Positions 1 through 64,000 of a stretch of DNA of 64,000 nucleotides are shown piece after piece. Location: contig JABAQU010000002.1 of assembly GCA_019187185.1 (NCBI GenBank), positions 297,248 to 361,247 of the forward strand. Direction: 5' to 3'. The notes below the pieces were generated by a model. The model ran no database searches, was not told the DNA's origin, and was given only the letters and a program-made list of their open reading frames with translations. Source of the DNA: Steroidobacteraceae bacterium (GTDB taxonomy: Bacteria > Pseudomonadota > Gammaproteobacteria > Steroidobacterales > Steroidobacteraceae). Numbering within the stretch: the stretch's first letter is position 1; each line of letters begins with the position of its first letter. The position numbers and the translations under genes were made by a program.

Positions 1-58
1 CGAGCCCGCTCGTCAGCCATGCGTGCAATTCGCCCGCGCGCGCGTCGTATTCGCCCAT
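1..58 (-). CDS. Start of a probable aminoglycoside-phosphotransferase-type sugar kinase (partial)
   Basis: Only the first 19 codons are in the window. Read from the ATG at 58 the peptide begins MGEYDARAGELHAWL, which resembles the N-terminus of the phosphotransferase-fold sugar kinases (AmgK type, cell-wall sugar recycling) that lie divergent from lptD in pseudomonads. There is no Shine-Dalgarno sequence; instead a TATAAT hexamer sits 6 nt before the ATG. Assignment rests on short similarity and synteny, so it is tentative. Confidence 0.4.
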   Translation of the reverse strand, partial: MGEYDARAGELHAWLTSGL

Positions 59-63
59 CCGCT

Positions 64-73
64 CATTATAATG
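64..73. promoter_or_regulatory. Palindromic double -10 element between divergent genes
   Basis: CATTATAATG is a perfect 10-bp palindrome that presents TATAAT on both strands (67-72 on plus, 70-65 on minus). On the minus strand the hexamer ends 6 nt before the ATG at 58. On the plus strand it ends 10 nt before the lptD ATG at 83. Neither strand shows a convincing -35 or a Shine-Dalgarno sequence, so both transcripts may be leaderless or nearly so. Confidence 0.5.
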
Positions 74-82
74 GCACGACAC

Positions 83-2323
83 ATGCCGCTTCCCCGCTGT
101 GACCGGCTGCTCGCGTACGCGCTCGGCGCCCTGCTGTTGCCGGCAGGCCTGCATGCGGCCGAACCCGGCGCGCCGCTGTGCTTCACCGCGACCGAGGGCC
201 GCGAAGCGCCGCCGCCGCAGGCGGCCGCGCCCGCGATATCGCCCACCGAGCTCGCGAACGCGCCCATCGAGGTCACGGGCGATCACGCGAGTCTCGGCGT
301 GAACGGCGACGCGGTGCTCTCGGGCAATGTGCAGGTGACGCAGGGCGATCGCTCGATCCACGCCGACCATGTCGAGTACGACGCCAAGGGTGGCCGTCTC
401 GCCGTCGACGGCAGGGTCGAGTATCGCGACCCGCTGCTCATCGTGCGCGGTCGCTCGGGTCGCTATTCGGCGACCGAGGGCGCGGACTTCAAGGGTGCGG
501 AATTCGAACTGCCGTCGCGCCCGGCGCGTGGCACGGCAGCCAGCATGACACTCGATGCCGTCGGCAATGCGCGGCTCACCGACGTCACGTTCACGACCTG
601 CCCGCTGACCGATCCGGCCTGGCGATTGCGCGCCGACCGGATCGATCTCGACAGCGCGCACCGCAACGGCGTCGGCCGCGGCACACGCGTCGAATTCAAG
701 GGCGTGCCGATCTTCTATGCCCCGTGGATATCGTTTCCGCTCGGGACCGAGCGCAAGAGCGGCTTCCTGTTCCCGGGCGCAGGCTATTCGACCCGCAGCG
801 GCGCGCAGCTGTCGGTGCCCTACTACTGGAACATCGCGCCGAACCGCGACCTCAGTTTCGAACCGGTGATCTTCGCGCGGCGCGGCATCGATGTCGCCGG
901 CAATTTCCGCTACCTGACTCGCGCGAGCCGCGGCAAGCTCGACGTGTCGTACCTGCCCGACGATCGATTGTTCGACGACGACCGCAGCTACGTGCATCTC
1001 GGCCACCGCAGCGAACTGCCGGCCGGCTGGCGCTTCTCCATCGATGCGGCCAACGCGAGCGACACGCAGTATTTCGAGGATTTCGGCCAGGGACCCGAGG
1101 GCACCAGCATCGCGTTCGTCGAACGCACGGCCGAGCTCACCTATCGCGACGCGCACTGGAACCTGCGCGGCGCGTTCCAGGATTTCCAGACGATCGACGT
1201 CGACGTCGCGGCCATCGACCGACCCTACGCCGCCGTGCCGCAACTCTATGCGAGCGCCGACTACCGTGTCGGGCAGGCGCTGCAGCTGCGTTACGGCTTC
1301 GAGGCGGAGGTCGTGAATTTCGAGCGCAATGTGGGCGTCACCGGCTGGCGCTACGACGCGGCGCCGCACCTCGGCCTCGACTGGCAGGGTGCGGGATATT
1401 TCATCCGGCCCGCACTGACCTGGCGCGCCACGGGCTATTCGCTCGAAGACACGGCGCCCGGTGCCGACCGTTCACCGCACCGCAGCCTGCCGACCGCGAG
1501 CCTCGACCTCGGCCTCATCTTCGAAGGCGCGACCGGCTCGCACGGCCAGCGCCGGCTCACGGTCGAGCCGCGCGCGCTCTACCAGTACACGCCGTATCGC
1601 AACCAGGACGCGCTGCCGGTCTTCGACACCGCCGTGCCCGACCTGACCCTCGTGCAGCTCTTTCGCACCAACCGCTATGTCGGCGGCGACCGCATCGCAG
1701 ATGCGAACCAGGCGAGCTTCGGCGTCACGAGCCGCGTGCTCGACGCGGCCAGCGGCCGGCAGCTCCTCGCCGCATCGATCGGCCAGACCGTGTACTTCGA
1801 CACGCCGCGCGTCTCGCTGCCCGGCGAACCGGTCACCGACCGCGACACCTCCGACCTGATCGCGCAGATCGCGCTCACGGCGCTGCGCGACTGGACCGCG
1901 GACCTCGGCGTGCAGTGGAACCCCGAGGCCTCGGAGCGCGAGCGCATGCAGGTACAGTTGCAGTACCGCCCCGCCGCAACGAGCGTCGTCAACGTCGGCT
2001 ACCGCTACCAGCGCGATCGCATCGACCAGGCCGATGCCTCGGTCGCGTGGCCGGTCACGAAACGCTGGAGCCTCTTCGGGCGCTACATCTACTCGCTGCA
2101 CGACGACGAGACGCTCGATCAATTCGCCGGCTTCGAATACCGCTCGTGCTGCTGGCGGTTTCGCGCGGTGGGCCGGCGATTCGTCAGCAGCCGCACCGGC
2201 GAGCGCGATACGGGCCTGTACCTGCAGCTGGAACTCAGCGGCCTCGCCAGTGTCGGATCATCGGCTGTGTCTTTCCTCGAGGACGCAATTCGGGGATACT
2301 CACCGGCCAGCCCAAGCCTTTGA
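83..2323 (+). CDS. lptD: LPS-assembly outer-membrane protein LptD
   Basis: This is the beta-barrel that inserts lipopolysaccharide into the outer leaflet together with LptE. The protein has 746 residues. A signal peptide (about residues 1-24) precedes an OstA-like periplasmic domain (about 40-160) and a long C-terminal barrel. The disulfide cysteines known from E. coli LptD are visible: C32, C173 (in TTCP) and the pair C689-C690 (in SCCW). I chose ATG 83 because it follows a TATAAT at 67-72. An in-frame ATG at 71 lies inside that hexamer and is less likely. The next gene, surA, encodes the chaperone that helps fold LptD; it follows after 17 bp, as in the classic gammaproteobacterial operon. 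Confidence 0.95.
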   Translation: MPLPRCDRLLAYALGALLLPAGLHAAEPGAPLCFTATEGREAPPPQAAAPAISPTELANAPIEVTGDHASLGVNGDAVLSGNVQVTQGDRSIHADHVEYDAKGGRLAVDGRVEYRDPLLIVRGRSGRYSATEGADFKGAEFELPSRPARGTAASMTLDAVGNARLTDVTFTTCPLTDPAWRLRADRIDLDSAHRNGVGRGTRVEFKGVPIFYAPWISFPLGTERKSGFLFPGAGYSTRSGAQLSVPYYWNIAPNRDLSFEPVIFARRGIDVAGNFRYLTRASRGKLDVSYLPDDRLFDDDRSYVHLGHRSELPAGWRFSIDAANASDTQYFEDFGQGPEGTSIAFVERTAELTYRDAHWNLRGAFQDFQTIDVDVAAIDRPYAAVPQLYASADYRVGQALQLRYGFEAEVVNFERNVGVTGWRYDAAPHLGLDWQGAGYFIRPALTWRATGYSLEDTAPGADRSPHRSLPTASLDLGLIFEGATGSHGQRRLTVEPRALYQYTPYRNQDALPVFDTAVPDLTLVQLFRTNRYVGGDRIADANQASFGVTSRVLDAASGRQLLAASIGQTVYFDTPRVSLPGEPVTDRDTSDLIAQIALTALRDWTADLGVQWNPEASERERMQVQLQYRPAATSVVNVGYRYQRDRIDQADASVAWPVTKRWSLFGRYIYSLHDDETLDQFAGFEYRSCCWRFRAVGRRFVSSRTGERDTGLYLQLELSGLASVGSSAVSFLEDAIRGYSPASPSL

Positions 2324-2340
2324 CACACCTCGGAAAATCC

Positions 2341-3642
2341 ATGCCACGACTCCTGCTCGCCGCGCTGCTCGCGGCCTTCGCCAGCGGCACCGCATACGCG
2401 CAGACGCGCGAGCTCGCCTCGGGCGGCGAACTGCTCGACCGCGTCGCGGCGATCGTCAACGACGGCGTCGTGCTGAAGAGCGAAGTCGATGAACAGGTGA
2501 AGCTCATCAGCGCGCGGCTGCGGCAGCAGGGACTCGAACTGCCGCCGGCGAACGTGCTGCGCCAGCAGGTGCTCGAGCGGCTGGTGACGCAGGAAGTGCA
2601 GATGCAACGCGCGAGCCGCGCCGGCCTCAAGGTCACCGACGAGATGGTGAACAACGCCCTGCAGGACGTCGCACGACGCAACGGCATCGCGCTCACGCAG
2701 TTGCCCGCGGCGCTCGCGAGCCAGGGGATCGACTACACGAGCTACCGCGACGACCTGCGCAAGGAGATCACGCTCAGCATGCTGCGCCAGCGCGACGTCG
2801 TCGCCCGTATCATGATTTCGCCGCGCGAGATCGACCAGTACCTCGAGCGCGAGAAGAATTCGCCGTCCGAGTCGACCTCATACAATCTGTCGCACATCCT
2901 GATCGCGGTCCCGCAGGCCGCCACACCGGAGCAGGTCGCCGAGGCCGAGAAACGCGCGGAAGACGTGCACCGGCGCGCGCTCGCCGGCGAGGACTTCGCC
3001 AGCCTCGCGGTCGCATATTCCAACAGCCAGACCGCGCTCGAGGGCGGCTCGCTCGGCTGGCGCAAGGGCACGGAGCTGCCCACCGTGCTCGCCGACGCCG
3101 TCGTGCAGCTGAAGGCGGGCGAGGTGAGCAACGTGATCCGCACGCCGAGCGGCTTTCACCTCGTGCGCGTCAACGAGATCCGCAGCTCGGACGGCCCTGC
3201 GATGGTGCAGCAGGTGCACGCGCGGCATATCCTCATCAAGACGAACGAACTGCAGGACGATGCGACGGTCAGGCAGCGCCTTGCCGCCGTGCGCGAACGC
3301 ATCCTGAAGGGCGAAGACTTCGCCGGTCTCGCGAGCACCATGTCGGAAGACCCGGGCTCGGCGGCCGAGGGCGGCGACCTCGGCTGGACGAACCCGGGCA
3401 CCTTCGTGCCCGAATTCGAGGCGCAGCTCGCCGCACTGAAGGAAGGCGAGATCAGCGAGCCGTTCCAGACGCAGTTCGGCTGGCATATCGTGCAGCTGCT
3501 CGGGCGCCGCGAGGTCGACAACAGCGCGGAGATGAAACGGCAGCGCGCGTTCGTCGCGTTGCGCGAAAGCAAGGCCGAGGAAGAGACCGAGCTGTGGCTG
3601 CGCCGCCTGCGCGACGAAGCCTACGTCGAATACAGGATGTAG
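2341..3642 (+). CDS. surA: Periplasmic chaperone and peptidyl-prolyl isomerase SurA
   Basis: SurA escorts unfolded outer-membrane proteins, LptD among them, through the periplasm to the Bam complex. The 433-residue protein starts with a clear signal peptide (cleavage near AYA-QT, residue 20). The SurA N-domain follows (about 25-170), then two parvulin domains (about 181-280, beginning YNLSHILIA, and 292-390, beginning HARHILI), then a short C-terminal helix. Length matches the family (about 430). The open frame extends far upstream through lptD, but ATG 2341 gives the signal peptide and the expected length. Confidence 0.95.
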   Translation: MPRLLLAALLAAFASGTAYAQTRELASGGELLDRVAAIVNDGVVLKSEVDEQVKLISARLRQQGLELPPANVLRQQVLERLVTQEVQMQRASRAGLKVTDEMVNNALQDVARRNGIALTQLPAALASQGIDYTSYRDDLRKEITLSMLRQRDVVARIMISPREIDQYLEREKNSPSESTSYNLSHILIAVPQAATPEQVAEAEKRAEDVHRRALAGEDFASLAVAYSNSQTALEGGSLGWRKGTELPTVLADAVVQLKAGEVSNVIRTPSGFHLVRVNEIRSSDGPAMVQQVHARHILIKTNELQDDATVRQRLAAVRERILKGEDFAGLASTMSEDPGSAAEGGDLGWTNPGTFVPEFEAQLAALKEGEISEPFQTQFGWHIVQLLGRREVDNSAEMKRQRAFVALRESKAEEETELWLRRLRDEAYVEYRM

Positions 3643-3652
3643 CGGGAGCCTG

Positions 3653-4636
3653 ATGCGCCTGCCACGCATCGCGCTCACCTCCGGCGAACCCGCGGGCATC
3701 GGCCCCGAGCTGTGCGCGGCGGTCGCGCGCGGCGCCTGGCCCTGCGAACTCGTCTGCCTCGGTGATCGCGCACTGCTCGCCGAGCGCGCGGCCTCGACCG
3801 GCGGGTCGCTGGTCCTGCACGACTACCGGCGCAGCGAAGCCCACGCCCACGTGCCGGGCGAGCTGCGGATCGCGCACACTGCGCTCGGTGCGGCGTCGCA
3901 GGCAGGGCGACCCGACCGCCGCAACGCGTCCTATGTGCTCGCGCTGCTCGACGCCGCCATGACCGGCGCGATCACCCACGAATTCGACGCGATCGTCACG
4001 GCGCCGGTGCAGAAGAGCATCATCAACGAAGCCGGCATCGCCTTCACCGGCCACACCGAATACCTCGCCGCGCACAGCGGCATCGCGCGGCCCGTGATGC
4101 TGCTCGTTGCGGGCAGCCTGCGTGTGGCATTGGCCACGACGCACCTGCCGCTGCGCGAGGTGAGCGCCACGATCACCAAGGCGCTGCTGCGCGAGGTCCT
4201 CGACGTGCTCGCGACCGATCTCGCGCGCCTCTTCGGCCTCGCGCGGCCGCGCATCCTCGTGTGCGGCGTGAACCCGCATGCCGGCGAAGCCGGCCATCTC
4301 GGCCGCGAGGAGCTCGACGTGATCGCGCCGGCGCTCGCGGACGCGCGCGCACGCGGGCTCGACGTCACGGGGCCGGTGCCGGCCGACACCGCCTTCGTGC
4401 CGGCGCAACTGGCGGGACACGACGCCGTGCTCGCGATGTACCACGACCAGGGCCTGCCCGTGCTGAAGCATGCGGGCTTCGGCCGCGCCGTCAATGTCAC
4501 GCTCGGGCTGCCGTTCATCCGTACGTCCGTCGATCACGGCACGGCACTCGACCTCGCCGGCACCGGCCGCGCCGATCCCGGCAGCCTCGAAGCGGCGCTC
4601 GCGCTCGCGATCGAGATGGCGAACCGGCGACGCTGA
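3653..4636 (+). CDS. pdxA: 4-hydroxythreonine-4-phosphate dehydrogenase PdxA
   Basis: A 327-residue NAD-dependent, metal-dependent dehydrogenase that oxidises 4-phosphohydroxy-L-threonine in pyridoxal phosphate synthesis. Family motifs are GEPAGIGPEL near the N-terminus, TAPVQKS followed by FTGHTEYL (metal histidine), MYHDQGLPVLK and RTSVDHGTALDLAG near the C-terminus. GGGAG just upstream serves as ribosome binding site for ATG 3653. It sits 10 bp after surA and 1 bp before rsmA, so it is cotranscribed. Confidence 0.95.
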   Translation: MRLPRIALTSGEPAGIGPELCAAVARGAWPCELVCLGDRALLAERAASTGGSLVLHDYRRSEAHAHVPGELRIAHTALGAASQAGRPDRRNASYVLALLDAAMTGAITHEFDAIVTAPVQKSIINEAGIAFTGHTEYLAAHSGIARPVMLLVAGSLRVALATTHLPLREVSATITKALLREVLDVLATDLARLFGLARPRILVCGVNPHAGEAGHLGREELDVIAPALADARARGLDVTGPVPADTAFVPAQLAGHDAVLAMYHDQGLPVLKHAGFGRAVNVTLGLPFIRTSVDHGTALDLAGTGRADPGSLEAALALAIEMANRRR

Positions 4637-4637
4637 C

Positions 4638-5417
4638 GTGCCGGCGCGCGCGCGCAAGCGCTTCGGGCAGCATTTCCTGCACGACCCCGCGATGGTCGAG
4701 CGCATCGTGCGCGCCGTCGCACCGCGGCCCGGCGACGCGATCGTCGAGATCGGCCCGGGACGCGGCGTGCTGACGCGGGCGCTGCTCGCGGCGGCAGGCC
4801 GCCTCGATGCCGTCGAGATCGACCGCGACCTCGCCGCGCAGCTGTCGCAGGAGTTGCCCGCCGCCGCGGGCCTCACGCTGCACGTCGGCGATGCGTTGCG
4901 CTTCGATTTCGCGGCGCTCGCCGCGGCGCGCGGTGCGCGTCTGCGCGTGGTCGGCAACCTGCCGTACAACATTTCGACACCGCTGCTGTTCCACCTGCTG
5001 GCAACGCCCGCAGCGCTCGACGACCTGCACGTGATGCTGCAGCGGGAGGTGATCGAACGCATGGCGGCCGTGCCCGGCAGCGCCGACTACGGCCGGCTCA
5101 CGGTGATGCTCGCGCCCTGGGTGCGTGTCGAGAAACTGTTCGATGTCGGTCCCGGCGCCTTCCAGCCGCCGCCGAAAGTCTGGTCGTCCGTCGCGCGCCT
5201 CGTCGTCCGGCGTACGCCTGCCTTCGATGTGCCGCCCGCATTCGGGGAAATCGTCCTGCGCGCCTTTTCCGCAAGGCGCAAGACCTTGCGCAATGCCCTG
5301 CGGCCCATGCTCGACGCCGCCGCGATCGAGGCGGCCGGCATCGATCCGGGCGTGCGCGCCGAGGTCCTCGCGCCTGCGCAGTTCGCCGCACTTGCGCGCC
5401 TCGCCCCGCAGCGATAG
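4638..5417 (+). CDS. rsmA: 16S rRNA dimethyladenosine transferase RsmA (KsgA)
   Basis: This enzyme dimethylates two adjacent adenosines near the 3' end of 16S rRNA, a late 30S maturation step. The GTG at 4638 gives MPARARKRFGQHFLHDP, which aligns with the KsgA N-terminus, and a 259-residue product. SAM-binding EIGPGRGVLT, the catalytic NLPYNIS motif and FQPPPKVWSS are present. The start lies 1 bp after the pdxA stop. The open frame extends upstream within pdxA, but that part does not resemble the family. Confidence 0.94.
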   Translation: MPARARKRFGQHFLHDPAMVERIVRAVAPRPGDAIVEIGPGRGVLTRALLAAAGRLDAVEIDRDLAAQLSQELPAAAGLTLHVGDALRFDFAALAAARGARLRVVGNLPYNISTPLLFHLLATPAALDDLHVMLQREVIERMAAVPGSADYGRLTVMLAPWVRVEKLFDVGPGAFQPPPKVWSSVARLVVRRTPAFDVPPAFGEIVLRAFSARRKTLRNALRPMLDAAAIEAAGIDPGVRAEVLAPAQFAALARLAPQR

Positions 5418-5426
5418 CGTGAGCCC

Positions 5427-5876
5427 ATGTCCATCTACCGCCGCATACTGATTCCCGTCGACCTGACCGACGACAGCAGCAGGGTCGGTGAGCGTGCGAA
5501 GGCTGTTGCAGCGGTATTCGGCGCGCAGGTCGAATTGCTGCACGTCGTCGAGTTCGTGCCCGTCGAGCCGATGGGCGAGACACTGATGCCCGCGGTTGCG
5601 ATCGAGGACGAACTCGTGAAGCGCGCGAAGACGCGCCTCGCCGCGCTCGCGGAATCGCTCGGCTTCGCCGGTGCACCGGTCCATGTCGAAGCCGGCAACG
5701 TGAAGGCCGAGATCATCCGCGTGGCCCGCGAGCGCGACGCCGACCTGATCGTGCTCGGCAGTCGCGAGCGCCACGGCCTGTCGATACTCGTCAATCTCAC
5801 CGAAGACACGGTACTGCACGGGGCGCCCTGCGACGTGCTCGCCGTACGCGTCGGTACGCGCGCGGCGAGCCCATGA
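5427..5876 (+). CDS. Universal stress protein (UspA family)
   Basis: A 149-residue single Usp domain: an N-terminal RRILIPVDLTDDS strand-loop and a C-terminal VLGSRERHGLSILVNLTEDT segment ending in DVLAVR. The Gly-x2-Gly-x9-Gly-Ser pattern of ATP-binding Usp proteins is not matched: the second part reads NLTED where GS is expected. It may therefore belong to the non-ATP-binding UspA-like branch. It is inserted between rsmA and apaG, which are usually adjacent, and overlaps apaG by 4 bp, implying translational coupling. Target and role are unknown. Confidence 0.85.
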   Translation: MSIYRRILIPVDLTDDSSRVGERAKAVAAVFGAQVELLHVVEFVPVEPMGETLMPAVAIEDELVKRAKTRLAALAESLGFAGAPVHVEAGNVKAEIIRVARERDADLIVLGSRERHGLSILVNLTEDTVLHGAPCDVLAVRVGTRAASP

Positions 5877-6253
5877 TGAGCGCCGCGCATCGCATCCGGG
5901 TCGAGGTCGAAACGGCTTATCTCGACGAGCAGTCGGAGCCGCGCGAGCACCGCTACGTGTTCGCGTACACGATCACGATCCGCAACGACGGGCCGACGCC
6001 GGCGCGGCTGCTGACACGCCACTGGGTGATCACCGACGCGAACGGCAAGGTGCAGGAAGTGCGCGGCGACGGGGTCGTCGGCGAACAGCCGCACCTGAAA
6101 CCCGGCCAGGGATTTCGCTATTCGAGCGGCGCCGTGATCGAAACGCCGGTCGGCGCAATGCAGGGCTCCTACCAGATGGTGACCGACGACGGGTTCGCCT
6201 TCGACGCCCCGATTCCGCCCTTCCGGCTCGCGATCCCGGGCGTATTGCACTGA
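5873..6253 (+). CDS. apaG: ApaG protein
   Basis: A 126-residue Fn3-like domain protein close in length and sequence to E. coli ApaG (125 residues): YVFAYTITIRN, LLTRHWVITDANG, GVVGEQPHLKPG and GAVIETPVGAMQGSY are conserved blocks. The biochemical role of ApaG is still unsettled; it is genetically linked to ApaH and Ap4A. Two adjacent ATGs (5873, 5876) are possible starts, and both overlap the usp stop. Confidence 0.93.
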   Translation: MMSAAHRIRVEVETAYLDEQSEPREHRYVFAYTITIRNDGPTPARLLTRHWVITDANGKVQEVRGDGVVGEQPHLKPGQGFRYSSGAVIETPVGAMQGSYQMVTDDGFAFDAPIPPFRLAIPGVLH

Positions 6254-6306
6254 GCGGTTGACGCAGATCATTCTCCGGCGCGCGGCGCGGCCGGACAATG
6301 TGCGCC

Positions 6307-7521
6307 ATGAAAGCCCGCCTCACGCTCGCCCTGCTGCTCGCAGGCTGTTCCTCGATGACCGTTGCGGCCACGGAAGAAGCCGGTGCACCGCCTGCGGTCA
6401 CGCCTTACGCCGACCTGCGCTACCGCCTCGAACTCGTCGACCAGGCGGGACTCGCGCGCGATGCGACGGCCTCGACGCTGCGCGCACGCGGCGGCCTGCG
6501 CTCGCGCGAGTGGCACGGCTTCGCCGCGCTCGTCGAGGGCGAGGCGACCGTGCGGGTCGGCGGCGAGCAATACAACGACACCGTGAACGGGCGTACGCAG
6601 TACCCGGTGGTCGCGGATCCCGAGGATGCGATCGTCAACCAGGCGTGGCTGCGCTTCAAACCGAACGACCGGTTTGCGCTGCAGGCCGGCCGGCAGGCCG
6701 TGAACCTCGACAACCAGCGCTGGATCGGCTCGGTCGGCTGGCGGCAGAACGACCAGACGCTCGATGCGGCCGGCGTGACCGTGTCGCCCACGAAGGCCGT
6801 CACGTTCGGCTGGACACACGCGTGGCGCGTCAATCGCGTGTTCGGCACGGACTCTCCGCAGGGCACCTGGCGCGACAACGACATCGACCTCGTGCGGGTT
6901 GCGGCCGAGCTCGGCCGGTTCGGCACGCTGGTCGGCTACGGCTATCTGCTCGACATTCCGGATGCGCCTGCCGTCTCGTCGCAGACGTTCGGCGCGCGCT
7001 ATTCCGGCAGCCGCGCCACCGGCGGCAAGGTGAAGCTGCTGTACGCGCTCGAATATGCCCGCCAGAGCGAATACGGCGCAAACCCCGGCGGCTTCGCGCT
7101 CGACTACGTACTCGTCGAGCCGGGCATGGCGATCGGCCCCGCGACCCTCAAGGCGGGCTTCGAGCAGCTCGAAGGCAACGGCACCGTCGCGTTGCAGACC
7201 CCGCTCGCCACGCTGCACGCATTCAACGGCTGGGCCGACAAGTACCTGTCGACGCCGCCGAACGGCCTGCGCGACATCTATGTCGACGCGTCGTGGGCGT
7301 TCAAGGGAGCCGGTGTCCTCGCCGGCACGACCGTGCGCGTCGCCCGGCACGAATACCGCGCCGAACACGTATCGGCGCGTTACGGCAGCGAGTGGAATGC
7401 CCAGGTGGCGCGCCCGTTCGGCAAGCACGTCAGCGCGCTCGCGAAGTTCGCGTCCTACGACGCGGACACGCTGGCAACCGATACGACCAAGGTCTGGTTC
7501 GCGGTCGAGGCAAAATTCTGA
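6307..7521 (+). CDS. Outer-membrane beta-barrel protein (porin or alginate-export-like)
   Basis: A 404-residue exported protein of alternating hydrophobic strands, many aromatic girdle residues and a C-terminal phenylalanine (VEAKF) typical of Bam substrates. Long beta-hairpin stretches such as AWLRFKPNDRFALQAGRQAV resemble the alginate-export/phosphate-selective porin families. The N-terminus MKARLTLALLLAGC carries a perfect lipobox, odd for a barrel; a signal peptidase I site (VAA-TEE) lies just after it. ATG 6298 is an alternative start 9 nt upstream. It lies between apaG and apaH, which normally adjoin. The substrate cannot be told. Confidence 0.7.
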   Translation: MKARLTLALLLAGCSSMTVAATEEAGAPPAVTPYADLRYRLELVDQAGLARDATASTLRARGGLRSREWHGFAALVEGEATVRVGGEQYNDTVNGRTQYPVVADPEDAIVNQAWLRFKPNDRFALQAGRQAVNLDNQRWIGSVGWRQNDQTLDAAGVTVSPTKAVTFGWTHAWRVNRVFGTDSPQGTWRDNDIDLVRVAAELGRFGTLVGYGYLLDIPDAPAVSSQTFGARYSGSRATGGKVKLLYALEYARQSEYGANPGGFALDYVLVEPGMAIGPATLKAGFEQLEGNGTVALQTPLATLHAFNGWADKYLSTPPNGLRDIYVDASWAFKGAGVLAGTTVRVARHEYRAEHVSARYGSEWNAQVARPFGKHVSALAKFASYDADTLATDTTKVWFAVEAKF

Positions 7522-7574
7522 GCCGCAGCCCCTGCCAGCCGCTCGGCTAAACTGCCGGACCGGAGGTACCCGGT

Positions 7575-8411
7575 TTGGCACGCTACGCGATCGGCGACGT
7601 ACAGGGCTGTTACGACGAACTGCGTGCGCTGCTCGCCGCGCTCGGCTTCCGCGCCGACCGCGACGAACTGTGGTTCGTCGGCGACCTCGTCAACCGGGGG
7701 CCGCAATCGCTCGAGGTGCTGCGCTTCGTGCGGGATCTCGGCGCAGGCGCGCAATGCGTGCTCGGCAACCACGACCTGCACCTCCTCGCGGTGGCGCTCG
7801 GACACGGCGGGCGGCGGCTGAAGCGCGGCGACACGCTCGATGCCGTGCTCGGCGCGCCCGACCGGGAGCGCCTGCTCGAGTGGCTGCTGACGCGCCCCCT
7901 CGCCCACCACGACGCCGCGCGCGGCGATCTGCTCGTGCACGCGGGGCTCGTGCCGCAATGGCGCGCGGTCGATGCCGCGCGCCTCGCGCATGAAGTCGAA
8001 CAGGCGCTGGCGCACGATGCGCCGGCCGTGTTCGGGCAGATGTACGGCAACGACCCCGACACGTGGAGCGAATCGCTCGCCGGCGCCGCGCGCCGGCGCT
8101 TCGTGATCAACGCACTGACACGCCTGCGCTACTGCACGGCAGAGGGACGCATGGACCTCTCGCAGAAGGGCGCACCGGGCACGGCCGTACTGCCCCTTGC
8201 GCCGTGGTTCACGTTTGGCGACGTGCAGTCGCGCGGCGCGCGCGTGATCTGTGGCCACTGGTCGACGCTCGGTTACAGCGCGAGCCACGGTGTCGTCGCG
8301 ATCGATACGGGCTGCGTGTGGGGCGGCGCGCTGACGGCACTGCCACTCGACGATCCCGGCGCGCCGCCGGTGCAGACGGCCTGCCGCGCGTATCAGGGCA
8401 TCGAAGACTGA
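7575..8411 (+). CDS. apaH: Symmetrical bis(5'-nucleosyl)-tetraphosphatase ApaH
   Basis: Hydrolyses Ap4A to two ADP, limiting stress dinucleotides and Np4 RNA caps. It is a 278-residue metallophosphoesterase with GDVQGCYDEL, GDLVNRGPQS and LGNHDLHLL, the metal-binding signature blocks, and a late GHWSTLGY block. The start is a rare TTG at 7575, supported by GGAGG at 7562-7566 with 8-nt spacing and by the MARYAIGDVQG N-terminus. Its 3' end overlaps the convergent lipoprotein gene by 19 bp. Confidence 0.95.
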   Translation: MARYAIGDVQGCYDELRALLAALGFRADRDELWFVGDLVNRGPQSLEVLRFVRDLGAGAQCVLGNHDLHLLAVALGHGGRRLKRGDTLDAVLGAPDRERLLEWLLTRPLAHHDAARGDLLVHAGLVPQWRAVDAARLAHEVEQALAHDAPAVFGQMYGNDPDTWSESLAGAARRRFVINALTRLRYCTAEGRMDLSQKGAPGTAVLPLAPWFTFGDVQSRGARVICGHWSTLGYSASHGVVAIDTGCVWGGALTALPLDDPGAPPVQTACRAYQGIED

Positions 8412-8896
8412 GGTGTCGCGGGCGTATCCGGCGCCTGCGGGAAGACGACCGGCGGTGGCGCCGCAATGCCCCAGCTGAGCGACACCTCGCGCGTGCCGGG
8501 CGCATACACCTCGGGCGGGATCGGGATCTCCACCGGGGCGCTGCCCTCCGTGGTGAGCGGCAGCACCGCACGCTGCGCGCCCCGCACTTCGAGCACGCTG
8601 AAACGCCCGGGCCAGGTCCGCACGGCCATGCGCATCGGCCAGCCACGCGCGTAGGTGGGGGTCGCCACCGCCGCGCCGCTCGCGGGCGCGGCGGACAGAT
8701 CGAGCACGAGCGTATTGCCGCTCCAGTACTGCGGTATCGCCATGCCCGAGCCTGCCGCGAAAGTCAACTCGTCGACGGATGCCGGCGCGGCAGGGGGCGG
8801 CTTCGACCACGGCCACGACAACCGCGGCAGACTGCTGCAGCCGGCAACCAGCCCCGCCGCGACGACCCACCCGATCCACGTCCTCGACTCGCGCAC
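8393..8896 (-). CDS. Predicted lipoprotein of unknown function
   Basis: A 167-residue protein with a short signal and lipobox (LVAGC, Cys about residue 20), followed by a proline-rich linker and a beta-rich domain containing VLPLTTEGSAPVEIPIPP. I do not recognise a family. GTG 8896 is preceded by GAGAGG at good spacing; an in-frame ATG at 8926 is an alternative. It is divergent from the dioxygenase gene with only 36 bp between starts, and convergent with apaH. Confidence 0.65.
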   Translation of the reverse strand: MRESRTWIGWVVAAGLVAGCSSLPRLSWPWSKPPPAAPASVDELTFAAGSGMAIPQYWSGNTLVLDLSAAPASGAAVATPTYARGWPMRMAVRTWPGRFSVLEVRGAQRAVLPLTTEGSAPVEIPIPPEVYAPGTREVSLSWGIAAPPPVVFPQAPDTPATPQSSMP

Positions 8897-8920
8897 GCTC
8901 GCACCTCTCGCGCCCGTGTG

Positions 8921-8932
8921 TACCATTAGCGC
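8921..8932 (+). promoter_or_regulatory. -10-like hexamer 6 nt before the dioxygenase ATG
   Basis: TACCAT (8921-8926) is followed by six bases and then the ATG at 8933, and no Shine-Dalgarno sequence is present. The hexamer matches TATAAT at four positions. The same TANNNT-N6/7-ATG layout occurs at several other divergent pairs here, suggesting a leaderless kynurenine-operon transcript. Confidence 0.35.
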
Positions 8933-9463
8933 ATGACGCAGCTCAAGGCTTTCCCGCTCAGGTCGTGGATCGACGCACATCGCGCGGACCTGCAGCCCCC
9001 TGTCGGCAACCGGCGACTGTTCCGCGACGGCGATTTCATCATCATGGTCGTCGGGGGACCGAACCGCCGCAAGGATTTCCACCTCGATCCGGGCGAGGAG
9101 TTTTTCTACCAGCTCGAGGGTGACATGCGTCTCGAGATCATCGAGCAGGGCCGGCGAGTCGATGTGCCGATCCGCGCGGGCGAGGTGTTCCTGTTGCCCG
9201 CGCACCTGCCCCACAGCGTGCAACGCCCGGCGAACACCGTGGGTCTCGTGGTGGAACGCGCGCGCCGCCCCGGCGAACGCGACGGCCTCGCCTGGTTCTG
9301 CGAACGCTGCGACACGGAACTCTATCGCGAAGAGTTCGAACTGACCGACATCGAGACCCAGTTTCCGCCCGTCTTCGATCGCTACTATGCGAGCGTCGAC
9401 CATCGCCGCTGCAAGCGCTGCGGTACCGTGCAGGCGCCGCCCGACGCCGCGCCGGCTGCGTGA
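8933..9463 (+). CDS. nbaC: 3-hydroxyanthranilate 3,4-dioxygenase
   Basis: Opens the ring of 3-hydroxyanthranilate to the semialdehyde that cyclises to quinolinate. The 176-residue cupin has H50, E56 and H94 placed as the catalytic iron ligands (FHLDPGEEFFYQ and HLPHS). Its C-terminal part carries two CxxC pairs (CERC and CKRC) for the rubredoxin-like second iron seen in bacterial enzymes. It is the first gene of a four-gene kynurenine operon, and its stop overlaps the next gene's GTG (GTGA). Confidence 0.94.
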   Translation: MTQLKAFPLRSWIDAHRADLQPPVGNRRLFRDGDFIIMVVGGPNRRKDFHLDPGEEFFYQLEGDMRLEIIEQGRRVDVPIRAGEVFLLPAHLPHSVQRPANTVGLVVERARRPGERDGLAWFCERCDTELYREEFELTDIETQFPPVFDRYYASVDHRRCKRCGTVQAPPDAAPAA

Positions 9464-10215
9464 ACACGTTCGCCACGATCGGCGGGACGCAGCGCCGGGT
9501 CGATCTCGCGCGCCCGATCGACCTGTCGGTGCCGATCGATTTCAGCGAGGCGGGGCTGCGGCACTTCGGTGCGCCGGCACCGCGTTCCGCGCCGTTCGCC
9601 ACGACCGGGTTCACCGGCGACGTCGGGCGCGGCGCGAGCTGCAACTGCCGCACGCTCACGCTGACGCCGCATTGCCACGGCACCCATACCGAATGTGTCG
9701 CGCACCTGACGCGGGAACCCCTCGACGCCTGGCGCCTCGTGCCGGTCCAGCCTCTCGCTGCGATCGTCGTGAGTGTCACTCCCGAGCGCATCGGCGACGA
9801 TTGCGTCGTGACCCGCGACGCTCTGCTTGCTGCCTGGCCGCAGTCGCACGAGGCTCCGTCGCCGATCGCACTGATTCTGCGCACGGCGCATCCGGGCGGC
9901 ACGGAGCCGCCCTACGTCGCGACCGACGCCGCGGCGCTCGTCGTCGCGCGCGGCATCGCGCATCTCGTGATCGACCAGCCGTCGCTCGATCGCACCCACG
10001 ATGAAGGCCGCCTCGCGGCGCATCGCGTCTTCTTCGGCCTGCCGGCCGGCAGCCGCAGCCTCGGCGAAGCGACGCGCGCATTCGCCACCGTGACCGAGCT
10101 CGCGCAGGTCCCGGACGCACTGCCGGACGGCACCTGCGCGCTCGCCTGGCAGGTGCCGGCCATCGCGGGAGACGCCGTGCCGAGCCGCCCGCTCGCCTAC
10201 CGGTACGAGGCATGA
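9460..10215 (+). CDS. Cyclase-family hydrolase, probable kynurenine formamidase
   Basis: A 251-residue member of the metal-dependent cyclase family (PF04199), shown by the HCHGTHTEC motif with its metal histidines, near residue 70. Bacterial arylformamidase (KynB) belongs to this family and forms kynurenine from N-formylkynurenine. The position between 3-hydroxyanthranilate dioxygenase and kynureninase makes that role likely, though the protein is longer than typical KynB (about 210). It overlaps both neighbours by 4 bp (GTGA, ATGA). Confidence 0.75.
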   Translation: MNTFATIGGTQRRVDLARPIDLSVPIDFSEAGLRHFGAPAPRSAPFATTGFTGDVGRGASCNCRTLTLTPHCHGTHTECVAHLTREPLDAWRLVPVQPLAAIVVSVTPERIGDDCVVTRDALLAAWPQSHEAPSPIALILRTAHPGGTEPPYVATDAAALVVARGIAHLVIDQPSLDRTHDEGRLAAHRVFFGLPAGSRSLGEATRAFATVTELAQVPDALPDGTCALAWQVPAIAGDAVPSRPLAYRYEA

Positions 10216-11465
10216 GCGCGAACCGCGAGGATGCGGCGACGGCCTGGCGCGCGCGCTTCGCGCTGCCGCGCAGCACGGCGGGCGAGCCGCTCGTCTACTT
10301 CTGCGGCCATTCGCTCGGCCTGATGCCCCTCGCGGCGCGGCAGACCGTCGACGAGGAGCTCGAGAGCTGGGCAACGCTCGGCATCGACGCGCAGTTCACC
10401 GGCCGGCGCCCGTGGGTCGACTACGCATCGCACGTCACCGCGGGCTTCGCGGCACTGGCCGGCGCGCTGACGCACGAAGTCGTCGCGATGAATGCACTCA
10501 CGGTGAACCTGCATTTCCTGATGGCGTCGTTCTATCGGCCGCAGGGCACCCGCCGCCGTGTCCTGGTCGAGGCCGGCGCGTTTCCGTCGGACCGCCACGC
10601 CGTGGCGGCGCAGATCGCGTGGCACGGACTCGATCCGCGCGAATGCCTGCTCGAACTCGCGCCGCGCGAGGGCGAGGACCTGCTGCGCGCCGACGACATC
10701 GACGACGCGATCGCGCGCGCCGGCGATTCGCTCGCGCTCGTGCTGTGGCCCGGTGTGCAGTACCTCACGGGACAGGCCTTCGATCTCGCACGCATCGCCC
10801 GCGCGGCGCGGCACGTCGGCGCTGCGGTCGGCTTCGACCTCGCGCACGCGATCGGCAACATCCCGCTCGCGTTGCACGAGTCCGGCGCGGACTTCGCGGC
10901 GTGGTGCAGCTACAAGTACCTGAACGCGGGCCCCGGCGCGATCGGCGGCGCATTCGTCCACGAGCGACATGCACAACGGCGCGACCTGCCGCGCCTGTCT
11001 GGGTGGTGGGGCAACGACCCGGCGACACGCTTCCGCATGGCACCGGAGTTCGACGCGGCACGCGGCGCCGCCGGCTGGCAGGTGAGCAACCCGCCGATTT
11101 TCTCGACGGCACCCCTCCTCGCCTCGCTCGCGATATTCGCCGAGGTGGGGCTGCCGCGCCTGCGCGAGCGGTCGATCGCGCTGACACGGGCGCTAGAGGC
11201 GGAGATCGATGCATTACCGGCGAACGAGGTGACGCTGATCACGCCACGCGATGTACAGGAACGCGGCGCTCAATTGTCCGTTCGCATCCGCGGATCGCGC
11301 GATCGCGGCCGGCACGTCCACGCGGCGCTCACGGCACACGGCATCGTCTGCGACTGGCGGGAGCCGGGCATCCTGCGTATCGCGCCCGTTCCGCTCTACA
11401 ACACGATCGACGAAGTTCATCGCTGCGGACGCGCGTTGCGCGACGCGCTCGCGGGCGCGCCGTGA
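10212..11465 (+). CDS. kynU: Kynureninase
   Basis: A PLP enzyme cleaving kynurenine or 3-hydroxykynurenine to (3-hydroxy)anthranilate and alanine. The 417-residue fold-type I protein has YFCGHSLGLMP near its N-terminus, FDLAHAIGN (cofactor aspartate region) and CSYKYLNAGPGAIGG containing the Schiff-base lysine. GWWGNDPATRF matches the substrate-binding loop. ATG 10212 overlaps the upstream stop; its own stop overlaps the kmo GTG, so the operon is translationally coupled throughout. Confidence 0.95.
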   Translation: MSANREDAATAWRARFALPRSTAGEPLVYFCGHSLGLMPLAARQTVDEELESWATLGIDAQFTGRRPWVDYASHVTAGFAALAGALTHEVVAMNALTVNLHFLMASFYRPQGTRRRVLVEAGAFPSDRHAVAAQIAWHGLDPRECLLELAPREGEDLLRADDIDDAIARAGDSLALVLWPGVQYLTGQAFDLARIARAARHVGAAVGFDLAHAIGNIPLALHESGADFAAWCSYKYLNAGPGAIGGAFVHERHAQRRDLPRLSGWWGNDPATRFRMAPEFDAARGAAGWQVSNPPIFSTAPLLASLAIFAEVGLPRLRERSIALTRALEAEIDALPANEVTLITPRDVQERGAQLSVRIRGSRDRGRHVHAALTAHGIVCDWREPGILRIAPVPLYNTIDEVHRCGRALRDALAGAP

Positions 11466-12826
11466 ACACGCGGCGAGCGCCGGTGAACATCGTCGGCGGC
11501 GGCCTCGCGGGCACGCTGCTCGCCCTCGTGCTCGCGCGGCACGGCTGGCAGGTCGAGCTGTTCGAGCGGCGATCCGACCCGCGGGTTCGGCCCGGCGAGC
11601 GCGGGCGATCGATCAACCTCGCGCTCGCCGCGCGCGGCCTGCGTGGCCTCGCTGCCGCCGGCGTCGCGGAGCGTATCGCCCCGCTCGCGATGCCGATGCG
11701 CGGGCGCTACATCCACGAGCACGACGGCAGCGGTGCGCTGCACCGCTACGGGCAGGACGACTCGGAAGTGATCCATTCCATTTCGCGGGAGGCCCTCGGT
11801 CGCGCGCTGATCGACGCAGCGGGCGCCGAGCCCCGCATCGCGCTGCATTTCGACATGACCTGCGTCGGCGTCGACCTCGCCCGCGACGCGCTGCTCTTCG
11901 GCGACGACGGCAAGGTGCGGCGTCGCGTGCCGCTCGCGCCGACGATCGCGGCGGACGGCGCAGGTTCCGCCGTGCGGACCGCGCTCGCCACGGCGGGCGC
12001 GATCCGCGTGCGCGAGGAGATGCTCGCGCACGATTACCGGGAACTGACGATCCCGGCTGCAGAGGCCCGTGACCTCGATCCACACGCACTGCACATCTGG
12101 CCTCGCGGCGGGTTCATGCTGATCGCGCTGCCGAACACCGACGGCAGCTTCACCGCGACGCTGTTCCTGGCGCGCGAAGGTTCGCCCTCGTTCGCCGAAC
12201 TCGGCGATGCGCCGGCCATCGAGGCGTTCTTCCGGCGGGAATTCCCGGGCGCCCTGCCGCGTCTGCCGCATCTCGTCCGGGATTTTCGCGACCACCCCCA
12301 GGGCCGGCTCGGCACCGTCTACACCGATCCCTGGCACCTCGAGGGCAAGCTGCTGCTGCTCGGCGACGCGGCGCATGCGATCGTGCCGTTTCATGGCCAG
12401 GGCATGAATTGCGCGTTCGAGGACGTCGCGGTATTCGACGCGCTGCTCGCGCGGCACGCGGACTTCGCCACCCTGTTTGCCGCCTTCACGCGCCTGCGTC
12501 GCCCCGACGCCGACGCGATCGCGCAGATGGCGATCGAAAACTACCTCGAAATGCGCGCAACCGTGCTGGATCCCGTGTACCAGCGCCGCAAGGCGCTCGG
12601 CGTCGCGCTCGAGCGCGCCTTTCCGGACCGCTTCATTCCGCGCTACTCGATGGTGATGTTCCACCCGGAGATCGGTTATGCCGAGGCGCTGCGTCGCGGC
12701 ACCGTGCAGGAGGAGATACTTGCCACGCTCGATGCCGCGGCGGGCGCCGTCCCTGCGCCGGGTATCCCCGCGCAGGCGCGCGCGCTCATCGAGGCGCGGC
12801 TGCCCCCGATCGGCGCTCGAGCGTGA
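11462..12826 (+). CDS. kmo: Kynurenine 3-monooxygenase
   Basis: An FAD-dependent monooxygenase that hydroxylates kynurenine with NADPH and O2. The 454-residue product from GTG 11462 begins with a dinucleotide-binding fold (IVGGGLAGTLLALVLARHGW), has the second FAD motif GDAAHAIVPFHGQGMN near residue 300 and a C-terminal hydrophobic region typical of the family. The GTG overlaps the kynU stop. No tryptophan 2,3-dioxygenase gene lies in the window, so the first pathway step must be encoded elsewhere. The 3' end overlaps convergent folA by 41 bp. Confidence 0.93.
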   Translation: MNTRRAPVNIVGGGLAGTLLALVLARHGWQVELFERRSDPRVRPGERGRSINLALAARGLRGLAAAGVAERIAPLAMPMRGRYIHEHDGSGALHRYGQDDSEVIHSISREALGRALIDAAGAEPRIALHFDMTCVGVDLARDALLFGDDGKVRRRVPLAPTIAADGAGSAVRTALATAGAIRVREEMLAHDYRELTIPAAEARDLDPHALHIWPRGGFMLIALPNTDGSFTATLFLAREGSPSFAELGDAPAIEAFFRREFPGALPRLPHLVRDFRDHPQGRLGTVYTDPWHLEGKLLLLGDAAHAIVPFHGQGMNCAFEDVAVFDALLARHADFATLFAAFTRLRRPDADAIAQMAIENYLEMRATVLDPVYQRRKALGVALERAFPDRFIPRYSMVMFHPEIGYAEALRRGTVQEEILATLDAAAGAVPAPGIPAQARALIEARLPPIGARA

Positions 12827-13298
12827 CGAAGTCCATCGCGTACGCATGCCGCTCGTCGGCGGCGTGGCGTTCGCGCGCAACCTCGCGCCATGCACCCGGA
12901 TCGAACGGCGGCAGACGCGTCTCGCCGTCGACGTCGGCATCGACGGCCGTGAGCTCGATGCGGGTTGCGTACGGCAGCGCGAGCGCATAGACCTCCGCAC
13001 CCCCGATCACCATCAGTTCGCGGCCCGCGTGGGCGAACGCGTCCTCGAGCGAGTGCACGATCGTCGCTCCTTCGGCACGAAAGGTCGCATCACGCGTCAG
13101 CACGAGATTCGAGCGCCCCGGCAGCGGCTTGCCGATCGACGCCCAGGTTCGCCGCCCCATGAGGACAGGCCTGCCCATCGTGAGCGTCTTGAAGCGCCGC
13201 AGGTCGTCCGGCAATCGCCACGGCAGTGCGCCCCCGGCGCCGATCACGCCATTGCGCGCCATCGCGACGACGAGCGTAACCGCCGGCCGTGCGGTCAC
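12786..13298 (-). CDS. folA: Dihydrofolate reductase
   Basis: Reduces dihydrofolate with NADPH, regenerating the cofactor that thymidylate synthase oxidises. The 170-residue protein has the canonical strand and Met20-type loop (VVAMARNGVIG...LPWRLPDDLRRF), GRRTWASIGKPLPGR and IGGAEVYALALP. The start is GTG 13298, overlapping the stop of the SET gene (GTGA). It is third in a thyA-SET-folA operon. Confidence 0.95.
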   Translation of the reverse strand: MTARPAVTLVVAMARNGVIGAGGALPWRLPDDLRRFKTLTMGRPVLMGRRTWASIGKPLPGRSNLVLTRDATFRAEGATIVHSLEDAFAHAGRELMVIGGAEVYALALPYATRIELTAVDADVDGETRLPPFDPGAWREVARERHAADERHAYAMDFVTLERRSGAAAPR

Positions 13299-13864
13299 CG
13301 GCGCGAGCGCTTCGCGCTGCGCTGTGTCGCGCGCGTCCCGGCGCGCCGGCTCGCACGCTTCTTCGCTCGCTTCTTCGCTCGCTTCTTCGGGCGCTTCTTC
13401 GGGCGCTTGGCGGGCCAGAGCATCGTGCCGCGGCAGCTCGTCGCGCCGCAGCGGCAGGCGAAGACCTCGTCGACGTTCTCGGGATCGTCGTCGTCGCGCC
13501 CGATCTGGTAGTCGTACTTCAGTTCCTCGCCCGGCTGGATCGTGCGGATCGCCTCGATGAAGACCCGCCGGTCCTCGATCACCGACTCGCAGTTCGGGTC
13601 GCAGCCGTGGTTGATGAACCGCGCCTCGTTGCCGTCGACACCGGCATCGATGACGACGCCGCGGTCGACGATGAACAGGAACGTGTGGCCGTCGTCGGCA
13701 TCCTTCAGCTCATAGCGCGCATCGGCGACCTTGTGCGAGATGCGCTCGCCGAGGTATTCGACGATCCGCGTGCCTTTGCGGATGCGGCGCTTCGCGAACA
13801 CGCCGAGACCGTGCACCTTCGAACGACGCACCGAATAGAGGGGAGCCTTGCCAGCGACTGCCAT
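13295..13864 (-). CDS. SET-domain lysine methyltransferase with a basic histone-like tail
   Basis: A 189-residue protein. Residues about 8-125 form a SET domain with GLGVFA (SAM-binding loop), RFINHGCDPNC (85-92 core) and YDY (117-119). A post-SET zinc cluster follows (C137, C139, C144, with C88 as likely fourth ligand). Residues 151-189 are a tail in which 22 of 39 residues are Lys or Arg, built from KKRA/KKRP repeats and resembling histone H1-like or DNA-binding tails. SET enzymes methylate protein lysines; the substrate here is unknown. It is sandwiched between thyA (9 bp) and folA (4-bp overlap), a setting that suggests cotranscription but not a folate role. Confidence 0.88.
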   Translation of the reverse strand: MAVAGKAPLYSVRRSKVHGLGVFAKRRIRKGTRIVEYLGERISHKVADARYELKDADDGHTFLFIVDRGVVIDAGVDGNEARFINHGCDPNCESVIEDRRVFIEAIRTIQPGEELKYDYQIGRDDDDPENVDEVFACRCGATSCRGTMLWPAKRPKKRPKKRAKKRAKKRASRRAGTRATQRSAKRSRR

Positions 13865-13873
13865 GCGTTTCCT

Positions 13874-14668
13874 TCAGACTGCGACCGGCGCCTTGATGGC
13901 CGGGTGGGATTGATAATTGCGGAACTCGAAGTCGTCGAACTCGTAGTCGAAGATCGACGGCGGGCGCCGCCGGATCGCGAGCGTGGGCGGCGCGAGCGGC
14001 GAGCGCGCGAGTTGCGTGTCGGCCTGCTCGAGGTGATTGAGATACAGGTGGGTGTCGCCGCCCGTCCAGATGAACTCCCCGACGCCGAGATCGCACTGCT
14101 GCGCGACCATGTGGGTCAGGAGCGCATAGGAGGCGATGTTGAACGGCACGCCGAGGAAGAGATCCGCACTGCGCTGGTAAAGCTGGCACGAGAGGCGGCC
14201 TGCCGCGACATAGAACTGGAAGAGCGCATGGCAGGGCAGCAGCGCCATGCGGTCGAGTTCGCCGACGTTCCAGGCGCTGACGAGGATGCGCCGCGAATCC
14301 GGTGTCGCGCGCAGCTGCCCGATCACGCGCGCGATCTGGTCGATGCGGCTGCCGTCCGGCGCAGGCCACGAGCGCCATTGCGCGCCATACACCGGCCCGA
14401 GTTCGCCCGCGGCATCGGCCCATTCGTCCCAGATCGTGACGCCGTGCCCGCGCAGCCACGCGACATTCGTTTCGCCGCGCAGGAACCACAGCAGTTCGTA
14501 GACGATCGACTTCACGTGCACGCGCTTCGTGGTCACGAGCGGAAAGCCGCGCGCGAGGTCGAAACGCATCTGGCAGCCGAACAGGGAGCGCGTACCGGTT
14601 CCCGTGCGGTCGGTCTTGAGCGCACCGTCGTCGCGGACGCGCCGCAGAAGGTCGAGATAGGCCTGCAT
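13874..14668 (-). CDS. thyA: Thymidylate synthase
   Basis: Makes dTMP from dUMP with methylene-tetrahydrofolate. It has 264 residues, the same as E. coli ThyA, with [12 protein letters not shown], the catalytic cysteine in [26 protein letters not shown] and a C-terminal APVAV. There is no Shine-Dalgarno sequence before ATG 14668. A TATAAT on the minus strand (14685-14680) ends 11 nt upstream, so the transcript may have a very short leader. Confidence 0.97.
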
Positions 14669-14690
14669 TGGAACGGCGGATTATAGGTGA

Positions 14691-14713
14691 GGAACGGCGC
14701 CGCACGCCGTTCC
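14691..14713. repeat. 9-bp inverted repeat between thyA and a lipoprotein gene
   Basis: GGAACGGCG (14691-14699) and CGCCGTTCC (14705-14713) form a perfect 9-bp stem with a 5-nt loop. A further direct copy of GGAACGGCG is at 14670-14678, next to the thyA start. It lies in the 105-bp divergent intergenic region and could be an operator or a 5' RNA hairpin. Confidence 0.5.
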
Positions 14714-14773
14714 GCTGCCGTTCAGCTTGGCAGGGTAAGATAGCGCGGTACCCCCATTTTCAGGATTCCGACC

Positions 14774-15688
14774 ATGACCCAGTACAGCACGGCCCACCCC
14801 ACCGCCCTCGTACTCACCGCGGCAGCATTGCTCACTCTCGCGGCCTGCGGCGGCCCGGCGCCGGCACCGTCGCCTGCCGCCGACACGACAGCGCCAGCGG
14901 AAACCGCGCCGTCCGAAGCCGACCGCGCCGCCGAACTCGCGGCGAAGGAGCAGGAGCTCGCGGCACGTGAAAGCGAGCTCGCAAAGAAGGAACTCGAGCA
15001 GCGCGAACAGGACCTCGCCCGTCAGCAGGCCGAGCTCGACAAGCAGAAGGCGGCCGTCGAGAAGCAGGCCGCGGCGGCCAAGGCGGCTGCGGCCAAGGCA
15101 GCAAGCGCGTCGAAACCGGCGAGCAAGCCTGTGTCGACTGCATCGACCACCACCGCGAAGCCCGCCCCGGTGAAACTCACCGTGCCCGCTGGTACGAACC
15201 TCACGATGGCGCTATCCACCCCGATCTCGACCAAGACCGCGCGGGTGGGAGACAGCTTCGGCGCGCTGCTCGTCTCCGACGTGATGGTCGGCAACCGGGT
15301 CGCGATCCCCGCCGGCTCGCATGTCGAGGGCAGCGTCACGCAGGTCGTGTCGGGCAGCAACAAGATCGGCGGCGTGCCGACTCTCGGCCTGCGCTTCGAT
15401 TCGTTGCACCTGCCCGACGGCCAGCGGGTGGCGCTGAACGGCGAACTCGTGGAACAGGGCCGCAGCGACACCGGTGCCGATACCGCGAAGATCCTCGGCG
15501 GCGCCGTCGCCGGCGCCGTGCTGGGCCACCAGGTGAAGAACAACGACAGCGGCAAGGTGATCGGCGGCCTGCTCGGCGGTGCGGCCGGTGCGCTCGCGGC
15601 GAAGAAGACGGGCGCCGAAGTGCAGCTCGCGCAGGACTCGACGCTCACGATCCAGACCGCAACCCCGATCGAGGTGCGGGCGCGTTAG
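14774..15688 (+). CDS. Lipoprotein with coiled coil and glycine-zipper region
   Basis: A 304-residue protein of unknown function. A signal ends in the lipobox LAAC (Cys about residue 28). An Ala/Pro-rich linker leads to a strong heptad-like coiled coil rich in E, K and Q (about 50-105), then an Ala/Ser/Thr/Pro linker. The C-terminal domain (about 135-304) is beta-rich and contains a glycine-zipper stretch, GGAVAGAVLG...GGLLGGAAGALA, of the kind found in membrane-associated envelope proteins. AGGAT precedes ATG 14774. The stop overlaps convergent lgt by 4 bp. Confidence 0.75.
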   Translation: MTQYSTAHPTALVLTAAALLTLAACGGPAPAPSPAADTTAPAETAPSEADRAAELAAKEQELAARESELAKKELEQREQDLARQQAELDKQKAAVEKQAAAAKAAAAKAASASKPASKPVSTASTTTAKPAPVKLTVPAGTNLTMALSTPISTKTARVGDSFGALLVSDVMVGNRVAIPAGSHVEGSVTQVVSGSNKIGGVPTLGLRFDSLHLPDGQRVALNGELVEQGRSDTGADTAKILGGAVAGAVLGHQVKNNDSGKVIGGLLGGAAGALAAKKTGAEVQLAQDSTLTIQTATPIEVRAR

Positions 15689-16482
15689 GCCGCTCCGTAG
15701 TTGCCCGAGGGCACGCGGCGCGTGGCGGCGTACGCGAGCATGGCGATGCCTGCCAGCAGCATCGGCAGCGAGAGCAGTTGGCCCATCGTGAGCCACTCGC
15801 CCGCGAAATAGCCGATCTGCTGGTCGGGCACGCGCCAGAACTCGACCAGCATGCGCGCGAGGCTGTAGATCACGAGGAAGAGCCCGGACGGCGCGAGCCG
15901 GGGCCGTGGCTTCATCGTGAACCACCAGAGCACGGCGAAGAGCAGCAGGCCCTCGAGCCCCGCCTCGTAGAGCTGGGTCGCGTGACGCACCTCGCCGTCG
16001 ACCTCGAATCCCCAGGGCACGGTGGTCGCCCGGCCCCAGAGTTCGCCGTTGACGAAATTGCCGATGCGCCCCGCGAAGAGCCCGAGCCCGGGCAGGGGCG
16101 CCATGAAGTCGAACACGTCGGCGACGTGGCGCTTGCGCCGCCACGCGAAGATCGCTACCGCGATCAGGACGCCGGTCAGGCCGCCGTGGAACGACATGCC
16201 GCCCTGCGTGATCTTCAGCGGGTAGAACGGGTCCTGCGCCCAGTAGCCGAGCCCGTAGAAGAGCACATAACCGATCCGCCCGCCGAGGATCACGCCGAGC
16301 ATCGCGAAGAAGATCACGTCGTCGACATCCTGCGCCTTCCACGTGGAGCCGGGGCGCGATGCGCGCCGTCGCCCGAGCCACCACGCCGCGACGAAGCCGA
16401 CGAGATACATGATGCCGTACCAGTGGACCTTCACGGGCCCCACCTGGAACGCGATCGGATTGAAGCCGGGATAGTGGATCAT
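15685..16482 (-). CDS. lgt: Prolipoprotein diacylglyceryl transferase Lgt
   Basis: The first lipoprotein-maturation enzyme, an inner-membrane protein that moves diacylglycerol from phosphatidylglycerol to the lipobox cysteine. The 265-residue sequence shows about seven membrane segments, the essential histidine motif SFHGGLTG and the Lgt signature [14 protein letters not shown]. It follows rlmI by 10 bp on the same strand. Confidence 0.96.
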
Positions 16483-16492
16483 GCGGTCGAGT

Positions 16493-17674
16493 CTAGCCGG
16501 TCACGGCACGGCAGAAGAATGCTTTCAGGTAGCGAGTCTCGGGAATTGCGGGGTGGATCGGGTGATCGGGCGCCTGCCCGCCGACCGCGACGACCTGCAC
16601 GAAGCGCGACGCATGGCGCGCGGCGCCCTGGATGGCGACGAGGAGATCCCCCTCCGCGAGATGCCAGGAGCACGAACAGGACACGAGCAGCCCCTCGTCC
16701 TCGAGGAGGCGCAGCGCGAGCTGGTTCAGCTTGCGGTAGGCCGCCTGCGCCTTCGGGAGGTCTTTGCGGCGCTTCGCGAACGCCGGTGGATCGAGCACGA
16801 TCGCATCGAAACGCCGGCCGGACGCCGCGAGCGATTCGAGCACGTCGAACGCATCGCCCTTCAGGGTTTCGAGCGCGTGCCCGTGCCGCCCTGCATTCGC
16901 GACCGCAGCGTCGAGCGCGCTCGCCGAGGTGTCGATGCAGCTCGCCGCGCGGGCGCCTGCCGAGAGCGCCGTGACCGCCCATGCGCCCGCATAGGCGCAG
17001 ACGTCGAGCACGCGCGCGTTGCGCGGCAGCAGCGCCCGCCAGCGCGCGCGGTTGGCCGCCTGGTCGTAGAACCAGCCGGTCTTCTGTCCTTCGCCGAGCG
17101 GCGCCGCGAACGCGATGCCGTTCTCGACGATCTCGAGGGTCGTCGGCAATGTGCCGAAAGCGACCGACATCTCCTTCGGCAGCCGCTCGAGATCCCGCGC
17201 GCCGGTGTCGTTCTTCCACACGAGTGCGCGCGGCGCGACGACCTCGCGGATCGCGGCCTCGATATCGGCCCGACGCGCCTCCATGCCCGCGGTGGCGATC
17301 TGGCCGACGACGATGTCGCCGTAACGATCGAGGATCAGGCCCGGCAGCTCGTCGGACTCGCCGAACACGAGCCGGTAGTGCGGCGTTGCGTACCACGTCG
17401 TCCGCAGGCGCTGCGCGCGCGCGATCCGCTCCGCGAGGAAGGCGCCATCGGGCACACGCCGCTCGTCGCGCGACAGCAGCCGTGCGCAGATGAGCGCGTG
17501 GGGATTGACGTAGCCGTACCCGAGGAACGCGCCGCGGTCGGTCACGATGCGCGCAGTCACGTCGGGCGTGAACGCGGCGAGCGGCGTCGAGCGCGTGTCC
17601 ACCTCGTTGCTGAAGATCCACGCGTGGCCCGCGCGCAAGCGGCGGTCTTCGCCTTTTTTCAAGCGCAGTTCCAT
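16493..17674 (-). CDS. rlmI: 23S rRNA (cytosine-C5)-methyltransferase RlmI family
   Basis: A 393-residue class I SAM methyltransferase: N-terminal PUA-like RNA-binding domain (about 1-75; [10 protein letters not shown]), a central domain, and a C-terminal Rossmann domain with [13 protein letters not shown] and the catalytic-cysteine region LVSCSCSWH. Length matches E. coli RlmI (396). TAGAAT on the minus strand (17686-17681) ends exactly 6 nt before the ATG, with no Shine-Dalgarno sequence. It is divergent from the YyaL-like gene with 18 bp between starts. Confidence 0.9.
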
Positions 17675-17679
17675 TCACG

Positions 17680-17686
17680 TATTCTA
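17680..17686. promoter_or_regulatory. Overlapping divergent -10 hexamers for rlmI and the YyaL-like gene
   Basis: TATTCT (17680-17685, plus strand) ends 7 nt before ATG 17693. TAGAAT (17686-17681, minus strand) ends 6 nt before ATG 17674. The whole intergenic region is 18 bp, so both promoters must extend into the opposite gene and both mRNAs would begin at or next to their start codons. A weak -35 match, TTTCAA, lies at 17657-17662 for the plus strand. Confidence 0.45.
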
Positions 17687-17692
17687 GCCGAC

Positions 17693-19759
17693 ATGGCAAA
17701 CGCACTGGCCCGTGAAACGAGTCCGTACCTGCTGCAGCACGCGGACAACCCGGTCGACTGGCATCCGTGGGGAGAGACTGCGCTCGCGCTCGCGCGCACG
17801 AGCGGCAAACCGATCCTGCTGTCGATCGGCTACTCCGCCTGCCACTGGTGCCACGTAATGGCGCACGAGTCGTTCGAAGACCCGGCGACCGCGCAGGTGA
17901 TGAACGAGCTCTATGTCAACGTGAAGGTCGATCGCGAGGAGCGCCCCGACCTCGACCGCATCTACCAGATCGCACAGCAGATGCTGACACAGCGCAGTGG
18001 CGGCTGGCCGCTCACGATGTTCCTCGCGCACGACGACCAGCGACCCTTCTTCGGCGGCACGTACTTCCCGCCCGAGCCCCGCCATGGCATGCCGGCGTTT
18101 CGCGATGTGCTCGTGCGCGTCGCGGAGTACTACCGCGAGCACCAGCGCGAGCTGCGGCAACAGAATGACGCGCTGATGGAGGCCTTCGCGACCCTCGAGT
18201 CGCCGCCGGCCGATGCGGGCACGACCCTCGACGATGCGCCGCTGCGCGCGTTTCGCAGCCAGATTGAGCGGTCGTTCGATCGTGCGCACGGCGGCTTCGG
18301 CGGCGCGCCGAAGTTTCCGCACCCGACGAGCATCGACCGGCTGATGCGCGACTGGCATGCCACCGCGACGACGCCCGAACCCGACCTGCACGCGCTCTAC
18401 ATGGCGACCCTCACGCTGACCCGCATGGCCGAAGGCGGCATCTTCGATCACCTGGCGGGTGGCTTCTGCCGTTACAGCGTCGACGCGGAGTGGATGATTC
18501 CCCACTTCGAGAAGATGCTGTACGACAACGGCGCGCTGCTCGCGAGCTACGCGGGCGCCGCCGTCGCGACCGGCGAGCCGCTGTTCGCGCGTGCCGCCGC
18601 GCACACGGCCGCGTGGCTGCTCGCCGACCTGCAGTCGCCCGAGGGTGGCTTCTGGTCGAGCCGCGACGCGGACTCGGAAGGCCATGAAGGCCGGTACTAC
18701 ATCTGGACCCCGAACGAAGCGCAGGCCGTGCTCGACGATCGGCAGTTCGCGGTATTCGCCGCGCGCTTTGGCCTCGATCGCCCGCCGAATTTCGAGGGCG
18801 CCTGGCATCTGCACGCGTACCGCAGCGTCGAAGACGTCGCCGGGGAGCGCGGCGAGACGCCCGATGCGGTTGCCGCGACGCTCGATGCGGCGCGCGAGCG
18901 GCTGCTCGCAGTGCGCGAGCGGCGTGTTCCGCCCGCCCGCGACGAGAAGATACTCACGAGCTGGAACGCGATCGCGATCCGCGGCCTCGCGATCGCGGCC
19001 CGCGCGCTCGCGGAGCCGGCGCTCGCCGACGCTGCCTCACGCGCACTCGACGACATTCGCCGTACCCAGTGGCGCGAGGGCCGCCTGCTCGCGACACGCA
19101 AGGATGGGCGCGCACACCTGAACGCCTATCTCGACGACCATGCGCTGCTCGCCGATGCGACACTCGAGCTGCTGCAGGTCCGGTGGCGCAGCGCGGATCT
19201 CGCGTTCGTGCGCGAACTCCTCGAGGCGCTGCTCGCACACTTCGAGGATCGCGACGCGGGCGGCTTCTGGTTCACCTCGCACGACCACGAGCCGCTGATC
19301 CATCGCTCGAAGAGCTTTGCGGACGACGCGACACCGAGCGGCAATGCGGTCGCCGCCACGGTGCTGCAACGTGCGGGATATCTCCTCGGCGAACCTCGCT
19401 GGCTCGCAGCCGCCGAGCGAACGCTGCGTGCAAGCTGGAGCGGAGTCTCGCGCCAGCCGCAGGCCCACGCCTCGATGCTCACCGTGCTCGAGGAGTTCCT
19501 GCACGCGCCCGAGATCGTGATCCTGCGCGGCGCAGCCGCCGACATCGCCACCTGGCAGCGCGAGCTCGCGCGCCTCTACGCCCCGCGCCGCCTCGTCTTC
19601 GCGATCCCCGCGGACGCGCCGGGTCTGCCTGAGGCCCTCGCGGACAAGGCGCCGCGCGGTCCCGCCGTCGCCTATGTCTGTCGCGGCAGCACCTGCAGCG
19701 CGCCGATCGAGGACCTCAGCGTGCTGCTGCGGAACCTGCGGCTGGCGCTTTCGTCCTGA
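17693..19759 (+). CDS. Thioredoxin-domain protein, YyaL (DUF255) family
   Basis: A 688-residue protein with an N-terminal thioredoxin-like domain (about 1-165) carrying C50-H-W-C53 in SACHWCHVM and the family signature NPVDWHPWG. The rest is a six-hairpin alpha/alpha-barrel-like region ([38 protein letters not shown]). This is the conserved YyaL/SPATA20 family; the substrate is not established. It is predicted cytoplasmic, with no signal peptide. The long frame upstream of ATG 17693 is antisense to rlmI. The 3' end overlaps the convergent RidA-like gene by 44 bp. Confidence 0.9.
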
Positions 19760-20195
19760 CCGCGACGCCGAGCACCTCGAAGCGCGCTCCGCGCAGCAGC
19801 GGGCCACTGCCGATGAACGCGCGCGCCGGGAACCCGCCCTTGAAGTAGCCGCTGTACACACGGTTGAAGGTGTCGTAGTGGGCGAGATCAGGGCAGAACA
19901 CGGTCACCGAGACGAGGTCGTCCATCGCAAAGCCCGCCGCCTCGACCGTTTTCCGGATGCCGTCCATCACGAGCCGCGCCTCGGCCTCGGCATCGGCGGG
20001 CGGCAGCTGCGTCTTCGGATCGAGGCCGAGGTGCCCTGCGACATAGAGCGTGTCGCCCGCGCGCACGGCATTGCTGAAGGGCAGCGGCGTTCCATCCAGT
20101 CGCTGCCCGCCGAAATGCTCACGATCCGTGCCGCCCGCGACAGCCGCACCGCACAGCACGAGTCCCATCACCACACTGACGATCGTGTTACGCAT
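19716..20195 (-). CDS. Exported RidA-family protein
   Basis: A 159-residue protein: a signal peptide (about 1-21, ending GAAVAGG) followed by a RidA/YjgF domain with [35 protein letters not shown] and [24 protein letters not shown], where the conserved arginine is kept. RidA enzymes deaminate reactive enamines from PLP enzymes in the cytoplasm, so export is unusual and may mark a different role. It is the last gene of an operon behind a PLP decarboxylase and a HIT protein. Confidence 0.85.
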
Positions 20196-20213
20196 GCTCT
20201 TGCCTCCCGTTGC

Positions 20214-20657
20214 TCATGCGATGCCGAGTTCCCGCCGCAGCGCCGCGGCAAGCGGCGCGCTCGCCGCCGCGTCGAAGGGCGCGGCGCTCGCCCAATCGTA
20301 CGCCCACGGCTGGGCGGTGCGCAGCGCCTCGGGCTCGTCCGCGTAGCGCGGGATCACGTGCGCGTGCAGCGCCGGCTCGACGTTGCCGTAGATTGCATAG
20401 TTGATGCGCACCGCCATCGTCGCGCGGAGCAGCGCGTCGCCGAGGCGCGCCATGTCGGCGAGGAACTGCGCACGTGCCGGTTCCGTGAGGGCGTTGAGCT
20501 GCGGCACGACCGGGTCCGGCAGCAGCAGCAGGTAGCCGCGCACGAACTGCCGGGGGCCGAACACCGCCCAGCCCGAAGCGAGACGCGCGAGGCAGCGCGG
20601 CTCGCGGCCGGCGCGCAGCGCCTCGACGTCGCGGTGGATCGCGGTGTCGTCGTTCAC
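20214..20657 (-). CDS. HIT-like (histidine triad) family protein
   Basis: A 147-residue protein with the HIT-fold pattern: GYLLLLPDPVVPQLNAL, then MAVRINYAIYGNVEPALHAHVIPRY. In the H-x-H-x-H motif the first histidine is alanine (ALHAHVI), while the positions of the nucleophile and the last histidine are kept. Family members hydrolyse nucleotide conjugates such as Ap4A or AMP-lysine; the substrate here is unknown. The start is GTG 20657, 11 bp after the decarboxylase stop. A longer frame upstream runs through the decarboxylase in a different frame and is not coding. Confidence 0.75.
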   Translation of the reverse strand: MNDDTAIHRDVEALRAGREPRCLARLASGWAVFGPRQFVRGYLLLLPDPVVPQLNALTEPARAQFLADMARLGDALLRATMAVRINYAIYGNVEPALHAHVIPRYADEPEALRTAQPWAYDWASAAPFDAAASAPLAAALRRELGIA

Positions 20658-20668
20658 GCGCGCTGCGC

Positions 20669-21850
20669 TCAGACGCCGCCCGCATCGCCCGGGCGGCGGT
20701 TCACCGCCACGACCGTCGCGCGGGGAAAGAAGTTGAACTCCGAGGCGCTCGCCCAGGTATAGGCGCCCATCGAGCGCCCGACGATCAGGTCGCCCACCTT
20801 CAGGCGCGGCAGCATCAGGTTCTCGGCGATGACGTCGATGCTGTCGCAGGTCGGGCCGGCGAGCACCGACGGCAACCGCTCCTCCCCGTCGCGCAGCGCT
20901 TCGACCGGGTAGCGCGCGTGGTCGTACAGCTGGCCGCTGTAGGAGCCGTACAACCCGTCGTCGAGGTAGTACCACCAGTGTCCCTCGCGCTCGGCACGCC
21001 CCATCACGCTCGCGACCCCGATGGCGGCCGGACCCGCGATGTAGCGGCCGGGTTCGGCGATCACGCGCACGCGGCGCGGCAGCTTTGCGAGCGCCGCGCG
21101 CAGCGGCGCGCAGAAGCGGCCGATTTCGGGCGCGCGCTCGCCATAGCCGATCGGGAAGCCGCCACCGATGTCGAGCGTGTCGAATGGTCCGAGCCGCTCG
21201 CGGCGTGCCTGACCGAGCAGGCGCAGGCAGGTTTCGATGGCCTCGAGGTGCTTCAGCGCATTGGGTGCCTGCGAGCCGACATGGAACGACAGCCCGCGCA
21301 CCACGAGACCGAGGCCGCGCGCGCGGCGCGCAAGCGTGGGCAACGCCTCCGGATCGCAGCCGAACTTGCGTGACAGGTCGCAGACGGCGCCCGGGGCACG
21401 GAACGACACGCGCAGCAGCAGCTCGGCATCGCCCCGCCAGGGAATGAACTTCTCGAGTTCGTCGATGTTGTCGGCCACGAACACGCGCACGCCCGCGTGC
21501 ACGGCGTTGCGGATGTCCGCGTCACGCTTGATCGGATGGGTGTGGATGCAGCGCGCGGGATCGATGCCGAGCCGCGAGACGAGCTGCACCTCCCCCGTGG
21601 TCGCGAGGTCGAACCAGCCGCCCTCGTCGCGGATCGTCTCGATGACTGCCGCGTGCGGCAGGGGCTTCAGCGCGTAGTGCAGGTCGACCCCGGGCAGCGC
21701 ACGCGCGAGGTTGCGGTACTGGGCGCGCACCCGCGCGCAGTCGACGATCAGCAGCGGCGAGCCGAACTCCGCGACGAGCCGGCGGATGTGCTCGGGCGTG
21801 AACGGGTCGATCCAGCGGGGGGCGGAGCGCCGGCGGCGCGTCGTCTGCAT
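20669..21850 (-). CDS. Type III PLP-dependent (ornithine-type) decarboxylase
   Basis: A 393-residue alanine-racemase-fold decarboxylase of the ornithine/diaminopimelate group. K62 in HYALKPLPH is the PLP lysine. LSFHVGSQ, DIGGGFPIGYGE and EPGRYIAG form the PLP phosphate and substrate sites, and GPTCDSIDVI carries the catalytic cysteine typical of ornithine decarboxylases. It probably makes putrescine, or cadaverine if it accepts lysine; the exact substrate cannot be read. It is first in an operon with the HIT and RidA-like genes and divergent from the AAA ATPase gene. Confidence 0.87.
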   Translation of the reverse strand: MQTTRRRRSAPRWIDPFTPEHIRRLVAEFGSPLLIVDCARVRAQYRNLARALPGVDLHYALKPLPHAAVIETIRDEGGWFDLATTGEVQLVSRLGIDPARCIHTHPIKRDADIRNAVHAGVRVFVADNIDELEKFIPWRGDAELLLRVSFRAPGAVCDLSRKFGCDPEALPTLARRARGLGLVVRGLSFHVGSQAPNALKHLEAIETCLRLLGQARRERLGPFDTLDIGGGFPIGYGERAPEIGRFCAPLRAALAKLPRRVRVIAEPGRYIAGPAAIGVASVMGRAEREGHWWYYLDDGLYGSYSGQLYDHARYPVEALRDGEERLPSVLAGPTCDSIDVIAENLMLPRLKVGDLIVGRSMGAYTWASASEFNFFPRATVVAVNRRPGDAGGV

Positions 21851-21907
21851 TTGTGACGCATTGTCGGGAATGCGCGCCGGTGCCGCAAGCGCGTGCCCGG
21901 CTTTTGC

Positions 21908-21913
21908 TACATT
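21908..21913 (+). promoter_or_regulatory. -10-like TACATT near the AAA ATPase start
   Basis: TACATT ends 8 nt before ATG 21922 and no Shine-Dalgarno sequence is visible in between. It fits the near-leaderless promoter pattern seen elsewhere in this window. Confidence 0.3.
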
Positions 21914-21921
21914 GTGCCTCC

Positions 21922-23427
21922 ATGCAGACGCCCCCTGCCGCCGACCCGCACGCCGAGCTGCAGACGCTCCTGTCCTCCCGCATCGCGCTGATCGCCTTCG
22001 AGAGCCGCGACGAGCAGCGCTCGCTCGCCCTGCTGCGCGACGCGGCAGCGCGCGCGCGGCGCCCGGGCGGCTCGGGCGTGTTCGTCTGGAGCGCCACCGA
22101 GGGGCTGCGGCGCATCGACCGCGACATGGGCGCGCCACAGCGCCATCTGACGGAGCCGGCCGTGCTGCTGCGCCATCTCAAGTCGACGCCAATGCCGGGC
22201 GTGTACATCCTGCTCGACTTCCATCCGTACCTCGCCGATCCCGTCAACGTGCGCATGCTGAAGGACGCAGTGCAGGGCGCGCCGGACGGCGCGCGCACGA
22301 TCGTCCTGATGAGCCACGAGATCACGCTGCCGGCGGAACTCGCGACCCTGGCCGCCCACTTTCGCCCGGCGCTGCCCGAGTTGAATGAACGGCGGATGAT
22401 CGTCACGCGCCTCGTCGACGAATGGCAACGCCAGCACCGGGGGCGCGCGCCGAAGGTCGACCGCGCGGCGCTCGCGCGGATCGTCGACAACCTCGCCGGC
22501 CTCACGGCGGCCGACGCCGAGCGGCTCGTGCGACGCGTGCTCTATGACGACGGCGCCATCACCACTGACGATCTCGCCGCCGTGCAGGCCGGCAAGTACG
22601 AGCTGCTGAACCGCCACGGCACGCTCGACTTCGAGCCCGACACCGCGCGCTTCGCCGACATCGGCGGGCTGGCGAACCTGCGCCGCTGGGTGGAGTCCCG
22701 CAAGGCCGCCTTCGACGGCAGCGCCCCGGGACTCGAGGCGCCGCGCGGCGTGCTGCTGCTCGGTGTACAGGGCTGCGGCAAGAGCCTCGCGGCGCGGGCC
22801 GTGGCGGGCCTGTTCGGCGTGCCGCTGCTGCGCTTCGACTTCGCGGCGCTCTACAGCAAGTGGCAGGGGGAGTCGGAGCGCAACCTGCGCGACACCCTCG
22901 CCTCGGCCGATGCACTCGCGCCATGCGTCCTCTGGATCGACGAGATCGAGAAGGCGCTTGCAGCCGGCGACGACGACACAGGCTCGGGCCGGCGCATTCT
23001 CGGCGCATTCCTCACATGGATGGCCGAGCGGCGTTCGGCCGTGTTCATCGTCGCGACCGCGAACGACGTGACGGTGCTGCCGCCCGAACTACTGCGCAAG
23101 GGCCGCTTCGACGAGGTGTTCTTCGTCGACCTGCCCGACACCGCAACGCGCGCGGCGATCCTCGCGATCCATGCCCGCAAGCGCGACATTCCGCTGACGC
23201 CTGCCGAGGCGCTGCAGCTCGCGCGCGCATCCGCCGAGTTCTCCGGGGCCGAGCTCGAACAGGCGATCGTCGCCGCCCGCTACACGGCGCATGCAGAGGA
23301 TGCGCGGCCCGACGCCGCCGCGATCGCGCGCGAGATCGAAGCGACGCGACCGCTCGCGGTGCTGATGGCCGAACAGGTGGCGTCACTGCGCGCCTGGGCG
23401 CGGGATCGAACGGTGCCCGCGGATTGA
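21922..23427 (+). CDS. AAA+ ATPase, Ycf46-like
   Basis: A 501-residue protein. The N-terminal part (about 1-220) resembles the ATPase-like non-catalytic region of Ycf46 proteins (SRIALIAFESRDEQR, VYILLDFHPYL, MSHEITLPAEL). The C-terminal AAA+ module has Walker A GVQGCGKS (about residue 280), Walker B VLWIDEIEKAL (about 336), sensor-1 ATANDV and arginine-finger region LRKGRFDEVFFVDLP. Ycf46 is known from cyanobacteria and plastids with no firm biochemical role. The stop overlaps a TTG start of the CAP-domain gene (TTGA), so the two are probably coupled. Confidence 0.88.
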   Translation: MQTPPAADPHAELQTLLSSRIALIAFESRDEQRSLALLRDAAARARRPGGSGVFVWSATEGLRRIDRDMGAPQRHLTEPAVLLRHLKSTPMPGVYILLDFHPYLADPVNVRMLKDAVQGAPDGARTIVLMSHEITLPAELATLAAHFRPALPELNERRMIVTRLVDEWQRQHRGRAPKVDRAALARIVDNLAGLTAADAERLVRRVLYDDGAITTDDLAAVQAGKYELLNRHGTLDFEPDTARFADIGGLANLRRWVESRKAAFDGSAPGLEAPRGVLLLGVQGCGKSLAARAVAGLFGVPLLRFDFAALYSKWQGESERNLRDTLASADALAPCVLWIDEIEKALAAGDDDTGSGRRILGAFLTWMAERRSAVFIVATANDVTVLPPELLRKGRFDEVFFVDLPDTATRAAILAIHARKRDIPLTPAEALQLARASAEFSGAELEQAIVAARYTAHAEDARPDAAAIAREIEATRPLAVLMAEQVASLRAWARDRTVPAD

Positions 23428-24008
23428 ACAACAGACGCAGTATCCGGTGGTCGGTTGCGCCCGGCATGCTGGCGCTCGCCGCGCTGGGGGTCGTCGCGCT
23501 GGCCGTTGCGTGCGCGGCGAACACGGCGGCAAACCCGACGGCGAGTCCGGCGGCGAGGCCGCCCGCACCGCCCCGCGCGCAGGATGCCGCCGCTGCCGGT
23601 GCGCGCGTGCTGACCCTCGTGAATCGTGCACGCGCCGCGCCACGCCGCTGCGGTTCGAAGGCGATTCCCGCGACATCGCCGCTCACGCGCAACGGCGAGC
23701 TCGATGCGGTGGCGCTCGCCTATGCAGAGGAACTCGTCCGACTCGGCCGCTTCGACCACCGGGGCGCGGACGGCAGCCTCGCCGTCGATCGCGTGGCACG
23801 CAGCGGCTACCGCGCGCGCATTGTCGGCGAAAACCTGGCGGCCGGCCCGACCACGGCCGACGAGGTCGTCGCAGGCTGGCTCGCAAGCCCGGGCCACTGC
23901 GAGAACGTGATGGAAGCGCGCTTCACGCAGATGGGCATCGCGTACGTGGACAAACCCGCCAGTCGCTACGGCATCATCTGGGTGCAGCTGTTCGCTGCGC
24001 CACGCTAG
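23424..24008 (+). CDS. CAP/SCP-domain secreted or lipid-anchored protein
   Basis: A 194-residue protein with a hydrophobic N-terminal segment (MLALAALGVVALAVACAAN, possibly a lipobox at VACA) and a CAP domain. Markers are LVNRARAAP, LTRNGELDAVALAYAEEL, FDHRGADG, GENLAAG and WLASPGHCENVM, the usual CAP1-CAP2 residues including the histidine pair. Bacterial CAP proteins are extracytoplasmic and poorly understood. TTG 23424 overlaps the ATPase stop; ATG 23466 is an alternative that would shorten the signal. It overlaps the convergent TPR gene by 4 bp. Confidence 0.8.
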   Translation: MNNRRSIRWSVAPGMLALAALGVVALAVACAANTAANPTASPAARPPAPPRAQDAAAAGARVLTLVNRARAAPRRCGSKAIPATSPLTRNGELDAVALAYAEELVRLGRFDHRGADGSLAVDRVARSGYRARIVGENLAAGPTTADEVVAGWLASPGHCENVMEARFTQMGIAYVDKPASRYGIIWVQLFAAPR

Positions 24009-25642
24009 CGCCGTGCGACGAAATCCCGCGCTTCCTCGAGCGCGCCCTGCCGTGTGCCGTGTGCGGCGACCTCGAGCAATTGCGCGTAGTGGCCCCGCGC
24101 CTGCGTGGCATCGCCCAGCGCTCGCGCGGCCCGTGCCGCGCCCAGCAGGCTGTTGAAACGCCGCGGATAGAGCTCCATGGCGCGCCGGTAGGCCGACAGC
24201 GCGTCGGACGGCCGCCCCATATCGAGATACAGATCGCCGAGCAGTTCGTGGGCGGGCAACGTGGGCCCGGGCGTCACGGCGTGCTTCGGTGTCGACGCCT
24301 CGAGTTCTGCCGCCTCGCGCATGAGCGCGATGCCGGACGCCGGCTGCCCCGCCGCGTACGCCGTCCACGCGTTCAGTTCGAGCACGAGTACGTGGATGCC
24401 TTGCGCGAACAGTTCCTCGCCCGACTCTCGCGTCGTGCGCTCGAGTTGCGCAAGGCGTTCGCCGGCGCGCCTCGCCTCGTCGAACTGCCGAAGGTGCGCC
24501 GCTCCGAGTCCGCGCGCGAACTGCGTGATCGCTTCGGGCCAAGGGTAGCGCTCCCAGTCGAGCGTGGCAGGCACGCGGGGAACGAGGGCGGCGGCCTCGC
24601 TCCACGCATGCCGCTCGAGCGCGACGCGGGCCGGAATCGACGACAGGTGAAAGGCCGTCTTGAACGTCGGTTCGAGGTGCGCGGTCGCGCTCAGGCGCTG
24701 CCATTGCCGGGCCGCCTCGTCATCCGCGCCCTGCTGCAGATACGCATAGACGAGATACTCGATGGCGTGCGGGAACTCGTCCCAGACGAACTCGCCGTGT
24801 TCGCCGGCAGGGTGTTCGAGCGCCGCATCCGCGGCCCGGAGATTGCCGCCGATCACGCCGTCCCAGTCGCCGAGCCGCGTGAAGATATGCGTCGGCATGT
24901 GCAGCGCGTGCGGATTGCGCGGCGCCAGGCGCGCGTACCGGCGCGTCACGTCGAGCAACTCGTGCTCGCGCCCCGGCATGTCGTTCGCGTGCACGAGGTA
25001 GTGCATCGCACCCGGGTGATCGGGATTTCTCTCGTAGATGCGCAGCAGGATGGCGGCCGCCCGATCCGCATTCGCGCGCGACACCTTGTCGGCCGGCGCA
25101 GTGGCGAGCAGCGCGAGCGCATAGAAAGCGCCCGCTTCGGGATCCTGCGGCGCGGACTCGTAGAGCCGCCGTGACGCTTCGGCCCAGCGTCGGATTCGAA
25201 GCCAGTAATCGGCCGACGCCGGATCGCGGAAGAACGCCTCTGCGGTTGAAATGAACAGCCGTTCCCGTTCCGTCGGTGCATCGAGGGCCTCGGCCCGCTG
25301 CACGGCAGCCCAGCCGCGCGCGAGATCGGCAGGCCCCGGACGCGTGGGCCAGAGTGGGTAGAACAGCGACGCCGCAATCCCCCACTGCGCCATCGCGCAA
25401 TGCGGGTCGGTGGCCGCCACCGCCTCGAAGGCGGCGCGCGCCTGCGGATAGGTCATGTGATGCAGCAGCGCGACGGCGTGGTTGAACTGCACCTGTGCCG
25501 GTTGCGAGCAGCTGACCGGGAAGTCGACGCGACCGAGGGCATGATCGGCGTGGCCCACCGGTTGCGCGGCACGCACCGCGGCTCCGTCCGCCAGCGAGGC
25601 GGCGGCCAGGATGAGGGCCGCGCAACGGCCGGACGCACTCAT
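24005..25642 (-). CDS. Exported tetratricopeptide-repeat protein
   Basis: A 545-residue protein starting with a signal peptide (MSASGRCAALILAAASLADGAAVRA). It is mostly helical, with TPR units at several places (HHMTYPQARAAFEAVAATDP near residue 55 and LLGDLYLDMGRPSDALSAYRRAMELYPRR near 455). The middle contains conserved-looking blocks, AMHYLVHANDMPGR and HALHMPTHIFTRLGDW, found in TPR proteins of unknown role in proteobacteria. It follows ilvE by 23 bp and may be the last gene of the bkd operon. Function unknown. Confidence 0.8.
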   Translation of the reverse strand: MSASGRCAALILAAASLADGAAVRAAQPVGHADHALGRVDFPVSCSQPAQVQFNHAVALLHHMTYPQARAAFEAVAATDPHCAMAQWGIAASLFYPLWPTRPGPADLARGWAAVQRAEALDAPTERERLFISTAEAFFRDPASADYWLRIRRWAEASRRLYESAPQDPEAGAFYALALLATAPADKVSRANADRAAAILLRIYERNPDHPGAMHYLVHANDMPGREHELLDVTRRYARLAPRNPHALHMPTHIFTRLGDWDGVIGGNLRAADAALEHPAGEHGEFVWDEFPHAIEYLVYAYLQQGADDEAARQWQRLSATAHLEPTFKTAFHLSSIPARVALERHAWSEAAALVPRVPATLDWERYPWPEAITQFARGLGAAHLRQFDEARRAGERLAQLERTTRESGEELFAQGIHVLVLELNAWTAYAAGQPASGIALMREAAELEASTPKHAVTPGPTLPAHELLGDLYLDMGRPSDALSAYRRAMELYPRRFNSLLGAARAARALGDATQARGHYAQLLEVAAHGTRQGALEEARDFVARR

Positions 25643-25665
25643 CGGCGCCTTCCCATGGCGTGCCC

Positions 25666-26670
25666 TCACACGCGCTCGATCCACCCCCGGGTATCCGGTG
25701 ACTGGCCCGTCTGGACCGCGACCAGGGCGGCACGCAGCCGCTGTGTCACCGGGCCGATCTCCCCGCTGCCCACGCGGTGCTCGCCCTTGCGCGTGACGAG
25801 CGTGCCGACACCCGCGAGCACGGCGGCAGTGCCGGAGAGCGCGGCTTCGCCCGACTTAACCCACTCGAGCATCTCGGCGACGTCGAAGGGGCGCTCCTCG
25901 ATGCGAAACCCCATGTCGCGCGCCATCGTCAGCAGCGAATCGCGGGTCACGCCGTGCAGGAACGAACTATCGAGGCTGCGCGTGAGCACATGGCCTTCGC
26001 GCAGCAGCAGGAAATTGGCGGCGCCCGTCTCCTGCACCGAACCGCCGGGGCAGAACAGCACCTGGTCGACCGCGAATTCCTTGCGTGCTTCGAGGGTGGG
26101 GCCCAGCGCGGCCGCATAGTTGCCGCCCGTCTTCACCACACCGAGATGCGAGGCCGTGCGCGTCTTCTGATCCTCGACGAAGATGCGCAGCGCCTTCGCG
26201 CCGCCGGAGAAATAGTCCCACACAGGGCTCGCGAGCACGACGAGCAGTGCGCTCGTGCTGGGGGTGGCGGCCGCGCCGATGTTCGGCGTCGTGCCGATGA
26301 GGAGCGGTCGCAGGTACAGTGCGCCCGGCGACTCGGGTACCTGCTCCCGGCATGCGCGGATGACCTCGCGCACCATGTCCGCGAGCTGTGCGGCATCGGG
26401 CTCGGGCAGCACGAGCTGGCGCGCGCTCTGGCGCATGCGCTCGATGTGCCGGTCCATCCGGAAGACGCCGGCACTGCCGTCGGGGCGCCGATACGCCTTG
26501 AAGCCCTCGAAGCACTCGCTGCCATAGTGCAGCACATGCGCGGCGGGATGCAGCGGCAGGGGCGCCACCGGCTTCAGTTCGTGCGCCTGCCAGCGGCCGT
26601 CGCGAAATTCCGCCACCGCCATCTTGTCCGTGAGTACCGTGCCGAAGGCCGGCCGTGCCGCGTCTTTCAT
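25666..26670 (-). CDS. ilvE: Branched-chain amino acid aminotransferase
   Basis: A 334-residue fold-type IV PLP enzyme interconverting Val, Leu, Ile and their 2-keto acids. Marks are HYGSECFEGFKAYR, YLRPLLIGT, the PLP lysine in GVVKTGGNYAAAL (about 178), QETGAANF and the phosphate-binding ALSGTAAVLAGVG. It lies 4 bp behind the dehydrogenase E2 gene, so here it probably supplies branched-chain keto acids for degradation. Confidence 0.94.
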   Translation of the reverse strand: MKDAARPAFGTVLTDKMAVAEFRDGRWQAHELKPVAPLPLHPAAHVLHYGSECFEGFKAYRRPDGSAGVFRMDRHIERMRQSARQLVLPEPDAAQLADMVREVIRACREQVPESPGALYLRPLLIGTTPNIGAAATPSTSALLVVLASPVWDYFSGGAKALRIFVEDQKTRTASHLGVVKTGGNYAAALGPTLEARKEFAVDQVLFCPGGSVQETGAANFLLLREGHVLTRSLDSSFLHGVTRDSLLTMARDMGFRIEERPFDVAEMLEWVKSGEAALSGTAAVLAGVGTLVTRKGEHRVGSGEIGPVTQRLRAALVAVQTGQSPDTRGWIERV

Positions 26671-26674
26671 CGTG

Positions 26675-27949
26675 TCAGTCCTCTGCCCGCATGAAAATCG
26701 TCGCCGGGTGCTCGAGCAAGGACTTGAGCGCCTGGATCATGGAAGCGGCATCGAAGCCGTCCACGAACCGATGATCGAACGACGAAGAGAGATTCATCAT
26801 ACGCCGGATCGCGATCGCGCCGCCGTGCACGACCGGGCGATCCACCGCCTTGTTCACGCCGACGATCGCCACCTCGGGCGCATTGATGACCGGCGTCGAG
26901 GCGATGCCGCCGAGCCGGCCGAGGCTCGTCACCGTGATCGTCGAGCCCGAGAGTTCCTCGCGCGGCGACTTGTTGCGGCGCGCGCGATCGGACACCTCGC
27001 GGATGGCGGCGGCGAGTTCCCGCAGGGACATCGCCTCGGCGTGACGCACCACGGGCACCTTGAGGCCGTCCGGCGTCTGCGTGGCGATGCCGAGATGCAG
27101 CGCCGCATGCTGGACGACGACGTTGCGCTCGGCGTCGTGCAGCGCATTGCACTGGGGAAAGCCCGGCAGTACGCGCGCGAGCGCGAGGCCGAAGAACGGC
27201 AGCAGCGTCAGCGAAGGTGTGCCCTGCGGTGCCGATGCGTTCAGGTGCTCGCGCAGCGCCTCGAGCTCTGTGACATCGACTTCCTCGACATAGGCGAAGT
27301 GCGGGATGTTGCGCTTCGCCTCGCTCATGCGCTGGGCGATCACGCGGCGCAGGCCGATGATCTTCACCTCCGTCGTGCCGTCCCGCCGCGCCCGCGCCGG
27401 CACCGGCTGCCCGCGGGCAACGACGCCCGTCGCGCTGCCGGCCGCCGCAGATTCAAAGTCCGCGCGCGTGATGCGCCCGCCCGGGCCGCTGCCCGCGATG
27501 GTACGCAGGTCGATGCCGGCTTCCTGCGCACGACGCCGCGTGGCCGGCGAAGCCATGACGCGCGCGGGCGCGGGCACAGCCGGTCGCGCGGGCGCCGCCG
27601 CCGGCGCCGCGGTAACGGCAGCGAGTGCGGCTGTCGTTGCAGGCGCAGGGGCGGATTTGGCGGCGCTCGCGGCAGAGACGGTGGCGACACCATCGGCCGC
27701 GGCTTCGCTCCCGGTGTCGAACACGATCAGCTCGGAGCCCACGGCGACCATCTCGCCCGGTTCCCCGCGCGTGCGCACGACCTTTCCCGAGACCGGCGAT
27801 GGCACCTCGATCGCGGCTTTCTCGGTCATGACGTCCGCGATGATCTGGTCTTCCGCAACCGTGTCTCCCGGCTTGACGTGCCAGGCCAGGATCTCGGCGG
27901 ACACCGTGCCCTCACCGAGGTCGGGCATCTTGAATACGTAGTTCGCCAT
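26675..27949 (-). CDS. bkdB: Branched-chain 2-oxo acid dehydrogenase E2 (lipoamide acyltransferase)
   Basis: A 424-residue E2 core. One lipoyl domain (1-80, lipoyl lysine in VMTEKAAIE), an Ala/Pro linker, an E3-binding domain (about 130-165, ASPATRRRAQEAGIDL and GPGGRITRADF) and the acyltransferase domain with DHRFVDGFDAA near the C-terminus. A single lipoyl domain and about 424 residues match Pseudomonas BkdB. No lipoamide dehydrogenase (E3) gene is in this operon, so E3 must come from elsewhere. Confidence 0.92.
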   Translation of the reverse strand: MANYVFKMPDLGEGTVSAEILAWHVKPGDTVAEDQIIADVMTEKAAIEVPSPVSGKVVRTRGEPGEMVAVGSELIVFDTGSEAAADGVATVSAASAAKSAPAPATTAALAAVTAAPAAAPARPAVPAPARVMASPATRRRAQEAGIDLRTIAGSGPGGRITRADFESAAAGSATGVVARGQPVPARARRDGTTEVKIIGLRRVIAQRMSEAKRNIPHFAYVEEVDVTELEALREHLNASAPQGTPSLTLLPFFGLALARVLPGFPQCNALHDAERNVVVQHAALHLGIATQTPDGLKVPVVRHAEAMSLRELAAAIREVSDRARRNKSPREELSGSTITVTSLGRLGGIASTPVINAPEVAIVGVNKAVDRPVVHGGAIAIRRMMNLSSSFDHRFVDGFDAASMIQALKSLLEHPATIFMRAED

Positions 27950-27964
27950 GGCGCCCCCGCGCGC

Positions 27965-28981
27965 TCAGCTCGCCGACATGAGGGCCTCGAGCGCGCTCGC
28001 GACGCGCTTCTGGCCCGGAAAGTATTCCCATTCGAAGGCGTGCGGATACGGTGTGTCCCAGCCGCCGACACGCCCGATCGGCGCTTCGAGCTGCCAGAAA
28101 CACTCCTCCTGCACGGTCGCCGCGATCTCGGCGCCGAAGCCGCCGAAACGCGTCGCCTCGTGCACGATGAGGCAGCGGCCGGTGCGCTTCACCGATTCGC
28201 ACAAAGTCTCGGCATCGAGCGGCACGATCGTGCGCACGTCGATGATTTCCGCATCGAGGCCGAGCGCGTTCGCCGCCGCCTCGGCGACATGCACCATCGT
28301 GCCGTACGCGATGATGGTCGCGTCCCTGCCCGCGCGCACGATCTCGGCCTTGCTGATCGGCACGGTGTAGTGCCCCTCGGGCACTTCGCCGCGCGCGTGC
28401 GCGCTCCACGGCACGGCAGGCTTGTCCGGATCGCCGTCGAACGGCCCGTTGTAGAGCCGCTTCGGCTCGAGGAAGATCACCGGATCGTCGTCCTCGATCG
28501 CCGATATCAGCAGGCCCTTGGCGTCGTACGGGTTCGACGGCATCACCACCTTGATGCCGCAGATGTGCGCGAAGATTGCCTCGGGGCTCTGCGAGTGGGT
28601 CTGGCCGCCGCGAATGCCGCCGCCGCAAGGCGTGCGGATCGTCACCGGCGCATAGAATTCCCCGGCGCTGCGATAGCGCAGGCGCGCGAGCTCGCTGACG
28701 ATCTGGTCGTAGCCCGGATAGATGTAGTCCGCGAACTGGATCTCGGCGACCGGGCGCAGTCCGTTCACCGCCATGCCGATCGCGCTCGCCACGATGCCGA
28801 GCTCGGAGATCGGCGTATCGAGCACGCGATGTTCGCCGTACTTGCGCTGCAGGCCGTCGGTCGTGCGGAACACGCCGCCGAAGTATCCGACGTCCTCGCC
28901 GAGCACCACGACGCCCGGGTCGCGGTCGAGCATGACGTCCATCGCCGAGTTCAGCGCCTGGATCATGTTCATCTTGGCCAC
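27965..28981 (-). CDS. bkdA2: Branched-chain 2-oxo acid dehydrogenase E1 beta subunit
   Basis: A 338-residue transketolase-like beta subunit: LGEDVGYFGGVFRTTDGLQ, DTPISELGIVASAIGMA, QFADYIYPGYDQIVSE and the C-terminal HEATRFGGFGAEIAATVQE. With the alpha subunit it decarboxylates branched-chain keto acids on TPP. It starts 3 bp after the E1 alpha stop. Confidence 0.94.
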   Translation of the reverse strand: MAKMNMIQALNSAMDVMLDRDPGVVVLGEDVGYFGGVFRTTDGLQRKYGEHRVLDTPISELGIVASAIGMAVNGLRPVAEIQFADYIYPGYDQIVSELARLRYRSAGEFYAPVTIRTPCGGGIRGGQTHSQSPEAIFAHICGIKVVMPSNPYDAKGLLISAIEDDDPVIFLEPKRLYNGPFDGDPDKPAVPWSAHARGEVPEGHYTVPISKAEIVRAGRDATIIAYGTMVHVAEAAANALGLDAEIIDVRTIVPLDAETLCESVKRTGRCLIVHEATRFGGFGAEIAATVQEECFWQLEAPIGRVGGWDTPYPHAFEWEYFPGQKRVASALEALMSAS

Positions 28982-28984
28982 GGC

Positions 28985-30226
28985 TCAGCCCCTCTCCGCG
29001 CGCAGCTGGTCGCGCTGGCGCGCGAGATGCGCCGGCATGTCCTTGAACACGTCCTCGAACATGAGGTCCGGATCGAGCCGCGGCCCCTCGTTCAACGTGC
29101 CGTATTGCGTGGCCGCTTTCCACGACGCGCCCACTTCGTCCTCGAGCTCCTTCGTGAGCGCCGCGTGGCGTTCTTCGGTCCAGGCACCCTGGGCAATGAG
29201 ATGCTCCTTCAGGCGATCGACCGGATCGCCGAGCGGCCACGACAGGTACTCGTCCTTCGGCCGGTAGCGCGACGGATCGTCGCTCGTGGAATGCGCGGCG
29301 GCCCGATAGGTGACATGTTCGATCAGCGTCGGCCCGCCGCCCTTGCGCGCCCGGTCGGCGGCCCATTGGGTGACGGCATACACCGCGAGGAAATCGTTGC
29401 CGTCGACGCGGATGCCCGGCACGCCGTAGCCCGGGCCGCGCGCCGCGAACGTGGATTTCTCGCCACCCGCGAAACCCTGGAACGTCGAGATCGCCCACTG
29501 GTTGTTGACGATATTGAGCAGCACGGGCGCCTGGTACACCTCGGCGAACACCATGCCCGCGTGGAAGTCGCCCTCGGCGCTCGAGCCCTCGCCGATCCAG
29601 GTGGACGCCACGTGGTCCTCGCCCTTGATCGCCGCTGCCATCGCCCAGCCGACGGCCTGCGGGAACTGGGTCGTGAGGTTGCCCGAAATCGAGAAAATGT
29701 TGCCCTGGCGCCAGTGATACATCACGGGCAACTGGCGTCCCTTGCACATGTCGCGCGTGTTCGACAACAACTGGCACATGAGCTCGACGAGCGGCCGCCC
29801 GCGCACCATGTAAAGGCCCTGGTTGCGGTAGGACGGGAACAGCATGTCCCCCGGCCGCAGCGCCATCGCCTGCGCGACCGAGACCGCCTCCTCGCCGTAG
29901 GAGCGCATGTAGAAGGAGATGCGGCCCTGGCGCTGGGTGCGCTGCATGCGCTCGTCGAAGACGCGCGTGAGCAGCATGTGGCGCAAACCGGCCTGCAGCA
30001 CTTCCGGCTCGAGGTGCGGGTCCCACGCGCCGACGGCGCTGTGATTGTCGTCCAGCACGCGCACGAGGCCGGTGGCGAGCGGCAGCGTGGCCTGCGCGGA
30101 AATGCGCACATCCGGCTTTGGCTGGGCGCCGGCCGGTTGCAGCTTGAGATAGCTGAAATCCGACTTGTTGCCCGGCCGTGCCGGCGGTTTTGGAACGTGC
30201 AGCCTCGAACGCAGTCGACTCGGCAT
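28985..30226 (-). CDS. bkdA1: Branched-chain 2-oxo acid dehydrogenase E1 alpha subunit
   Basis: A 413-residue TPP-binding subunit, the first gene of the bkd operon. The TPP motif is GEGSSAEGDFHAGMVF...NN. The loop YRAAAHSTSDDPSRYR matches the branched-chain (not pyruvate) E1 alpha loop, which distinguishes this complex from pyruvate dehydrogenase. Length matches Pseudomonas BkdA1 (410). GGGAG lies upstream of ATG 30226. The operon order alpha, beta, E2, ilvE describes transamination followed by oxidative decarboxylation to acyl-CoA. Confidence 0.94.
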   Translation of the reverse strand: MPSRLRSRLHVPKPPARPGNKSDFSYLKLQPAGAQPKPDVRISAQATLPLATGLVRVLDDNHSAVGAWDPHLEPEVLQAGLRHMLLTRVFDERMQRTQRQGRISFYMRSYGEEAVSVAQAMALRPGDMLFPSYRNQGLYMVRGRPLVELMCQLLSNTRDMCKGRQLPVMYHWRQGNIFSISGNLTTQFPQAVGWAMAAAIKGEDHVASTWIGEGSSAEGDFHAGMVFAEVYQAPVLLNIVNNQWAISTFQGFAGGEKSTFAARGPGYGVPGIRVDGNDFLAVYAVTQWAADRARKGGGPTLIEHVTYRAAAHSTSDDPSRYRPKDEYLSWPLGDPVDRLKEHLIAQGAWTEERHAALTKELEDEVGASWKAATQYGTLNEGPRLDPDLMFEDVFKDMPAHLARQRDQLRAERG

Positions 30227-30312
30227 GTCGCGACTCCCGGGACCCCACCGCCCACTATGCGCCAGTCACCCGCCCACTGCATTGCAAAGATGACCGGAAA
30301 AGACGAGGATTT

Positions 30313-30326
30313 GGAACGTACATTCC
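30313..30326. promoter_or_regulatory. Candidate BkdR operator (palindrome)
   Basis: GGAACGTACATTCC is a 14-bp palindrome with one mismatched pair, centred on GTAC. It lies in the short divergent region between bkdA1 and the Lrp-type regulator, 25 bp before the regulator's ATG. Lrp/AsnC proteins bind such symmetric sites and commonly autoregulate. Confidence 0.45.
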
Positions 30327-30350
30327 GATTTTCGCATGTTCGAGGCAAGA

Positions 30351-30827
30351 ATGGACCACCCCGGGCTCGACCGCATCGACCTGCGAATTCTCGACGTCCT
30401 GCAGAGGGAAGGCGCCCTGTCCGCCGCCGAACTCGCCGAGCGCGTGGATCTCGCCGTCACCACATGCTGGCGGCGCGTGAAGCGCCTCGAGGGGGACGGC
30501 GTGATCCGCGAGCGGGTCGCCCTGCTCGACCGCGAGAAGGTGGGCCTCGGGGTCACGGTCTTCGCCCACGTGAAGCTCGTCGCCCACGGCCGGGACAACC
30601 TCGGGCGCTTCGACCAGGCGATCCGCCGCCATCCCGAAGTGCTCGAGTGCTACACGCTGATGGGCGATTGGGACTTCCTGCTGCGCATCGTCGCGCGCGA
30701 CATCAAGGCCTACGAGGCGTTCTTCCTCGACCACCTGTCAAAGATTCCCGGCATCCAGTCGTTCAGCTCCTCGATCGCGATGACGGTCGTGAAGGAGACG
30801 ACGCAGCTGCCGATCCTGCGGCGCTGA
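30351..30827 (+). CDS. bkdR: Lrp/AsnC-family regulator, probable BkdR
   Basis: A 158-residue protein: N-terminal winged helix-turn-helix (LDRIDLRILDVLQREGALSAAELAERV...CWRRVKRLEGDGVI, residues about 5-60) and a C-terminal RAM effector domain (VFAHVKL, VLECYTLMGDWDFLLRIV). It is divergent from the bkd operon, exactly as bkdR in Pseudomonas, where branched-chain amino acids act as effectors. ATG 30351 has GAGG at 30342-30345; ATG 30336 is in frame but has no ribosome binding site. Confidence 0.88.
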   Translation: MDHPGLDRIDLRILDVLQREGALSAAELAERVDLAVTTCWRRVKRLEGDGVIRERVALLDREKVGLGVTVFAHVKLVAHGRDNLGRFDQAIRRHPEVLECYTLMGDWDFLLRIVARDIKAYEAFFLDHLSKIPGIQSFSSSIAMTVVKETTQLPILRR

Positions 30828-30959
30828 AACGGCTGCGCGCCCGGCAGGGAAGCCGGCGCACCATGATTTCCCGCGATGCAGTTCCCTGCTTGCAGGAGGT
30901 GTCCGGACAGAAAGTCGAATGGCGTGCGGACGTCACAGCGAACGGCTGCCACGCATTGG

Positions 30960-31451
30960 TCATTGCGCGGCTGCCAGGCCGAGCAGAACCTCATCGAGCT
31001 GATCAAACGTCTCGTGCATCGCCTCCTGCGCCCCGGTCCCGGCTGCATCCAGTGCTTCCTTCGAGGGATAAAGCTCGTGCACCACGAGCACCGTCACCCC
31101 GTTCTTCTCTTCGAACGTCACCGTCGTCACCGAACCCGCATCGCCACTTTCCTCGTTCGTCCACACGATCTTCCGGTCCGGCACGACCTCGAGATACTGG
31201 CCGTAAAAGTCCATCCCGTCGCCGAAGTTCAGGCGATACCGCCCGCCGACGCGCACGTCCATGTCGCAGGAATGCAAGGTCATTCCCATCGACCTCGGCA
31301 CCCACCACTGCCTGAACAACTCCGGTTGCGTCCAGGCCTTGAACACGAGACGCGCCGGCGCGGCGAAAGCCCGCGTCACCACCACCTCACGATCGGCAGT
31401 CCGCTCGACGGTAGTGGGCTTCACGCTACTATTTTCCTTTGCGGCGGCCAT
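30960..31451 (-). CDS. SRPBCC/AHSA1-like domain protein
   Basis: A 163-residue START-like fold protein (VTRAFAAPARLVFKAWTQPELFRQWWVP, GGRYRLNFGDG, VTTVTFEEKNGVTVLVV), the AHSA1 or activator-of-Hsp90-like family. Such proteins often bind hydrophobic ligands and are typically encoded behind an ArsR-type repressor, as here, with 23 bp of overlap. The ligand is unknown. Confidence 0.88.
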   Translation of the reverse strand: MAAAKENSSVKPTTVERTADREVVVTRAFAAPARLVFKAWTQPELFRQWWVPRSMGMTLHSCDMDVRVGGRYRLNFGDGMDFYGQYLEVVPDRKIVWTNEESGDAGSVTTVTFEEKNGVTVLVVHELYPSKEALDAAGTGAQEAMHETFDQLDEVLLGLAAAQ

Positions 31452-31794
31452 GTCGTCTCTCCTTCGACTTGAGTTCTGCGATTACGCGATCCAGCGCGTC
31501 GAACCTTGCTGACCAGAGTTGGTGGAATCGCTCGATCCAGGCAGCCTCCTCCTCGAGCCGGCACACCCCGAGCCGACACCTGCGCACGCGCCCAACCTTC
31601 TCCGTTACGACGAGCCCGGCGCCTTCGAGCACGCTGACATGCTTCTTCATGCCCGTGAGCGTCATCTCGAACCTGCCGGCGAGGTCGGTGATCGAGGCGT
31701 CGCCGCGCGCGAGTTGCTCGAGCACGCCGCGCCGGGTGGCGTCGGCCAGGGCCGCAAAGGCCGTGTTGAAGTGCATGCCCTGATACTGAACCAT
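31429..31794 (-). CDS. ArsR-family transcriptional repressor
   Basis: A 121-residue winged-helix protein (AALADATRRGVLEQLARGDASITDLAGRFEMTLTGMKKHVSVLEGAGLV). It lacks the CxC metal site of ArsR/SmtB in the recognition helix, so it is probably not a metal sensor; it belongs to the group paired with SRPBCC proteins. ATG 31794 gives the MVxY N-terminus common in that group. A second ATG (31776) is possible. The first codons lie inside a perfect inverted repeat, probably its own operator. Confidence 0.88.
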   Translation of the reverse strand: MVQYQGMHFNTAFAALADATRRGVLEQLARGDASITDLAGRFEMTLTGMKKHVSVLEGAGLVVTEKVGRVRRCRLGVCRLEEEAAWIERFHQLWSARFDALDRVIAELKSKERRHGRRKGK

Positions 31795-31806
31795 ACGGTT
31801 CAGTAT
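31783..31806. promoter_or_regulatory. Perfect 10-4-10 inverted repeat over the ArsR start codon
   Basis: ATACTGAACC (31783-31792) and GGTTCAGTAT (31797-31806) are exact inverted arms separated by ATAC. The repeat contains codons 1-4 of the arsR-type gene and the bases just before them, so a bound repressor would block transcription initiation or early elongation. Confidence 0.7.
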
Positions 31807-32052
31807 TGCGGATCCCCCCGGCGGGAATCAACCATCAACCCTTGGACACCTGTGCATGGGACCGCGCGGACGCGGAACGGCATTGCCGAGATCGATTCGA
31901 GCCGTCCCGTGCCGGGCAACCCCGCAGTCATACAGGGTCCGGTCGCGATCAGCAGTCCCGGGATGGGCGAGCAGCAGGTACTCGTCGGCAGTTCCAGGCG
32001 GTCCAGCCACCTTCCGCGGACCCATGACTGCAACCCGCAAGAGCGAAAGCAG
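31807..32052. other. Intergenic stretch without a recognisable gene
   Basis: These 246 bp lie between the ArsR operator and the end of the next minus-strand lipoprotein gene. Small frames on both strands show no recognisable domain, signal or ribosome binding site. Base composition is lower in GC than the surrounding core genes. I see no tRNA, terminator with a T-run, or transposon end. Confidence 0.5.
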
Positions 32053-32550
32053 TCACGGCTCTTGTGCTGGAATGGAACGGGAATCAGCCTCGAGATCGAT
32101 CTCCCGCCAACCCTCCGGCAGGGCCTGTTGCTCGCAATACCGCATCTGCGATTGCCAGCCTGATTCCTCTGTCCGCCGAAAGGATTCTGGCGTGAGGAGC
32201 TCCCAAAGGACCGACGTGCGCAGCCTCTCGCCGGATCCGATGACCACACACTGTTCCACGATGCGGTAGCGGGTCGCACCCATCGATTCGACGGATTCGA
32301 AAACACACTCGGTGCGTGCCCCGTTCAGCCCGCGCGCATGCAACAGCCCGAGCGTGGCGTTCGAGGCCTGTTCACAGGCTGTGTCGCTGGACACATAGAA
32401 CCCCCTGCGCAGCGGGAGATCCTGCGTGGACACCGGCACTCCCGTCGTGTGCACCACGCTCTGCGCAGCAGGCGGCGCGACACTCCCGTCACAAGCGCCG
32501 AGCGCACTCACAGCAACGCAAATGACGCCGGCGAGTCGCCGCGATCCCAT
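32053..32550 (-). CDS. Small predicted lipoprotein of unknown function
   Basis: A 165-residue protein with a signal and lipobox (VSALGAC, Cys about residue 20). The mature part has four more cysteines (SSDTACEQA, ARTECVFE, VEQCVVIG, RYCEQQ) that could form two disulfides. ATG 32550 is chosen because it places the signal correctly; the frame extends upstream without protein-like character. No family recognised. Codon usage is less GC-extreme than that of neighbouring core genes. Confidence 0.6.
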   Translation of the reverse strand: MGSRRLAGVICVAVSALGACDGSVAPPAAQSVVHTTGVPVSTQDLPLRRGFYVSSDTACEQASNATLGLLHARGLNGARTECVFESVESMGATRYRIVEQCVVIGSGERLRTSVLWELLTPESFRRTEESGWQSQMRYCEQQALPEGWREIDLEADSRSIPAQEP

Positions 32551-32821
32551 GATTCGGTACCTTGTGGCTCCCGTTGTCGTCATGCTACAACTTCGCCAGC
32601 CTGCCTTGTGCCGGCGAAGACCAACAAGAATGCCCGGGAGCAGGGATCGACATGATGAGCGGTCGCGTGATCCCGGCGGCGTGCCAATGGGCGCCATTCG
32701 GGCCATGTCCCGAAGCGGTGGCTGCATCCAGGCCTCGCAGGGTTCTCGCCCGTCCCGCGTGCATTCAGGATTCGGGGAACAGGCTGCACCGTCGTATTGC
32801 CGATACACGCCGAGGAGAACA

Positions 32822-33586
32822 ATGAACCGTATCGTTTCCAGGGTCGTTTCCATCGTGGCTGCATTTTTCGGCCTCATTTATCTGGCGCCCTCACTTATGC
32901 GAAGCCTGCTGCCGCTGCTGCCCCAGGCGCTCGCCATCAAGATCTTCTACCTGACACCACGCTCCTTCTCGTCACCGATGCAGGCGCTGGTCCAGATGTC
33001 TTTTGGCGTCGTGCTGCTGGTCTTTGCATACCGCAGGTGGCGCACCCCGTCGCGCAGGCTCGCCCAGTACACGAGACATCAGGAGGGAGATGCTGTCCGG
33101 TTCGAGGTACTGCCTGCCACCGCGCCCATCAGCGCACCCGTGACACTCTTTGCCTTGATCTTTGCGGCCGCAATGGTCAGCAGCACGGCGGGCGGCATCT
33201 GGGTCCTTGGAATCTTCTTCGTGGCTGTCGCGGCGCTGCTGCTGCTGGTAGACCAGAGAGGCATCGAGGCCGGTCGGCCGCGCAGCTTCCGGCTGGGGAA
33301 GGACAGCATCGAGTTCAATGGAACCCTCCTGCGCAGAGATGATATCCACCACCTGAAGATCGGGAACAAGTACGCCGGCAATGTCGAGATCGTCTACGAC
33401 GCGGATCGCAGCATACCGACGGGTCGGCTGCTCGGACTTGCGGGGCGGAAGAAGCTGGCCGCGGTCGCTTACCGTATCGAGATCGAGAGCGGTGGCAAGG
33501 CGTACGTCGTCGCCGCAGGTCTCGATGAAGTGACGGCCCGAGGCATTGCAGCCGAGATCACGAAGACCCTGGCGCCGAGTGGCTGA
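32822..33586 (+). CDS. Membrane protein of unknown function
   Basis: A 254-residue protein with about four membrane segments in its first 145 residues (VVSIVAAFFGLIYLAPSL, VQMSFGVVLLVFAY, LFALIFAAAMVSS and VLGIFFVAVAALLLLV). A soluble C-terminal domain of about 100 residues (FRLGKDSIEFNGTLLRRDDIHHLKI...) could be a bacterial PH-like domain. AGGAG at 32813-32817 supports ATG 32822. The 271-bp region before it (from 32551) holds no other gene that I can see. The gene lies in a lower-GC patch beside tRNA-Ser. Confidence 0.65.
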   Translation: MNRIVSRVVSIVAAFFGLIYLAPSLMRSLLPLLPQALAIKIFYLTPRSFSSPMQALVQMSFGVVLLVFAYRRWRTPSRRLAQYTRHQEGDAVRFEVLPATAPISAPVTLFALIFAAAMVSSTAGGIWVLGIFFVAVAALLLLVDQRGIEAGRPRSFRLGKDSIEFNGTLLRRDDIHHLKIGNKYAGNVEIVYDADRSIPTGRLLGLAGRKKLAAVAYRIEIESGGKAYVVAAGLDEVTARGIAAEITKTLAPSG

Positions 33587-33643
33587 TCAGACAGGCACTG
33601 ACGGCATTTCCTGGGGTGGCCGATTCAGCCTGAAGTCGATGGT

Positions 33644-33734
33644 TGGCGGAGAGAGAGGGATTCGAACCCTCGAAGGGCTTTTGGCCCTTACACCCTTAGC
33701 AGGGGTGCGCCTTCGACCACTCGGCCATCTCTCC
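33644..33734 (-). tRNA. tRNA-Ser (anticodon GCT)
   Basis: On the minus strand GGAGAGA pairs with TCTCTCC to form the acceptor stem, followed by G and an encoded CCA. The anticodon arm is CACCC-CTGCTAA-GGGTG, with anticodon GCT reading AGC/AGU. The long variable arm (AGGGCCAAAAGCCCT) is class II, as expected for serine. The T arm has GGTTCGAATCC. Length is 91 nt. It follows csrA, the same order as in Pseudomonas. Confidence 0.97.
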
Positions 33735-33753
33735 GGGTCGCGGGAAGGGGCGC

Positions 33754-33782
33754 ATGATACTGTCCGGGCACCGGACAGGCAA
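33754..33782 (-). promoter_or_regulatory. tRNA-Ser promoter
   Basis: On the minus strand a -35 TTGCCT (33782-33777) and a -10 TATCAT (33759-33754) are separated by exactly 17 bp, about 19 nt before the mature tRNA 5' end. A GC-rich discriminator (GCGCCCC) follows the -10, typical of stringently controlled stable-RNA promoters. The spacer is filled by a perfect inverted repeat, CTGTCCGG-GCA-CCGGACAG (33760-33778). Confidence 0.65.
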
Positions 33783-33799
33783 AAGGGCCAAGTGAGGCG

Positions 33800-33823
33800 G
33801 CCGGGCTCGGGACGAGGCCCGGC
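33800..33823 (-). terminator. Weak hairpin downstream of csrA
   Basis: GCCGGGC (33800-33806) and GCCCGGC (33817-33823) form a 7-bp GC stem 8 bp beyond the csrA stop. The only T-run (TTTT) lies some distance further on, so this is at best an imperfect intrinsic terminator separating csrA from tRNA-Ser. Confidence 0.3.
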
Positions 33824-33831
33824 GGTAAGGC

Positions 33832-34041
33832 TCAGCCGGTCGCGTAGGACGCGTCGTTGCCGGCGGACTCGTCCTTTTCCTCGCGCTGGATGCGCTCGTA
33901 GATTTCTTCGCGGTGGACCGACACGGACTTCGGCGCGTTCACGCCGACGCGGACCTGGTTGCCCTTGACTCCGAGCACGGTGACGGTGACTTCGTCACCG
34001 ATCATCAGGGCTTCGCCGACCCGCCTCGTCAGAATCAACAT
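33832..34041 (-). CDS. csrA: Carbon storage regulator CsrA (RsmA)
   Basis: A 69-residue RNA-binding regulator starting [18 protein letters not shown], with [28 protein letters not shown] covering the conserved core, including the RNA-contacting arginine in HREEI. It represses or activates mRNAs with GGA motifs. GGAGGAAGG precedes ATG 34041. Upstream residues of the open frame are not part of the protein. Confidence 0.96.
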
Positions 34042-34122
34042 CGCGGCCTTCCTCCATGGAATGTGGCATGCCGTCCGACGCAATGTAGCGACTAGCCCCC
34101 CGTGCGCCTATCGGAGAAACCC

Positions 34123-35340
34123 CTAATGTCCGGACAGGGAGAACGCCTCGTGGGTTTCGCGAACCGCGCGCTCGAGTTCCGTCTCCGCGAGCAGCACGGA
34201 AATGCGGATTTCGGACGTCGCGACGAGCCGCACCCCGATGCCGGCGCGCGCCAGCGTGCCGAACAGGCGCGCCGCGACGCCGGCGTGCGATCGCATGCCG
34301 ACACCCACGATGGACATCTTTGCGACACGGTCGGTTCCCTCGACGCGCGCCGCCGGGCAGTACGCCGCACCGCGCCGCGTGAGTTCCATCGCCTGGACAT
34401 AATCACCACGGTGGACGGTGAACGCGAAATCGGCGCTGCCGTCCTCGTTCGAGGCGAGCACGATCATGTCCACCTCGATGCCCGCCTCCGCGACGGGCGA
34501 AAGCAGGCGATACGACGTGTCCGGCGTATTCGGCACGCCGGACACGACGATCTGCGCCTCGTCGCGATTGAACGCGACGCCTGAGACTACGGGTGCTTCC
34601 ACGCGATTCCCCTCCCGATCGATCAAGGTTCCCGGCCCGTCCCCATGGCTCGCGAGCACGCGTAGCGCCATGCCGTATTTCGCGGCGAACTCCACCGCCC
34701 GCAGGTGCAGGACACGCGAGCCCTGCCCCGCGAGCTCGAGCATTTCGTCGAACGACAACCGCTCGAGCCGGCGCGCCTCGGGCACGAGGCGCGGGTCGGT
34801 CGTGTAGACGCCGTCGACATCCGTCAGGATCTGGCATTCGTCGGCCGCCAGCGCCACCGCGAGCGCCACCGCGGTCGTGTCCGAGCCGCCGCGGCCGATT
34901 GTCGTAATCGCGCCATTGGCATCGACCCCCTGGAAGCCCGCGACGACGGGCACCACGCCCGCGTCGAGCGCCGCCGCGAGCGCCGCGGTCTCGACGGCCT
35001 CGATGCGCGCGCGACCGTGCGCGCTCGTCGTGCGGATGCGCACCTGGCTGCCCGTGAACGAACGCGCGGGCACGCCGCGCGCGACGAGCGCCATTGCCAG
35101 GAGCGCCACGGACACCTGCTCGCCGGTCGCGAGCAGCGCATCGAGCTCGCGCGGGTCGGGCGCGGCGCAGAGCGCCCGCGCCATGTCGACGAGCCGGTCG
35201 GTCGCATCGCCCATCGCCGACACGGCTACCACAACCCGATCGCCGCGCGCGCGCACAGCGGCCACGCGCGCCGCAACCTTGTGGATCAGCTCGAGCGAAC
35301 CCACCGACGTGCCGCCGTATTTCTGGACGATCAGCGCCAC
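34123..35340 (-). CDS. lysC: Aspartate kinase
   Basis: Phosphorylates aspartate, the entry step to lysine, threonine, methionine and diaminopimelate. The 405-residue protein has KYGGTSVGS at the N-terminus, TIGRGGSDTTAVALA near residue 150 and two C-terminal ACT domains (about 265-405) that bind feedback inhibitors. Length is typical of monofunctional kinases. The start is GTG 35340, with GGAAG upstream. It lies between alaS and csrA as in pseudomonads. Confidence 0.95.
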   Translation of the reverse strand: MALIVQKYGGTSVGSLELIHKVAARVAAVRARGDRVVVAVSAMGDATDRLVDMARALCAAPDPRELDALLATGEQVSVALLAMALVARGVPARSFTGSQVRIRTTSAHGRARIEAVETAALAAALDAGVVPVVAGFQGVDANGAITTIGRGGSDTTAVALAVALAADECQILTDVDGVYTTDPRLVPEARRLERLSFDEMLELAGQGSRVLHLRAVEFAAKYGMALRVLASHGDGPGTLIDREGNRVEAPVVSGVAFNRDEAQIVVSGVPNTPDTSYRLLSPVAEAGIEVDMIVLASNEDGSADFAFTVHRGDYVQAMELTRRGAAYCPAARVEGTDRVAKMSIVGVGMRSHAGVAARLFGTLARAGIGVRLVATSEIRISVLLAETELERAVRETHEAFSLSGH

Positions 35341-35370
35341 GACGGGCTTCCGCGACGCGCGCCGGCGCCG

Positions 35371-38004
35371 CTACGCGCCGAGCTTCGCGCGCACGAACTC
35401 CGCGACGCCGCGCAGCGCCGCAGGCAGCGCCGCGGGGTTCGAGCCGCCCGCCTGCGCGAAATCGGGCCGCCCGCCGCCCTTGCCGCCGACCTGCGCCGCG
35501 ACGGCACCGACGAGTTCGCCCGCCTTCACGCGCTTGACCTGGTCGGCGGTGACACCGGCGACCAGCACGACCTTCGACGGCGGCTCGACAGACGCAAGGA
35601 CGATGATCGCGGACTTCAGGCGGTCTTTCAGCTGATCGACCGCGCTGCGCAGTGCGCCGGCATCGGCGCCGTCGATCTGCGTCGCGACGACCTTCACCCC
35701 GCCGATGTCGACCGCGCCCGCCGCGAGATCGCTGCCCTGCCCCGACGCGAGCTTGTCCTTGAGCGCGCGCACCTCCTTCTCGAGATCGCGCACGCGATCG
35801 AGCGTCCCGCGCAGCTTCTCGCCGACGTCGTCTCGCGTGCCGCGCACGAGCGCTGCGAGTTCGCGCAGCAGCGCGTCGCCCGCCTCCGCATGCTCGACTG
35901 CCGCGGCACCGGTGATTGCCTCGATCCGGCGCACGCCCGCCGCGACGCCGCCTTCGCTGACGATCGTGAAGAGGCCGATGTCGCCGGTACGCGCGACGTG
36001 CGTGCCGCCGCACAGCTCGGTCGAGAACTCGCCGAGCCTCAGCACGCGAACATGCGTGTCGTATTTCTCGCCGAAGAGGGCCATCGCGCCCGACGCGACG
36101 GCGTCTTCATAGGCCATCACGCGCGTGTCGGCCGCCGAGTTCGCGCGGATCTCCGCGTTCACCAGCTGTTCGATCGCGCGCAGTTCGTCCGCCGTGACGG
36201 GCTGGAAATGTGCGAAGTCGAAGCGCAGCCGGTCGGGCGCGACGAGCGAACCCTTCTGCTGGACATGGGTGCCGAGCACCCGGCGCAGCGCAGCGTGCAG
36301 CAGGTGGGTCGCCGTGTGATTGAGCCGGATCGCCTGGCGCCGCGCGGCATCGACGTTCGCCGCGAGTGTGTCGCCGATGGCCAGGCGTCCCGCCTCGAGC
36401 GTGCCGAGGTGGGAGATCGCCGCGCCCCGCTTCTGCGTGTCGGTGACCGCAAACCGGGCGCCACCTTCCGAGGCGAGCACCCCGGTGTCGCCGACCTGGC
36501 CGCCGGACTCGGCATAGAACGGTGTGCGGTCGAGCACGACCTCGCCGCGCTCGCCGGCGGTGAGCGCGGTGACCTCGGCGCCCTCCTTGAGCAGCGCGAC
36601 GATCCGGCCGGCGTCCGCGACACCCTCGTAACCGAGAAACTCGGAGGTCGCATCGATGCGTGCGCCGGCGCGCAAATCGACGCCGAACCGGCTCGCGGCG
36701 CGCGCCCGTTCGCGCTGCGCCTCCATCGCCGCCTCGAAGCCCGCCTGGTCGATCGAGAGGCCGCGTTCGCGCGCGATGTCGGCGGTGAGATCGACCGGAA
36801 AGCCGTAAGTGTCGTAGAGGCGGAATACGGTCTCGCCGTCGAGCGTCTTCGCGACGCCGAGCCCGGCAATCGCCGCCTCGAGCAACTGCATGCCCGTCTC
36901 GAGCGTGCGCGCGAACTGTTCCTCCTCGAGCCTGAGCACGCGCTCGACATGGGCGCCCGCCTTGGCGAGTTCCGGATACGCCGGGCCCATCTCCGCGACG
37001 AGCGGCGCGACGAGCTTCCAGAAGAACACGTCCTTGATGCCGAGCTTGTAGCCGTGGCGCACCGCACGCCGCACGATGCGGCGCAGGACGTAGCCGCGGC
37101 CCTCGTTCGACGGAGTGACCCCGTCGACGATCAGGAACGAGCACGCGCGGATGTGGTCGGCAATCACGCGCAGCGAGCTTTGCGCCAGGTCCTGCGTGCC
37201 GGCGAGGCGCGCCGCCGCCGCGACGAGATTCCTGAAGAGGTCGATCTCGTAGTTGTTGTGCACGCCCTGCATGACGGCCGACAGGCGCTCGAGCCCGGCG
37301 CCGGTGTCGACCGACGGCTTCGGCAACGGAGACAACGTGCCGTCGCTCGCGCGGTCGAACTGCATGAACACGAGGTTCCAGATCTCGGTGTAGCGGTCGC
37401 CGTCCTCGTCGGGCGATCCGGGCGGCCCGCCCGGGATCGACGCGCCGTGGTCATAGAAGATCTCGCTGCAGGGGCCGCAGGGGCCGGTGTCGCCCATCGA
37501 CCAGAAATTCGACTTCTCGCCCATGCGCGCGAAACGGCTTGCCGGCACGCCGATGTCGTTCAGCCAGATGTCGGCGGCTTCATCGTCGTCCTTGTAGACG
37601 GTCACCCAGAGGCGCGCCGGATCGAGCTTCAGCACCTGCGTGACGAAATCCCATGCGTAGCGGATCGCGTCGCGCTTGAAGTAGTCGCCGAAGGAAAAAT
37701 TGCCGAGCATCTCGAAGAACGTGTGGTGGCGCGCGGTATAGCCGACGTTCTCGAGGTCGTTGTGCTTGCCGCCCGCGCGCAGGCAGCGCTGGCTCGTAGC
37801 CGCGCGCACGTAGTCGCGCCGGTCCTTGCCGAGGAATACATCCTTGAACTGCACCATGCCGGCGTTGGTGAACAGCAGTGTCGGGTCGTTGCCCGGCACG
37901 AGCGACGACGACGGCACGATGGTGTGGCCGCGGTCGCGGAAGAACTCGAGGAACGCGCGTCGGACATCCGCCGCGCTCATGTAAGGCGGTTTGTTGGCAG
38001 TCAT
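35371..38004 (-). CDS. alaS: Alanyl-tRNA synthetase
   Basis: An 877-residue class II synthetase (E. coli 876). The aminoacylation domain has [20 protein letters not shown] and [17 protein letters not shown]. The editing domain carries the zinc motif [12 protein letters not shown] and [13 protein letters not shown]. The C-Ala domain ends with [14 protein letters not shown] 38004 overlaps the recX stop by 4 bp; ATG 37980 is a less supported alternative. Confidence 0.97.
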
Positions 38005-38462
38005 GTATCCGGATCCAGGGTGTCCCCCGGGTCGAACCCGAGGGCAGACCGGATATCATCGGCGGAAAACCCCCGGTATTGCAAAAAACGCGCTTGGCGC
38101 GCCTTCTCGCGAAAGCTGGCCGGGGGGGTCGGGCCGAACTTGCGCGCCCGGGCGGCGAGCGCGAGCGGCGCGAAATCCGTGGCGCCGAGCGCAGCCTCGA
38201 TCAGCTCGGCGGGCAGGCCGAGCGCGCGCAGGTCCCGTCGGATGCGCACCGGCCCATGGCCGCGCGCCGCGTGCCAGGCGACATAGCGCCCGGCGTAGCG
38301 CGCGTCGTCGAGCAGGTGCTTGGCGCAGAACTCCGCAATGACCGCATCGACGTCCGAGGGGGCGTGGCCCTTGCCGGCGAGCTTGCGATGCAGCTCGCCC
38401 GAGGCGTAGTCGCGGCGCGCGAGCAGCGCCGCGGCCGCCGCGCGCACGCCGGCGAGGCTCAC
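38001..38462 (-). CDS. recX: Regulatory protein RecX
   Basis: A 153-residue helical three-repeat protein that modulates RecA filaments ([63 protein letters not shown]). The start is GTG 38462, 6 bp after the recA stop. Its stop overlaps the alaS start. The recA-recX-alaS order is widespread in gammaproteobacteria. Confidence 0.93.
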
Positions 38463-38468
38463 CGCGGA

Positions 38469-39506
38469 TCAGGCCGAATCGGCCGCCTGTTCGCCATTGG
38501 CGCTCCGCGCCGTCTTCGGCACGAGCAGCCGGGCGCGGATCTGGCCCTCGATGTCCTTCGCGATGTCCGGGTGCTGCACGAGGAAGTTGCGGGCGTTGTC
38601 CTTGCCCTGGCCGATGCGCTCGCCCTTGTAGCTGTACCACGCGCCCGACTTCTCGACGATGCCGTTCGCGCTGCCGAGGTCGATGATCTCGCCCTCGCGC
38701 GAAATGCCGGCGCCGTACATGATTTCGAATTCCGCCTCGCGAAACGGCGGCGCGACCTTGTTCTTCACGACCTTGACGCGGGTCATGTTGCCGATGACCT
38801 CTTCGCCCGACTTCAGCGCGCCGATGCGGCGGATGTCGAGACGGACCGACGCGTAGAACTTGAGGGCATTGCCGCCGGTCGTCGTTTCCGGATTGCCGAA
38901 CATCACGCCGATCTTCATGCGGATCTGGTTGATGAAGATCACGATCGTGTTCGAGCGCTTGATGTTGCCGGTGAGCTTGCGCAGCGCCTGCGACATCAGG
39001 CGCGCGTGCAGGCCGACCTGCAGCTCACCCATCTCGCCTTCGATTTCCGCCTTCGGCGTGAGCGCCGCGACCGAGTCGATGACGACCACGTCGACCGCGC
39101 CGGAGCGCACCAGCATGTCGGTGATCTCGAGCGCCTGCTCGCCGGTATCCGGCTGCGAGACGAGCAGGTCGTTGACATTGACGCCGAGCTTTTCGGCGTA
39201 CACCGGGTCGAGCGCGTGCTCGGCATCGACGAACGCCGCGGTGCCACCGAGCTTCTGCACTTCGGCGACGACCTGCAGCGTGAGGGTGGTCTTGCCCGAG
39301 GATTCCGGCCCGTAGATCTCGACCACGCGGCCGCGCGGCAACCCGCCGATGCCGAGCGCAATGTCGAGGCCGAGCGAACCGGTGGAGACGGCTTCGACGT
39401 CGAACGTGGCCGATGCATCGCCGAGACGCATCACCGAACCCTTGCCGAACTGCTTTTCGATCTGGCCGAGCGCCGCAGCGAGCGCTTTCTTGCGGTTGTC
39501 TTCCAT
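38469..39506 (-). CDS. recA: Recombinase RecA
   Basis: A 345-residue Rec[31 protein letters not shown], Walker [32 protein letters not shown]2-loop region [32 protein letters not shown] 39506 is chosen from the conserved N-terminus; the frame extends 14 codons upstream. AATAAT on the minus strand (39519-39514) ends 7 nt before the ATG. I found neither a CTGT-N8-ACAG SOS box nor a Xanthomonas-type LexA site in the 60-bp gap before it, so control may lie further upstream. Confidence 0.97.
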
Positions 39507-39566
39507 GGCGTCGATTATTCCATAGAACCGCGCGCGGAACGTGTGCAAATCGGGTGCGTTTGTCGC

Positions 39567-40064
39567 CTACCGCGTCTCATACAGTGGCCATTCGCCGACG
39601 ATACTGTATGGCGCGCCCTGACGACTCTCGACCAGCACGAAGCGCTCGCAATGCCAGGTGACCGGCTCGATCGCGACGCGCCAGCGCAGAGGCTTCGGAA
39701 CTTCGCGTGCCAGTGTCACATGCGCGCGGAAGGACTTGATGTGCGGGCAGATCTCGCGCGCGAGCGGCGCCGTCGAATCCGGCGATGCCGAGGCCACCTG
39801 CACGCGCGGCCCGGACCACCATTCGAGCGCATCGAATGTCACGCGGACGGGCGGATGCCGAATCGCCCCCGCCCGCTCGCGCGCCTGCGCTTCCGCCGCG
39901 GCGTCGATCTCGCCGAGAAAGCACAGCGTCAGGTGCAGGTTGCCGCGCGGCACGGCGCGCCCGCCGGCGCCGACGCCGGCGCGCGCCGGCTGCGCGGCGG
40001 CGAGCAGCGCGCTGCGGCCCGCCTCGTCGGGCCACAGGGCGAAGAAGAGACGCCGTGTCGTCAC
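39567..40064 (-). CDS. thpR: RNA 2',3'-cyclic phosphodiesterase (2H superfamily)
   Basis: A 165-residue 2H phosphoesterase with the two hallmark motifs HLTLCFLG (about residue 40) and FRAHVTLAR (about 128). It opens 2',3'-cyclic phosphates, or ligates RNA 2'-5' in vitro. The start is GTG 40064, overlapping the pncC stop (GTGA) and giving VTTRRLFFALWPD, a typical N-terminus for the family. Confidence 0.92.
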   Translation of the reverse strand: MTTRRLFFALWPDEAGRSALLAAAQPARAGVGAGGRAVPRGNLHLTLCFLGEIDAAAEAQARERAGAIRHPPVRVTFDALEWWSGPRVQVASASPDSTAPLAREICPHIKSFRAHVTLAREVPKPLRWRVAIEPVTWHCERFVLVESRQGAPYSIVGEWPLYETR

Positions 40065-40573
40065 TGGGTGTCGGACGCGCCGGCCTCGAGGATCCACTCG
40101 AGTGCATGGCGCACCGAGGCGCGCCGGACCGAGGCGCGATCGCCGGGAAAATGCTGCAGCCTCGCGAGCGTCTGTGTCACGTCACCTCGGCGCAGCGCGA
40201 GCGCAAACCACACTGTGCCGACCGGCTTGCCGGGTACGCCGCCGTCGGGCCCGGCAATGCCGCTCGTCGCAACCGCAAGGTCCGCGCCCGTGCGGCGCAG
40301 CGCGCCCTCGGCCATCGCGCGCACGACGGCCTCGCTCACCGCACCGTGCGCGGCGAGCACCTCGGCCGGCACGCCGAGATCGCGCGTCTTGGCGGCGTTC
40401 GAATAGGTGACGTAGCCGCTGTCGAACCAAGACGAACTGCCCGCCACGTCGGTGATCGCCTTGGCGATCCAGCCCGCCGTGCACGATTCGGCCGTCGCGA
40501 GGCGCCAGCGCCGGGCGAGCAGGTGCTCGCCAACCGCTCGCGCAACCGTGAACAGCGCCTCATCGGAAGCCAT
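40061..40573 (-). CDS. pncC: Nicotinamide-nucleotide amidohydrolase PncC (CinA C-terminal domain)
   Basis: A 170-residue stand-alone CinA C-terminal domain that deamidates NMN to nicotinate mononucleotide. Marks are LATAESCTAGWIAKAITDVAGSS, SGYVTYSNAAK, GAVSEAVVRAMAEGA and ATSGIAGPDGG. A TAGGCT hexamer on the minus strand (40585-40580) ends exactly 6 nt before ATG 40573, with no Shine-Dalgarno sequence. It heads the pncC-thpR-recA-recX-alaS-lysC-csrA array. Confidence 0.94.
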   Translation of the reverse strand: MASDEALFTVARAVGEHLLARRWRLATAESCTAGWIAKAITDVAGSSSWFDSGYVTYSNAAKTRDLGVPAEVLAAHGAVSEAVVRAMAEGALRRTGADLAVATSGIAGPDGGVPGKPVGTVWFALALRRGDVTQTLARLQHFPGDRASVRRASVRHALEWILEAGASDTQ

Positions 40574-40579
40574 GCACCA

Positions 40580-40607
40580 AGCCTAACCGAATCGCGGATG
40601 CTACAGT
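40580..40607. promoter_or_regulatory. Divergent leaderless-type -10 boxes for pncC and purU
   Basis: Minus strand: TAGGCT (40585-40580), six bases, then ATG 40573. Plus strand: TACAGT (40602-40607), six bases, then ATG 40614. Both are TANNNT hexamers at identical spacing and neither gene has a Shine-Dalgarno sequence. The region between the two starts is 40 bp. Confidence 0.45.
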
Positions 40608-40613
40608 CCACCG

Positions 40614-41477
40614 ATGTCCCCCGCCGCGTTCGTGCTCCGCCTCACCTGTGCCAATCGCCCCGGCATCGTCGCCGCCGCGTCGAACCTGCTGTACGAGACC
40701 GGCTGCAACATCCTCGATGCGCAGCAGTTCGACGACACGCAGTCCGATCTCTTTTTCTCGCGGATCGTGTTCAACCGCGTCGGCGAGGGGCCGGACCTCG
40801 CGGCGATCCGCACGCGCTTCGCGCCGGTGGGCGAGCACTTCGCGATGACCTGGTCGATCGACGACCTGGCGCGGCGCCAGCGCGTGCTGCTCCTCGCCTC
40901 GACGCACGATCATTGCCTCGCCGACCTTCTCTACCGCTGGCGGACCGGCGAGCTCGCGATGGACCTCGCCGGCATCGCCGCGAACCATCCGCGCGAAACC
41001 TACCGCCACCTGAACTTCGACGACGTGCCGTTCCACTACCTGCCGGTGAGCCGCGACAGCAAGCCGCAGCAGGAAGCGCAGATCCGCGCACTGGTGCGGG
41101 ACGGCGCCGTCGATCTCGTCGTGCTCGCGCGCTACATGCAGATCCTCTCGGACGAGTTCGCGCGCGAGCTCGCCGGGCGCTGCATCAACATCCACCACAG
41201 CTTCCTGCCGGGCTTCAAGGGTGCCCGCCCCTATCACCAGGCGCATGCGCGCGGCGTCAAGGTGATCGGCGCGACCGCGCACTACGTCACGGCCGACCTC
41301 GACGAAGGTCCGATCATCGAGCAGGACGTCGAGCGCGTCACCCACCGCGACGACCCGGACGATCTCGCGCGGCGCGGCCGCGACATCGAGCGGCGCGTGC
41401 TCGCGCGCGCGGTGCGCGCGCACCTCGAGCACCGCATCATCGTGACGGGGCGGCGTACGATCGTATTTCCGGAGTAG
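40614..41477 (+). CDS. purU: Formyltetrahydrofolate deformylase
   Basis: Hydrolyses 10-formyl-tetrahydrofolate to formate and THF, balancing one-carbon pools. The 287-residue protein has an N-terminal ACT domain ([32 protein letters not shown]) and a C-terminal formyltransferase fold with [25 protein letters not shown] and [19 protein letters not shown], including the catalytic His and Asp. The 3' end overlaps the convergent hydrolase gene by 41 bp. Confidence 0.96.
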
Positions 41478-42984
41478 CGTCGAGCAGGAAGCGCGGGCGC
41501 GTCGGGGTCGCGAGACACGGCGCGGACGCCTGCAGCGTGTCGATGAACGCGACAGCGAGCTGCGTCTGGCAGGCGGCGAAATCGCTCAGTGTCGAGTGGC
41601 CGCTGTCGCCGATGACGACGAGGGTCGAGTTCGGCAGGTCGGCGGCAACCTCGCGCGCATAAAGGGCGGGCGTCATCGGGTCGAACTGCCCTGACAGCAA
41701 CAGGGCCGGCACGCCGGAGTGCACGGGCGGGGCGCGCACCGGTGGATCCCCGACCAACCCCGCGCAGGCGCTCGCCATGAACGAGACGATCGAGAATCCG
41801 CCGAATGCGGGATCGGCTGGCGCCATGGGACGAGGCGCCTCCGCCGTGTATTGATCGCGGCACACGAATGCAAAGAACGCCGGCGACGGACCGGGCGCGG
41901 CGTTGCGTGGCGCCGGGTAGATGCGGTCCATCACGTAGCTGAGGACGCGCAGATCACCGTGCTGCGTGCGATCGATGAGCAGCGGCACGAGCCGCAGCGT
42001 CTGCGCGTTGTACAGCATCCAGTGGATCGCACCGAGAAAGTCGTGCCAGTTCACGGCGAGCGGGACCTCCCCTTCTCCACCCGGGCCCGCGACCACGACA
42101 GTCCGCGGCTTTCTACGCAGTTCCTCGATCACGCGAAGCAACTCGCCGCGCAGATCGGGGAAGGCGGCCTTGCAGTCGGCATCGGCCGCGCAGCTGTCGA
42201 GCACGCGGTCGAGGCCGAGCGAAAAATTGCGTGGCCCCTCACTCAGGAACAGGTCGCTCTGCGGCGAAACGATCGAATCCAGGATGAGGCTGCGGATGCC
42301 CGGCGCATCGATGCGCGCCGCCTCGAGCGCGACCAGGGTTCCGTACGACACCGCGAGAATGTTCCAGCGCCCGACGCCGAGCGCCTCGCGCAGATCGCGC
42401 AGATCCGCCGCGGCCGCCGCCGCGCCGTATGCGGACAGATTGCGCCCCGAGTTCGCGACCTCCCGCAGGCACCGGCCTGCCATCTCTGCCACGCGCGCAT
42501 CTCGAGCCGCAAGATCGACGTCGGCCGCGATCACCGTCGCCGCATTGCCGGTCAGCGCCGCGCAGCGCAGCGGCGGCTCCGTCTGGGCCGAGCCCCGCTG
42601 GTTGAAGAGAATGATGTCGCGGCTCGCCGCGAATGGATGGCCCGCGAACCGCTCGATCGTCCGGCCGGACTCGAGCGGGGCGGCCCCCGGCCCGCCGTGG
42701 AGGAACACCACCGGATCGTCGTGCAGTCCCGGCTCGGCCGCGCGGATGCGGACGACCGGCAGACGCAATCGCGGGCCGGCCTCGACGCCCCGCGTCTCTG
42801 GCACCTCGAGGTAACCACAGGTCAGCCGCTCGGCCGCAACGCTCCCGGTCGGAAAGGGACAGGGAGAGACGATGTCAAAGCGCGCGGCTGCGTGCGCACC
42901 CGCTGCTGCCGGGGCGGCCCGGCCGACGCTCATCGCACCGAGTGCGATGAGCGTCAACCGCAGGGCCGTCACGCCCCGGCGCAT
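41437..42984 (-). CDS. Secreted alpha/beta hydrolase (S33 / TAP-like peptidase family)
   Basis: A 515-residue protein with a signal peptide (about 1-28, ending [10 protein letters not shown]), oxyanion region [26 protein letters not shown], nucleophile elbow [13 protein letters not shown] (Ser in A-x-S-x-G, first glycine replaced by alanine), acid in [13 protein letters not shown] and histidine in [11 protein letters not shown], a TAP-like C-terminal end. Family members are aminopeptidases or esterases. It begins 7 bp after the TonB receptor stop and is probably cotranscribed with it. Confidence 0.85.
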
Positions 42985-42991
42985 GCTGCCG

Positions 42992-45232
42992 TCAGAACTT
43001 GTACGACAGGATCGCGCCGACCGTGCGCGGCTGGATCACGCTCGCCGTGGCGCGAATGAACCCCACGGCCGGCCGGGCGGTGCCGCTCGAGTAGCCGTAT
43101 TCGTCGAAGAGGTTCGTCGCGTAGAACGACACACCGAAATTGCCGCGCTCGAGTGCGACGTGCAGATCGGTGATCACGTTGCTGTCAATGACGAAGTTGT
43201 AGATCAGCGGCGTGATCGTCGCGCCGTTGGCGCCCGTACCGCCCTCGAAGCCCGTGTCCTGGCTGTCGGTGTAGCGCATGCCGAGGCCGATCGACGCCCT
43301 CGTGCCGCTCGCCAGCGTGAATGACCGCTCGCCGCGCACGGCCCAGGTCCACTGTGGGATACCCGGCAGGTTTTCGCCGCCCCGCGCACCGAATGCCGAC
43401 GTCTCGTCGTCGTCGAGCGTGCTGTGCGTGTAGGCGAGGCTCGCGGTCACCTTGAAGTCGTTGGCCGTCGCATACCCGAGCGCGCCTTCGAACCCGTACG
43501 CGGTGACGTCGCTGTTGGCATTGCCGCCGGTCATTGCGCCGTTGACGTAGATGCGCGCCTGCAGGTTCTCCCACTTGAGCCACCAGGCCGCCACGTCGTA
43601 GGTGAGACGGCCGTCGCCGACATAACCCTTGGCGCCCGCTTCGTAGCTCCACAGCGTGTCGGACTCGACCATCACGGGCGCCACGTTGTTGCCGTTGACG
43701 TCGCGCAGCGGCAGGTTGGCGGCCGCCGGGCGATAGCCGCTCGCGGCCCGCGCGTAGAACGACAGCGAGTCCTTCGGGCGGTAGCGCGCCGAGAAGCTGT
43801 ACGTGTCGACGGTGTCGTCGACATTGGTGGGCGGCGTGTCGCCGACCAGGATCTCCGGGCCGTCGTCGATCGCGATCGATGCCTTGACCTTGGCGACGCG
43901 CACGCCGGCCGTGACGTCGAACTGCGGCGTCACGTAGTACGTGAGATTGCCGAAGCCGGCGGTCTCCTTGAGTTCGGACGGAATGTTGACGTCGAGCAGC
44001 ACGAAGTTGGTCGGCAGGCCCGCGAGACGCTGGCCGTTGCCGCTCTCCTCCTTCGAGTAGATGGCGCCGATGCTCCAGTCGAAATTGCCGGCGGCGCGCG
44101 GCTTCTCCCGCGACACGAGGCGGATTTCCTGCACGAACCGATCGGTCGTCGTGGTGCCCGTGAACGGCGCGTTGTCGACGGTGCAGCCGCAGAACAGCGC
44201 CACCAGCGGGCCGAAATCGGCGACCAGGTCCGTCGTCGAGGTGACAGTGCGCTCCTGGTTGCTGGTCGATGAAATCAGGTTCGCGAAATCGAACTCGTAA
44301 TTCAGCGTGCCCGCGATCAGCGAGAACTTGCTCTCGTCGAGCGAGTACGCCGTGTCGGTATCGAAGGGGCCGTTCGCCGGCACGAACGGCGGGCCATCGA
44401 GCGCGACGGTGTTGCGGCCGTGGAAGGTGGTCTTGTCGTGCAGGCCGAGCAGCGAGGCGCTGAAGCGGTCCGTGATGTTCCCGGCGAGCTTCGCCATGCC
44501 GCCGTAGTTCTCGTAGCCGTTGACGTTCTTGGCGGCGCCGGTCGCGGATTCCGGAATGCGGTCGATGAACCCGCCGACATCCTCGTAGTAACCGGACAGG
44601 CTGACGCCGAAGCGGTCGGCGACGATCGGCGCCATGACACGGCCCGTGTAACGCTGGCTCGAGTTCCCGTGGTCGATGGCCGACATGTCGACGCTCGCCG
44701 ATCCGGAGAGTTCGGCCTTCGTCGGGTCCGGCGTCACGTAGCGGATGAGGCCGCCCATCGAGGAGGCGCCGTACAGCGTGCCCTGGGGACCCTTGATCAG
44801 TTCGATCCGCTCCATGCCGGCCTTCATCACGTCGAGCATCAACTCCGCGCCGGATGCCGACCCGTTGCCCGAGCCGATCGGCACGTCGTCGATGTACACA
44901 CCCACCGTGGGCGCCGACGTGAAGGTCGACACGCCGCGCATCGTGATGCCGTTGTCGATCGGCGCGCTGCCGCCGCGGAAGTACACGCCGGGCGTGTAGT
45001 TCACGACGTCTTCCAGCGTCGTGAGGCCGCCAACGGCGAGGGTCTGCGGGTCGACCGTCGCTACCGCGAGCGCGGTGTCCTGCAAGGTCTCGTTGCGGCG
45101 CGAGGCCGTCACGATCACTTCATCGATCGGCGCAGCAGCCGCTTCCGCTGCGCTCGCCACCGCCGTGCCGAACCCCGGCGCCGCGAGCACCACGCCCGCG
45201 ACCACCCATGCCCTTCTTGAAAACGCTCCCAC
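42992..45232 (-). CDS. TonB-dependent outer-membrane receptor
   Basis: A 746-residue receptor: signal peptide (about 1-30), TonB-box-like PIDEVIVTASRR, plug domain (TLEDVVNYTPGVYFRGG...GITMRGVST...VYIDDVPIG...MERIELIKGPQGTLYGASSMGGLIRYVT) and a 22-strand-type barrel ending AILSYKF. GTG 45232 is chosen: AGGAG lies 8 nt upstream and the signal peptide fits; the frame continues upstream without protein-like sequence. It resembles the catabolic or siderophore receptors of Caulobacter/Xanthomonas type. The substrate is unknown, but the sugar genes upstream suggest an oligosaccharide. Confidence 0.9.
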   Translation of the reverse strand: MGAFSRRAWVVAGVVLAAPGFGTAVASAAEAAAAPIDEVIVTASRRNETLQDTALAVATVDPQTLAVGGLTTLEDVVNYTPGVYFRGGSAPIDNGITMRGVSTFTSAPTVGVYIDDVPIGSGNGSASGAELMLDVMKAGMERIELIKGPQGTLYGASSMGGLIRYVTPDPTKAELSGSASVDMSAIDHGNSSQRYTGRVMAPIVADRFGVSLSGYYEDVGGFIDRIPESATGAAKNVNGYENYGGMAKLAGNITDRFSASLLGLHDKTTFHGRNTVALDGPPFVPANGPFDTDTAYSLDESKFSLIAGTLNYEFDFANLISSTSNQERTVTSTTDLVADFGPLVALFCGCTVDNAPFTGTTTTDRFVQEIRLVSREKPRAAGNFDWSIGAIYSKEESGNGQRLAGLPTNFVLLDVNIPSELKETAGFGNLTYYVTPQFDVTAGVRVAKVKASIAIDDGPEILVGDTPPTNVDDTVDTYSFSARYRPKDSLSFYARAASGYRPAAANLPLRDVNGNNVAPVMVESDTLWSYEAGAKGYVGDGRLTYDVAAWWLKWENLQARIYVNGAMTGGNANSDVTAYGFEGALGYATANDFKVTASLAYTHSTLDDDETSAFGARGGENLPGIPQWTWAVRGERSFTLASGTRASIGLGMRYTDSQDTGFEGGTGANGATITPLIYNFVIDSNVITDLHVALERGNFGVSFYATNLFDEYGYSSGTARPAVGFIRATASVIQPRTVGAILSYKF

Positions 45233-45277
45233 GAGATTTTCTCCTATTGGTGAGATTTCGCCGCTTTTTTCTAATCT

Positions 45278-45322
45278 GAGAATTTCTCGGCGCAGAAATA
45301 TCATATCGGCAGGATTTGTCAA
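45278..45322 (-). promoter_or_regulatory. Promoter and possible operator of the TonB receptor gene
   Basis: On the minus strand a perfect -35 TTGACA (45322-45317) is followed after 16 bp by a weak -10, TATTTC (45300-45295). Just downstream, near the expected start of transcription, lies the palindrome GAGAA-T-TTCTC (45278-45288). This 109-bp AT-rich gap is the only sizeable break in the run of minus-strand genes from 56967 to 41437. Confidence 0.45.
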
Positions 45323-45341
45323 CCGTCGATTCACCGTTGCT

Positions 45342-46274
45342 TCAGCGCAACGAGCCCGCCAGCACATCGGCGAAGAACCGCGCGACCCGCCGTCGCGCCC
45401 GTACCGCTTCCGGCAGCCCCGGCGTCACGGCCTGGAAGGAATGGTGCAGCCCCTCGTAGATGTCGAGCCGCACCGGGCAGCCCGCGTCGTCGAGGCGGCG
45501 GTACAGCCGCACGGAGTCCGACAGCAGGATCTCGCGCGTGCCGCACTGGATCAGGGTCGGCGGAAAGCCGGCGTCGTAACGGCCGTGGACCGGCGAGACC
45601 TCGGGATCGCCGTGGCGCTCCAATGGTGCATAGGCGAGCGCCGCGTGCTCGAGGTTGCCGGGGTAGCGGAGGATGGGATCGGCCTCCGCCAGCCAGCGGT
45701 GGCTCGCCCCCTCGCCTGCGAGGTCGCACCAGGGCGACCACAGGGCCAACGCACGTGGCCGCTGGGCGTCGTGCAGCGCGAGCGTGGCCGAGAGCGCGAG
45801 CCCACCGCCCGCGGAATCGCCGACCAGCAGCACCTCGTCGGCAGCGGCCGTCAGCGAGGCCAGCGTGCGGGCCACCTGCGCGATCGTCGCGTCGCACCGG
45901 GATCGCGGCGCGCGCGGATAGTCGATCGACCAGAGTTCGAGCCCGAGGTCGTGCGCGAGCGGCACGGAGGCGAACAGGCTCGAACGCGCGGAGAAGAGCG
46001 TGTACCCGCCGCCGTGCAGGAAGACGATCCGGGGTCCGTCCGGCGGGGCACTCGCGGGCGTGACGACTTCCACGTCGAGCCCGGCCACCTGTTCCGTGCG
46101 CAGCCGCGGGCCGTAGCGTTCGAGCGTGCGCGCATTGGCGGCGGCCACGGCGGCCTCCTGCCGCTCGAACAGCGCATCCCAGGCGGCCTGATCGTCGGGC
46201 CGCGGAATGCTCTCGGGATGCCCTGCCCTCGCCTCCAGCGCGGCGATCGCCGTCGCGGCTTCGGTCGAGAGCAT
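45342..46274 (-). CDS. Alpha/beta hydrolase, hormone-sensitive-lipase-like esterase
   Basis: A 310-residue cytoplasmic esterase with FLHGGGYTLFS (oxyanion HGGG), GDSAGGGLALSATLA (nucleophile serine), an acid in the RRLDDAGCPVRLDIYEGLHHSF region and the catalytic histidine in GLHHSF. No signal peptide. ATG 46274 starts 17 bp after the kinase stop. In this setting it could remove acyl groups from imported sugars, but that is a guess. Confidence 0.85.
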   Translation of the reverse strand: MLSTEAATAIAALEARAGHPESIPRPDDQAAWDALFERQEAAVAAANARTLERYGPRLRTEQVAGLDVEVVTPASAPPDGPRIVFLHGGGYTLFSARSSLFASVPLAHDLGLELWSIDYPRAPRSRCDATIAQVARTLASLTAAADEVLLVGDSAGGGLALSATLALHDAQRPRALALWSPWCDLAGEGASHRWLAEADPILRYPGNLEHAALAYAPLERHGDPEVSPVHGRYDAGFPPTLIQCGTREILLSDSVRLYRRLDDAGCPVRLDIYEGLHHSFQAVTPGLPEAVRARRRVARFFADVLAGSLR

Positions 46275-46291
46275 CGTGGCGGCGCGCGCGT

Positions 46292-47782
46292 TCAGGCGAC
46301 GGACCTCAGCGCGGGATAGAGCGCGCAGTAGCGTTCGTAGTACTCGCGGTAGGCGGCGTGCGTGCGCGCATCGGGCTCGACGACTCGCGCGACGCGCGTC
46401 ATCGCGCGCGCGGCATCGGGGATCGCGCCGAACTGCCCGGCACCGACCGCCGCGAGGATGCCGCTGCCGAGGCACGCGGCCTCGGTCGTCTGCACGAGGC
46501 GCAACGGCATGCCGAGGACGTCCGCATGGATCTGCAGCCACAGGTCGGACTTCGCGACCCCGCCGGCCACGGTGAGCCCGTCGACGACGAAGCCGCTTGC
46601 GCGCAGGGTTTCGAGGATCAGGCGCGAGCCGTACGCCACGCCTTCCATGATGGCGCGCAGCACGTGGCCCCGCTGGTGACGCAGCGTGAGTCCCGTGATC
46701 GCCCCGCGCGACGATGCATCGGTGTGCGGCGTGCGGTTGCCCTGGAAATGCTCCTGCACCAGCACGCCCTCGCTGCCGGGCGGCACGGCCGCCGCCTCCC
46801 GGTTCAGGGCGTCGTAGCCCGTGTCGCGGCCGATCAGCGAGCGGAACCAGTTGACGACCGAACCGGTGGACGTCTGTCCACCCTCGACGAGGTGCAGGCC
46901 GGGAATCACGGCGTCCGCATACGTGCCCCAGATCCCCGCGCCGTGAAAAGCCTGCGCGCTCAAGCCGAGCTGCAGGTGCGAGGAGCCGGTGACCAGCGCC
47001 ATCGCGCCCGCGTCGACCACGCCCATGCCGATCATCGCGACCGAGGCGTCCGATCCGCCCTGCACGACGAGCGTCCCGGGAGAAAGGCCCAGATGGTCGG
47101 CGGCGGCCGGAGTGAGGGGCCCGATCGGCACGCCCGGTGCGAGCACCTCCTGCGGCCACTTGCGCCCGAGCGCCTCGAGGCCGAGCACGGCGAGCAGGCT
47201 CGTGGGCCACCCGCCGTCGCGTGCACGGTAGTGCCAGCGCACCGAGAGGTTGTTCAGGCTCGCGACGCGCCGGCCCGTCAGGTGCAGGTTGAGATAATCC
47301 TGGTACTCGCAGATCGTCGCCGCCGCCTCGAACGTGCGCGGCTCGTGGGCGGAAAGCCACGCGGCCTTCGGCAGCATCCATTCGGCCGACACCGGGCCAC
47401 GACCGCCGCTGTTGATCGCGAGCGCCGCGTCCTTGCTCGCCGCCACGCGCTGCGCCTCGGCCTGCGAGCGCACGTCCATCCAGATCAGCGCGGGGCGCAG
47501 CGCCTCGCCCTGCCCATCCAGCGCGACCACCGAGCAGCACGTCGTATCGACCGCGAGCGCGATGATGTCGCGCGCCGCGACGCCCGACGCCTGCACCGCC
47601 TGGCGCACCGATCGCCCGAGGGCCTGCCACCAGTCCCGCGGCTGCTGCTCGGCCCAGCCCGGTTGCGGAAACGCCGTCTCGTACCCGGTCGTCTCGAACG
47701 CGAGCGGCGTGCCGTGAAGATCAAACACGCCCGCACGCAGGCCTTCGGTCCCGCCATCGACGCCGATCACGCAGCGTGGCAT
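46292..47782 (-). CDS. FGGY-family carbohydrate kinase
   Basis: A 496-residue ASKHA sugar kinase: IGVDGGTEGLRAGVFD (phosphate-1), AVDTTCCSVVALDGQG, RPALIWMDVRSQAEA, GGSDASVAMIGMG, and the adenosine motif TVAGGVAKSDLWLQI. Xylulokinase, ribulokinase and fuculokinase all share this fold. Placed one base after a fucose/D-arabinose-type isomerase, it should phosphorylate that enzyme's ketose product, D-ribulose or L-fuculose. No aldolase gene for fuculose phosphate is nearby, which favours ribulose. Confidence 0.86.
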   Translation of the reverse strand: MPRCVIGVDGGTEGLRAGVFDLHGTPLAFETTGYETAFPQPGWAEQQPRDWWQALGRSVRQAVQASGVAARDIIALAVDTTCCSVVALDGQGEALRPALIWMDVRSQAEAQRVAASKDAALAINSGGRGPVSAEWMLPKAAWLSAHEPRTFEAAATICEYQDYLNLHLTGRRVASLNNLSVRWHYRARDGGWPTSLLAVLGLEALGRKWPQEVLAPGVPIGPLTPAAADHLGLSPGTLVVQGGSDASVAMIGMGVVDAGAMALVTGSSHLQLGLSAQAFHGAGIWGTYADAVIPGLHLVEGGQTSTGSVVNWFRSLIGRDTGYDALNREAAAVPPGSEGVLVQEHFQGNRTPHTDASSRGAITGLTLRHQRGHVLRAIMEGVAYGSRLILETLRASGFVVDGLTVAGGVAKSDLWLQIHADVLGMPLRLVQTTEAACLGSGILAAVGAGQFGAIPDAARAMTRVARVVEPDARTHAAYREYYERYCALYPALRSVA

Positions 47783-47783
47783 G

Positions 47784-49304
47784 TCAGTGCGTCTCCTCGA
47801 GCACCCGCACGCGAAAGCCGAGGCGCCGGCTGAGCTCGATCATTTCGTGGAACACGTCGCCATAGGCGACGGCGATGTGGTTGCTCCAGTAGTGCGCCAT
47901 CAGCGTGTCGCGGCCGATCCCGAGGTCGGCGATCATCAGCGGCCACTCGCGCGTCGTGCCGCGCCACCACGCATCGCGTTTCTGCGGCGGCAACGCGACG
48001 ACGCTGCCGCGGCCGATGTCCATCCAGAGTTCCCCGCCGCGCAGATAGGCGCGCGACCATGTGACATCCCCCGGCAGGCTCTCGCCCGCGAACGTGCCGC
48101 CCGGCACCGGGAAGTAGGTCGACGGCTGGCGATACGAGTGCACGCCGCGCAGCGAATCCGGATCGTGGTTGAAGGCGTACGCGCCGCTCGAGCCCGAGTT
48201 CAGCAGCACCCAGAGGAACCGCCCCTCGTGCTCGCCGCCCCAGCGGATGTCGTGGAAGAACACGGCCTGGTGCAGGCCCTTCGCCTTCAGCAGCCGCTTC
48301 ATCATCTCCATCGGCAGCACGTTGCCCTGGTCGGCTTCCGTCGCGTCGACGATCGTGTCGCCGTTCGATTCCGGTCGGCAGGTCGAATTGAACAGGCCCT
48401 CCGCGAAATCCGACGGCGCGCGCGAGCGGATGAGTCCGAGCTGGTACTGCCAGCCGATGCAGTCCGCGCGAAACTCGGCGACGAGATCGAGCACGGCGAG
48501 GTAGTCGCGCAGCTGCTCGCGGGTCGCGTTCACGTCGTAGTCGTGGGCGCCCTCGATGCCGTAATGGAAGGTCACGCCGCGGTCGCGCACGAACGCGAGC
48601 GCGTCGTCGATGCGCCGCTCGTCGATGTCCTTGCCACGCTCGATGATCCAGGCCTGGTCGACCTTGTGTTCCGCAAAGCCGACGCGGTTCAGCCAGCGCG
48701 GGCCGAGATACCCGTTGATCATGCCCATCGAGGTATCGCCGAGCATCAGCACGAGCGCGCGGCGCCGGTGGAACTCCTCGTGCACCCGGCCCGCCAGCGC
48801 CGCCGCGGCGGCCGGTGTCGCGGGTGGCTCGCGCAGCGCATGCACCGGATAGCGCACCTCACCGTTCGCGCACCACGCGGCGAGGTGTTCCATGAACGCC
48901 TCGTCCTGGCTCCAGTCGGCGGCGTCGGTCCACACGCGACTCGCAGCGCGATCGACGCTCTCGAGGCACGCCGCCGTGTTCAGCAGACCGACGAGACCCG
49001 GCCAGGTACCGGAGAAATTGCTCGCGAGCAGCAGCGGCGAGTCCTTGCCGACGACGCCGTCGGTCGTGTGTGGCCCATACACCCAATGCGCGTAGACACC
49101 AATCAGCGGCTCGTCGATCGGCCCGAGCCGTTCGATCGCCTCGTGTGGCTTCGTCAGCAGCCCCTCCACGCGCCGGTGGCGACGCCCGAGCCGATCGAGG
49201 GCGCGTTCGAGCTGGCGCGTCGATTCCTCGACGAGCGGCAGGGCGAGTTCGTTCGGGCGCGGGCGATAGTCGCCGGGCCAGAAGAGGTGGATCGTGTCGG
49301 ACAT
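47784..49304 (-). CDS. L-fucose/D-arabinose isomerase family protein
   Basis: A 506-residue protein that aligns block by block with E. coli FucI (591): ALVLMLGDTSMGMING...KVDQAWIIERGKDID with FucI's SMG and MTEL region. The catalytic acids are kept as E323 (VDATEAD) and D352 (FFHDIR), and H476 (WSNHIA) matches the third metal ligand. These manganese enzymes interconvert L-fucose/L-fuculose and D-arabinose/D-ribulose. It is shorter than FucI, so it forms a divergent subfamily. GGGAG precedes ATG 49304. It lies between the GH172 gene and the kinase. Confidence 0.8.
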   Translation of the reverse strand: MSDTIHLFWPGDYRPRPNELALPLVEESTRQLERALDRLGRRHRRVEGLLTKPHEAIERLGPIDEPLIGVYAHWVYGPHTTDGVVGKDSPLLLASNFSGTWPGLVGLLNTAACLESVDRAASRVWTDAADWSQDEAFMEHLAAWCANGEVRYPVHALREPPATPAAAAALAGRVHEEFHRRRALVLMLGDTSMGMINGYLGPRWLNRVGFAEHKVDQAWIIERGKDIDERRIDDALAFVRDRGVTFHYGIEGAHDYDVNATREQLRDYLAVLDLVAEFRADCIGWQYQLGLIRSRAPSDFAEGLFNSTCRPESNGDTIVDATEADQGNVLPMEMMKRLLKAKGLHQAVFFHDIRWGGEHEGRFLWVLLNSGSSGAYAFNHDPDSLRGVHSYRQPSTYFPVPGGTFAGESLPGDVTWSRAYLRGGELWMDIGRGSVVALPPQKRDAWWRGTTREWPLMIADLGIGRDTLMAHYWSNHIAVAYGDVFHEMIELSRRLGFRVRVLEETH

Positions 49305-49340
49305 GATCGTCTCCCGTGCGCTGAAGCGTGTGCGGCCGGC

Positions 49341-50414
49341 TCAGGTCGCCGGCGCGGGCGGCAGGTCCCGCAGGCGCTGCGCGGCATCCGGGATGGCCGG
49401 CAGCGGGTCGGAGGGCGTCGCCTGGTACCAGAAAGTGGCGCAGGACCAGTCGTCCTGCCGTTCGTACAACTCGGCCATGTAGTCGGCGATCGAGCGCGCA
49501 TTGCCGGTGGGCGAATGCCCGATCTGCTGGATCGACACCCGCATCTGCCGCTCGCAGAGCAGCGGGTCGGCCATGTGCCAGCGATAGATCGAGACCGCGC
49601 CGGTCTTCGTCGCGTCGTCGTGCTCGCGCCAGTTGGCGCCGTGGTAGAGGAAGGCGTTCGCCTGTATGCCCCAGGAGAGACCCACGTAGTCCTCGGTGCC
49701 GGTGCCGACGATCGTGGCGTGCCGGTCGTCGCCGTCGATCCATGCCTTCATTTCGCCCTCGCCCCACCAGCGCGGATCGAGCGGCCGCACGCCGATGACG
49801 CTGCCGAGGAAACGGATGCGGCCGCGCCGCAGGGGCAGCAGATCGAAGTCGCGGCCGATGGTCGTCGGGTTCTCGCGGCGAAACAGCACGTGCAGCCGGC
49901 CGACATCGTCGGCATGCGCATCGCCGAGCGTGTAGTCGACCTGGTAGAAGAACGGCAGGCGCAGCGGCGCCTCGTTGCACAGTTCGATGCGTGCACGACG
50001 CAGGAACGGCATCGGCAGCCAGATGTTCATGCCGAGCGCGCCGCCGACCGAATGCGCGCAGCTCTGGAACGCGCCCGTGCGTCCGTGCGCGAAGCCGAAG
50101 AAGTCGCCGAGCGGCGCTTCGACGCTCGGGTGCGACTGGTCGTCCCAGAAAATGCGCACGAGGCAACCGCGCAGCATTTCGGGCTGCGCATGCGTCGTGG
50201 CCCAGATATGGCGGATCGTGCCGGGCCCGGCGATGTTTGCGAGTTCGATCGTTTCCCCGGGATGCACATGGCGCACGGCCGAGCCCTTGCGGCCCGGCCC
50301 GAGCGGGCTCGCGGCCTGTCCGCCCGCGCCGGGTGCGCCGGTCGGGTTCTCGAAGCTGATCGAGCGCGTGACGAGCTTCACGCCGAGGTCGTAGGGCTGC
50401 AGGGGCGAGGTCAT
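49341..50414 (-). CDS. GH172 (DUF2961) family glycoside hydrolase
   Basis: A 357-residue protein with the DUF2961 double jelly-roll signatures: IAGPGTIRHIWATT (about 61-74), APLGDFFGFAHG, WWGEGEMKAWID (216-227) and GTGTEDYVGLSWG (237-249). The family's two catalytic carboxylates are expected in the last two motifs (E219/E221 and E241). Known GH172 enzymes are the difructose-dianhydride-I-forming alpha-D-fructofuranosidases and exo-D-arabinofuranosidases. No signal peptide, so it acts in the cytoplasm. ATG overlaps the M28 stop by 4 bp. Confidence 0.87.
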   Translation of the reverse strand: MTSPLQPYDLGVKLVTRSISFENPTGAPGAGGQAASPLGPGRKGSAVRHVHPGETIELANIAGPGTIRHIWATTHAQPEMLRGCLVRIFWDDQSHPSVEAPLGDFFGFAHGRTGAFQSCAHSVGGALGMNIWLPMPFLRRARIELCNEAPLRLPFFYQVDYTLGDAHADDVGRLHVLFRRENPTTIGRDFDLLPLRRGRIRFLGSVIGVRPLDPRWWGEGEMKAWIDGDDRHATIVGTGTEDYVGLSWGIQANAFLYHGANWREHDDATKTGAVSIYRWHMADPLLCERQMRVSIQQIGHSPTGNARSIADYMAELYERQDDWSCATFWYQATPSDPLPAIPDAAQRLRDLPPAPAT

Positions 50415-52696
50415 GTCTTCTCCGTCGCGAGGGAAAGGTGATGGAGCACGATCGACTGGTTGCCCGCGTGCAGCGGCGCCGCATCCGCGGGGCGCCTCGC
50501 CAGCATCGCGTCGCCTTCGCGATCAGCCATCAGCGGACCGATGTCGAATGCGACGACCGACAGCGCTGCGCGCGGCGTCGCGATGAGCTCGAAGGCGACC
50601 GGATCGCCGCCCACGCCATGCACGCCCACGATGCGCGGTGCGTCGTCGGCGCCGGCCAAGACCGGCTGGCCCTCGATGCGCAGGCCGAGCACCGGCGAGT
50701 GCGCGGCGAAGGCGAGACCGAGCTGGAAGGTCGGGCGCCGGCTCTGCACGCGGCCGCGCACGATCCGCTGCCCGTCGCGCTCGAAATCCTCGTCGATCTC
50801 GACGACCGGCGTCGCCAGCGCCCGATCGGTCGCGGGCTTCAGGTACACGTCGGTCGGCGCGACACCGAGCCGCAGCACCGGTCGCTTCACGGCATCGAAG
50901 CCCATCGCATCGAGCAGCGCACGGCCCGGCTCGCCAAACGACTGGATCTGCCATTGCGCAGAGGCGTGGGCGTCGTCCTGCACGTACAGCAGGTTCACGC
51001 CGCGCGGACGATCGACCGTGTGCGTCGGCACCGCCATGGCCACCGCCGCCGCGCCGACGACGAGGGCCGACCCTGCGCCGATCAGCGCCCGCGATCCGTG
51101 GCGCTGCACGTGCGCGAGCGCGATCGGCAGCAGAGGCAGCGTCAGCAACAGCAGCGGGATCACCTTCGCCTGCGCGACATCGAAGTTGAACATCACGTCG
51201 AGCTGCAGGAAGTGGTAGAGCGCCAGATACGAGGCCGCGACGAACGCGGCCGGCGCGGCCACCCAGGTCAGGTTGTGTCCGGATCGCATGGCGAACGCCT
51301 CGATCACGGCGAGCACGCCGTAGACGAGCAGCGGCACGATAAACACGAAGCTTGCGCCGGGCACCGTGAGCGACACGGCGAGCGCGAGCAGGCCCATGAC
51401 CACCCAGACGACGCTCGACATGGCGCCCACCGTGACGCGCCTGGCGAGCAGGGCGACCACCACGAGCGGCGCGAGGACGGACGCGGCGATCAACGCGATG
51501 CGCCCCGGCCAGGGATGCGGATGATCGAGCGGATGCACACCCGGCCATTTGCCGAGCGGCCACGACAGCAGCCAGCCGAACGACACGACCAGCACGATGA
51601 GCAGTGCGAGAGCCGCGAGCGATCCCGCGATCGAACGCCCGTCGGCGCGGGGCACGTGGCGCAGGCTGGCCAGCAGCACGAGCAACAGCCCGAGTCCCGC
51701 GAGCGGCGCATTCCATGCGGCGGGCCAGCGCGGCAGGACCCGGCCGCCGATGTCGAAGTATGTCGCATCGCCCGCAGCGGCCAGGTCCCCGACAGGCGTG
51801 TCGGCGATGCGCAGCAAGGTCGCGAACACGCTCTCGCCCTGGTGCTGCAGCGAGCGCCGATCGAGGTGCGCGAGATCGTCGCGTTCGGAATGGTAGAGCG
51901 CCGCGCCGCGCGAGAATGCGAAGTTGAGGCCGCTCGCGCCGCGCCGCTTGTAGATCGTGAAGTCGGTGTTGTTCGGCATGTGCCGATAGACTTCGTACAG
52001 CAGCGAGTTCGCGACCGGTCGCGGCACTGCGCGCGCGTAGGCCGCGACGAGCGCCCGATTGTCCGCGCCGGTCTCGAACATCATGCCGGGCCCGGTCACG
52101 CCGCGCGCCTCCATGTTCAGCACGAAGGCGACCCGTCGCATCAGCGGGTGGGCATCGGCGAACAGCATCGCGCCGCGCAGGCCCGTCTCCTCGGCATCGG
52201 CGAAGAGGAAGACGACGTCGTGCAGCAGCGGTCCCCGCGCGGCGATCAGTTCGGCGATCTCGAGCATCGCGGCGACGCCGGCGCCGTCGTCGGCCGCCGC
52301 AACGGAACCGGGCACGCTGTCGTAATGCGCGGTGACCAGCACTGCCTCGCGCGCGTCGCGACCCTCGCGCACGGCGATGATGTTCCGGACGACACTGCAG
52401 CCCGGTGCGAGCGTCGAGCACTTGAACCCTTGCTGGATTTCCGGCTGGTAACCGGCCGCACGCAGCCTCGCCACGATGCGATCGGCGATCACGCGATTCG
52501 CCGCGCTGCCCGCGGGATGGGGCACGTTGTCCTCGAGCAGCGACCCGAGAATCTCGAACGCCCGGTCGCCCGAGAAACCCTGCCGGTTCGTCGCCGCAAC
52601 CCCGGCGTCGGGCGCACGGTCCTGGACGCGCAGTACGGCGAGCAGGGCCGCGATCACGACGACCAGCATCACCGGCCCACGCCAGCGCCGGATCAT
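50411..52696 (-). CDS. Membrane-anchored M28-family metallopeptidase
   Basis: A 761-residue protein: N-terminal membrane anchor (VMLVVVIAALLAVL), then an M28 zinc peptidase domain (about 40-320) with ligands in TAHYDSVPGS (His), AADDGAGV (Asp), FADAEETGL (Glu-Glu), a further acid in FVLNMEARG and a histidine in YHSERDDLAHLD. About eight more membrane helices and a C-terminal beta-rich luminal domain follow. This is the layout of Fxna/ERMP1-type M28 peptidases. It would cleave peptides on the periplasmic face. It overlaps dctQ and the GH172 gene by 4 bp each. Confidence 0.88.
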   Translation of the reverse strand: MIRRWRGPVMLVVVIAALLAVLRVQDRAPDAGVAATNRQGFSGDRAFEILGSLLEDNVPHPAGSAANRVIADRIVARLRAAGYQPEIQQGFKCSTLAPGCSVVRNIIAVREGRDAREAVLVTAHYDSVPGSVAAADDGAGVAAMLEIAELIAARGPLLHDVVFLFADAEETGLRGAMLFADAHPLMRRVAFVLNMEARGVTGPGMMFETGADNRALVAAYARAVPRPVANSLLYEVYRHMPNNTDFTIYKRRGASGLNFAFSRGAALYHSERDDLAHLDRRSLQHQGESVFATLLRIADTPVGDLAAAGDATYFDIGGRVLPRWPAAWNAPLAGLGLLLVLLASLRHVPRADGRSIAGSLAALALLIVLVVSFGWLLSWPLGKWPGVHPLDHPHPWPGRIALIAASVLAPLVVVALLARRVTVGAMSSVVWVVMGLLALAVSLTVPGASFVFIVPLLVYGVLAVIEAFAMRSGHNLTWVAAPAAFVAASYLALYHFLQLDVMFNFDVAQAKVIPLLLLTLPLLPIALAHVQRHGSRALIGAGSALVVGAAAVAMAVPTHTVDRPRGVNLLYVQDDAHASAQWQIQSFGEPGRALLDAMGFDAVKRPVLRLGVAPTDVYLKPATDRALATPVVEIDEDFERDGQRIVRGRVQSRRPTFQLGLAFAAHSPVLGLRIEGQPVLAGADDAPRIVGVHGVGGDPVAFELIATPRAALSVVAFDIGPLMADREGDAMLARRPADAAPLHAGNQSIVLHHLSLATEKT

Positions 52697-53202
52697 CGCG
52701 GCGCGCCCTGCTGCACGAAGTCGCGTAGCGCCCTCGCCCAGCGCGCCGCGAGGTGCACGACGATGATGACGAAGCTCGCCGGTATGATCACGACGACCGC
52801 GGCGCTGTTCCATTCCAGCGTCTCGGTGATGCGATGCGAATGTCGTTCGAGGAATCCCGGGGCGTAGTAGAAGACCGGCGCCGCGAGCGTGAGGACTGCG
52901 ACCGCCTCGATCGACTGCATGAAGAGCGTGCGGCCCGGGAGCCCCCGTGTATCGAACTTCATCATCACGGGATCGGCACCGCGGTAGTAGGCCATGGCCG
53001 CACCCGCCATGGCCGACCAGATCATCGCGTAGCGGGCGAGTTCCTCGGTCCAGGCGGGCGGCGCGTGGAAAACGTACCGTGCCACGATCTGCAGCAACAC
53101 CGACAGCAGCATGACGTGCAGCGCGACGAAGGCGATGACGGTGCACAGCCGGTCGAGCGCGCGCGACAGTGCACGAAGCCCCCGGTCGATGGCGACGATC
53201 AC
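52693..53202 (-). CDS. TRAP transporter small membrane subunit (DctQ type)
   Basis: A 169-residue protein with four membrane helices (LCTVIAFVALHVMLLSVLLQIVARYVF, YAMIWSAMAGAAMAYYRGA, SIEAVAVLTLAAPVFYYAP, AAVVVIIPASFVIIVVHLAARW) and the family's WTEELARY motif after helix 1. GTG 53202 overlaps the dctP stop (GTGA). The long open frame upstream is antisense-like sequence within dctP in another frame. Confidence 0.88.
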   Translation of the reverse strand: MIVAIDRGLRALSRALDRLCTVIAFVALHVMLLSVLLQIVARYVFHAPPAWTEELARYAMIWSAMAGAAMAYYRGADPVMMKFDTRGLPGRTLFMQSIEAVAVLTLAAPVFYYAPGFLERHSHRITETLEWNSAAVVVIIPASFVIIVVHLAARWARALRDFVQQGAPR

Positions 53203-54215
53203 GGCGCCGCTCCCGTGCTGCGCGGATCGCGCGTGGCGTCGATCATTGCTTTCAGACGTGCCTCGGCCGCGGGGCTTTCCCAGCGGGTCCGCTTCATCCG
53301 GCGGGTCAGTGCACGCCATTCGTCGCGCGCCGCCGGATCGATGTCGAGCCACTTGATGCCGGTCTTTTCGAGCATGGCCCGCTCGCGCGGAATCGCGGCG
53401 CGTGTCCACGCGCGATTGGCGGCGCGCGCCTCGCGCACTCCGGCGTCGAATGCAGCGCGGTCCCGCGGTTCGAGATGCTCGTACCAGCGGCGCGACGCGA
53501 CGATGCAACGCGCCGAGGGACCCATGCGCAGGTCGGTAAAGTAGTCGAGGACATTGCCGTGGCCGAACATCACCGCGACGATCGGCGGATTGAGGTAGGC
53601 GTCGACCATGCCGGTCTGCAGGGCCTGGGCCACCTCTTCCCAGGCCACCCGCACGCCGTGCACCTGCCAGGCGTCGAGCAGGTTGAGATCGCCCGCGCTG
53701 ATGATGCGCAAGCGCAGGCTGCGCAGGTCCTCGATGCGGTACACCGGCTTGCCGCGCGTGAACAGGCCGACCATCGCCCCGGTATAGGCGAAGTCGAGCA
53801 GCACGAGGTCGTCGTCGGCCAGTTCCTCGTTCACCTCGGCGAGGAAGCGCGTGTCCTCGATCAGGCGATTCATGTGCTCGTACGATTCGATTTCGAACGG
53901 GCGCATGGCGTGGAACAGCGGCGAGAGGCGCGCGAGTTCGTCGCCGCCGGTCTCATTGACCTCGAGCAGGCCGATCGCGACCTGGTCCATGCGCTCCTTC
54001 TCGCCGCCGAGCGCACTGTTCGGGTACACCTTCACGTGCATGTCCGCGCGGCCGAGGGCATCGGCAAGGGCTTTCACCCAGACATACGATCCATTGCGCT
54101 TTGCATCGATCGGGGTCGACATCCCGATCTTCACCTCGCGCGGGTCCGTCGCGCGCGCGACGGACGGTCCCATCGCCGTGCCGAGCAGTGCCCAGGCGAG
54201 ATCGCGACGGCGCAT
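53199..54215 (-). CDS. TRAP transporter substrate-binding protein (DctP type)
   Basis: A 338-residue periplasmic binding protein: signal (MRRRDLAWALLGTAMGPSVARA, with a twin-arginine-like RRRDLAW), then VKIGMSTPID, VYPNSALGGEKERMDQVAIG, GLFTRGKPVYRIEDLRSLRLRI (carboxylate-binding arginine region) and EEVAQALQTGMVDAYLNPP. TRAP systems mostly import carboxylates, using the sodium gradient. The ligand is unknown. It is coupled to the dctM stop by a TGATG overlap. Confidence 0.9.
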   Translation of the reverse strand: MRRRDLAWALLGTAMGPSVARATDPREVKIGMSTPIDAKRNGSYVWVKALADALGRADMHVKVYPNSALGGEKERMDQVAIGLLEVNETGGDELARLSPLFHAMRPFEIESYEHMNRLIEDTRFLAEVNEELADDDLVLLDFAYTGAMVGLFTRGKPVYRIEDLRSLRLRIISAGDLNLLDAWQVHGVRVAWEEVAQALQTGMVDAYLNPPIVAVMFGHGNVLDYFTDLRMGPSARCIVASRRWYEHLEPRDRAAFDAGVREARAANRAWTRAAIPRERAMLEKTGIKWLDIDPAARDEWRALTRRMKRTRWESPAAEARLKAMIDATRDPRSTGAAP

Positions 54216-55498
54216 CACAGCAGCCCCAGCCAGCGCGGCAGCGCGAGCGACAGCTCGGGGAACAGCACGACGAGCAGCAGCACCGCGAGCTCGGCGAGCA
54301 CGAACGGCATGATGCGCCGGCACAGCGCCCAGTAGCCCTGGCCGGTAATCGACGCCACCATCATGATGGCGCCGCCCAGCGGCGGGGTGATGAGCCCGAG
54401 CGTGAGGTTGAGGCACACCATCATGCCGAGCGCGACCGGGTGCACGCCCTGCTCGATCGCGACCGGGACGAGCAGCGGCGCAACCAGCGTCAACGAAATG
54501 ATGGTGTCGACACCCATGCCGAGTGCGAGGAAGACCGCCATCAGCAGCAACAGGTACCAGATACCCGTCAGCCCGAACGATTGCACGAAGGCAGCGACGT
54601 GGTCGCCGAACTGGCTGAGCGCGACGAGATAAGTCACGAGGGCACCAGCGGCGAGGAAAATGAAGATCACGCCGCTCAGCACGACCGTCCGCTGTACCGA
54701 CTCGACGAATTCCGCGCGCGTCAGTTCGCGGGACCACACGCCGAACACGGCCGAGGCCGCAACGGCCACGGCGCCGGCTTCGATCGGCGTCATCACGCCG
54801 AACACGATGCCGCCGAGGATCACGGCCGGCAGCGTGAGCGCGGGCAGCGCCTTGCGCAGGGTCGGGCGCCATTCGGGAATGTCCGCCGCCGTGCCGCCGG
54901 GGTGCCCTTCGCGCCGCGCGATCCAGGCGTTCATCGCCATCAGTGCAGCGGCGATCATCAGCCCCGGAATGAGGCCCGCCGCGAACAGCGCCGCGACGTC
55001 GGTCGACAGGATCGCGCCGTACAGGATGAAGATGATCGACGGCGGCACGATCGGGCCGATCACCGACGCCGCCGCGGTCAACGCGCCTGCGTAGAGCGGA
55101 TCGTAGCCGCGCTTCTCCATCTGTCCGACAAACGTATTGGTGAGCGCGGCAATGTCGGCCGCCGCCGAGCCGCTGATCCCGGAGAAGAACACGGACGTGA
55201 GCACGTTCGCGTGGCCCAGCCCGCCGCGGATGCGCCCGACGAGCAGCAGCGACAGGTCGATGAGTGCGCGCGTGATGCCGCTGCGGTTCATCAGCTCGCC
55301 GGCCCAGATGAACAGCGGCATCGCCATGATCGCGAACACGTCCATCTGGCTGAACATGCGCTGCGGCACGATGGCGAGGTACTCGGGACGGCCCACGACG
55401 AAGAACGCAACGACGGCCGCCGCACCGATCACGTAGGCGAGCGCGACGCCGCAGAGCAGCAGTACCGCAACGACACCGATGATGATGGCGGCGCTCAT
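54215..55498 (-). CDS. TRAP transporter large membrane subunit (DctM type)
   Basis: A 427-residue protein with about 12 membrane helices. Family motifs are MPLFIWAGELMNRSGI, GHANVLTSVFFSGISGSAAADIAALTN, ASVIGPIVPPSIIFILYG, MTPIEAGAVAV and NLTLGLITPPLGG. It forms the sodium-driven import channel with DctQ and DctP. ATG 55498 lies 8 bp after the M81 stop. Confidence 0.93.
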   Translation of the reverse strand: MSAAIIIGVVAVLLLCGVALAYVIGAAAVVAFFVVGRPEYLAIVPQRMFSQMDVFAIMAMPLFIWAGELMNRSGITRALIDLSLLLVGRIRGGLGHANVLTSVFFSGISGSAAADIAALTNTFVGQMEKRGYDPLYAGALTAAASVIGPIVPPSIIFILYGAILSTDVAALFAAGLIPGLMIAAALMAMNAWIARREGHPGGTAADIPEWRPTLRKALPALTLPAVILGGIVFGVMTPIEAGAVAVAASAVFGVWSRELTRAEFVESVQRTVVLSGVIFIFLAAGALVTYLVALSQFGDHVAAFVQSFGLTGIWYLLLLMAVFLALGMGVDTIISLTLVAPLLVPVAIEQGVHPVALGMMVCLNLTLGLITPPLGGAIMMVASITGQGYWALCRRIMPFVLAELAVLLLVVLFPELSLALPRWLGLL

Positions 55499-55506
55499 CG
55501 CGGTGC

Positions 55507-56967
55507 CTACATCGAGATGTCGTCGAGCGGCCAGATCGGCCGGGCGAGTCGCCGGTAAGGCCGTTGCCTCACGTCGCTGTTGAGCGCCCCGGGCGCGTCG
55601 CAATAGATGATCGCGGCGGCACGCTCGGCGAAGCCGGCGTAGAAATGGAACGACGACTTCACGACCACGATCCGCTTCTGCCACGGATCGACGCCGGCCG
55701 CCGAGAAGGCGCCGGGATGAAACGGCTGCTGGCGTATTTCGTTCAGCACGATCGCGATCCCGTCGACGTCGACGACCGCCGTGCGCCCGAGTTCCACGGG
55801 ATAGCCGTCCGCGATGTGCGGCTGGGCGGCGTCGGTGCGCAGGTGGAGCACCGTCGCCTCGACGTCGAGCGGCAGGCCCGACGACGGCCCGAGCTTGCCG
55901 CCGATCCGCATCGGGATGCGGGCGCCCTCGCCCGCCGAGAACGCGATGCGGACCGCGACGGGGTCCCAGACGAGCCCGACGACCGCGTCGCGCACCTTGC
56001 GTTCGAGCAGGGCGCGCAGCAGGAACGTCGAGTCCGAGGGCGCGCCCCCGCCCGGGTTATCCGACATGTCGGCGATGACGACCGTGCCCGACTTGCATCG
56101 CAGCGCGTCGTCGATGGCGGACGCCACGTCGCGCAGCGGCACCTGCGCGGTCTCCCGCAGGGCGAAGAACTGCCGGCCGATCGACTCCGCGAGCGACCGG
56201 GCCTTGTCCGGATCGCCGTCGGTGATCGCGAGGACGCCGGCGCCGGCGCCGGGGAAATCCGACCACGGAAAGCCGTGGGCGAGCGTGATCGACAGCACGC
56301 CGGGCTCGCGTTCGCGGTCGATGAGTCCGTCGACGAAGCTGCGCATCGGCTCGCGGGTCGTCTGGAAAAGGCCGAGCATCGGCACGCGCGCGAACTGCGT
56401 CACCGGCCTGACCTTCCCCTCGGCCGTCGCGGCGATGATCGCGTACAGCTCGCGGGCACGCTCCGCGAAATCGGTGTGCGGATACTCCTTGCAGGCCTTG
56501 ATGGCGGTCGCGTTGGCGACCATCGCGGGCGTGATGTTGCAGTGAAGGTCGAGCAGGACGCCCACCGGCACGTCGCTGCCGACGATCTCGCGCACGCGCG
56601 CCAGCACGTCCCCTTCGCAGTCGTCATAGCCCTGGGCCATCATCGAACCGTGCAGCATCAGCAGCACCATGTCGACCGGCATCGCCGCGCGCAGGCCGGC
56701 GAGCATTTCGTCGCGCAGGGCTTCGTAGTCGCGCCGCAGACACGGCAGGCTCGGCTGCGCGATCGCGCAGAGGCCGACCACGGCCTCATCGCCGCGGCGC
56801 TGCGCCTCGGCATGGAAATCGGCCACGCCCTTCAGCAGCGAGAGGTGTTGGCCCGGCGGGCCGAGGGAGGGCCGGTAGATGCCCGCCTCCTCGAAACTCG
56901 ACAGGTCCGTCGGGATCGGCGAGAACGAATTGGTCTCGTGGGCCAGGAAGGCCATATAGCATTTCAT
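55507..56967 (-). CDS. M81-family metallopeptidase (MlrC-like)
   Basis: A 486-residue protein of the microcystinase-C family. N-terminal YMAFLAHETNSFSPIPTD, metal-ligand regions MLHGSMMAQGYDDCEGD, DLHCNITPAMV and CKEYPHTDFAERA, and ADMSDNPGGGAPSDST are typical. MlrC-type enzymes hydrolyse small modified peptides; most members have no known substrate. It heads the TRAP operon, which suggests that it acts on what the transporter brings in. GATAAT on the minus strand (56981-56976) ends 8 nt before the ATG. Confidence 0.9.
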   Translation of the reverse strand: MKCYMAFLAHETNSFSPIPTDLSSFEEAGIYRPSLGPPGQHLSLLKGVADFHAEAQRRGDEAVVGLCAIAQPSLPCLRRDYEALRDEMLAGLRAAMPVDMVLLMLHGSMMAQGYDDCEGDVLARVREIVGSDVPVGVLLDLHCNITPAMVANATAIKACKEYPHTDFAERARELYAIIAATAEGKVRPVTQFARVPMLGLFQTTREPMRSFVDGLIDREREPGVLSITLAHGFPWSDFPGAGAGVLAITDGDPDKARSLAESIGRQFFALRETAQVPLRDVASAIDDALRCKSGTVVIADMSDNPGGGAPSDSTFLLRALLERKVRDAVVGLVWDPVAVRIAFSAGEGARIPMRIGGKLGPSSGLPLDVEATVLHLRTDAAQPHIADGYPVELGRTAVVDVDGIAIVLNEIRQQPFHPGAFSAAGVDPWQKRIVVVKSSFHFYAGFAERAAAIIYCDAPGALNSDVRQRPYRRLARPIWPLDDISM

Positions 56968-57014
56968 ATGCGAAAATTATCATCTATGAAAATTTCGTGC
57001 TAAATTTTTTCATA
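56962..57014. promoter_or_regulatory. AT-rich divergent control region with repeated GAAAA motifs
   Basis: This is a conspicuously AT-rich patch in a 70% GC neighbourhood. It contains TTTCATATGCGAAAA (56962-56976, of the form TTTC-N6-GAAAA). It also has inverted arms TATGAAAA (56985-56992) and TTTTCATA (57007-57014). It separates the M81-TRAP operon from the divergent DadA-like gene, and is a likely binding region for the adjacent XRE-cupin regulator. Confidence 0.5.
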
Positions 57015-57033
57015 ACTGGCAATGCGGGGTGGC

Positions 57034-58308
57034 ATGCAAATCATCGTCGTCGGCGCCGGCCTCGTCGGCGTGACCTCCGCCTACCGGCTGCAACGGGCCG
57101 GCCACTCGGTCACCGTCGTCGAACGCGAGGCGGCGGTCGCCTGCGGCGCGAGCCAGGCCAACGGCGGCATGCTCACCCCGAGCATGGCCGATCCGTGGAA
57201 TGCGCCCGGGGTCTGGCGCGAGCTGCTGCATTCCCTCGGTCATGCTGAGGCGCCGCTCCTGCTGCGGCCGCGCGCCATCCCTTCGCTCCTCGGCTGGGGT
57301 CTGCGCTTCCTCGGCGCCTCCACGACACGGCGCTACGGCGAGAACACGGCCCGCAATCTGCGACTCGCCGCCTACAGCGTATCCGGCATGGACGCGCTGC
57401 GGCGCGAGGAGGCCCTGGAATACGGGGCCGCGACACGGGGCACCCTCAAGATCTACCGCGACGCCGCGGCATTTGACTCCGGCCTCCGCAAGTCGCGGAC
57501 CTTCGGTCACCCGCTGGTCGAAGTGCGCGCGCTGACCGCCGCGCAGACCGTCGCACTCGAGCCCGGCCTCACCGACATCGAAGGCAGCCTCGCCGGAGCG
57601 CTGCATTTCCCGGGCGACGAGGCCGGGGACGCACGGCTCTTCACTGAGGTGCTCGGCGCCGCCGCCGAGCGGCGCGGCGTGCGCTTCCTGTTCGGCACGG
57701 CGGCGACACGCATCATTGCGGACAAGCAGGTCCGCGCACTCGCGACGACGGCGGGTGACATGCCCGCCGATGCGATCGTCGTCGCGGCCGGTTCCCAATC
57801 GGCGGCCCTGCTGCGCGGCGTCGGCCTGCGGCTGCCGGTCGCGCCGGTCAAGGGCTATTCGCTGACCTGCGAGCCCTCGGGCACGGACGCACCACCTCCG
57901 CTCGCGGTTCCCGTCGTGGACGATGCGCTGCACGCGGCCGTCACCCCGCTCGGGCGCCGCATCCGCATTGCCGGGACCGCGGAGTTCACGGGCTTCGACC
58001 TGCAACTGTCACCACCCCGCATCGAGAACCTGCGCCGCCTGCTGCGGGCGATCCTGCCGCGCCATGCGGACCGCCTGCTCGCCGGAAATGTCGTGTCGTG
58101 GGCGGGACTGCGCCCGATGAGCGCCGACGGCGTGCCATGCATCGGCCCCTGCGGTCCGGCCGGCCTGTACGTGAACGCGGGCCACGGCCACCTCGGCTGG
58201 ACCATGGCCGATGGCTCGGCGCGCCTGCTCGCCGATTTGGTCGACCACCGGCCGGCGGCGCTCGAGCCGCGCGACTACTCCCCGCGGCGCTTCAGGTGGG
58301 CCTCGTGA
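57034..58308 (+). CDS. DadA-like FAD-dependent D-amino acid dehydrogenase
   Basis: A 424-residue flavoprotein: FAD-binding IIVVGAGLVGVTSAYRLQRAGHSVTVVERE at the N-terminus, ANGGMLTPSMADPWNAPG as in DadA, VAAGSQSAALL, and the C-terminal WAGLRPMSADGVPCIGP...HGHLGWTMADGSARLLADL. The family oxidises D-amino acids or secondary amines such as N-methyl amino acids. ATG 57034 has GGGG 4 nt upstream; ATG 57022 is an alternative adding MRGG. It is divergent from the M81-TRAP operon and overlaps the convergent regulator by 34 bp. Confidence 0.87.
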   Translation: MQIIVVGAGLVGVTSAYRLQRAGHSVTVVEREAAVACGASQANGGMLTPSMADPWNAPGVWRELLHSLGHAEAPLLLRPRAIPSLLGWGLRFLGASTTRRYGENTARNLRLAAYSVSGMDALRREEALEYGAATRGTLKIYRDAAAFDSGLRKSRTFGHPLVEVRALTAAQTVALEPGLTDIEGSLAGALHFPGDEAGDARLFTEVLGAAAERRGVRFLFGTAATRIIADKQVRALATTAGDMPADAIVVAAGSQSAALLRGVGLRLPVAPVKGYSLTCEPSGTDAPPPLAVPVVDDALHAAVTPLGRRIRIAGTAEFTGFDLQLSPPRIENLRRLLRAILPRHADRLLAGNVVSWAGLRPMSADGVPCIGPCGPAGLYVNAGHGHLGWTMADGSARLLADLVDHRPAALEPRDYSPRRFRWAS

Positions 58309-58943
58309 CCCGGGCTCGTCATGATATTGAGCACGCGCGCCGGCTTGTTGCCGATCGCGCGCAGGTTGTGGGCCATCGAGGAATCGATATAGATGCTCTC
58401 ACCAACCCGCAGCACGGTCGGCTCGTAGAACTCGCTGATGAATTCAACCGTGCCCTGCAACACGTAGATGAACTCCTCGCCCTGGTGACGAATGAGCTCG
58501 GGTGTATGGCCCGCCTTCACTTCGAGCACCGACGGCTGCAGCTTGCGGCGCAGGAAATCGCTGGCGTGATGCTCGTAGACGGACTTGTCGGTTTCGACCC
58601 GGCGCGCCTGTCCCTTGAGGGTGAGGCTGCGCCGACCCGTCACGACCGCGCCGGACTCGCGCGCCGTCGCCGCGCCGTCGCCCGCCGCCACGAGCTGCAT
58701 GACGTCGACCCCGAGCGCAGCACACACCTTGAGGAGCTTTTCGATGTTGAGCGAAATGCCGCCGGTCTCGACCTTCGACAGGGTCGACAGCGGAATCTGC
58801 GTCGCCTCGCTCAATCGCTTCAGCGTCCAGTGTCGCGCACGACGCAGCTCGCGGATGCGCGCGCCGATCGCCGAGGGCTGGGCCCGTGTCATGTCCGCGG
58901 CGCTGGGCGCCCCGGCGGGAGTCTGGGTGCGGCTCTGGATCAT
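58275..58943 (-). CDS. XRE-family regulator with C-terminal cupin domain
   Basis: A 222-residue protein: an N-terminal helix-turn-helix (IGARIRELRRARHWTLKRLSEATQIPLSTLSKVETG, about residues 25-65) and a C-terminal cupin (LIRHQGEEFIYVLQGTVEFI...VLRVGESIYIDSSMAHNLRAIG). This class usually senses a small ligand of the catabolic genes beside it, often polyamine or amino-acid pathways. It lies between the DadA-like gene and the serine hydrolase and probably controls both, along with the M81-TRAP operon. Confidence 0.9.
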   Translation of the reverse strand: MIQSRTQTPAGAPSAADMTRAQPSAIGARIRELRRARHWTLKRLSEATQIPLSTLSKVETGGISLNIEKLLKVCAALGVDVMQLVAAGDGAATARESGAVVTGRRSLTLKGQARRVETDKSVYEHHASDFLRRKLQPSVLEVKAGHTPELIRHQGEEFIYVLQGTVEFISEFYEPTVLRVGESIYIDSSMAHNLRAIGNKPARVLNIMTSPGHEAHLKRRGE

Positions 58944-58962
58944 GGCTTGCCGTCGAATGACG

Positions 58963-58977
58963 TTTCCGTATAGAAAA
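58963..58977. promoter_or_regulatory. Candidate XRE-cupin operator
   Basis: TTTCCGTATAGAAAA has the same TTTC-N6-GAAAA form as the site at 56962-56976. It lies between the divergent starts of the regulator (58943) and the serine hydrolase gene (59004). Confidence 0.45.
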
Positions 58978-59003
58978 ATCTGCCAGACAGGAAAATACCG
59001 AAA

Positions 59004-60965
59004 ATGAACGCACCACGCCACCTCGCGACATCCCGGTGCCTGCTCACGATCCTGCTGCTGCCGGCTCTGCCACCGGCTATTGCCGCGGCGCCTGCGGCGC
59101 CGCCGGCGCTCGACGCCGCGAATGTCGCCGCGTGGGCCGACGAGACGTTCACGCAGGCCCTGGCGCAACACCAGTTCTCCGGCGCAACCGTCAGTGTCGT
59201 GAAGGACGGCGCCCTCATCTTCTCGAAAGGTTATGGTCGCGCCGATTACTCGCGCCCGGGGCCCGTGGATCCTGCGCGCACGCAGTTCCGGATCGGCTCG
59301 ATCACCAAGACCTTCACGGCGACGATGATCGCGCAGCTCGTCGACGAAGGCCGCATCGCGTCGCTCGACGATCCGGCCAACACGTACCTGCGCGACTACC
59401 GGCTGCCCGACAACGGTGGCGTACCGATCACGCTGCGCCACCTGCTGACGCACACGGCGGGCTTCGAGGACCAGTTTTTCTTCATCGGCGCCGACTCGCC
59501 GATCTCGACGCACCCGCCGGCCCGGGTTTTCGACAGCCTGCGCCCGGCGTATGTCCGGCCGGCCGGCGCGCGCGTCGAGTATTCCAATTTCGGTGTCGCG
59601 GTACTCGGGCGCATCGTCGAGGACCTCACGGGTCTCGGCATCGCGCAGGCCATGCAGCAACGGCTCTTCGGCCCGCTCGGCATGAGTCACACGCTGCTGA
59701 TGGACGACCTCGGCGAGCCTGCCGCGCTCGGCCGGCCCGCGACGATACTCCCCGACGGCAGCTATCGCCCGACGCAGTTCACGGCGATCAGTCCGCCGAT
59801 CGCCGCGGCCGGCAGCATCGCGACCACTGCAGACGACATGGCTCGCTACATGCTGGCGCAGTTGGGCGAGAGCCTGGACCCGACGGCGGGACAGGCACCC
59901 GTGTTGAACCGCGCGGTCCTCGAGAGGCTGCACACCCGCCTCGCCGGCAACGCGCCGGACGCGACCGGGCTCGCGATGGTGTTCTTCCTCGACGACTGGG
60001 CCGGCACGCAGACCGTGGCCCACGGCGGCAACTGGACCGGGTTTCACAGCTGGATGACGCTGATCCCCGCGCAACGCGCCGGCATATTCGTGTCGCTGAT
60101 GAGCGAGGCGCCCGGCCCGACCGTGGGCAGCGATCTGCGCAAGCTCGTCCTGCCGTGGACCACACCCTCGGCCTCGCCGGCGGTCCTGTCCGGCAACGTC
60201 TACGTCAAATCTTTCCTCACGCGATTCCTCGGTGAGCGCCGAGCGCTGCCGGACGCGACCCGCAGCGACAATCACGCGCTCGCGGGCCGGTATCGCTTCG
60301 ACCGCCGTCCGTTCACGACGGCAGAGGCCGTGGGCGATCTCGTCTACCTGGGCGCGGGCACGCTCGCAATCTCGGCGACACCGGCCGGGCTCGAGATCGC
60401 CGGCGCCGGACCGTGGCGGCCCGCGGGCAACGGCGCGTTCGTGCTCGATGCGCCGACACGGGATCGTGCGATCGTCCGCGAGGATCCCCGGGTCGGCGCG
60501 CCCGTCCTCATTCCGGATCTCGGCATCTACACGGCGACGCGCATCGGCTGGTACCAGCACCCGCTGCTGCATGTCCGCATGGCGCTCGCGGCCCTGCTCA
60601 TCGGCTGCATCGCGCTCGGCCTGCTCCATCGCGGCCGGGCGAGGCCCGTGCCGCGGATCGCTCGTCTGCTCGCGTGGATCACGGTGATCGCGGGAGTCTC
60701 GCTGTTGCCGCTCGCACTCTACGGACGCGCGGACGGCGCGAGCATGCTGGAGGCGCTCTACGCTGGTCACACGGGGCGGTTGATCGCATTCGTGGTCGCG
60801 GCGCACGTGCTGCTGATCGCGGCGCTCGGCACGCTCGCCGTGTCGCTGATGTCGCGCGGCGGCGCACGCCGCAGTCGCGCGTTGCTCGCGGTCGGCGTGT
60901 GCGGCGTGGCCATCAGCGCGATCCTCGCGGTGTACAACGTCATCGGCTGGCACGTCCCGGGCTGA
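59004..60965 (+). CDS. Serine hydrolase (beta-lactamase/class C PBP fold) with C-terminal membrane domain
   Basis: A 653-residue protein. A signal peptide (to about residue 29) precedes a class C beta-lactamase-like domain with S99-I-T-K102 (SxxK), YSN (Tyr motif, near residue 193) and AHGGN (KTG-like third motif, near 336). An intermediate beta domain follows (about 420-520), then four predicted membrane helices (about 525-653). Such proteins include D-aminopeptidases, esterases and peptide hydrolases; a true beta-lactamase is unlikely. The neighbourhood (DadA-like dehydrogenase, peptidases) fits action on D-amino-acid-containing peptides, by inference only. Confidence 0.88.
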
Positions 60966-61030
60966 AGCGCGCCGGGAACTGGGGCACAATTGTGCTCCGG
61001 GGCGAACCTCGCCCGGAGGTCCGCACGTCA

Positions 61031-63679
61031 TTGAACAGCCCCGATTCGCGTCTGCACACGCCGATGATGCAGCAGTACCTGCGCATCAAGGCGCAGCACC
61101 CGGACGTGCTGCTCTTCTATCGCATGGGCGATTTCTATGAGCTTTTCTACGACGACGCGCGCCGCGCGGCGGCGCTCCTCGACATCACGCTGACCGCGCG
61201 CGGCCAGTCGGCCGGCGAGCCGATCCCGATGGCGGGTGTGCCCTACCACAGCGTCGACGGCTATCTCGCGCGGCTCGTGAAGAAGGGCGTCTCGGTCGCG
61301 ATCTGCGAGCAGCTCGGCGACCCCGCGAAATCGAAGGGCCCCGTCGAGCGGCAGGTCGTGCGGGTCGTGACGCCGGGCACCCTCACGGACGAGGCGCTGC
61401 TCGAGGACCGGCGCGAGACGCTGCTCGCCGCGGTCGCGCTCGAACCCGGAGCGCGGGGCGCAGGCGGCGCGAGCAGCGCGAACGGCGCGGGCCGCTTCGG
61501 GCTCGCGTGGCTCGACCTCGCCGCCGGCCGCTTCACGGTGATGCAGGGCGAGGGGCCGGGCACGCTCGCCGCCGAGCTCGAGCGCCTGAAGCCGGCCGAG
61601 ACCCTCGCCCCCGAGGGCAGCGCGCTGCCGCGCGACGTGCTCTCACGCGAGCTGCCGGTGCGCCTGCGCCCACCGTGGCACTTCGAGCTCGCGAGCGCCT
61701 CGCGCCTCCTGACCGACCAGCTCGGCACGCTCGATCTCGCGGGCTTCGGCGCCGATGAGCTGCCGCTCGCGATCTCGGCGGCGGGCGCACTGTTGCAATA
61801 CGTGCGTGACACGCAGAAGACGGCGCTGCCGCACCTCACGGCCCTCGCCGTCGAGGAACGCAGCGAGGCGCTCACGATCGACGCCGCGACGCGCCGCAAC
61901 CTCGAGCTCGACACGAGCCTCGGCGGCCGGCCGGACGCGACGCTGCTCGCCCAGCTCGATGTGGCGATCACCGCGATGGGCTCGCGGCAGCTGCGCCGCT
62001 GGCTGAACCGGCCGCTCAGGGACGCGCCCGTGCTGCGCGCGCGCTATCACGCGATCGGCGAGCTCGTGCATTCGCGCCGCTACGACGCCGTGCGCGAGCC
62101 GCTGCGCGCGATCGGCGACATCGAGCGCATCCTCGCCCGCGTCGCGCTGCGCTCGGCGCGGCCGCGCGATCTCACGCAGCTGCGGCGCGCACTCGGCGCA
62201 CTGCCCGCGCTGCGTGCCGCACTCGCCGTGCCCGATTCGCCGCTGCTCACCGCGCAGGCTGCGCAGGTCGGGGATCACGCGGACGTCCTCGCGCTGCTGA
62301 CCGCGGCCATCGACGACGAGCCGTCGCAGCTGCTGCGCGAAGGCGGAGTCATCGCACCGGGGTACGACGCGGAGCTCGACGAGCTGCGCCGGATCTCGAC
62401 CGACACCGATGCCTTCCTGCTCGAACTCGAGCGGCGCGAGCGCGAACGCTCGGGCATCGCGAACCTGAAGCTCGGGTTCAACCGCGTGCAGGGCTTTTTC
62501 ATCGAGGTGACGCGCGCCCAGGCCGACCGCGTGCCCGCCGACTACATCCGCCGCCAGACCGTGAAGTCCGCCGAGCGCTTCATCACGCCCGAGCTCAAGG
62601 GGTTCGAGGACAAGGTGCTCGGCGCGCGCGAGAAGTCGCTCGCCCGCGAACGCGAGCTCTACGACGCGGTGCTGACGCAACTCATCGACCGGCTGCCGCA
62701 GCTGCAAGCCACCGCCGCGGCGATCGCCACGGTCGACGCGCTCGCGGCGCTCGCCGAGCGCGCATTCGCGCTGCGCTGGGTCGCGCCAGAGCTCGTGACC
62801 GAACCGCAGCTCGTGATCGAGGCGGGCCGTCACCCGGTCGTCGAACGGTTCATCGAGGACCCGTTCGTGCCGAACGACCTCGCGCTCGATGCGCGCCGGC
62901 GCATGCTCGTCATCACCGGCCCGAACATGGGCGGCAAGTCGACCTACATGCGCCAGTGCGCGCTGATCGTGATCCTCGCGCACATGGGCAGTTTCGTGCC
63001 CGCCGCGCGCGCCATCATCGGGCCCGTCGATCGCATCTACTCGCGCATCGGCGCCGCGGACGATCTCGCGGGCGGTCGTTCCACGTTCATGGTCGAGATG
63101 ACCGAGACCGCGAACATCCTGCACAACGCGACCGCGCAGAGCCTCATCCTGATGGACGAGATCGGGCGCGGCACGAGCACGTTCGACGGCCTGTCGCTCG
63201 CGTGGGCGGTCGCCCGCCACCTCGCGCTCAAGGTGCGCGGCTACACGCTCTTCGCGACCCACTATTTCGAGCTGACCGCGCTCGCCGCCGACATCGACAC
63301 CTGCGCGAATGTCCACCTCGACGCGACCGAGCACGGCGATGCGCTCGTGTTCCTGCACGCAGTGAAGGACGGGCCGGCGGATCGCAGCTACGGGCTCGCA
63401 GTCGCGCAGCTCGCAGGCGTGCCGCGGCCGGTGATCGCCGCGGCGCGCGACTACCTCGCCGAACTCGAAGCGCAGCGCGACGGGCACGCCGCCGCGCGCG
63501 CCAACGGCGCCGCGCAGCGCGAACTCGCGTTGACTGCGCCGCCGCCCGAGCCGGCGCCACAGGCGCTCACCGAGCGCGCCGTGCTGGACGAGCTCCATGC
63601 GATCGATCCGGACGCGCTGACGCCGCGCGCGGCGCTCGATGCGCTTTATGAACTCGCGTCGAGGCTGAAGCGGCCATAG
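61031..63679 (+). CDS. mutS: DNA mismatch repair protein MutS
   Basis: An 882-residue MutS. From TTG 61031 the N-terminus reads [25 protein letters not shown] and contains the mismatch-reading [11 protein letters not shown]. The ATPase domain has Walker [33 protein letters not shown] and [15 protein letters not shown] at 61015-61020 supports the TTG start; the frame upstream overlaps the serine hydrolase gene out of frame and is not MutS-like. The 3' end overlaps the convergent hydrolase gene by 34 bp. Confidence 0.96.
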
Positions 63680-64000
63680 CGCAGGAACTGCGCCGTTTCG
63701 CGCGCCACTCGGCGCGACAGCAGCATGCCCGTGTGGCTCACCGGCAGCACGATGCGATCGGTGGCGCCCGGCAGTTCCGTCTCCCGCACCGCGACCGTGC
63801 CGTCGTTCGGCTCCCTGAAATGCGCGAAGAATCGCCCGAGCCCCGCCGCGCGACTGCCGGCGATGACACCGATCTCGCAGGGCACCTCGAGTCGCGCCAC
63901 GGGCGATGTGAGCGCCGCGCTGCTGCGGCCGAGGACAAAGTGCAGGACAGGCAGCCGCGCGAGCGCCGCCGCGGCGCCACTGCCGGCGGTCGGCGTCCCG
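63646..64000 (-). CDS. Alpha/beta hydrolase or lipase, C-terminal part (truncated by window edge)
   Basis: The visible 117 residues run from [17 protein letters not shown] to [14 protein letters not shown]. The order GTP..GS, a VIAG strand, [21 protein letters not shown] (acid) and [23 protein letters not shown] (histidine) matches the C-terminal half of PGAP1/lipase-like esterases. The nucleophile region is beyond the window. A GTG at 63900 would only start an internal fragment, so the real start lies past 64000. Confidence 0.7.

Follow-up and report, generated by a model that had tools for sequence, protein, structure and literature searches.

A four-gene core within a larger gene block

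Which sugar is served by a gene cluster of a Steroidobacteraceae bacterium that combines a GH172 hydrolase, a FucI-fold isomerase, an FGGY kinase and an esterase? The window analysed here is a 64,000-nt stretch of contig JABAQU010000002.1 (297,248-361,247) of this bacterium, and all coordinates below are positions within it. The initial annotation had described the cluster as four adjacent minus-strand genes, and Pfam domains were found for all four in their places, listed here together with the neighbouring genes:

41437..42984, minus strand, alpha/beta hydrolase, TAP/proline-iminopeptidase-like (PF00561, PF08386)
42992..45304 (putative start), minus strand, TonB-dependent receptor (Plug domain, scanned as 42992-45367)
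45342..46274, minus strand, HSL-type alpha/beta hydrolase (esterase) (PF07859 122.5 bits, scanned as 45342-46247)
46292..47782, minus strand, FGGY kinase, predicted D-ribulokinase (PF00370 (FGGY_N) 130.2 bits, PF02782 (FGGY_C) 135.7 bits)
47784..49304, minus strand, FucI-fold aldose isomerase, predicted D-arabinose isomerase (PF02952 Fucose_iso_C 51.1 bits, cut-off 29.3)
49341..50414, minus strand, GH172 (DUF2961) hydrolase, predicted exo-acting alpha-D-arabinofuranosidase (PF11175 211.7 bits, cut-off 27)
50411..52696, minus strand, M28 peptidase, hydrophobic N-terminus (PF04389 151.8 bits, scanned as 50411-52702)
52693..53202, minus strand, TRAP small permease DctQ (PF04290 71.6 bits, scanned as 52693-53190)
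53199..54215 (putative start, from translation), minus strand, TRAP substrate-binding protein DctP (PF03480 123.6 bits, scanned as 53199-54236)
54215..55498, minus strand, TRAP large permease DctM (PF06808 316.7 bits; TIGR00786 343.7 bits, cut-off 268.45; scanned as 54215-55516)
55507..56967, minus strand, M81 metallopeptidase (MlrC-like) (PF07364 264.2 bits, PF07171 188 bits)
57034..58308, plus strand, DAO-family FAD enzyme, D-amino acid dehydrogenase type (NF001933 400.8 bits, cut-off 383)
58275..58943, minus strand, XRE-cupin regulator (HTH_3 42.7 bits, Cupin_2 62.4 bits)
59004..60965, plus strand, beta-lactamase-fold serine hydrolase (PF00144 193.6 bits)

The details of the core agree with that description. 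The GH172 protein, called cytoplasmic, has no hydrophobic N-terminus, a single nucleotide (47783) separates the isomerase and kinase genes, and the PF07859 match bears out the HSL-type assignment of the esterase. The extent of the cassette needs revision, as its upstream continuation on the same strand had been overlooked. Specifically, the stop codon of the M28 peptidase gene overlaps the start codon of the GH172 gene (ATGA), and TRAP and MlrC (M81) genes lie further upstream. Together with the genes for an M81 peptidase, a TRAP transporter and an M28 peptidase, the four genes make up a larger block, of which they form the core.

The GH172 protein resembles an exo-alpha-D-arabinofuranosidase

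The predicted model of the GH172 protein (pLDDT 89.3) adopts, as expected, the double jelly-roll fold of solved members, and its structure matches are topped by 8ic8, 7v1v, 8ah3 and 4kq7 (TMq 0.74-0.85). The closest is 8ic8, an exo-alpha-D-arabinofuranosidase (33-34% identity, TMq 0.83-0.85), and the difructose enzyme alphaFFase1 is 26% identical. The catalytic pair E219/E241, corresponding to alphaFFase1 E270/E291, is invariant in a 38-row alignment, and the −1 subsite residues W216, E219, E241, D242 and W248 agree with alphaFFase1. The position of alphaFFase1 Y187 is occupied by F156; in the available excerpt of PMC8605356, the Y187F variant of alphaFFase1 retains 90.3% activity on pNP-alpha-D-Araf. 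The protein is predicted to be an exo-acting alpha-D-arabinofuranosidase. A PHROGs search returned no match for it, and an NCBIfam scan assigned no name to it or to the isomerase.

The residue at position 249 bears on whether fructose could also be accepted. In the available excerpt of PMC10509167, Asn253 of ExoMA1 is the fructose-blocking residue, and Gly at that position makes room for fructose. This Asn was not found in the GH172 protein, which instead carries Gly249, equivalent to alphaFFase1 Gly299; the position is Gly in 36 of the 38 aligned rows. Because of Gly249, a fructofuranosyl group would have room in the active site, and the residue gives no selection of arabinose over fructose. 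The fructan-type alternative raised earlier keeps some probability, and GH172 might act on an alpha-D-fructofuranoside or another ketofuranoside while the isomerase and kinase serve a different sugar. We consider this improbable: fructose needs neither an aldose isomerase nor a pentulokinase, the closest solved relative is an arabinofuranosidase, and of the alphaFFase1 +1 residues, Lys147, which is needed for inulobiose (PMC8605356, excerpt), aligns with a gap and Glu85 falls outside the aligned blocks.

A divergent isomerase is paired with an atypical kinase

A single-sequence PDB search with the isomerase gave no match at E 0.1, and profile and fold comparison were therefore used. D-arabinose isomerase 3a9r ranks first in the profile search (E 1.3e-5), and the predicted model shows the expected FucI fold, with a FucI-type C-terminal domain, matching FucI/D-arabinose isomerase only from about residue 162 onward. 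Identity to FucI-type structures is 21-22% over this aligned part, and the whole chain gives TMq 0.55-0.58. The N-terminal domain PF07881 was not found at E 0.001, and it is precomputed in two of 120 isomerase homologues among those listed. E323, D352 and H476, which had been reported as kept, are invariant in a 42-row alignment; in E. coli FucI (1FUI) the corresponding residues are E337, D361 and H528, which we take to be its metal ligands. Scored relatives of the family number more than two thousand, and neither these nor the single-sequence PDB search yielded a solved member.

The FucI fold would also fit catabolism of L-fucose or an L-fucofuranoside via fuculose 1-phosphate. Aldolase_II (PF00596) has no match in this genome, rated 100% complete, whereas 12 of 14 controls were positive. 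The initial annotation had noted no fuculose-phosphate aldolase nearby and had named an L-fucose pair with an aldolase elsewhere as the finding that would speak against it; none was seen in the neighbourhood or genome-wide. The fuculose-phosphate route fails because the genome lacks a class II aldolase match, and we reject L-fucose as very improbable.

The window FGGY kinase, predicted from sequence to be a D-ribulokinase, has 3gg4 as its best solved match and scores below all NCBIfam cut-offs (XylB 295.2/380.25, AraB 278.9/428, TIGR01315 250.2/408.7). With XylB as its top score, the kinase might be xylulokinase-like and serve, with the isomerase, a different aldose, for instance one that yields D-xylulose. 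This seems unlikely to us, as XylB stays below its cut-off with AraB and TIGR01315 close behind, the kinase of locus L016 scores best against AraB, and the one usual partner kinase tested (L041) is a TIGR01315 pentulose kinase (680.7 bits, cut-off 408.7). Moreover, xylose isomerases have a fold different from the FucI type.

Of 39 rows of kinases adjoining the isomerase elsewhere, 31 share the motif DATCSL, and the window-clade kinase is unlike this usual partner. The L072 genome has no relative of the window kinase at 1e-20, and the L073 and L078 genomes have relatives of only 28% and 32%, located elsewhere. A second FGGY protein in the window's own genome scores above the Pfam cut-off (64.4 bits).

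GH172 recurs beside the isomerase

We compared the best 80 of 136 confirmed isomerase loci, leaving out more distant members; genes were called with a custom script, and some loci are short. The initial annotation had proposed a check on conservation of the trio; for GH172 and the isomerase it is partial. In 16 of these 80 loci GH172 lies near the isomerase; they span at least two lineages of the isomerase, and the near-copies L004 and L005 are both counted. The remaining 64, some of them short, show none. GH116, the family of the published exo-beta-D-arabinofuranosidase, occurs in five of these best 80, and GH116 and GH172 also neighbour the isomerase in other phyla. Eight of 397 other Pseudomonadota genomes carry any GH172, and a Fisher test on GH172 near the isomerase gave odds of 12.2 (P 2.4e-8), with loci from many phyla set against Pseudomonadota genomes. 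Because of this phyla mismatch and the double counting of L004 and L005, we give weight instead to the isomerase tree and to the distribution within the genus.

On the isomerase tree, a quick tree with SH-aLRT support only, the TRAP-type block changes twice over 11 rows, both changes being forced by the starred branches; the TRAP group here includes L004 and L005, whose contigs show M28 to kinase only (the TRAP genes lie beyond the contig), and L078, whose GH172 lies outside the fetched flank. Within the genus of this bacterium, four of seven genomes have isomerase, GH172 and DctM together, and the other three lack all of them. Genome G032, of the same family and 82% complete, contains GH172 but not the isomerase, and G036 has a DctM relative at 53% with neither a GH172 nor an isomerase match. 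A search of 398 Pseudomonadota genomes found the isomerase in the window's own genome and in one other, at 37%, with a Fucose_iso_C score below the cut-off. The block is common to this gammaproteobacterium and alphaproteobacteria. A KDO reading was noted for some alphaproteobacterial isomerase loci.

A predicted route from a D-arabinofuranoside to D-ribulose 5-phosphate

Conversion of D-arabinose to D-ribulose 5-phosphate, as originally proposed, is the best-supported pathway because of the solved relatives, the usual kinase partner, the GH116/GH172 neighbours and the absence of a class II aldolase match. In the scheme that we hold slightly better than even, the TRAP transporter would import a small D-arabinofuranoside, GH172 would release D-arabinose in the cytoplasm, the FucI-fold isomerase would convert it to D-ribulose, and the FGGY kinase would phosphorylate this, presumably at position 5. 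The D-ribulose 5-phosphate would feed the pentose phosphate pathway, and a ribulose-phosphate 3-epimerase is encoded in the genome.

Several companion genes recur. The M28 peptidase occurs in eight of the best 80 of 136 isomerase loci, the esterase as family F18 in L002, L007, L016 and L062, and the TonB-dependent receptor, a possible outer-membrane uptake component, as F13 in L002, L003, L007, L062, L072 and L078. The order of the TAP/proline-iminopeptidase-like hydrolase is kept in L002, L003 and L007, and the DAO-family gene adjoins the block in L003, L007, L016 and L062. Locus L062, which has the same block, belongs to Pseudokordiimonas caeni, a relative in culture. The XRE-cupin protein, found again in L003, L007, L045, L062, L072, L073 and L078, likely regulates the block, and the beta-lactamase-fold hydrolase, whose family adjoins the isomerase also in L073 and L078, is a possible accessory. 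A simple sugar route has no use for the M28, M81, DadA-type and beta-lactamase-fold genes. TRAP transporters usually carry acids, and a plain arabinoside, contrary to this usual cargo, is not an acid.

A more tentative proposal, possible but on the doubtful side, is that the TRAP transporter imports an acid- or peptide-bearing D-arabinofuranoside, that its acid or peptide part is removed by the M81/M28 peptidases and the esterase, and that the fructose-permissive GH172, the isomerase, from an uncharacterised and widely conserved family, and the divergent kinase lead to D-ribulose 5-phosphate. If true, it would imply a common environmental D-arabinose-containing metabolite, previously undescribed, with a previously undescribed uptake route.

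Full scavenging of D-arabinan from actinobacterial walls, with the polymer cut outside by other enzymes and the cassette finishing the fragments, had also been suggested and is unlikely. D-arabinan cleavage by GH172 family members is in print (PMC10115798, PMC10509167; excerpts), a TonB receptor stands in the block, the D-amino-acid and peptidase genes could handle cell-wall peptides, and in the genome of L016, which carries the same block, DUF4185 matches above the cut-off with neighbours in frame. Against this, DUF4185/GH183 has no match in the window's own genome, in a search whose controls were silent. The model gave matches in four of 24 other genomes (three above the cut-off). Eight of the genomes sampled carry the block, or as much of it as can be seen, and of these seven gave no DUF4185 match and one did. 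Furthermore, GH116 is absent among the annotated neighbours of the block, and the transporter is of the TRAP type rather than an oligosaccharide ABC system. Polymer use is weakened because no GH183 was found, because transport is of the TRAP type and because Gly249 takes the position of the fructose-excluding Asn of ExoMA1.

Import of a small D-arabinofuranoside, our preferred reading, has a wider bearing. D-arabinose is regarded mainly as a mycobacterial wall sugar. The all-or-none pattern of the block in one genus, its sharing with alphaproteobacteria and the large isomerase family in which no solved member was found suggest that D-arabinosides are perhaps commoner nutrients than assumed. 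The block is a concrete gene set for finding the D-arabinose-containing compound.

Comparison with known D-arabinose systems

Enterobacterial D-arabinose use combines FucI with a D-ribulokinase and is not known to involve a glycosidase or a TRAP transporter. The window block is alike in that a FucI-type isomerase would feed a ribulokinase, with 21-22% identity of the isomerase over the aligned part. DarK is named in PMC12307932 (excerpt).

In the available excerpt of PMC10509167, the D-arabinan locus of Microbacterium arabinogalactanolyticum encodes a signal-less GH172, a putative isomerase and a kinase, as in the window, and a figure legend shows D-arabinose going to D-ribulose 5-phosphate. 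Beyond these genes, that locus encodes GH183 endo-enzymes, GH116 and an ABC transporter, whereas the window block has TRAP, M81, M28, esterase and TonB receptor genes, with no GH183 found. PUL42 of Dysgonomonas gadei, a D-arabinan PUL, holds a predicted fucose isomerase; unlike the window block, it is a Bacteroidota PUL with DUF4185 (GH183) genes (PMC10115798, excerpt). AlphaFFase1 of Bifidobacterium dentium shares the GH172 family, the −1 subsite except for Tyr187/Phe156 and the fructose-permitting Gly, but differs in overall sequence, and its inulobiose +1 Lys147 falls in an alignment gap of the window protein (PMC8605356, excerpt).

The novelty claimed for a gammaproteobacterium is fair, while the combination of GH172, isomerase and kinase is already in print for Microbacterium (PMC10509167, excerpt); what is new is the TRAP- and peptidase-linked version of that scheme. 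The predicted enzyme logic resembles that of the published D-arabinan loci, and the transporter and companion genes differ in kind.

Gene organization of the block

As the initial annotation described, the window carries genes for a GH172 hydrolase, a FucI-type isomerase, an FGGY kinase and an HSL-type esterase on the minus strand at 45342-50414, with one base between isomerase and kinase. The M28 peptidase gene in front of GH172 overlaps it, stop codon on start codon. The other genes around the four-gene set are:

upstream, minus strand: complete TRAP transporter genes
upstream, minus strand: M81 (MlrC-like) peptidase gene
downstream: TonB-dependent receptor gene
downstream: alpha/beta hydrolase gene
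57034-58308, divergent beside the block: D-amino-acid-dehydrogenase-type gene, above its NCBIfam cut-off
beyond the block, strands alternating with the flanking D-amino-acid and beta-lactamase-fold genes: XRE-cupin regulator gene
59004-60965, beyond the regulator: beta-lactamase-fold hydrolase gene

Conservation of the block

The window block is a unit. Among the best 80 of 136 loci around the isomerase in other species' genomes, the entire order MlrC, DctM, DctP, DctQ, M28, GH172, isomerase, kinase recurs in four: L003, L007 and two from alphaproteobacteria, L016 (Parvularcula) and L062 (Pseudokordiimonas). The L002 contig ends within MlrC, and L004 and L005, on a 4-kb contig, reach no further than from M28 to kinase. 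In L072, L073 and L078, TRAP/MlrC genes are divergent and adjoin the isomerase, with GH172 seen in the first two. In L072 (11611-13089) and L078 (11521-13029), a sulfatase-family gene, shown to be PF00884 for L072 only, comes next after the isomerase, which has no kinase beside it. Beta-lactamase-fold hydrolases, as in the window, recur near the isomerase in L072 (9018-10004; PF13354 kind, directly upstream), L073, L078, L045, L051 and L008.

Among seven genomes of the window's genus, GH172, isomerase and DctM are each present in G000, G001, G002 and G004, and none has a match in G003, G005 or G006 (rated 89%, 100% and 78% complete). Beyond the genus, G032 carries GH172 with no match to the isomerase, and in G036 a DctM relative at 53% is accompanied by no match to either GH172 or isomerase. 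On a quick isomerase tree, the TRAP-type block (11 rows) takes 2 changes, with eight rows in one supported 11-row set (SH-aLRT) and L072, L073 and L078 elsewhere; carrying GH172 or GH116 of any kind takes 7. The association thus appears to have more than one origin.

Neighbours of the isomerase and the probable D-arabinose route

Enzymes with the FucI fold use D-arabinose and L-fucose as substrates. The window genome (rated 100% complete) has zero matches to PF00596, the fuculose-phosphate aldolase family, with 12 of 14 controls positive; the PF00596 aldolase route is therefore removed. A ribulose-phosphate epimerase is encoded.

Five of the best 80 of 136 loci, all from other phyla (L010, L020, L021, L026, L034), have GH116 close to the isomerase. 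GH116 is the family of the exo-beta-D-arabinofuranosidase of PMC10509167, and all of the five but L020 also have GH172. DUF4185 (GH183 endo-D-arabinanase) is above cut-off in the genomes of L010 and L026, gives weak matches below cut-off in that of L020 and was not found in those of L021 and L034. These neighbours and DUF4185 matches tie the isomerase family to D-arabinan degradation in other phyla.

In L017 (4059-6215), L034 (1182-3206), L067 (6815-8992) and L080 (2-1267), the isomerase has a GH172 of a longer type at a distance of one or a few genes (674-725 aa in the complete ones; DUF2961 at 259-499 in L017), accompanied in the first three by sugar-type ABC transporter genes. In the alphaproteobacterial loci L009 (4466-13160), L018 (8291-13139), L022 (4785-11515) and L041 (3664-13175), a GntR-FCD regulator gene and one for a DHDPS-family aldolase are close to the isomerase, with a TRAP transporter in all but L018. 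Pyruvate and D-arabinose are the products of KDO aldolases, so the four loci may serve to salvage KDO, an LPS sugar; alternatively, the aldolase is a 2-keto-3-deoxy-arabinonate aldolase.

An FGGY family kinase adjoins the isomerase in 37 of the best 80 of 136 loci. Of 39 kinase rows, the window's among them, 31 have D[AG]TCSL, a motif of D-ribulokinases like human FGGY, and the one member tested, from L041, is TIGR01315 (680.7 bits). The kinases of the window, L003, L007, L016 and L062 have the variant TT[CN]C[ST]; the three scored (window, L016, L062) fall under every cut-off, and divergent pentulokinase is the best name for all five. The other three rows are L029, L045 and a truncated L002. 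One further FGGY protein, above the Pfam cut-off, is encoded elsewhere in the window genome.

Substrate of the hydrolase

The nearest solved relative of the window GH172 is ExoMA1, a Microbacterium exo-alpha-D-arabinofuranosidase (8ic8; 33-34% identity, TMq 0.83-0.85), followed by Bifidobacterium dentium alphaFFase1 (7v1v) and DgGH172c (8ah3), at 26% each. Of the alphaFFase1 residues named in PMC8605356 and PMC10509167, W267, E270, E291, D292, W298 and G299 are retained, Y187 is replaced by Phe156, Lys147 is opposite a gap, and Glu85 has no aligned counterpart. PMC10509167 puts the arabinose preference of ExoMA1 down to Asn253 blocking fructose. The window enzyme has Gly249 here, and Gly occupies the position in 36 of 38 aligned GH172 rows, including L010 and L026, both near GH116; P0215 and L021 have Cys. 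With these residues kept and Gly249 instead of Asn253, the enzyme probably accepts alpha-D-arabinofuranosides and may also accept ketofuranosides. Capsid proteins of double jelly-roll viruses, e.g. PRD1, are further matches of its predicted structure (49341-50414); a kinship with phage capsids had already been suggested in PMC10115798.

Use of polymeric D-arabinan, as initially suggested, is not borne out. DUF4185 has no match in the window genome and, among eight genomes sampled because they show the block or as much of it as is visible (L003, L004, L007, L016, L062, L072, L073, L078), occurs in L016 only. Acids are the usual cargo of TRAP systems, and a simple sugar route does not account for the peptidase and D-amino-acid genes. 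We therefore favour, as natural substrate, a small D-arabinofuranoside that may bear an acidic or peptide part, over the polymer. As in the window, a gene of the D-amino acid dehydrogenase type stands beside the block in L003, L007, L016 and L062, which hints that the substrate has a D-amino-acid part.

Comparison with known systems

A cytoplasmic GH172 with an isomerase and a kinase, as in the window, is already in print for Microbacterium in PMC10509167. Two of 13 papers listed on GH172 concern D-arabinan, and none of seven papers listed for TRAP transporters mentions both these and GH172; as far as that literature goes, the TRAP-linked proteobacterial form of the GH172-isomerase-kinase set is new.
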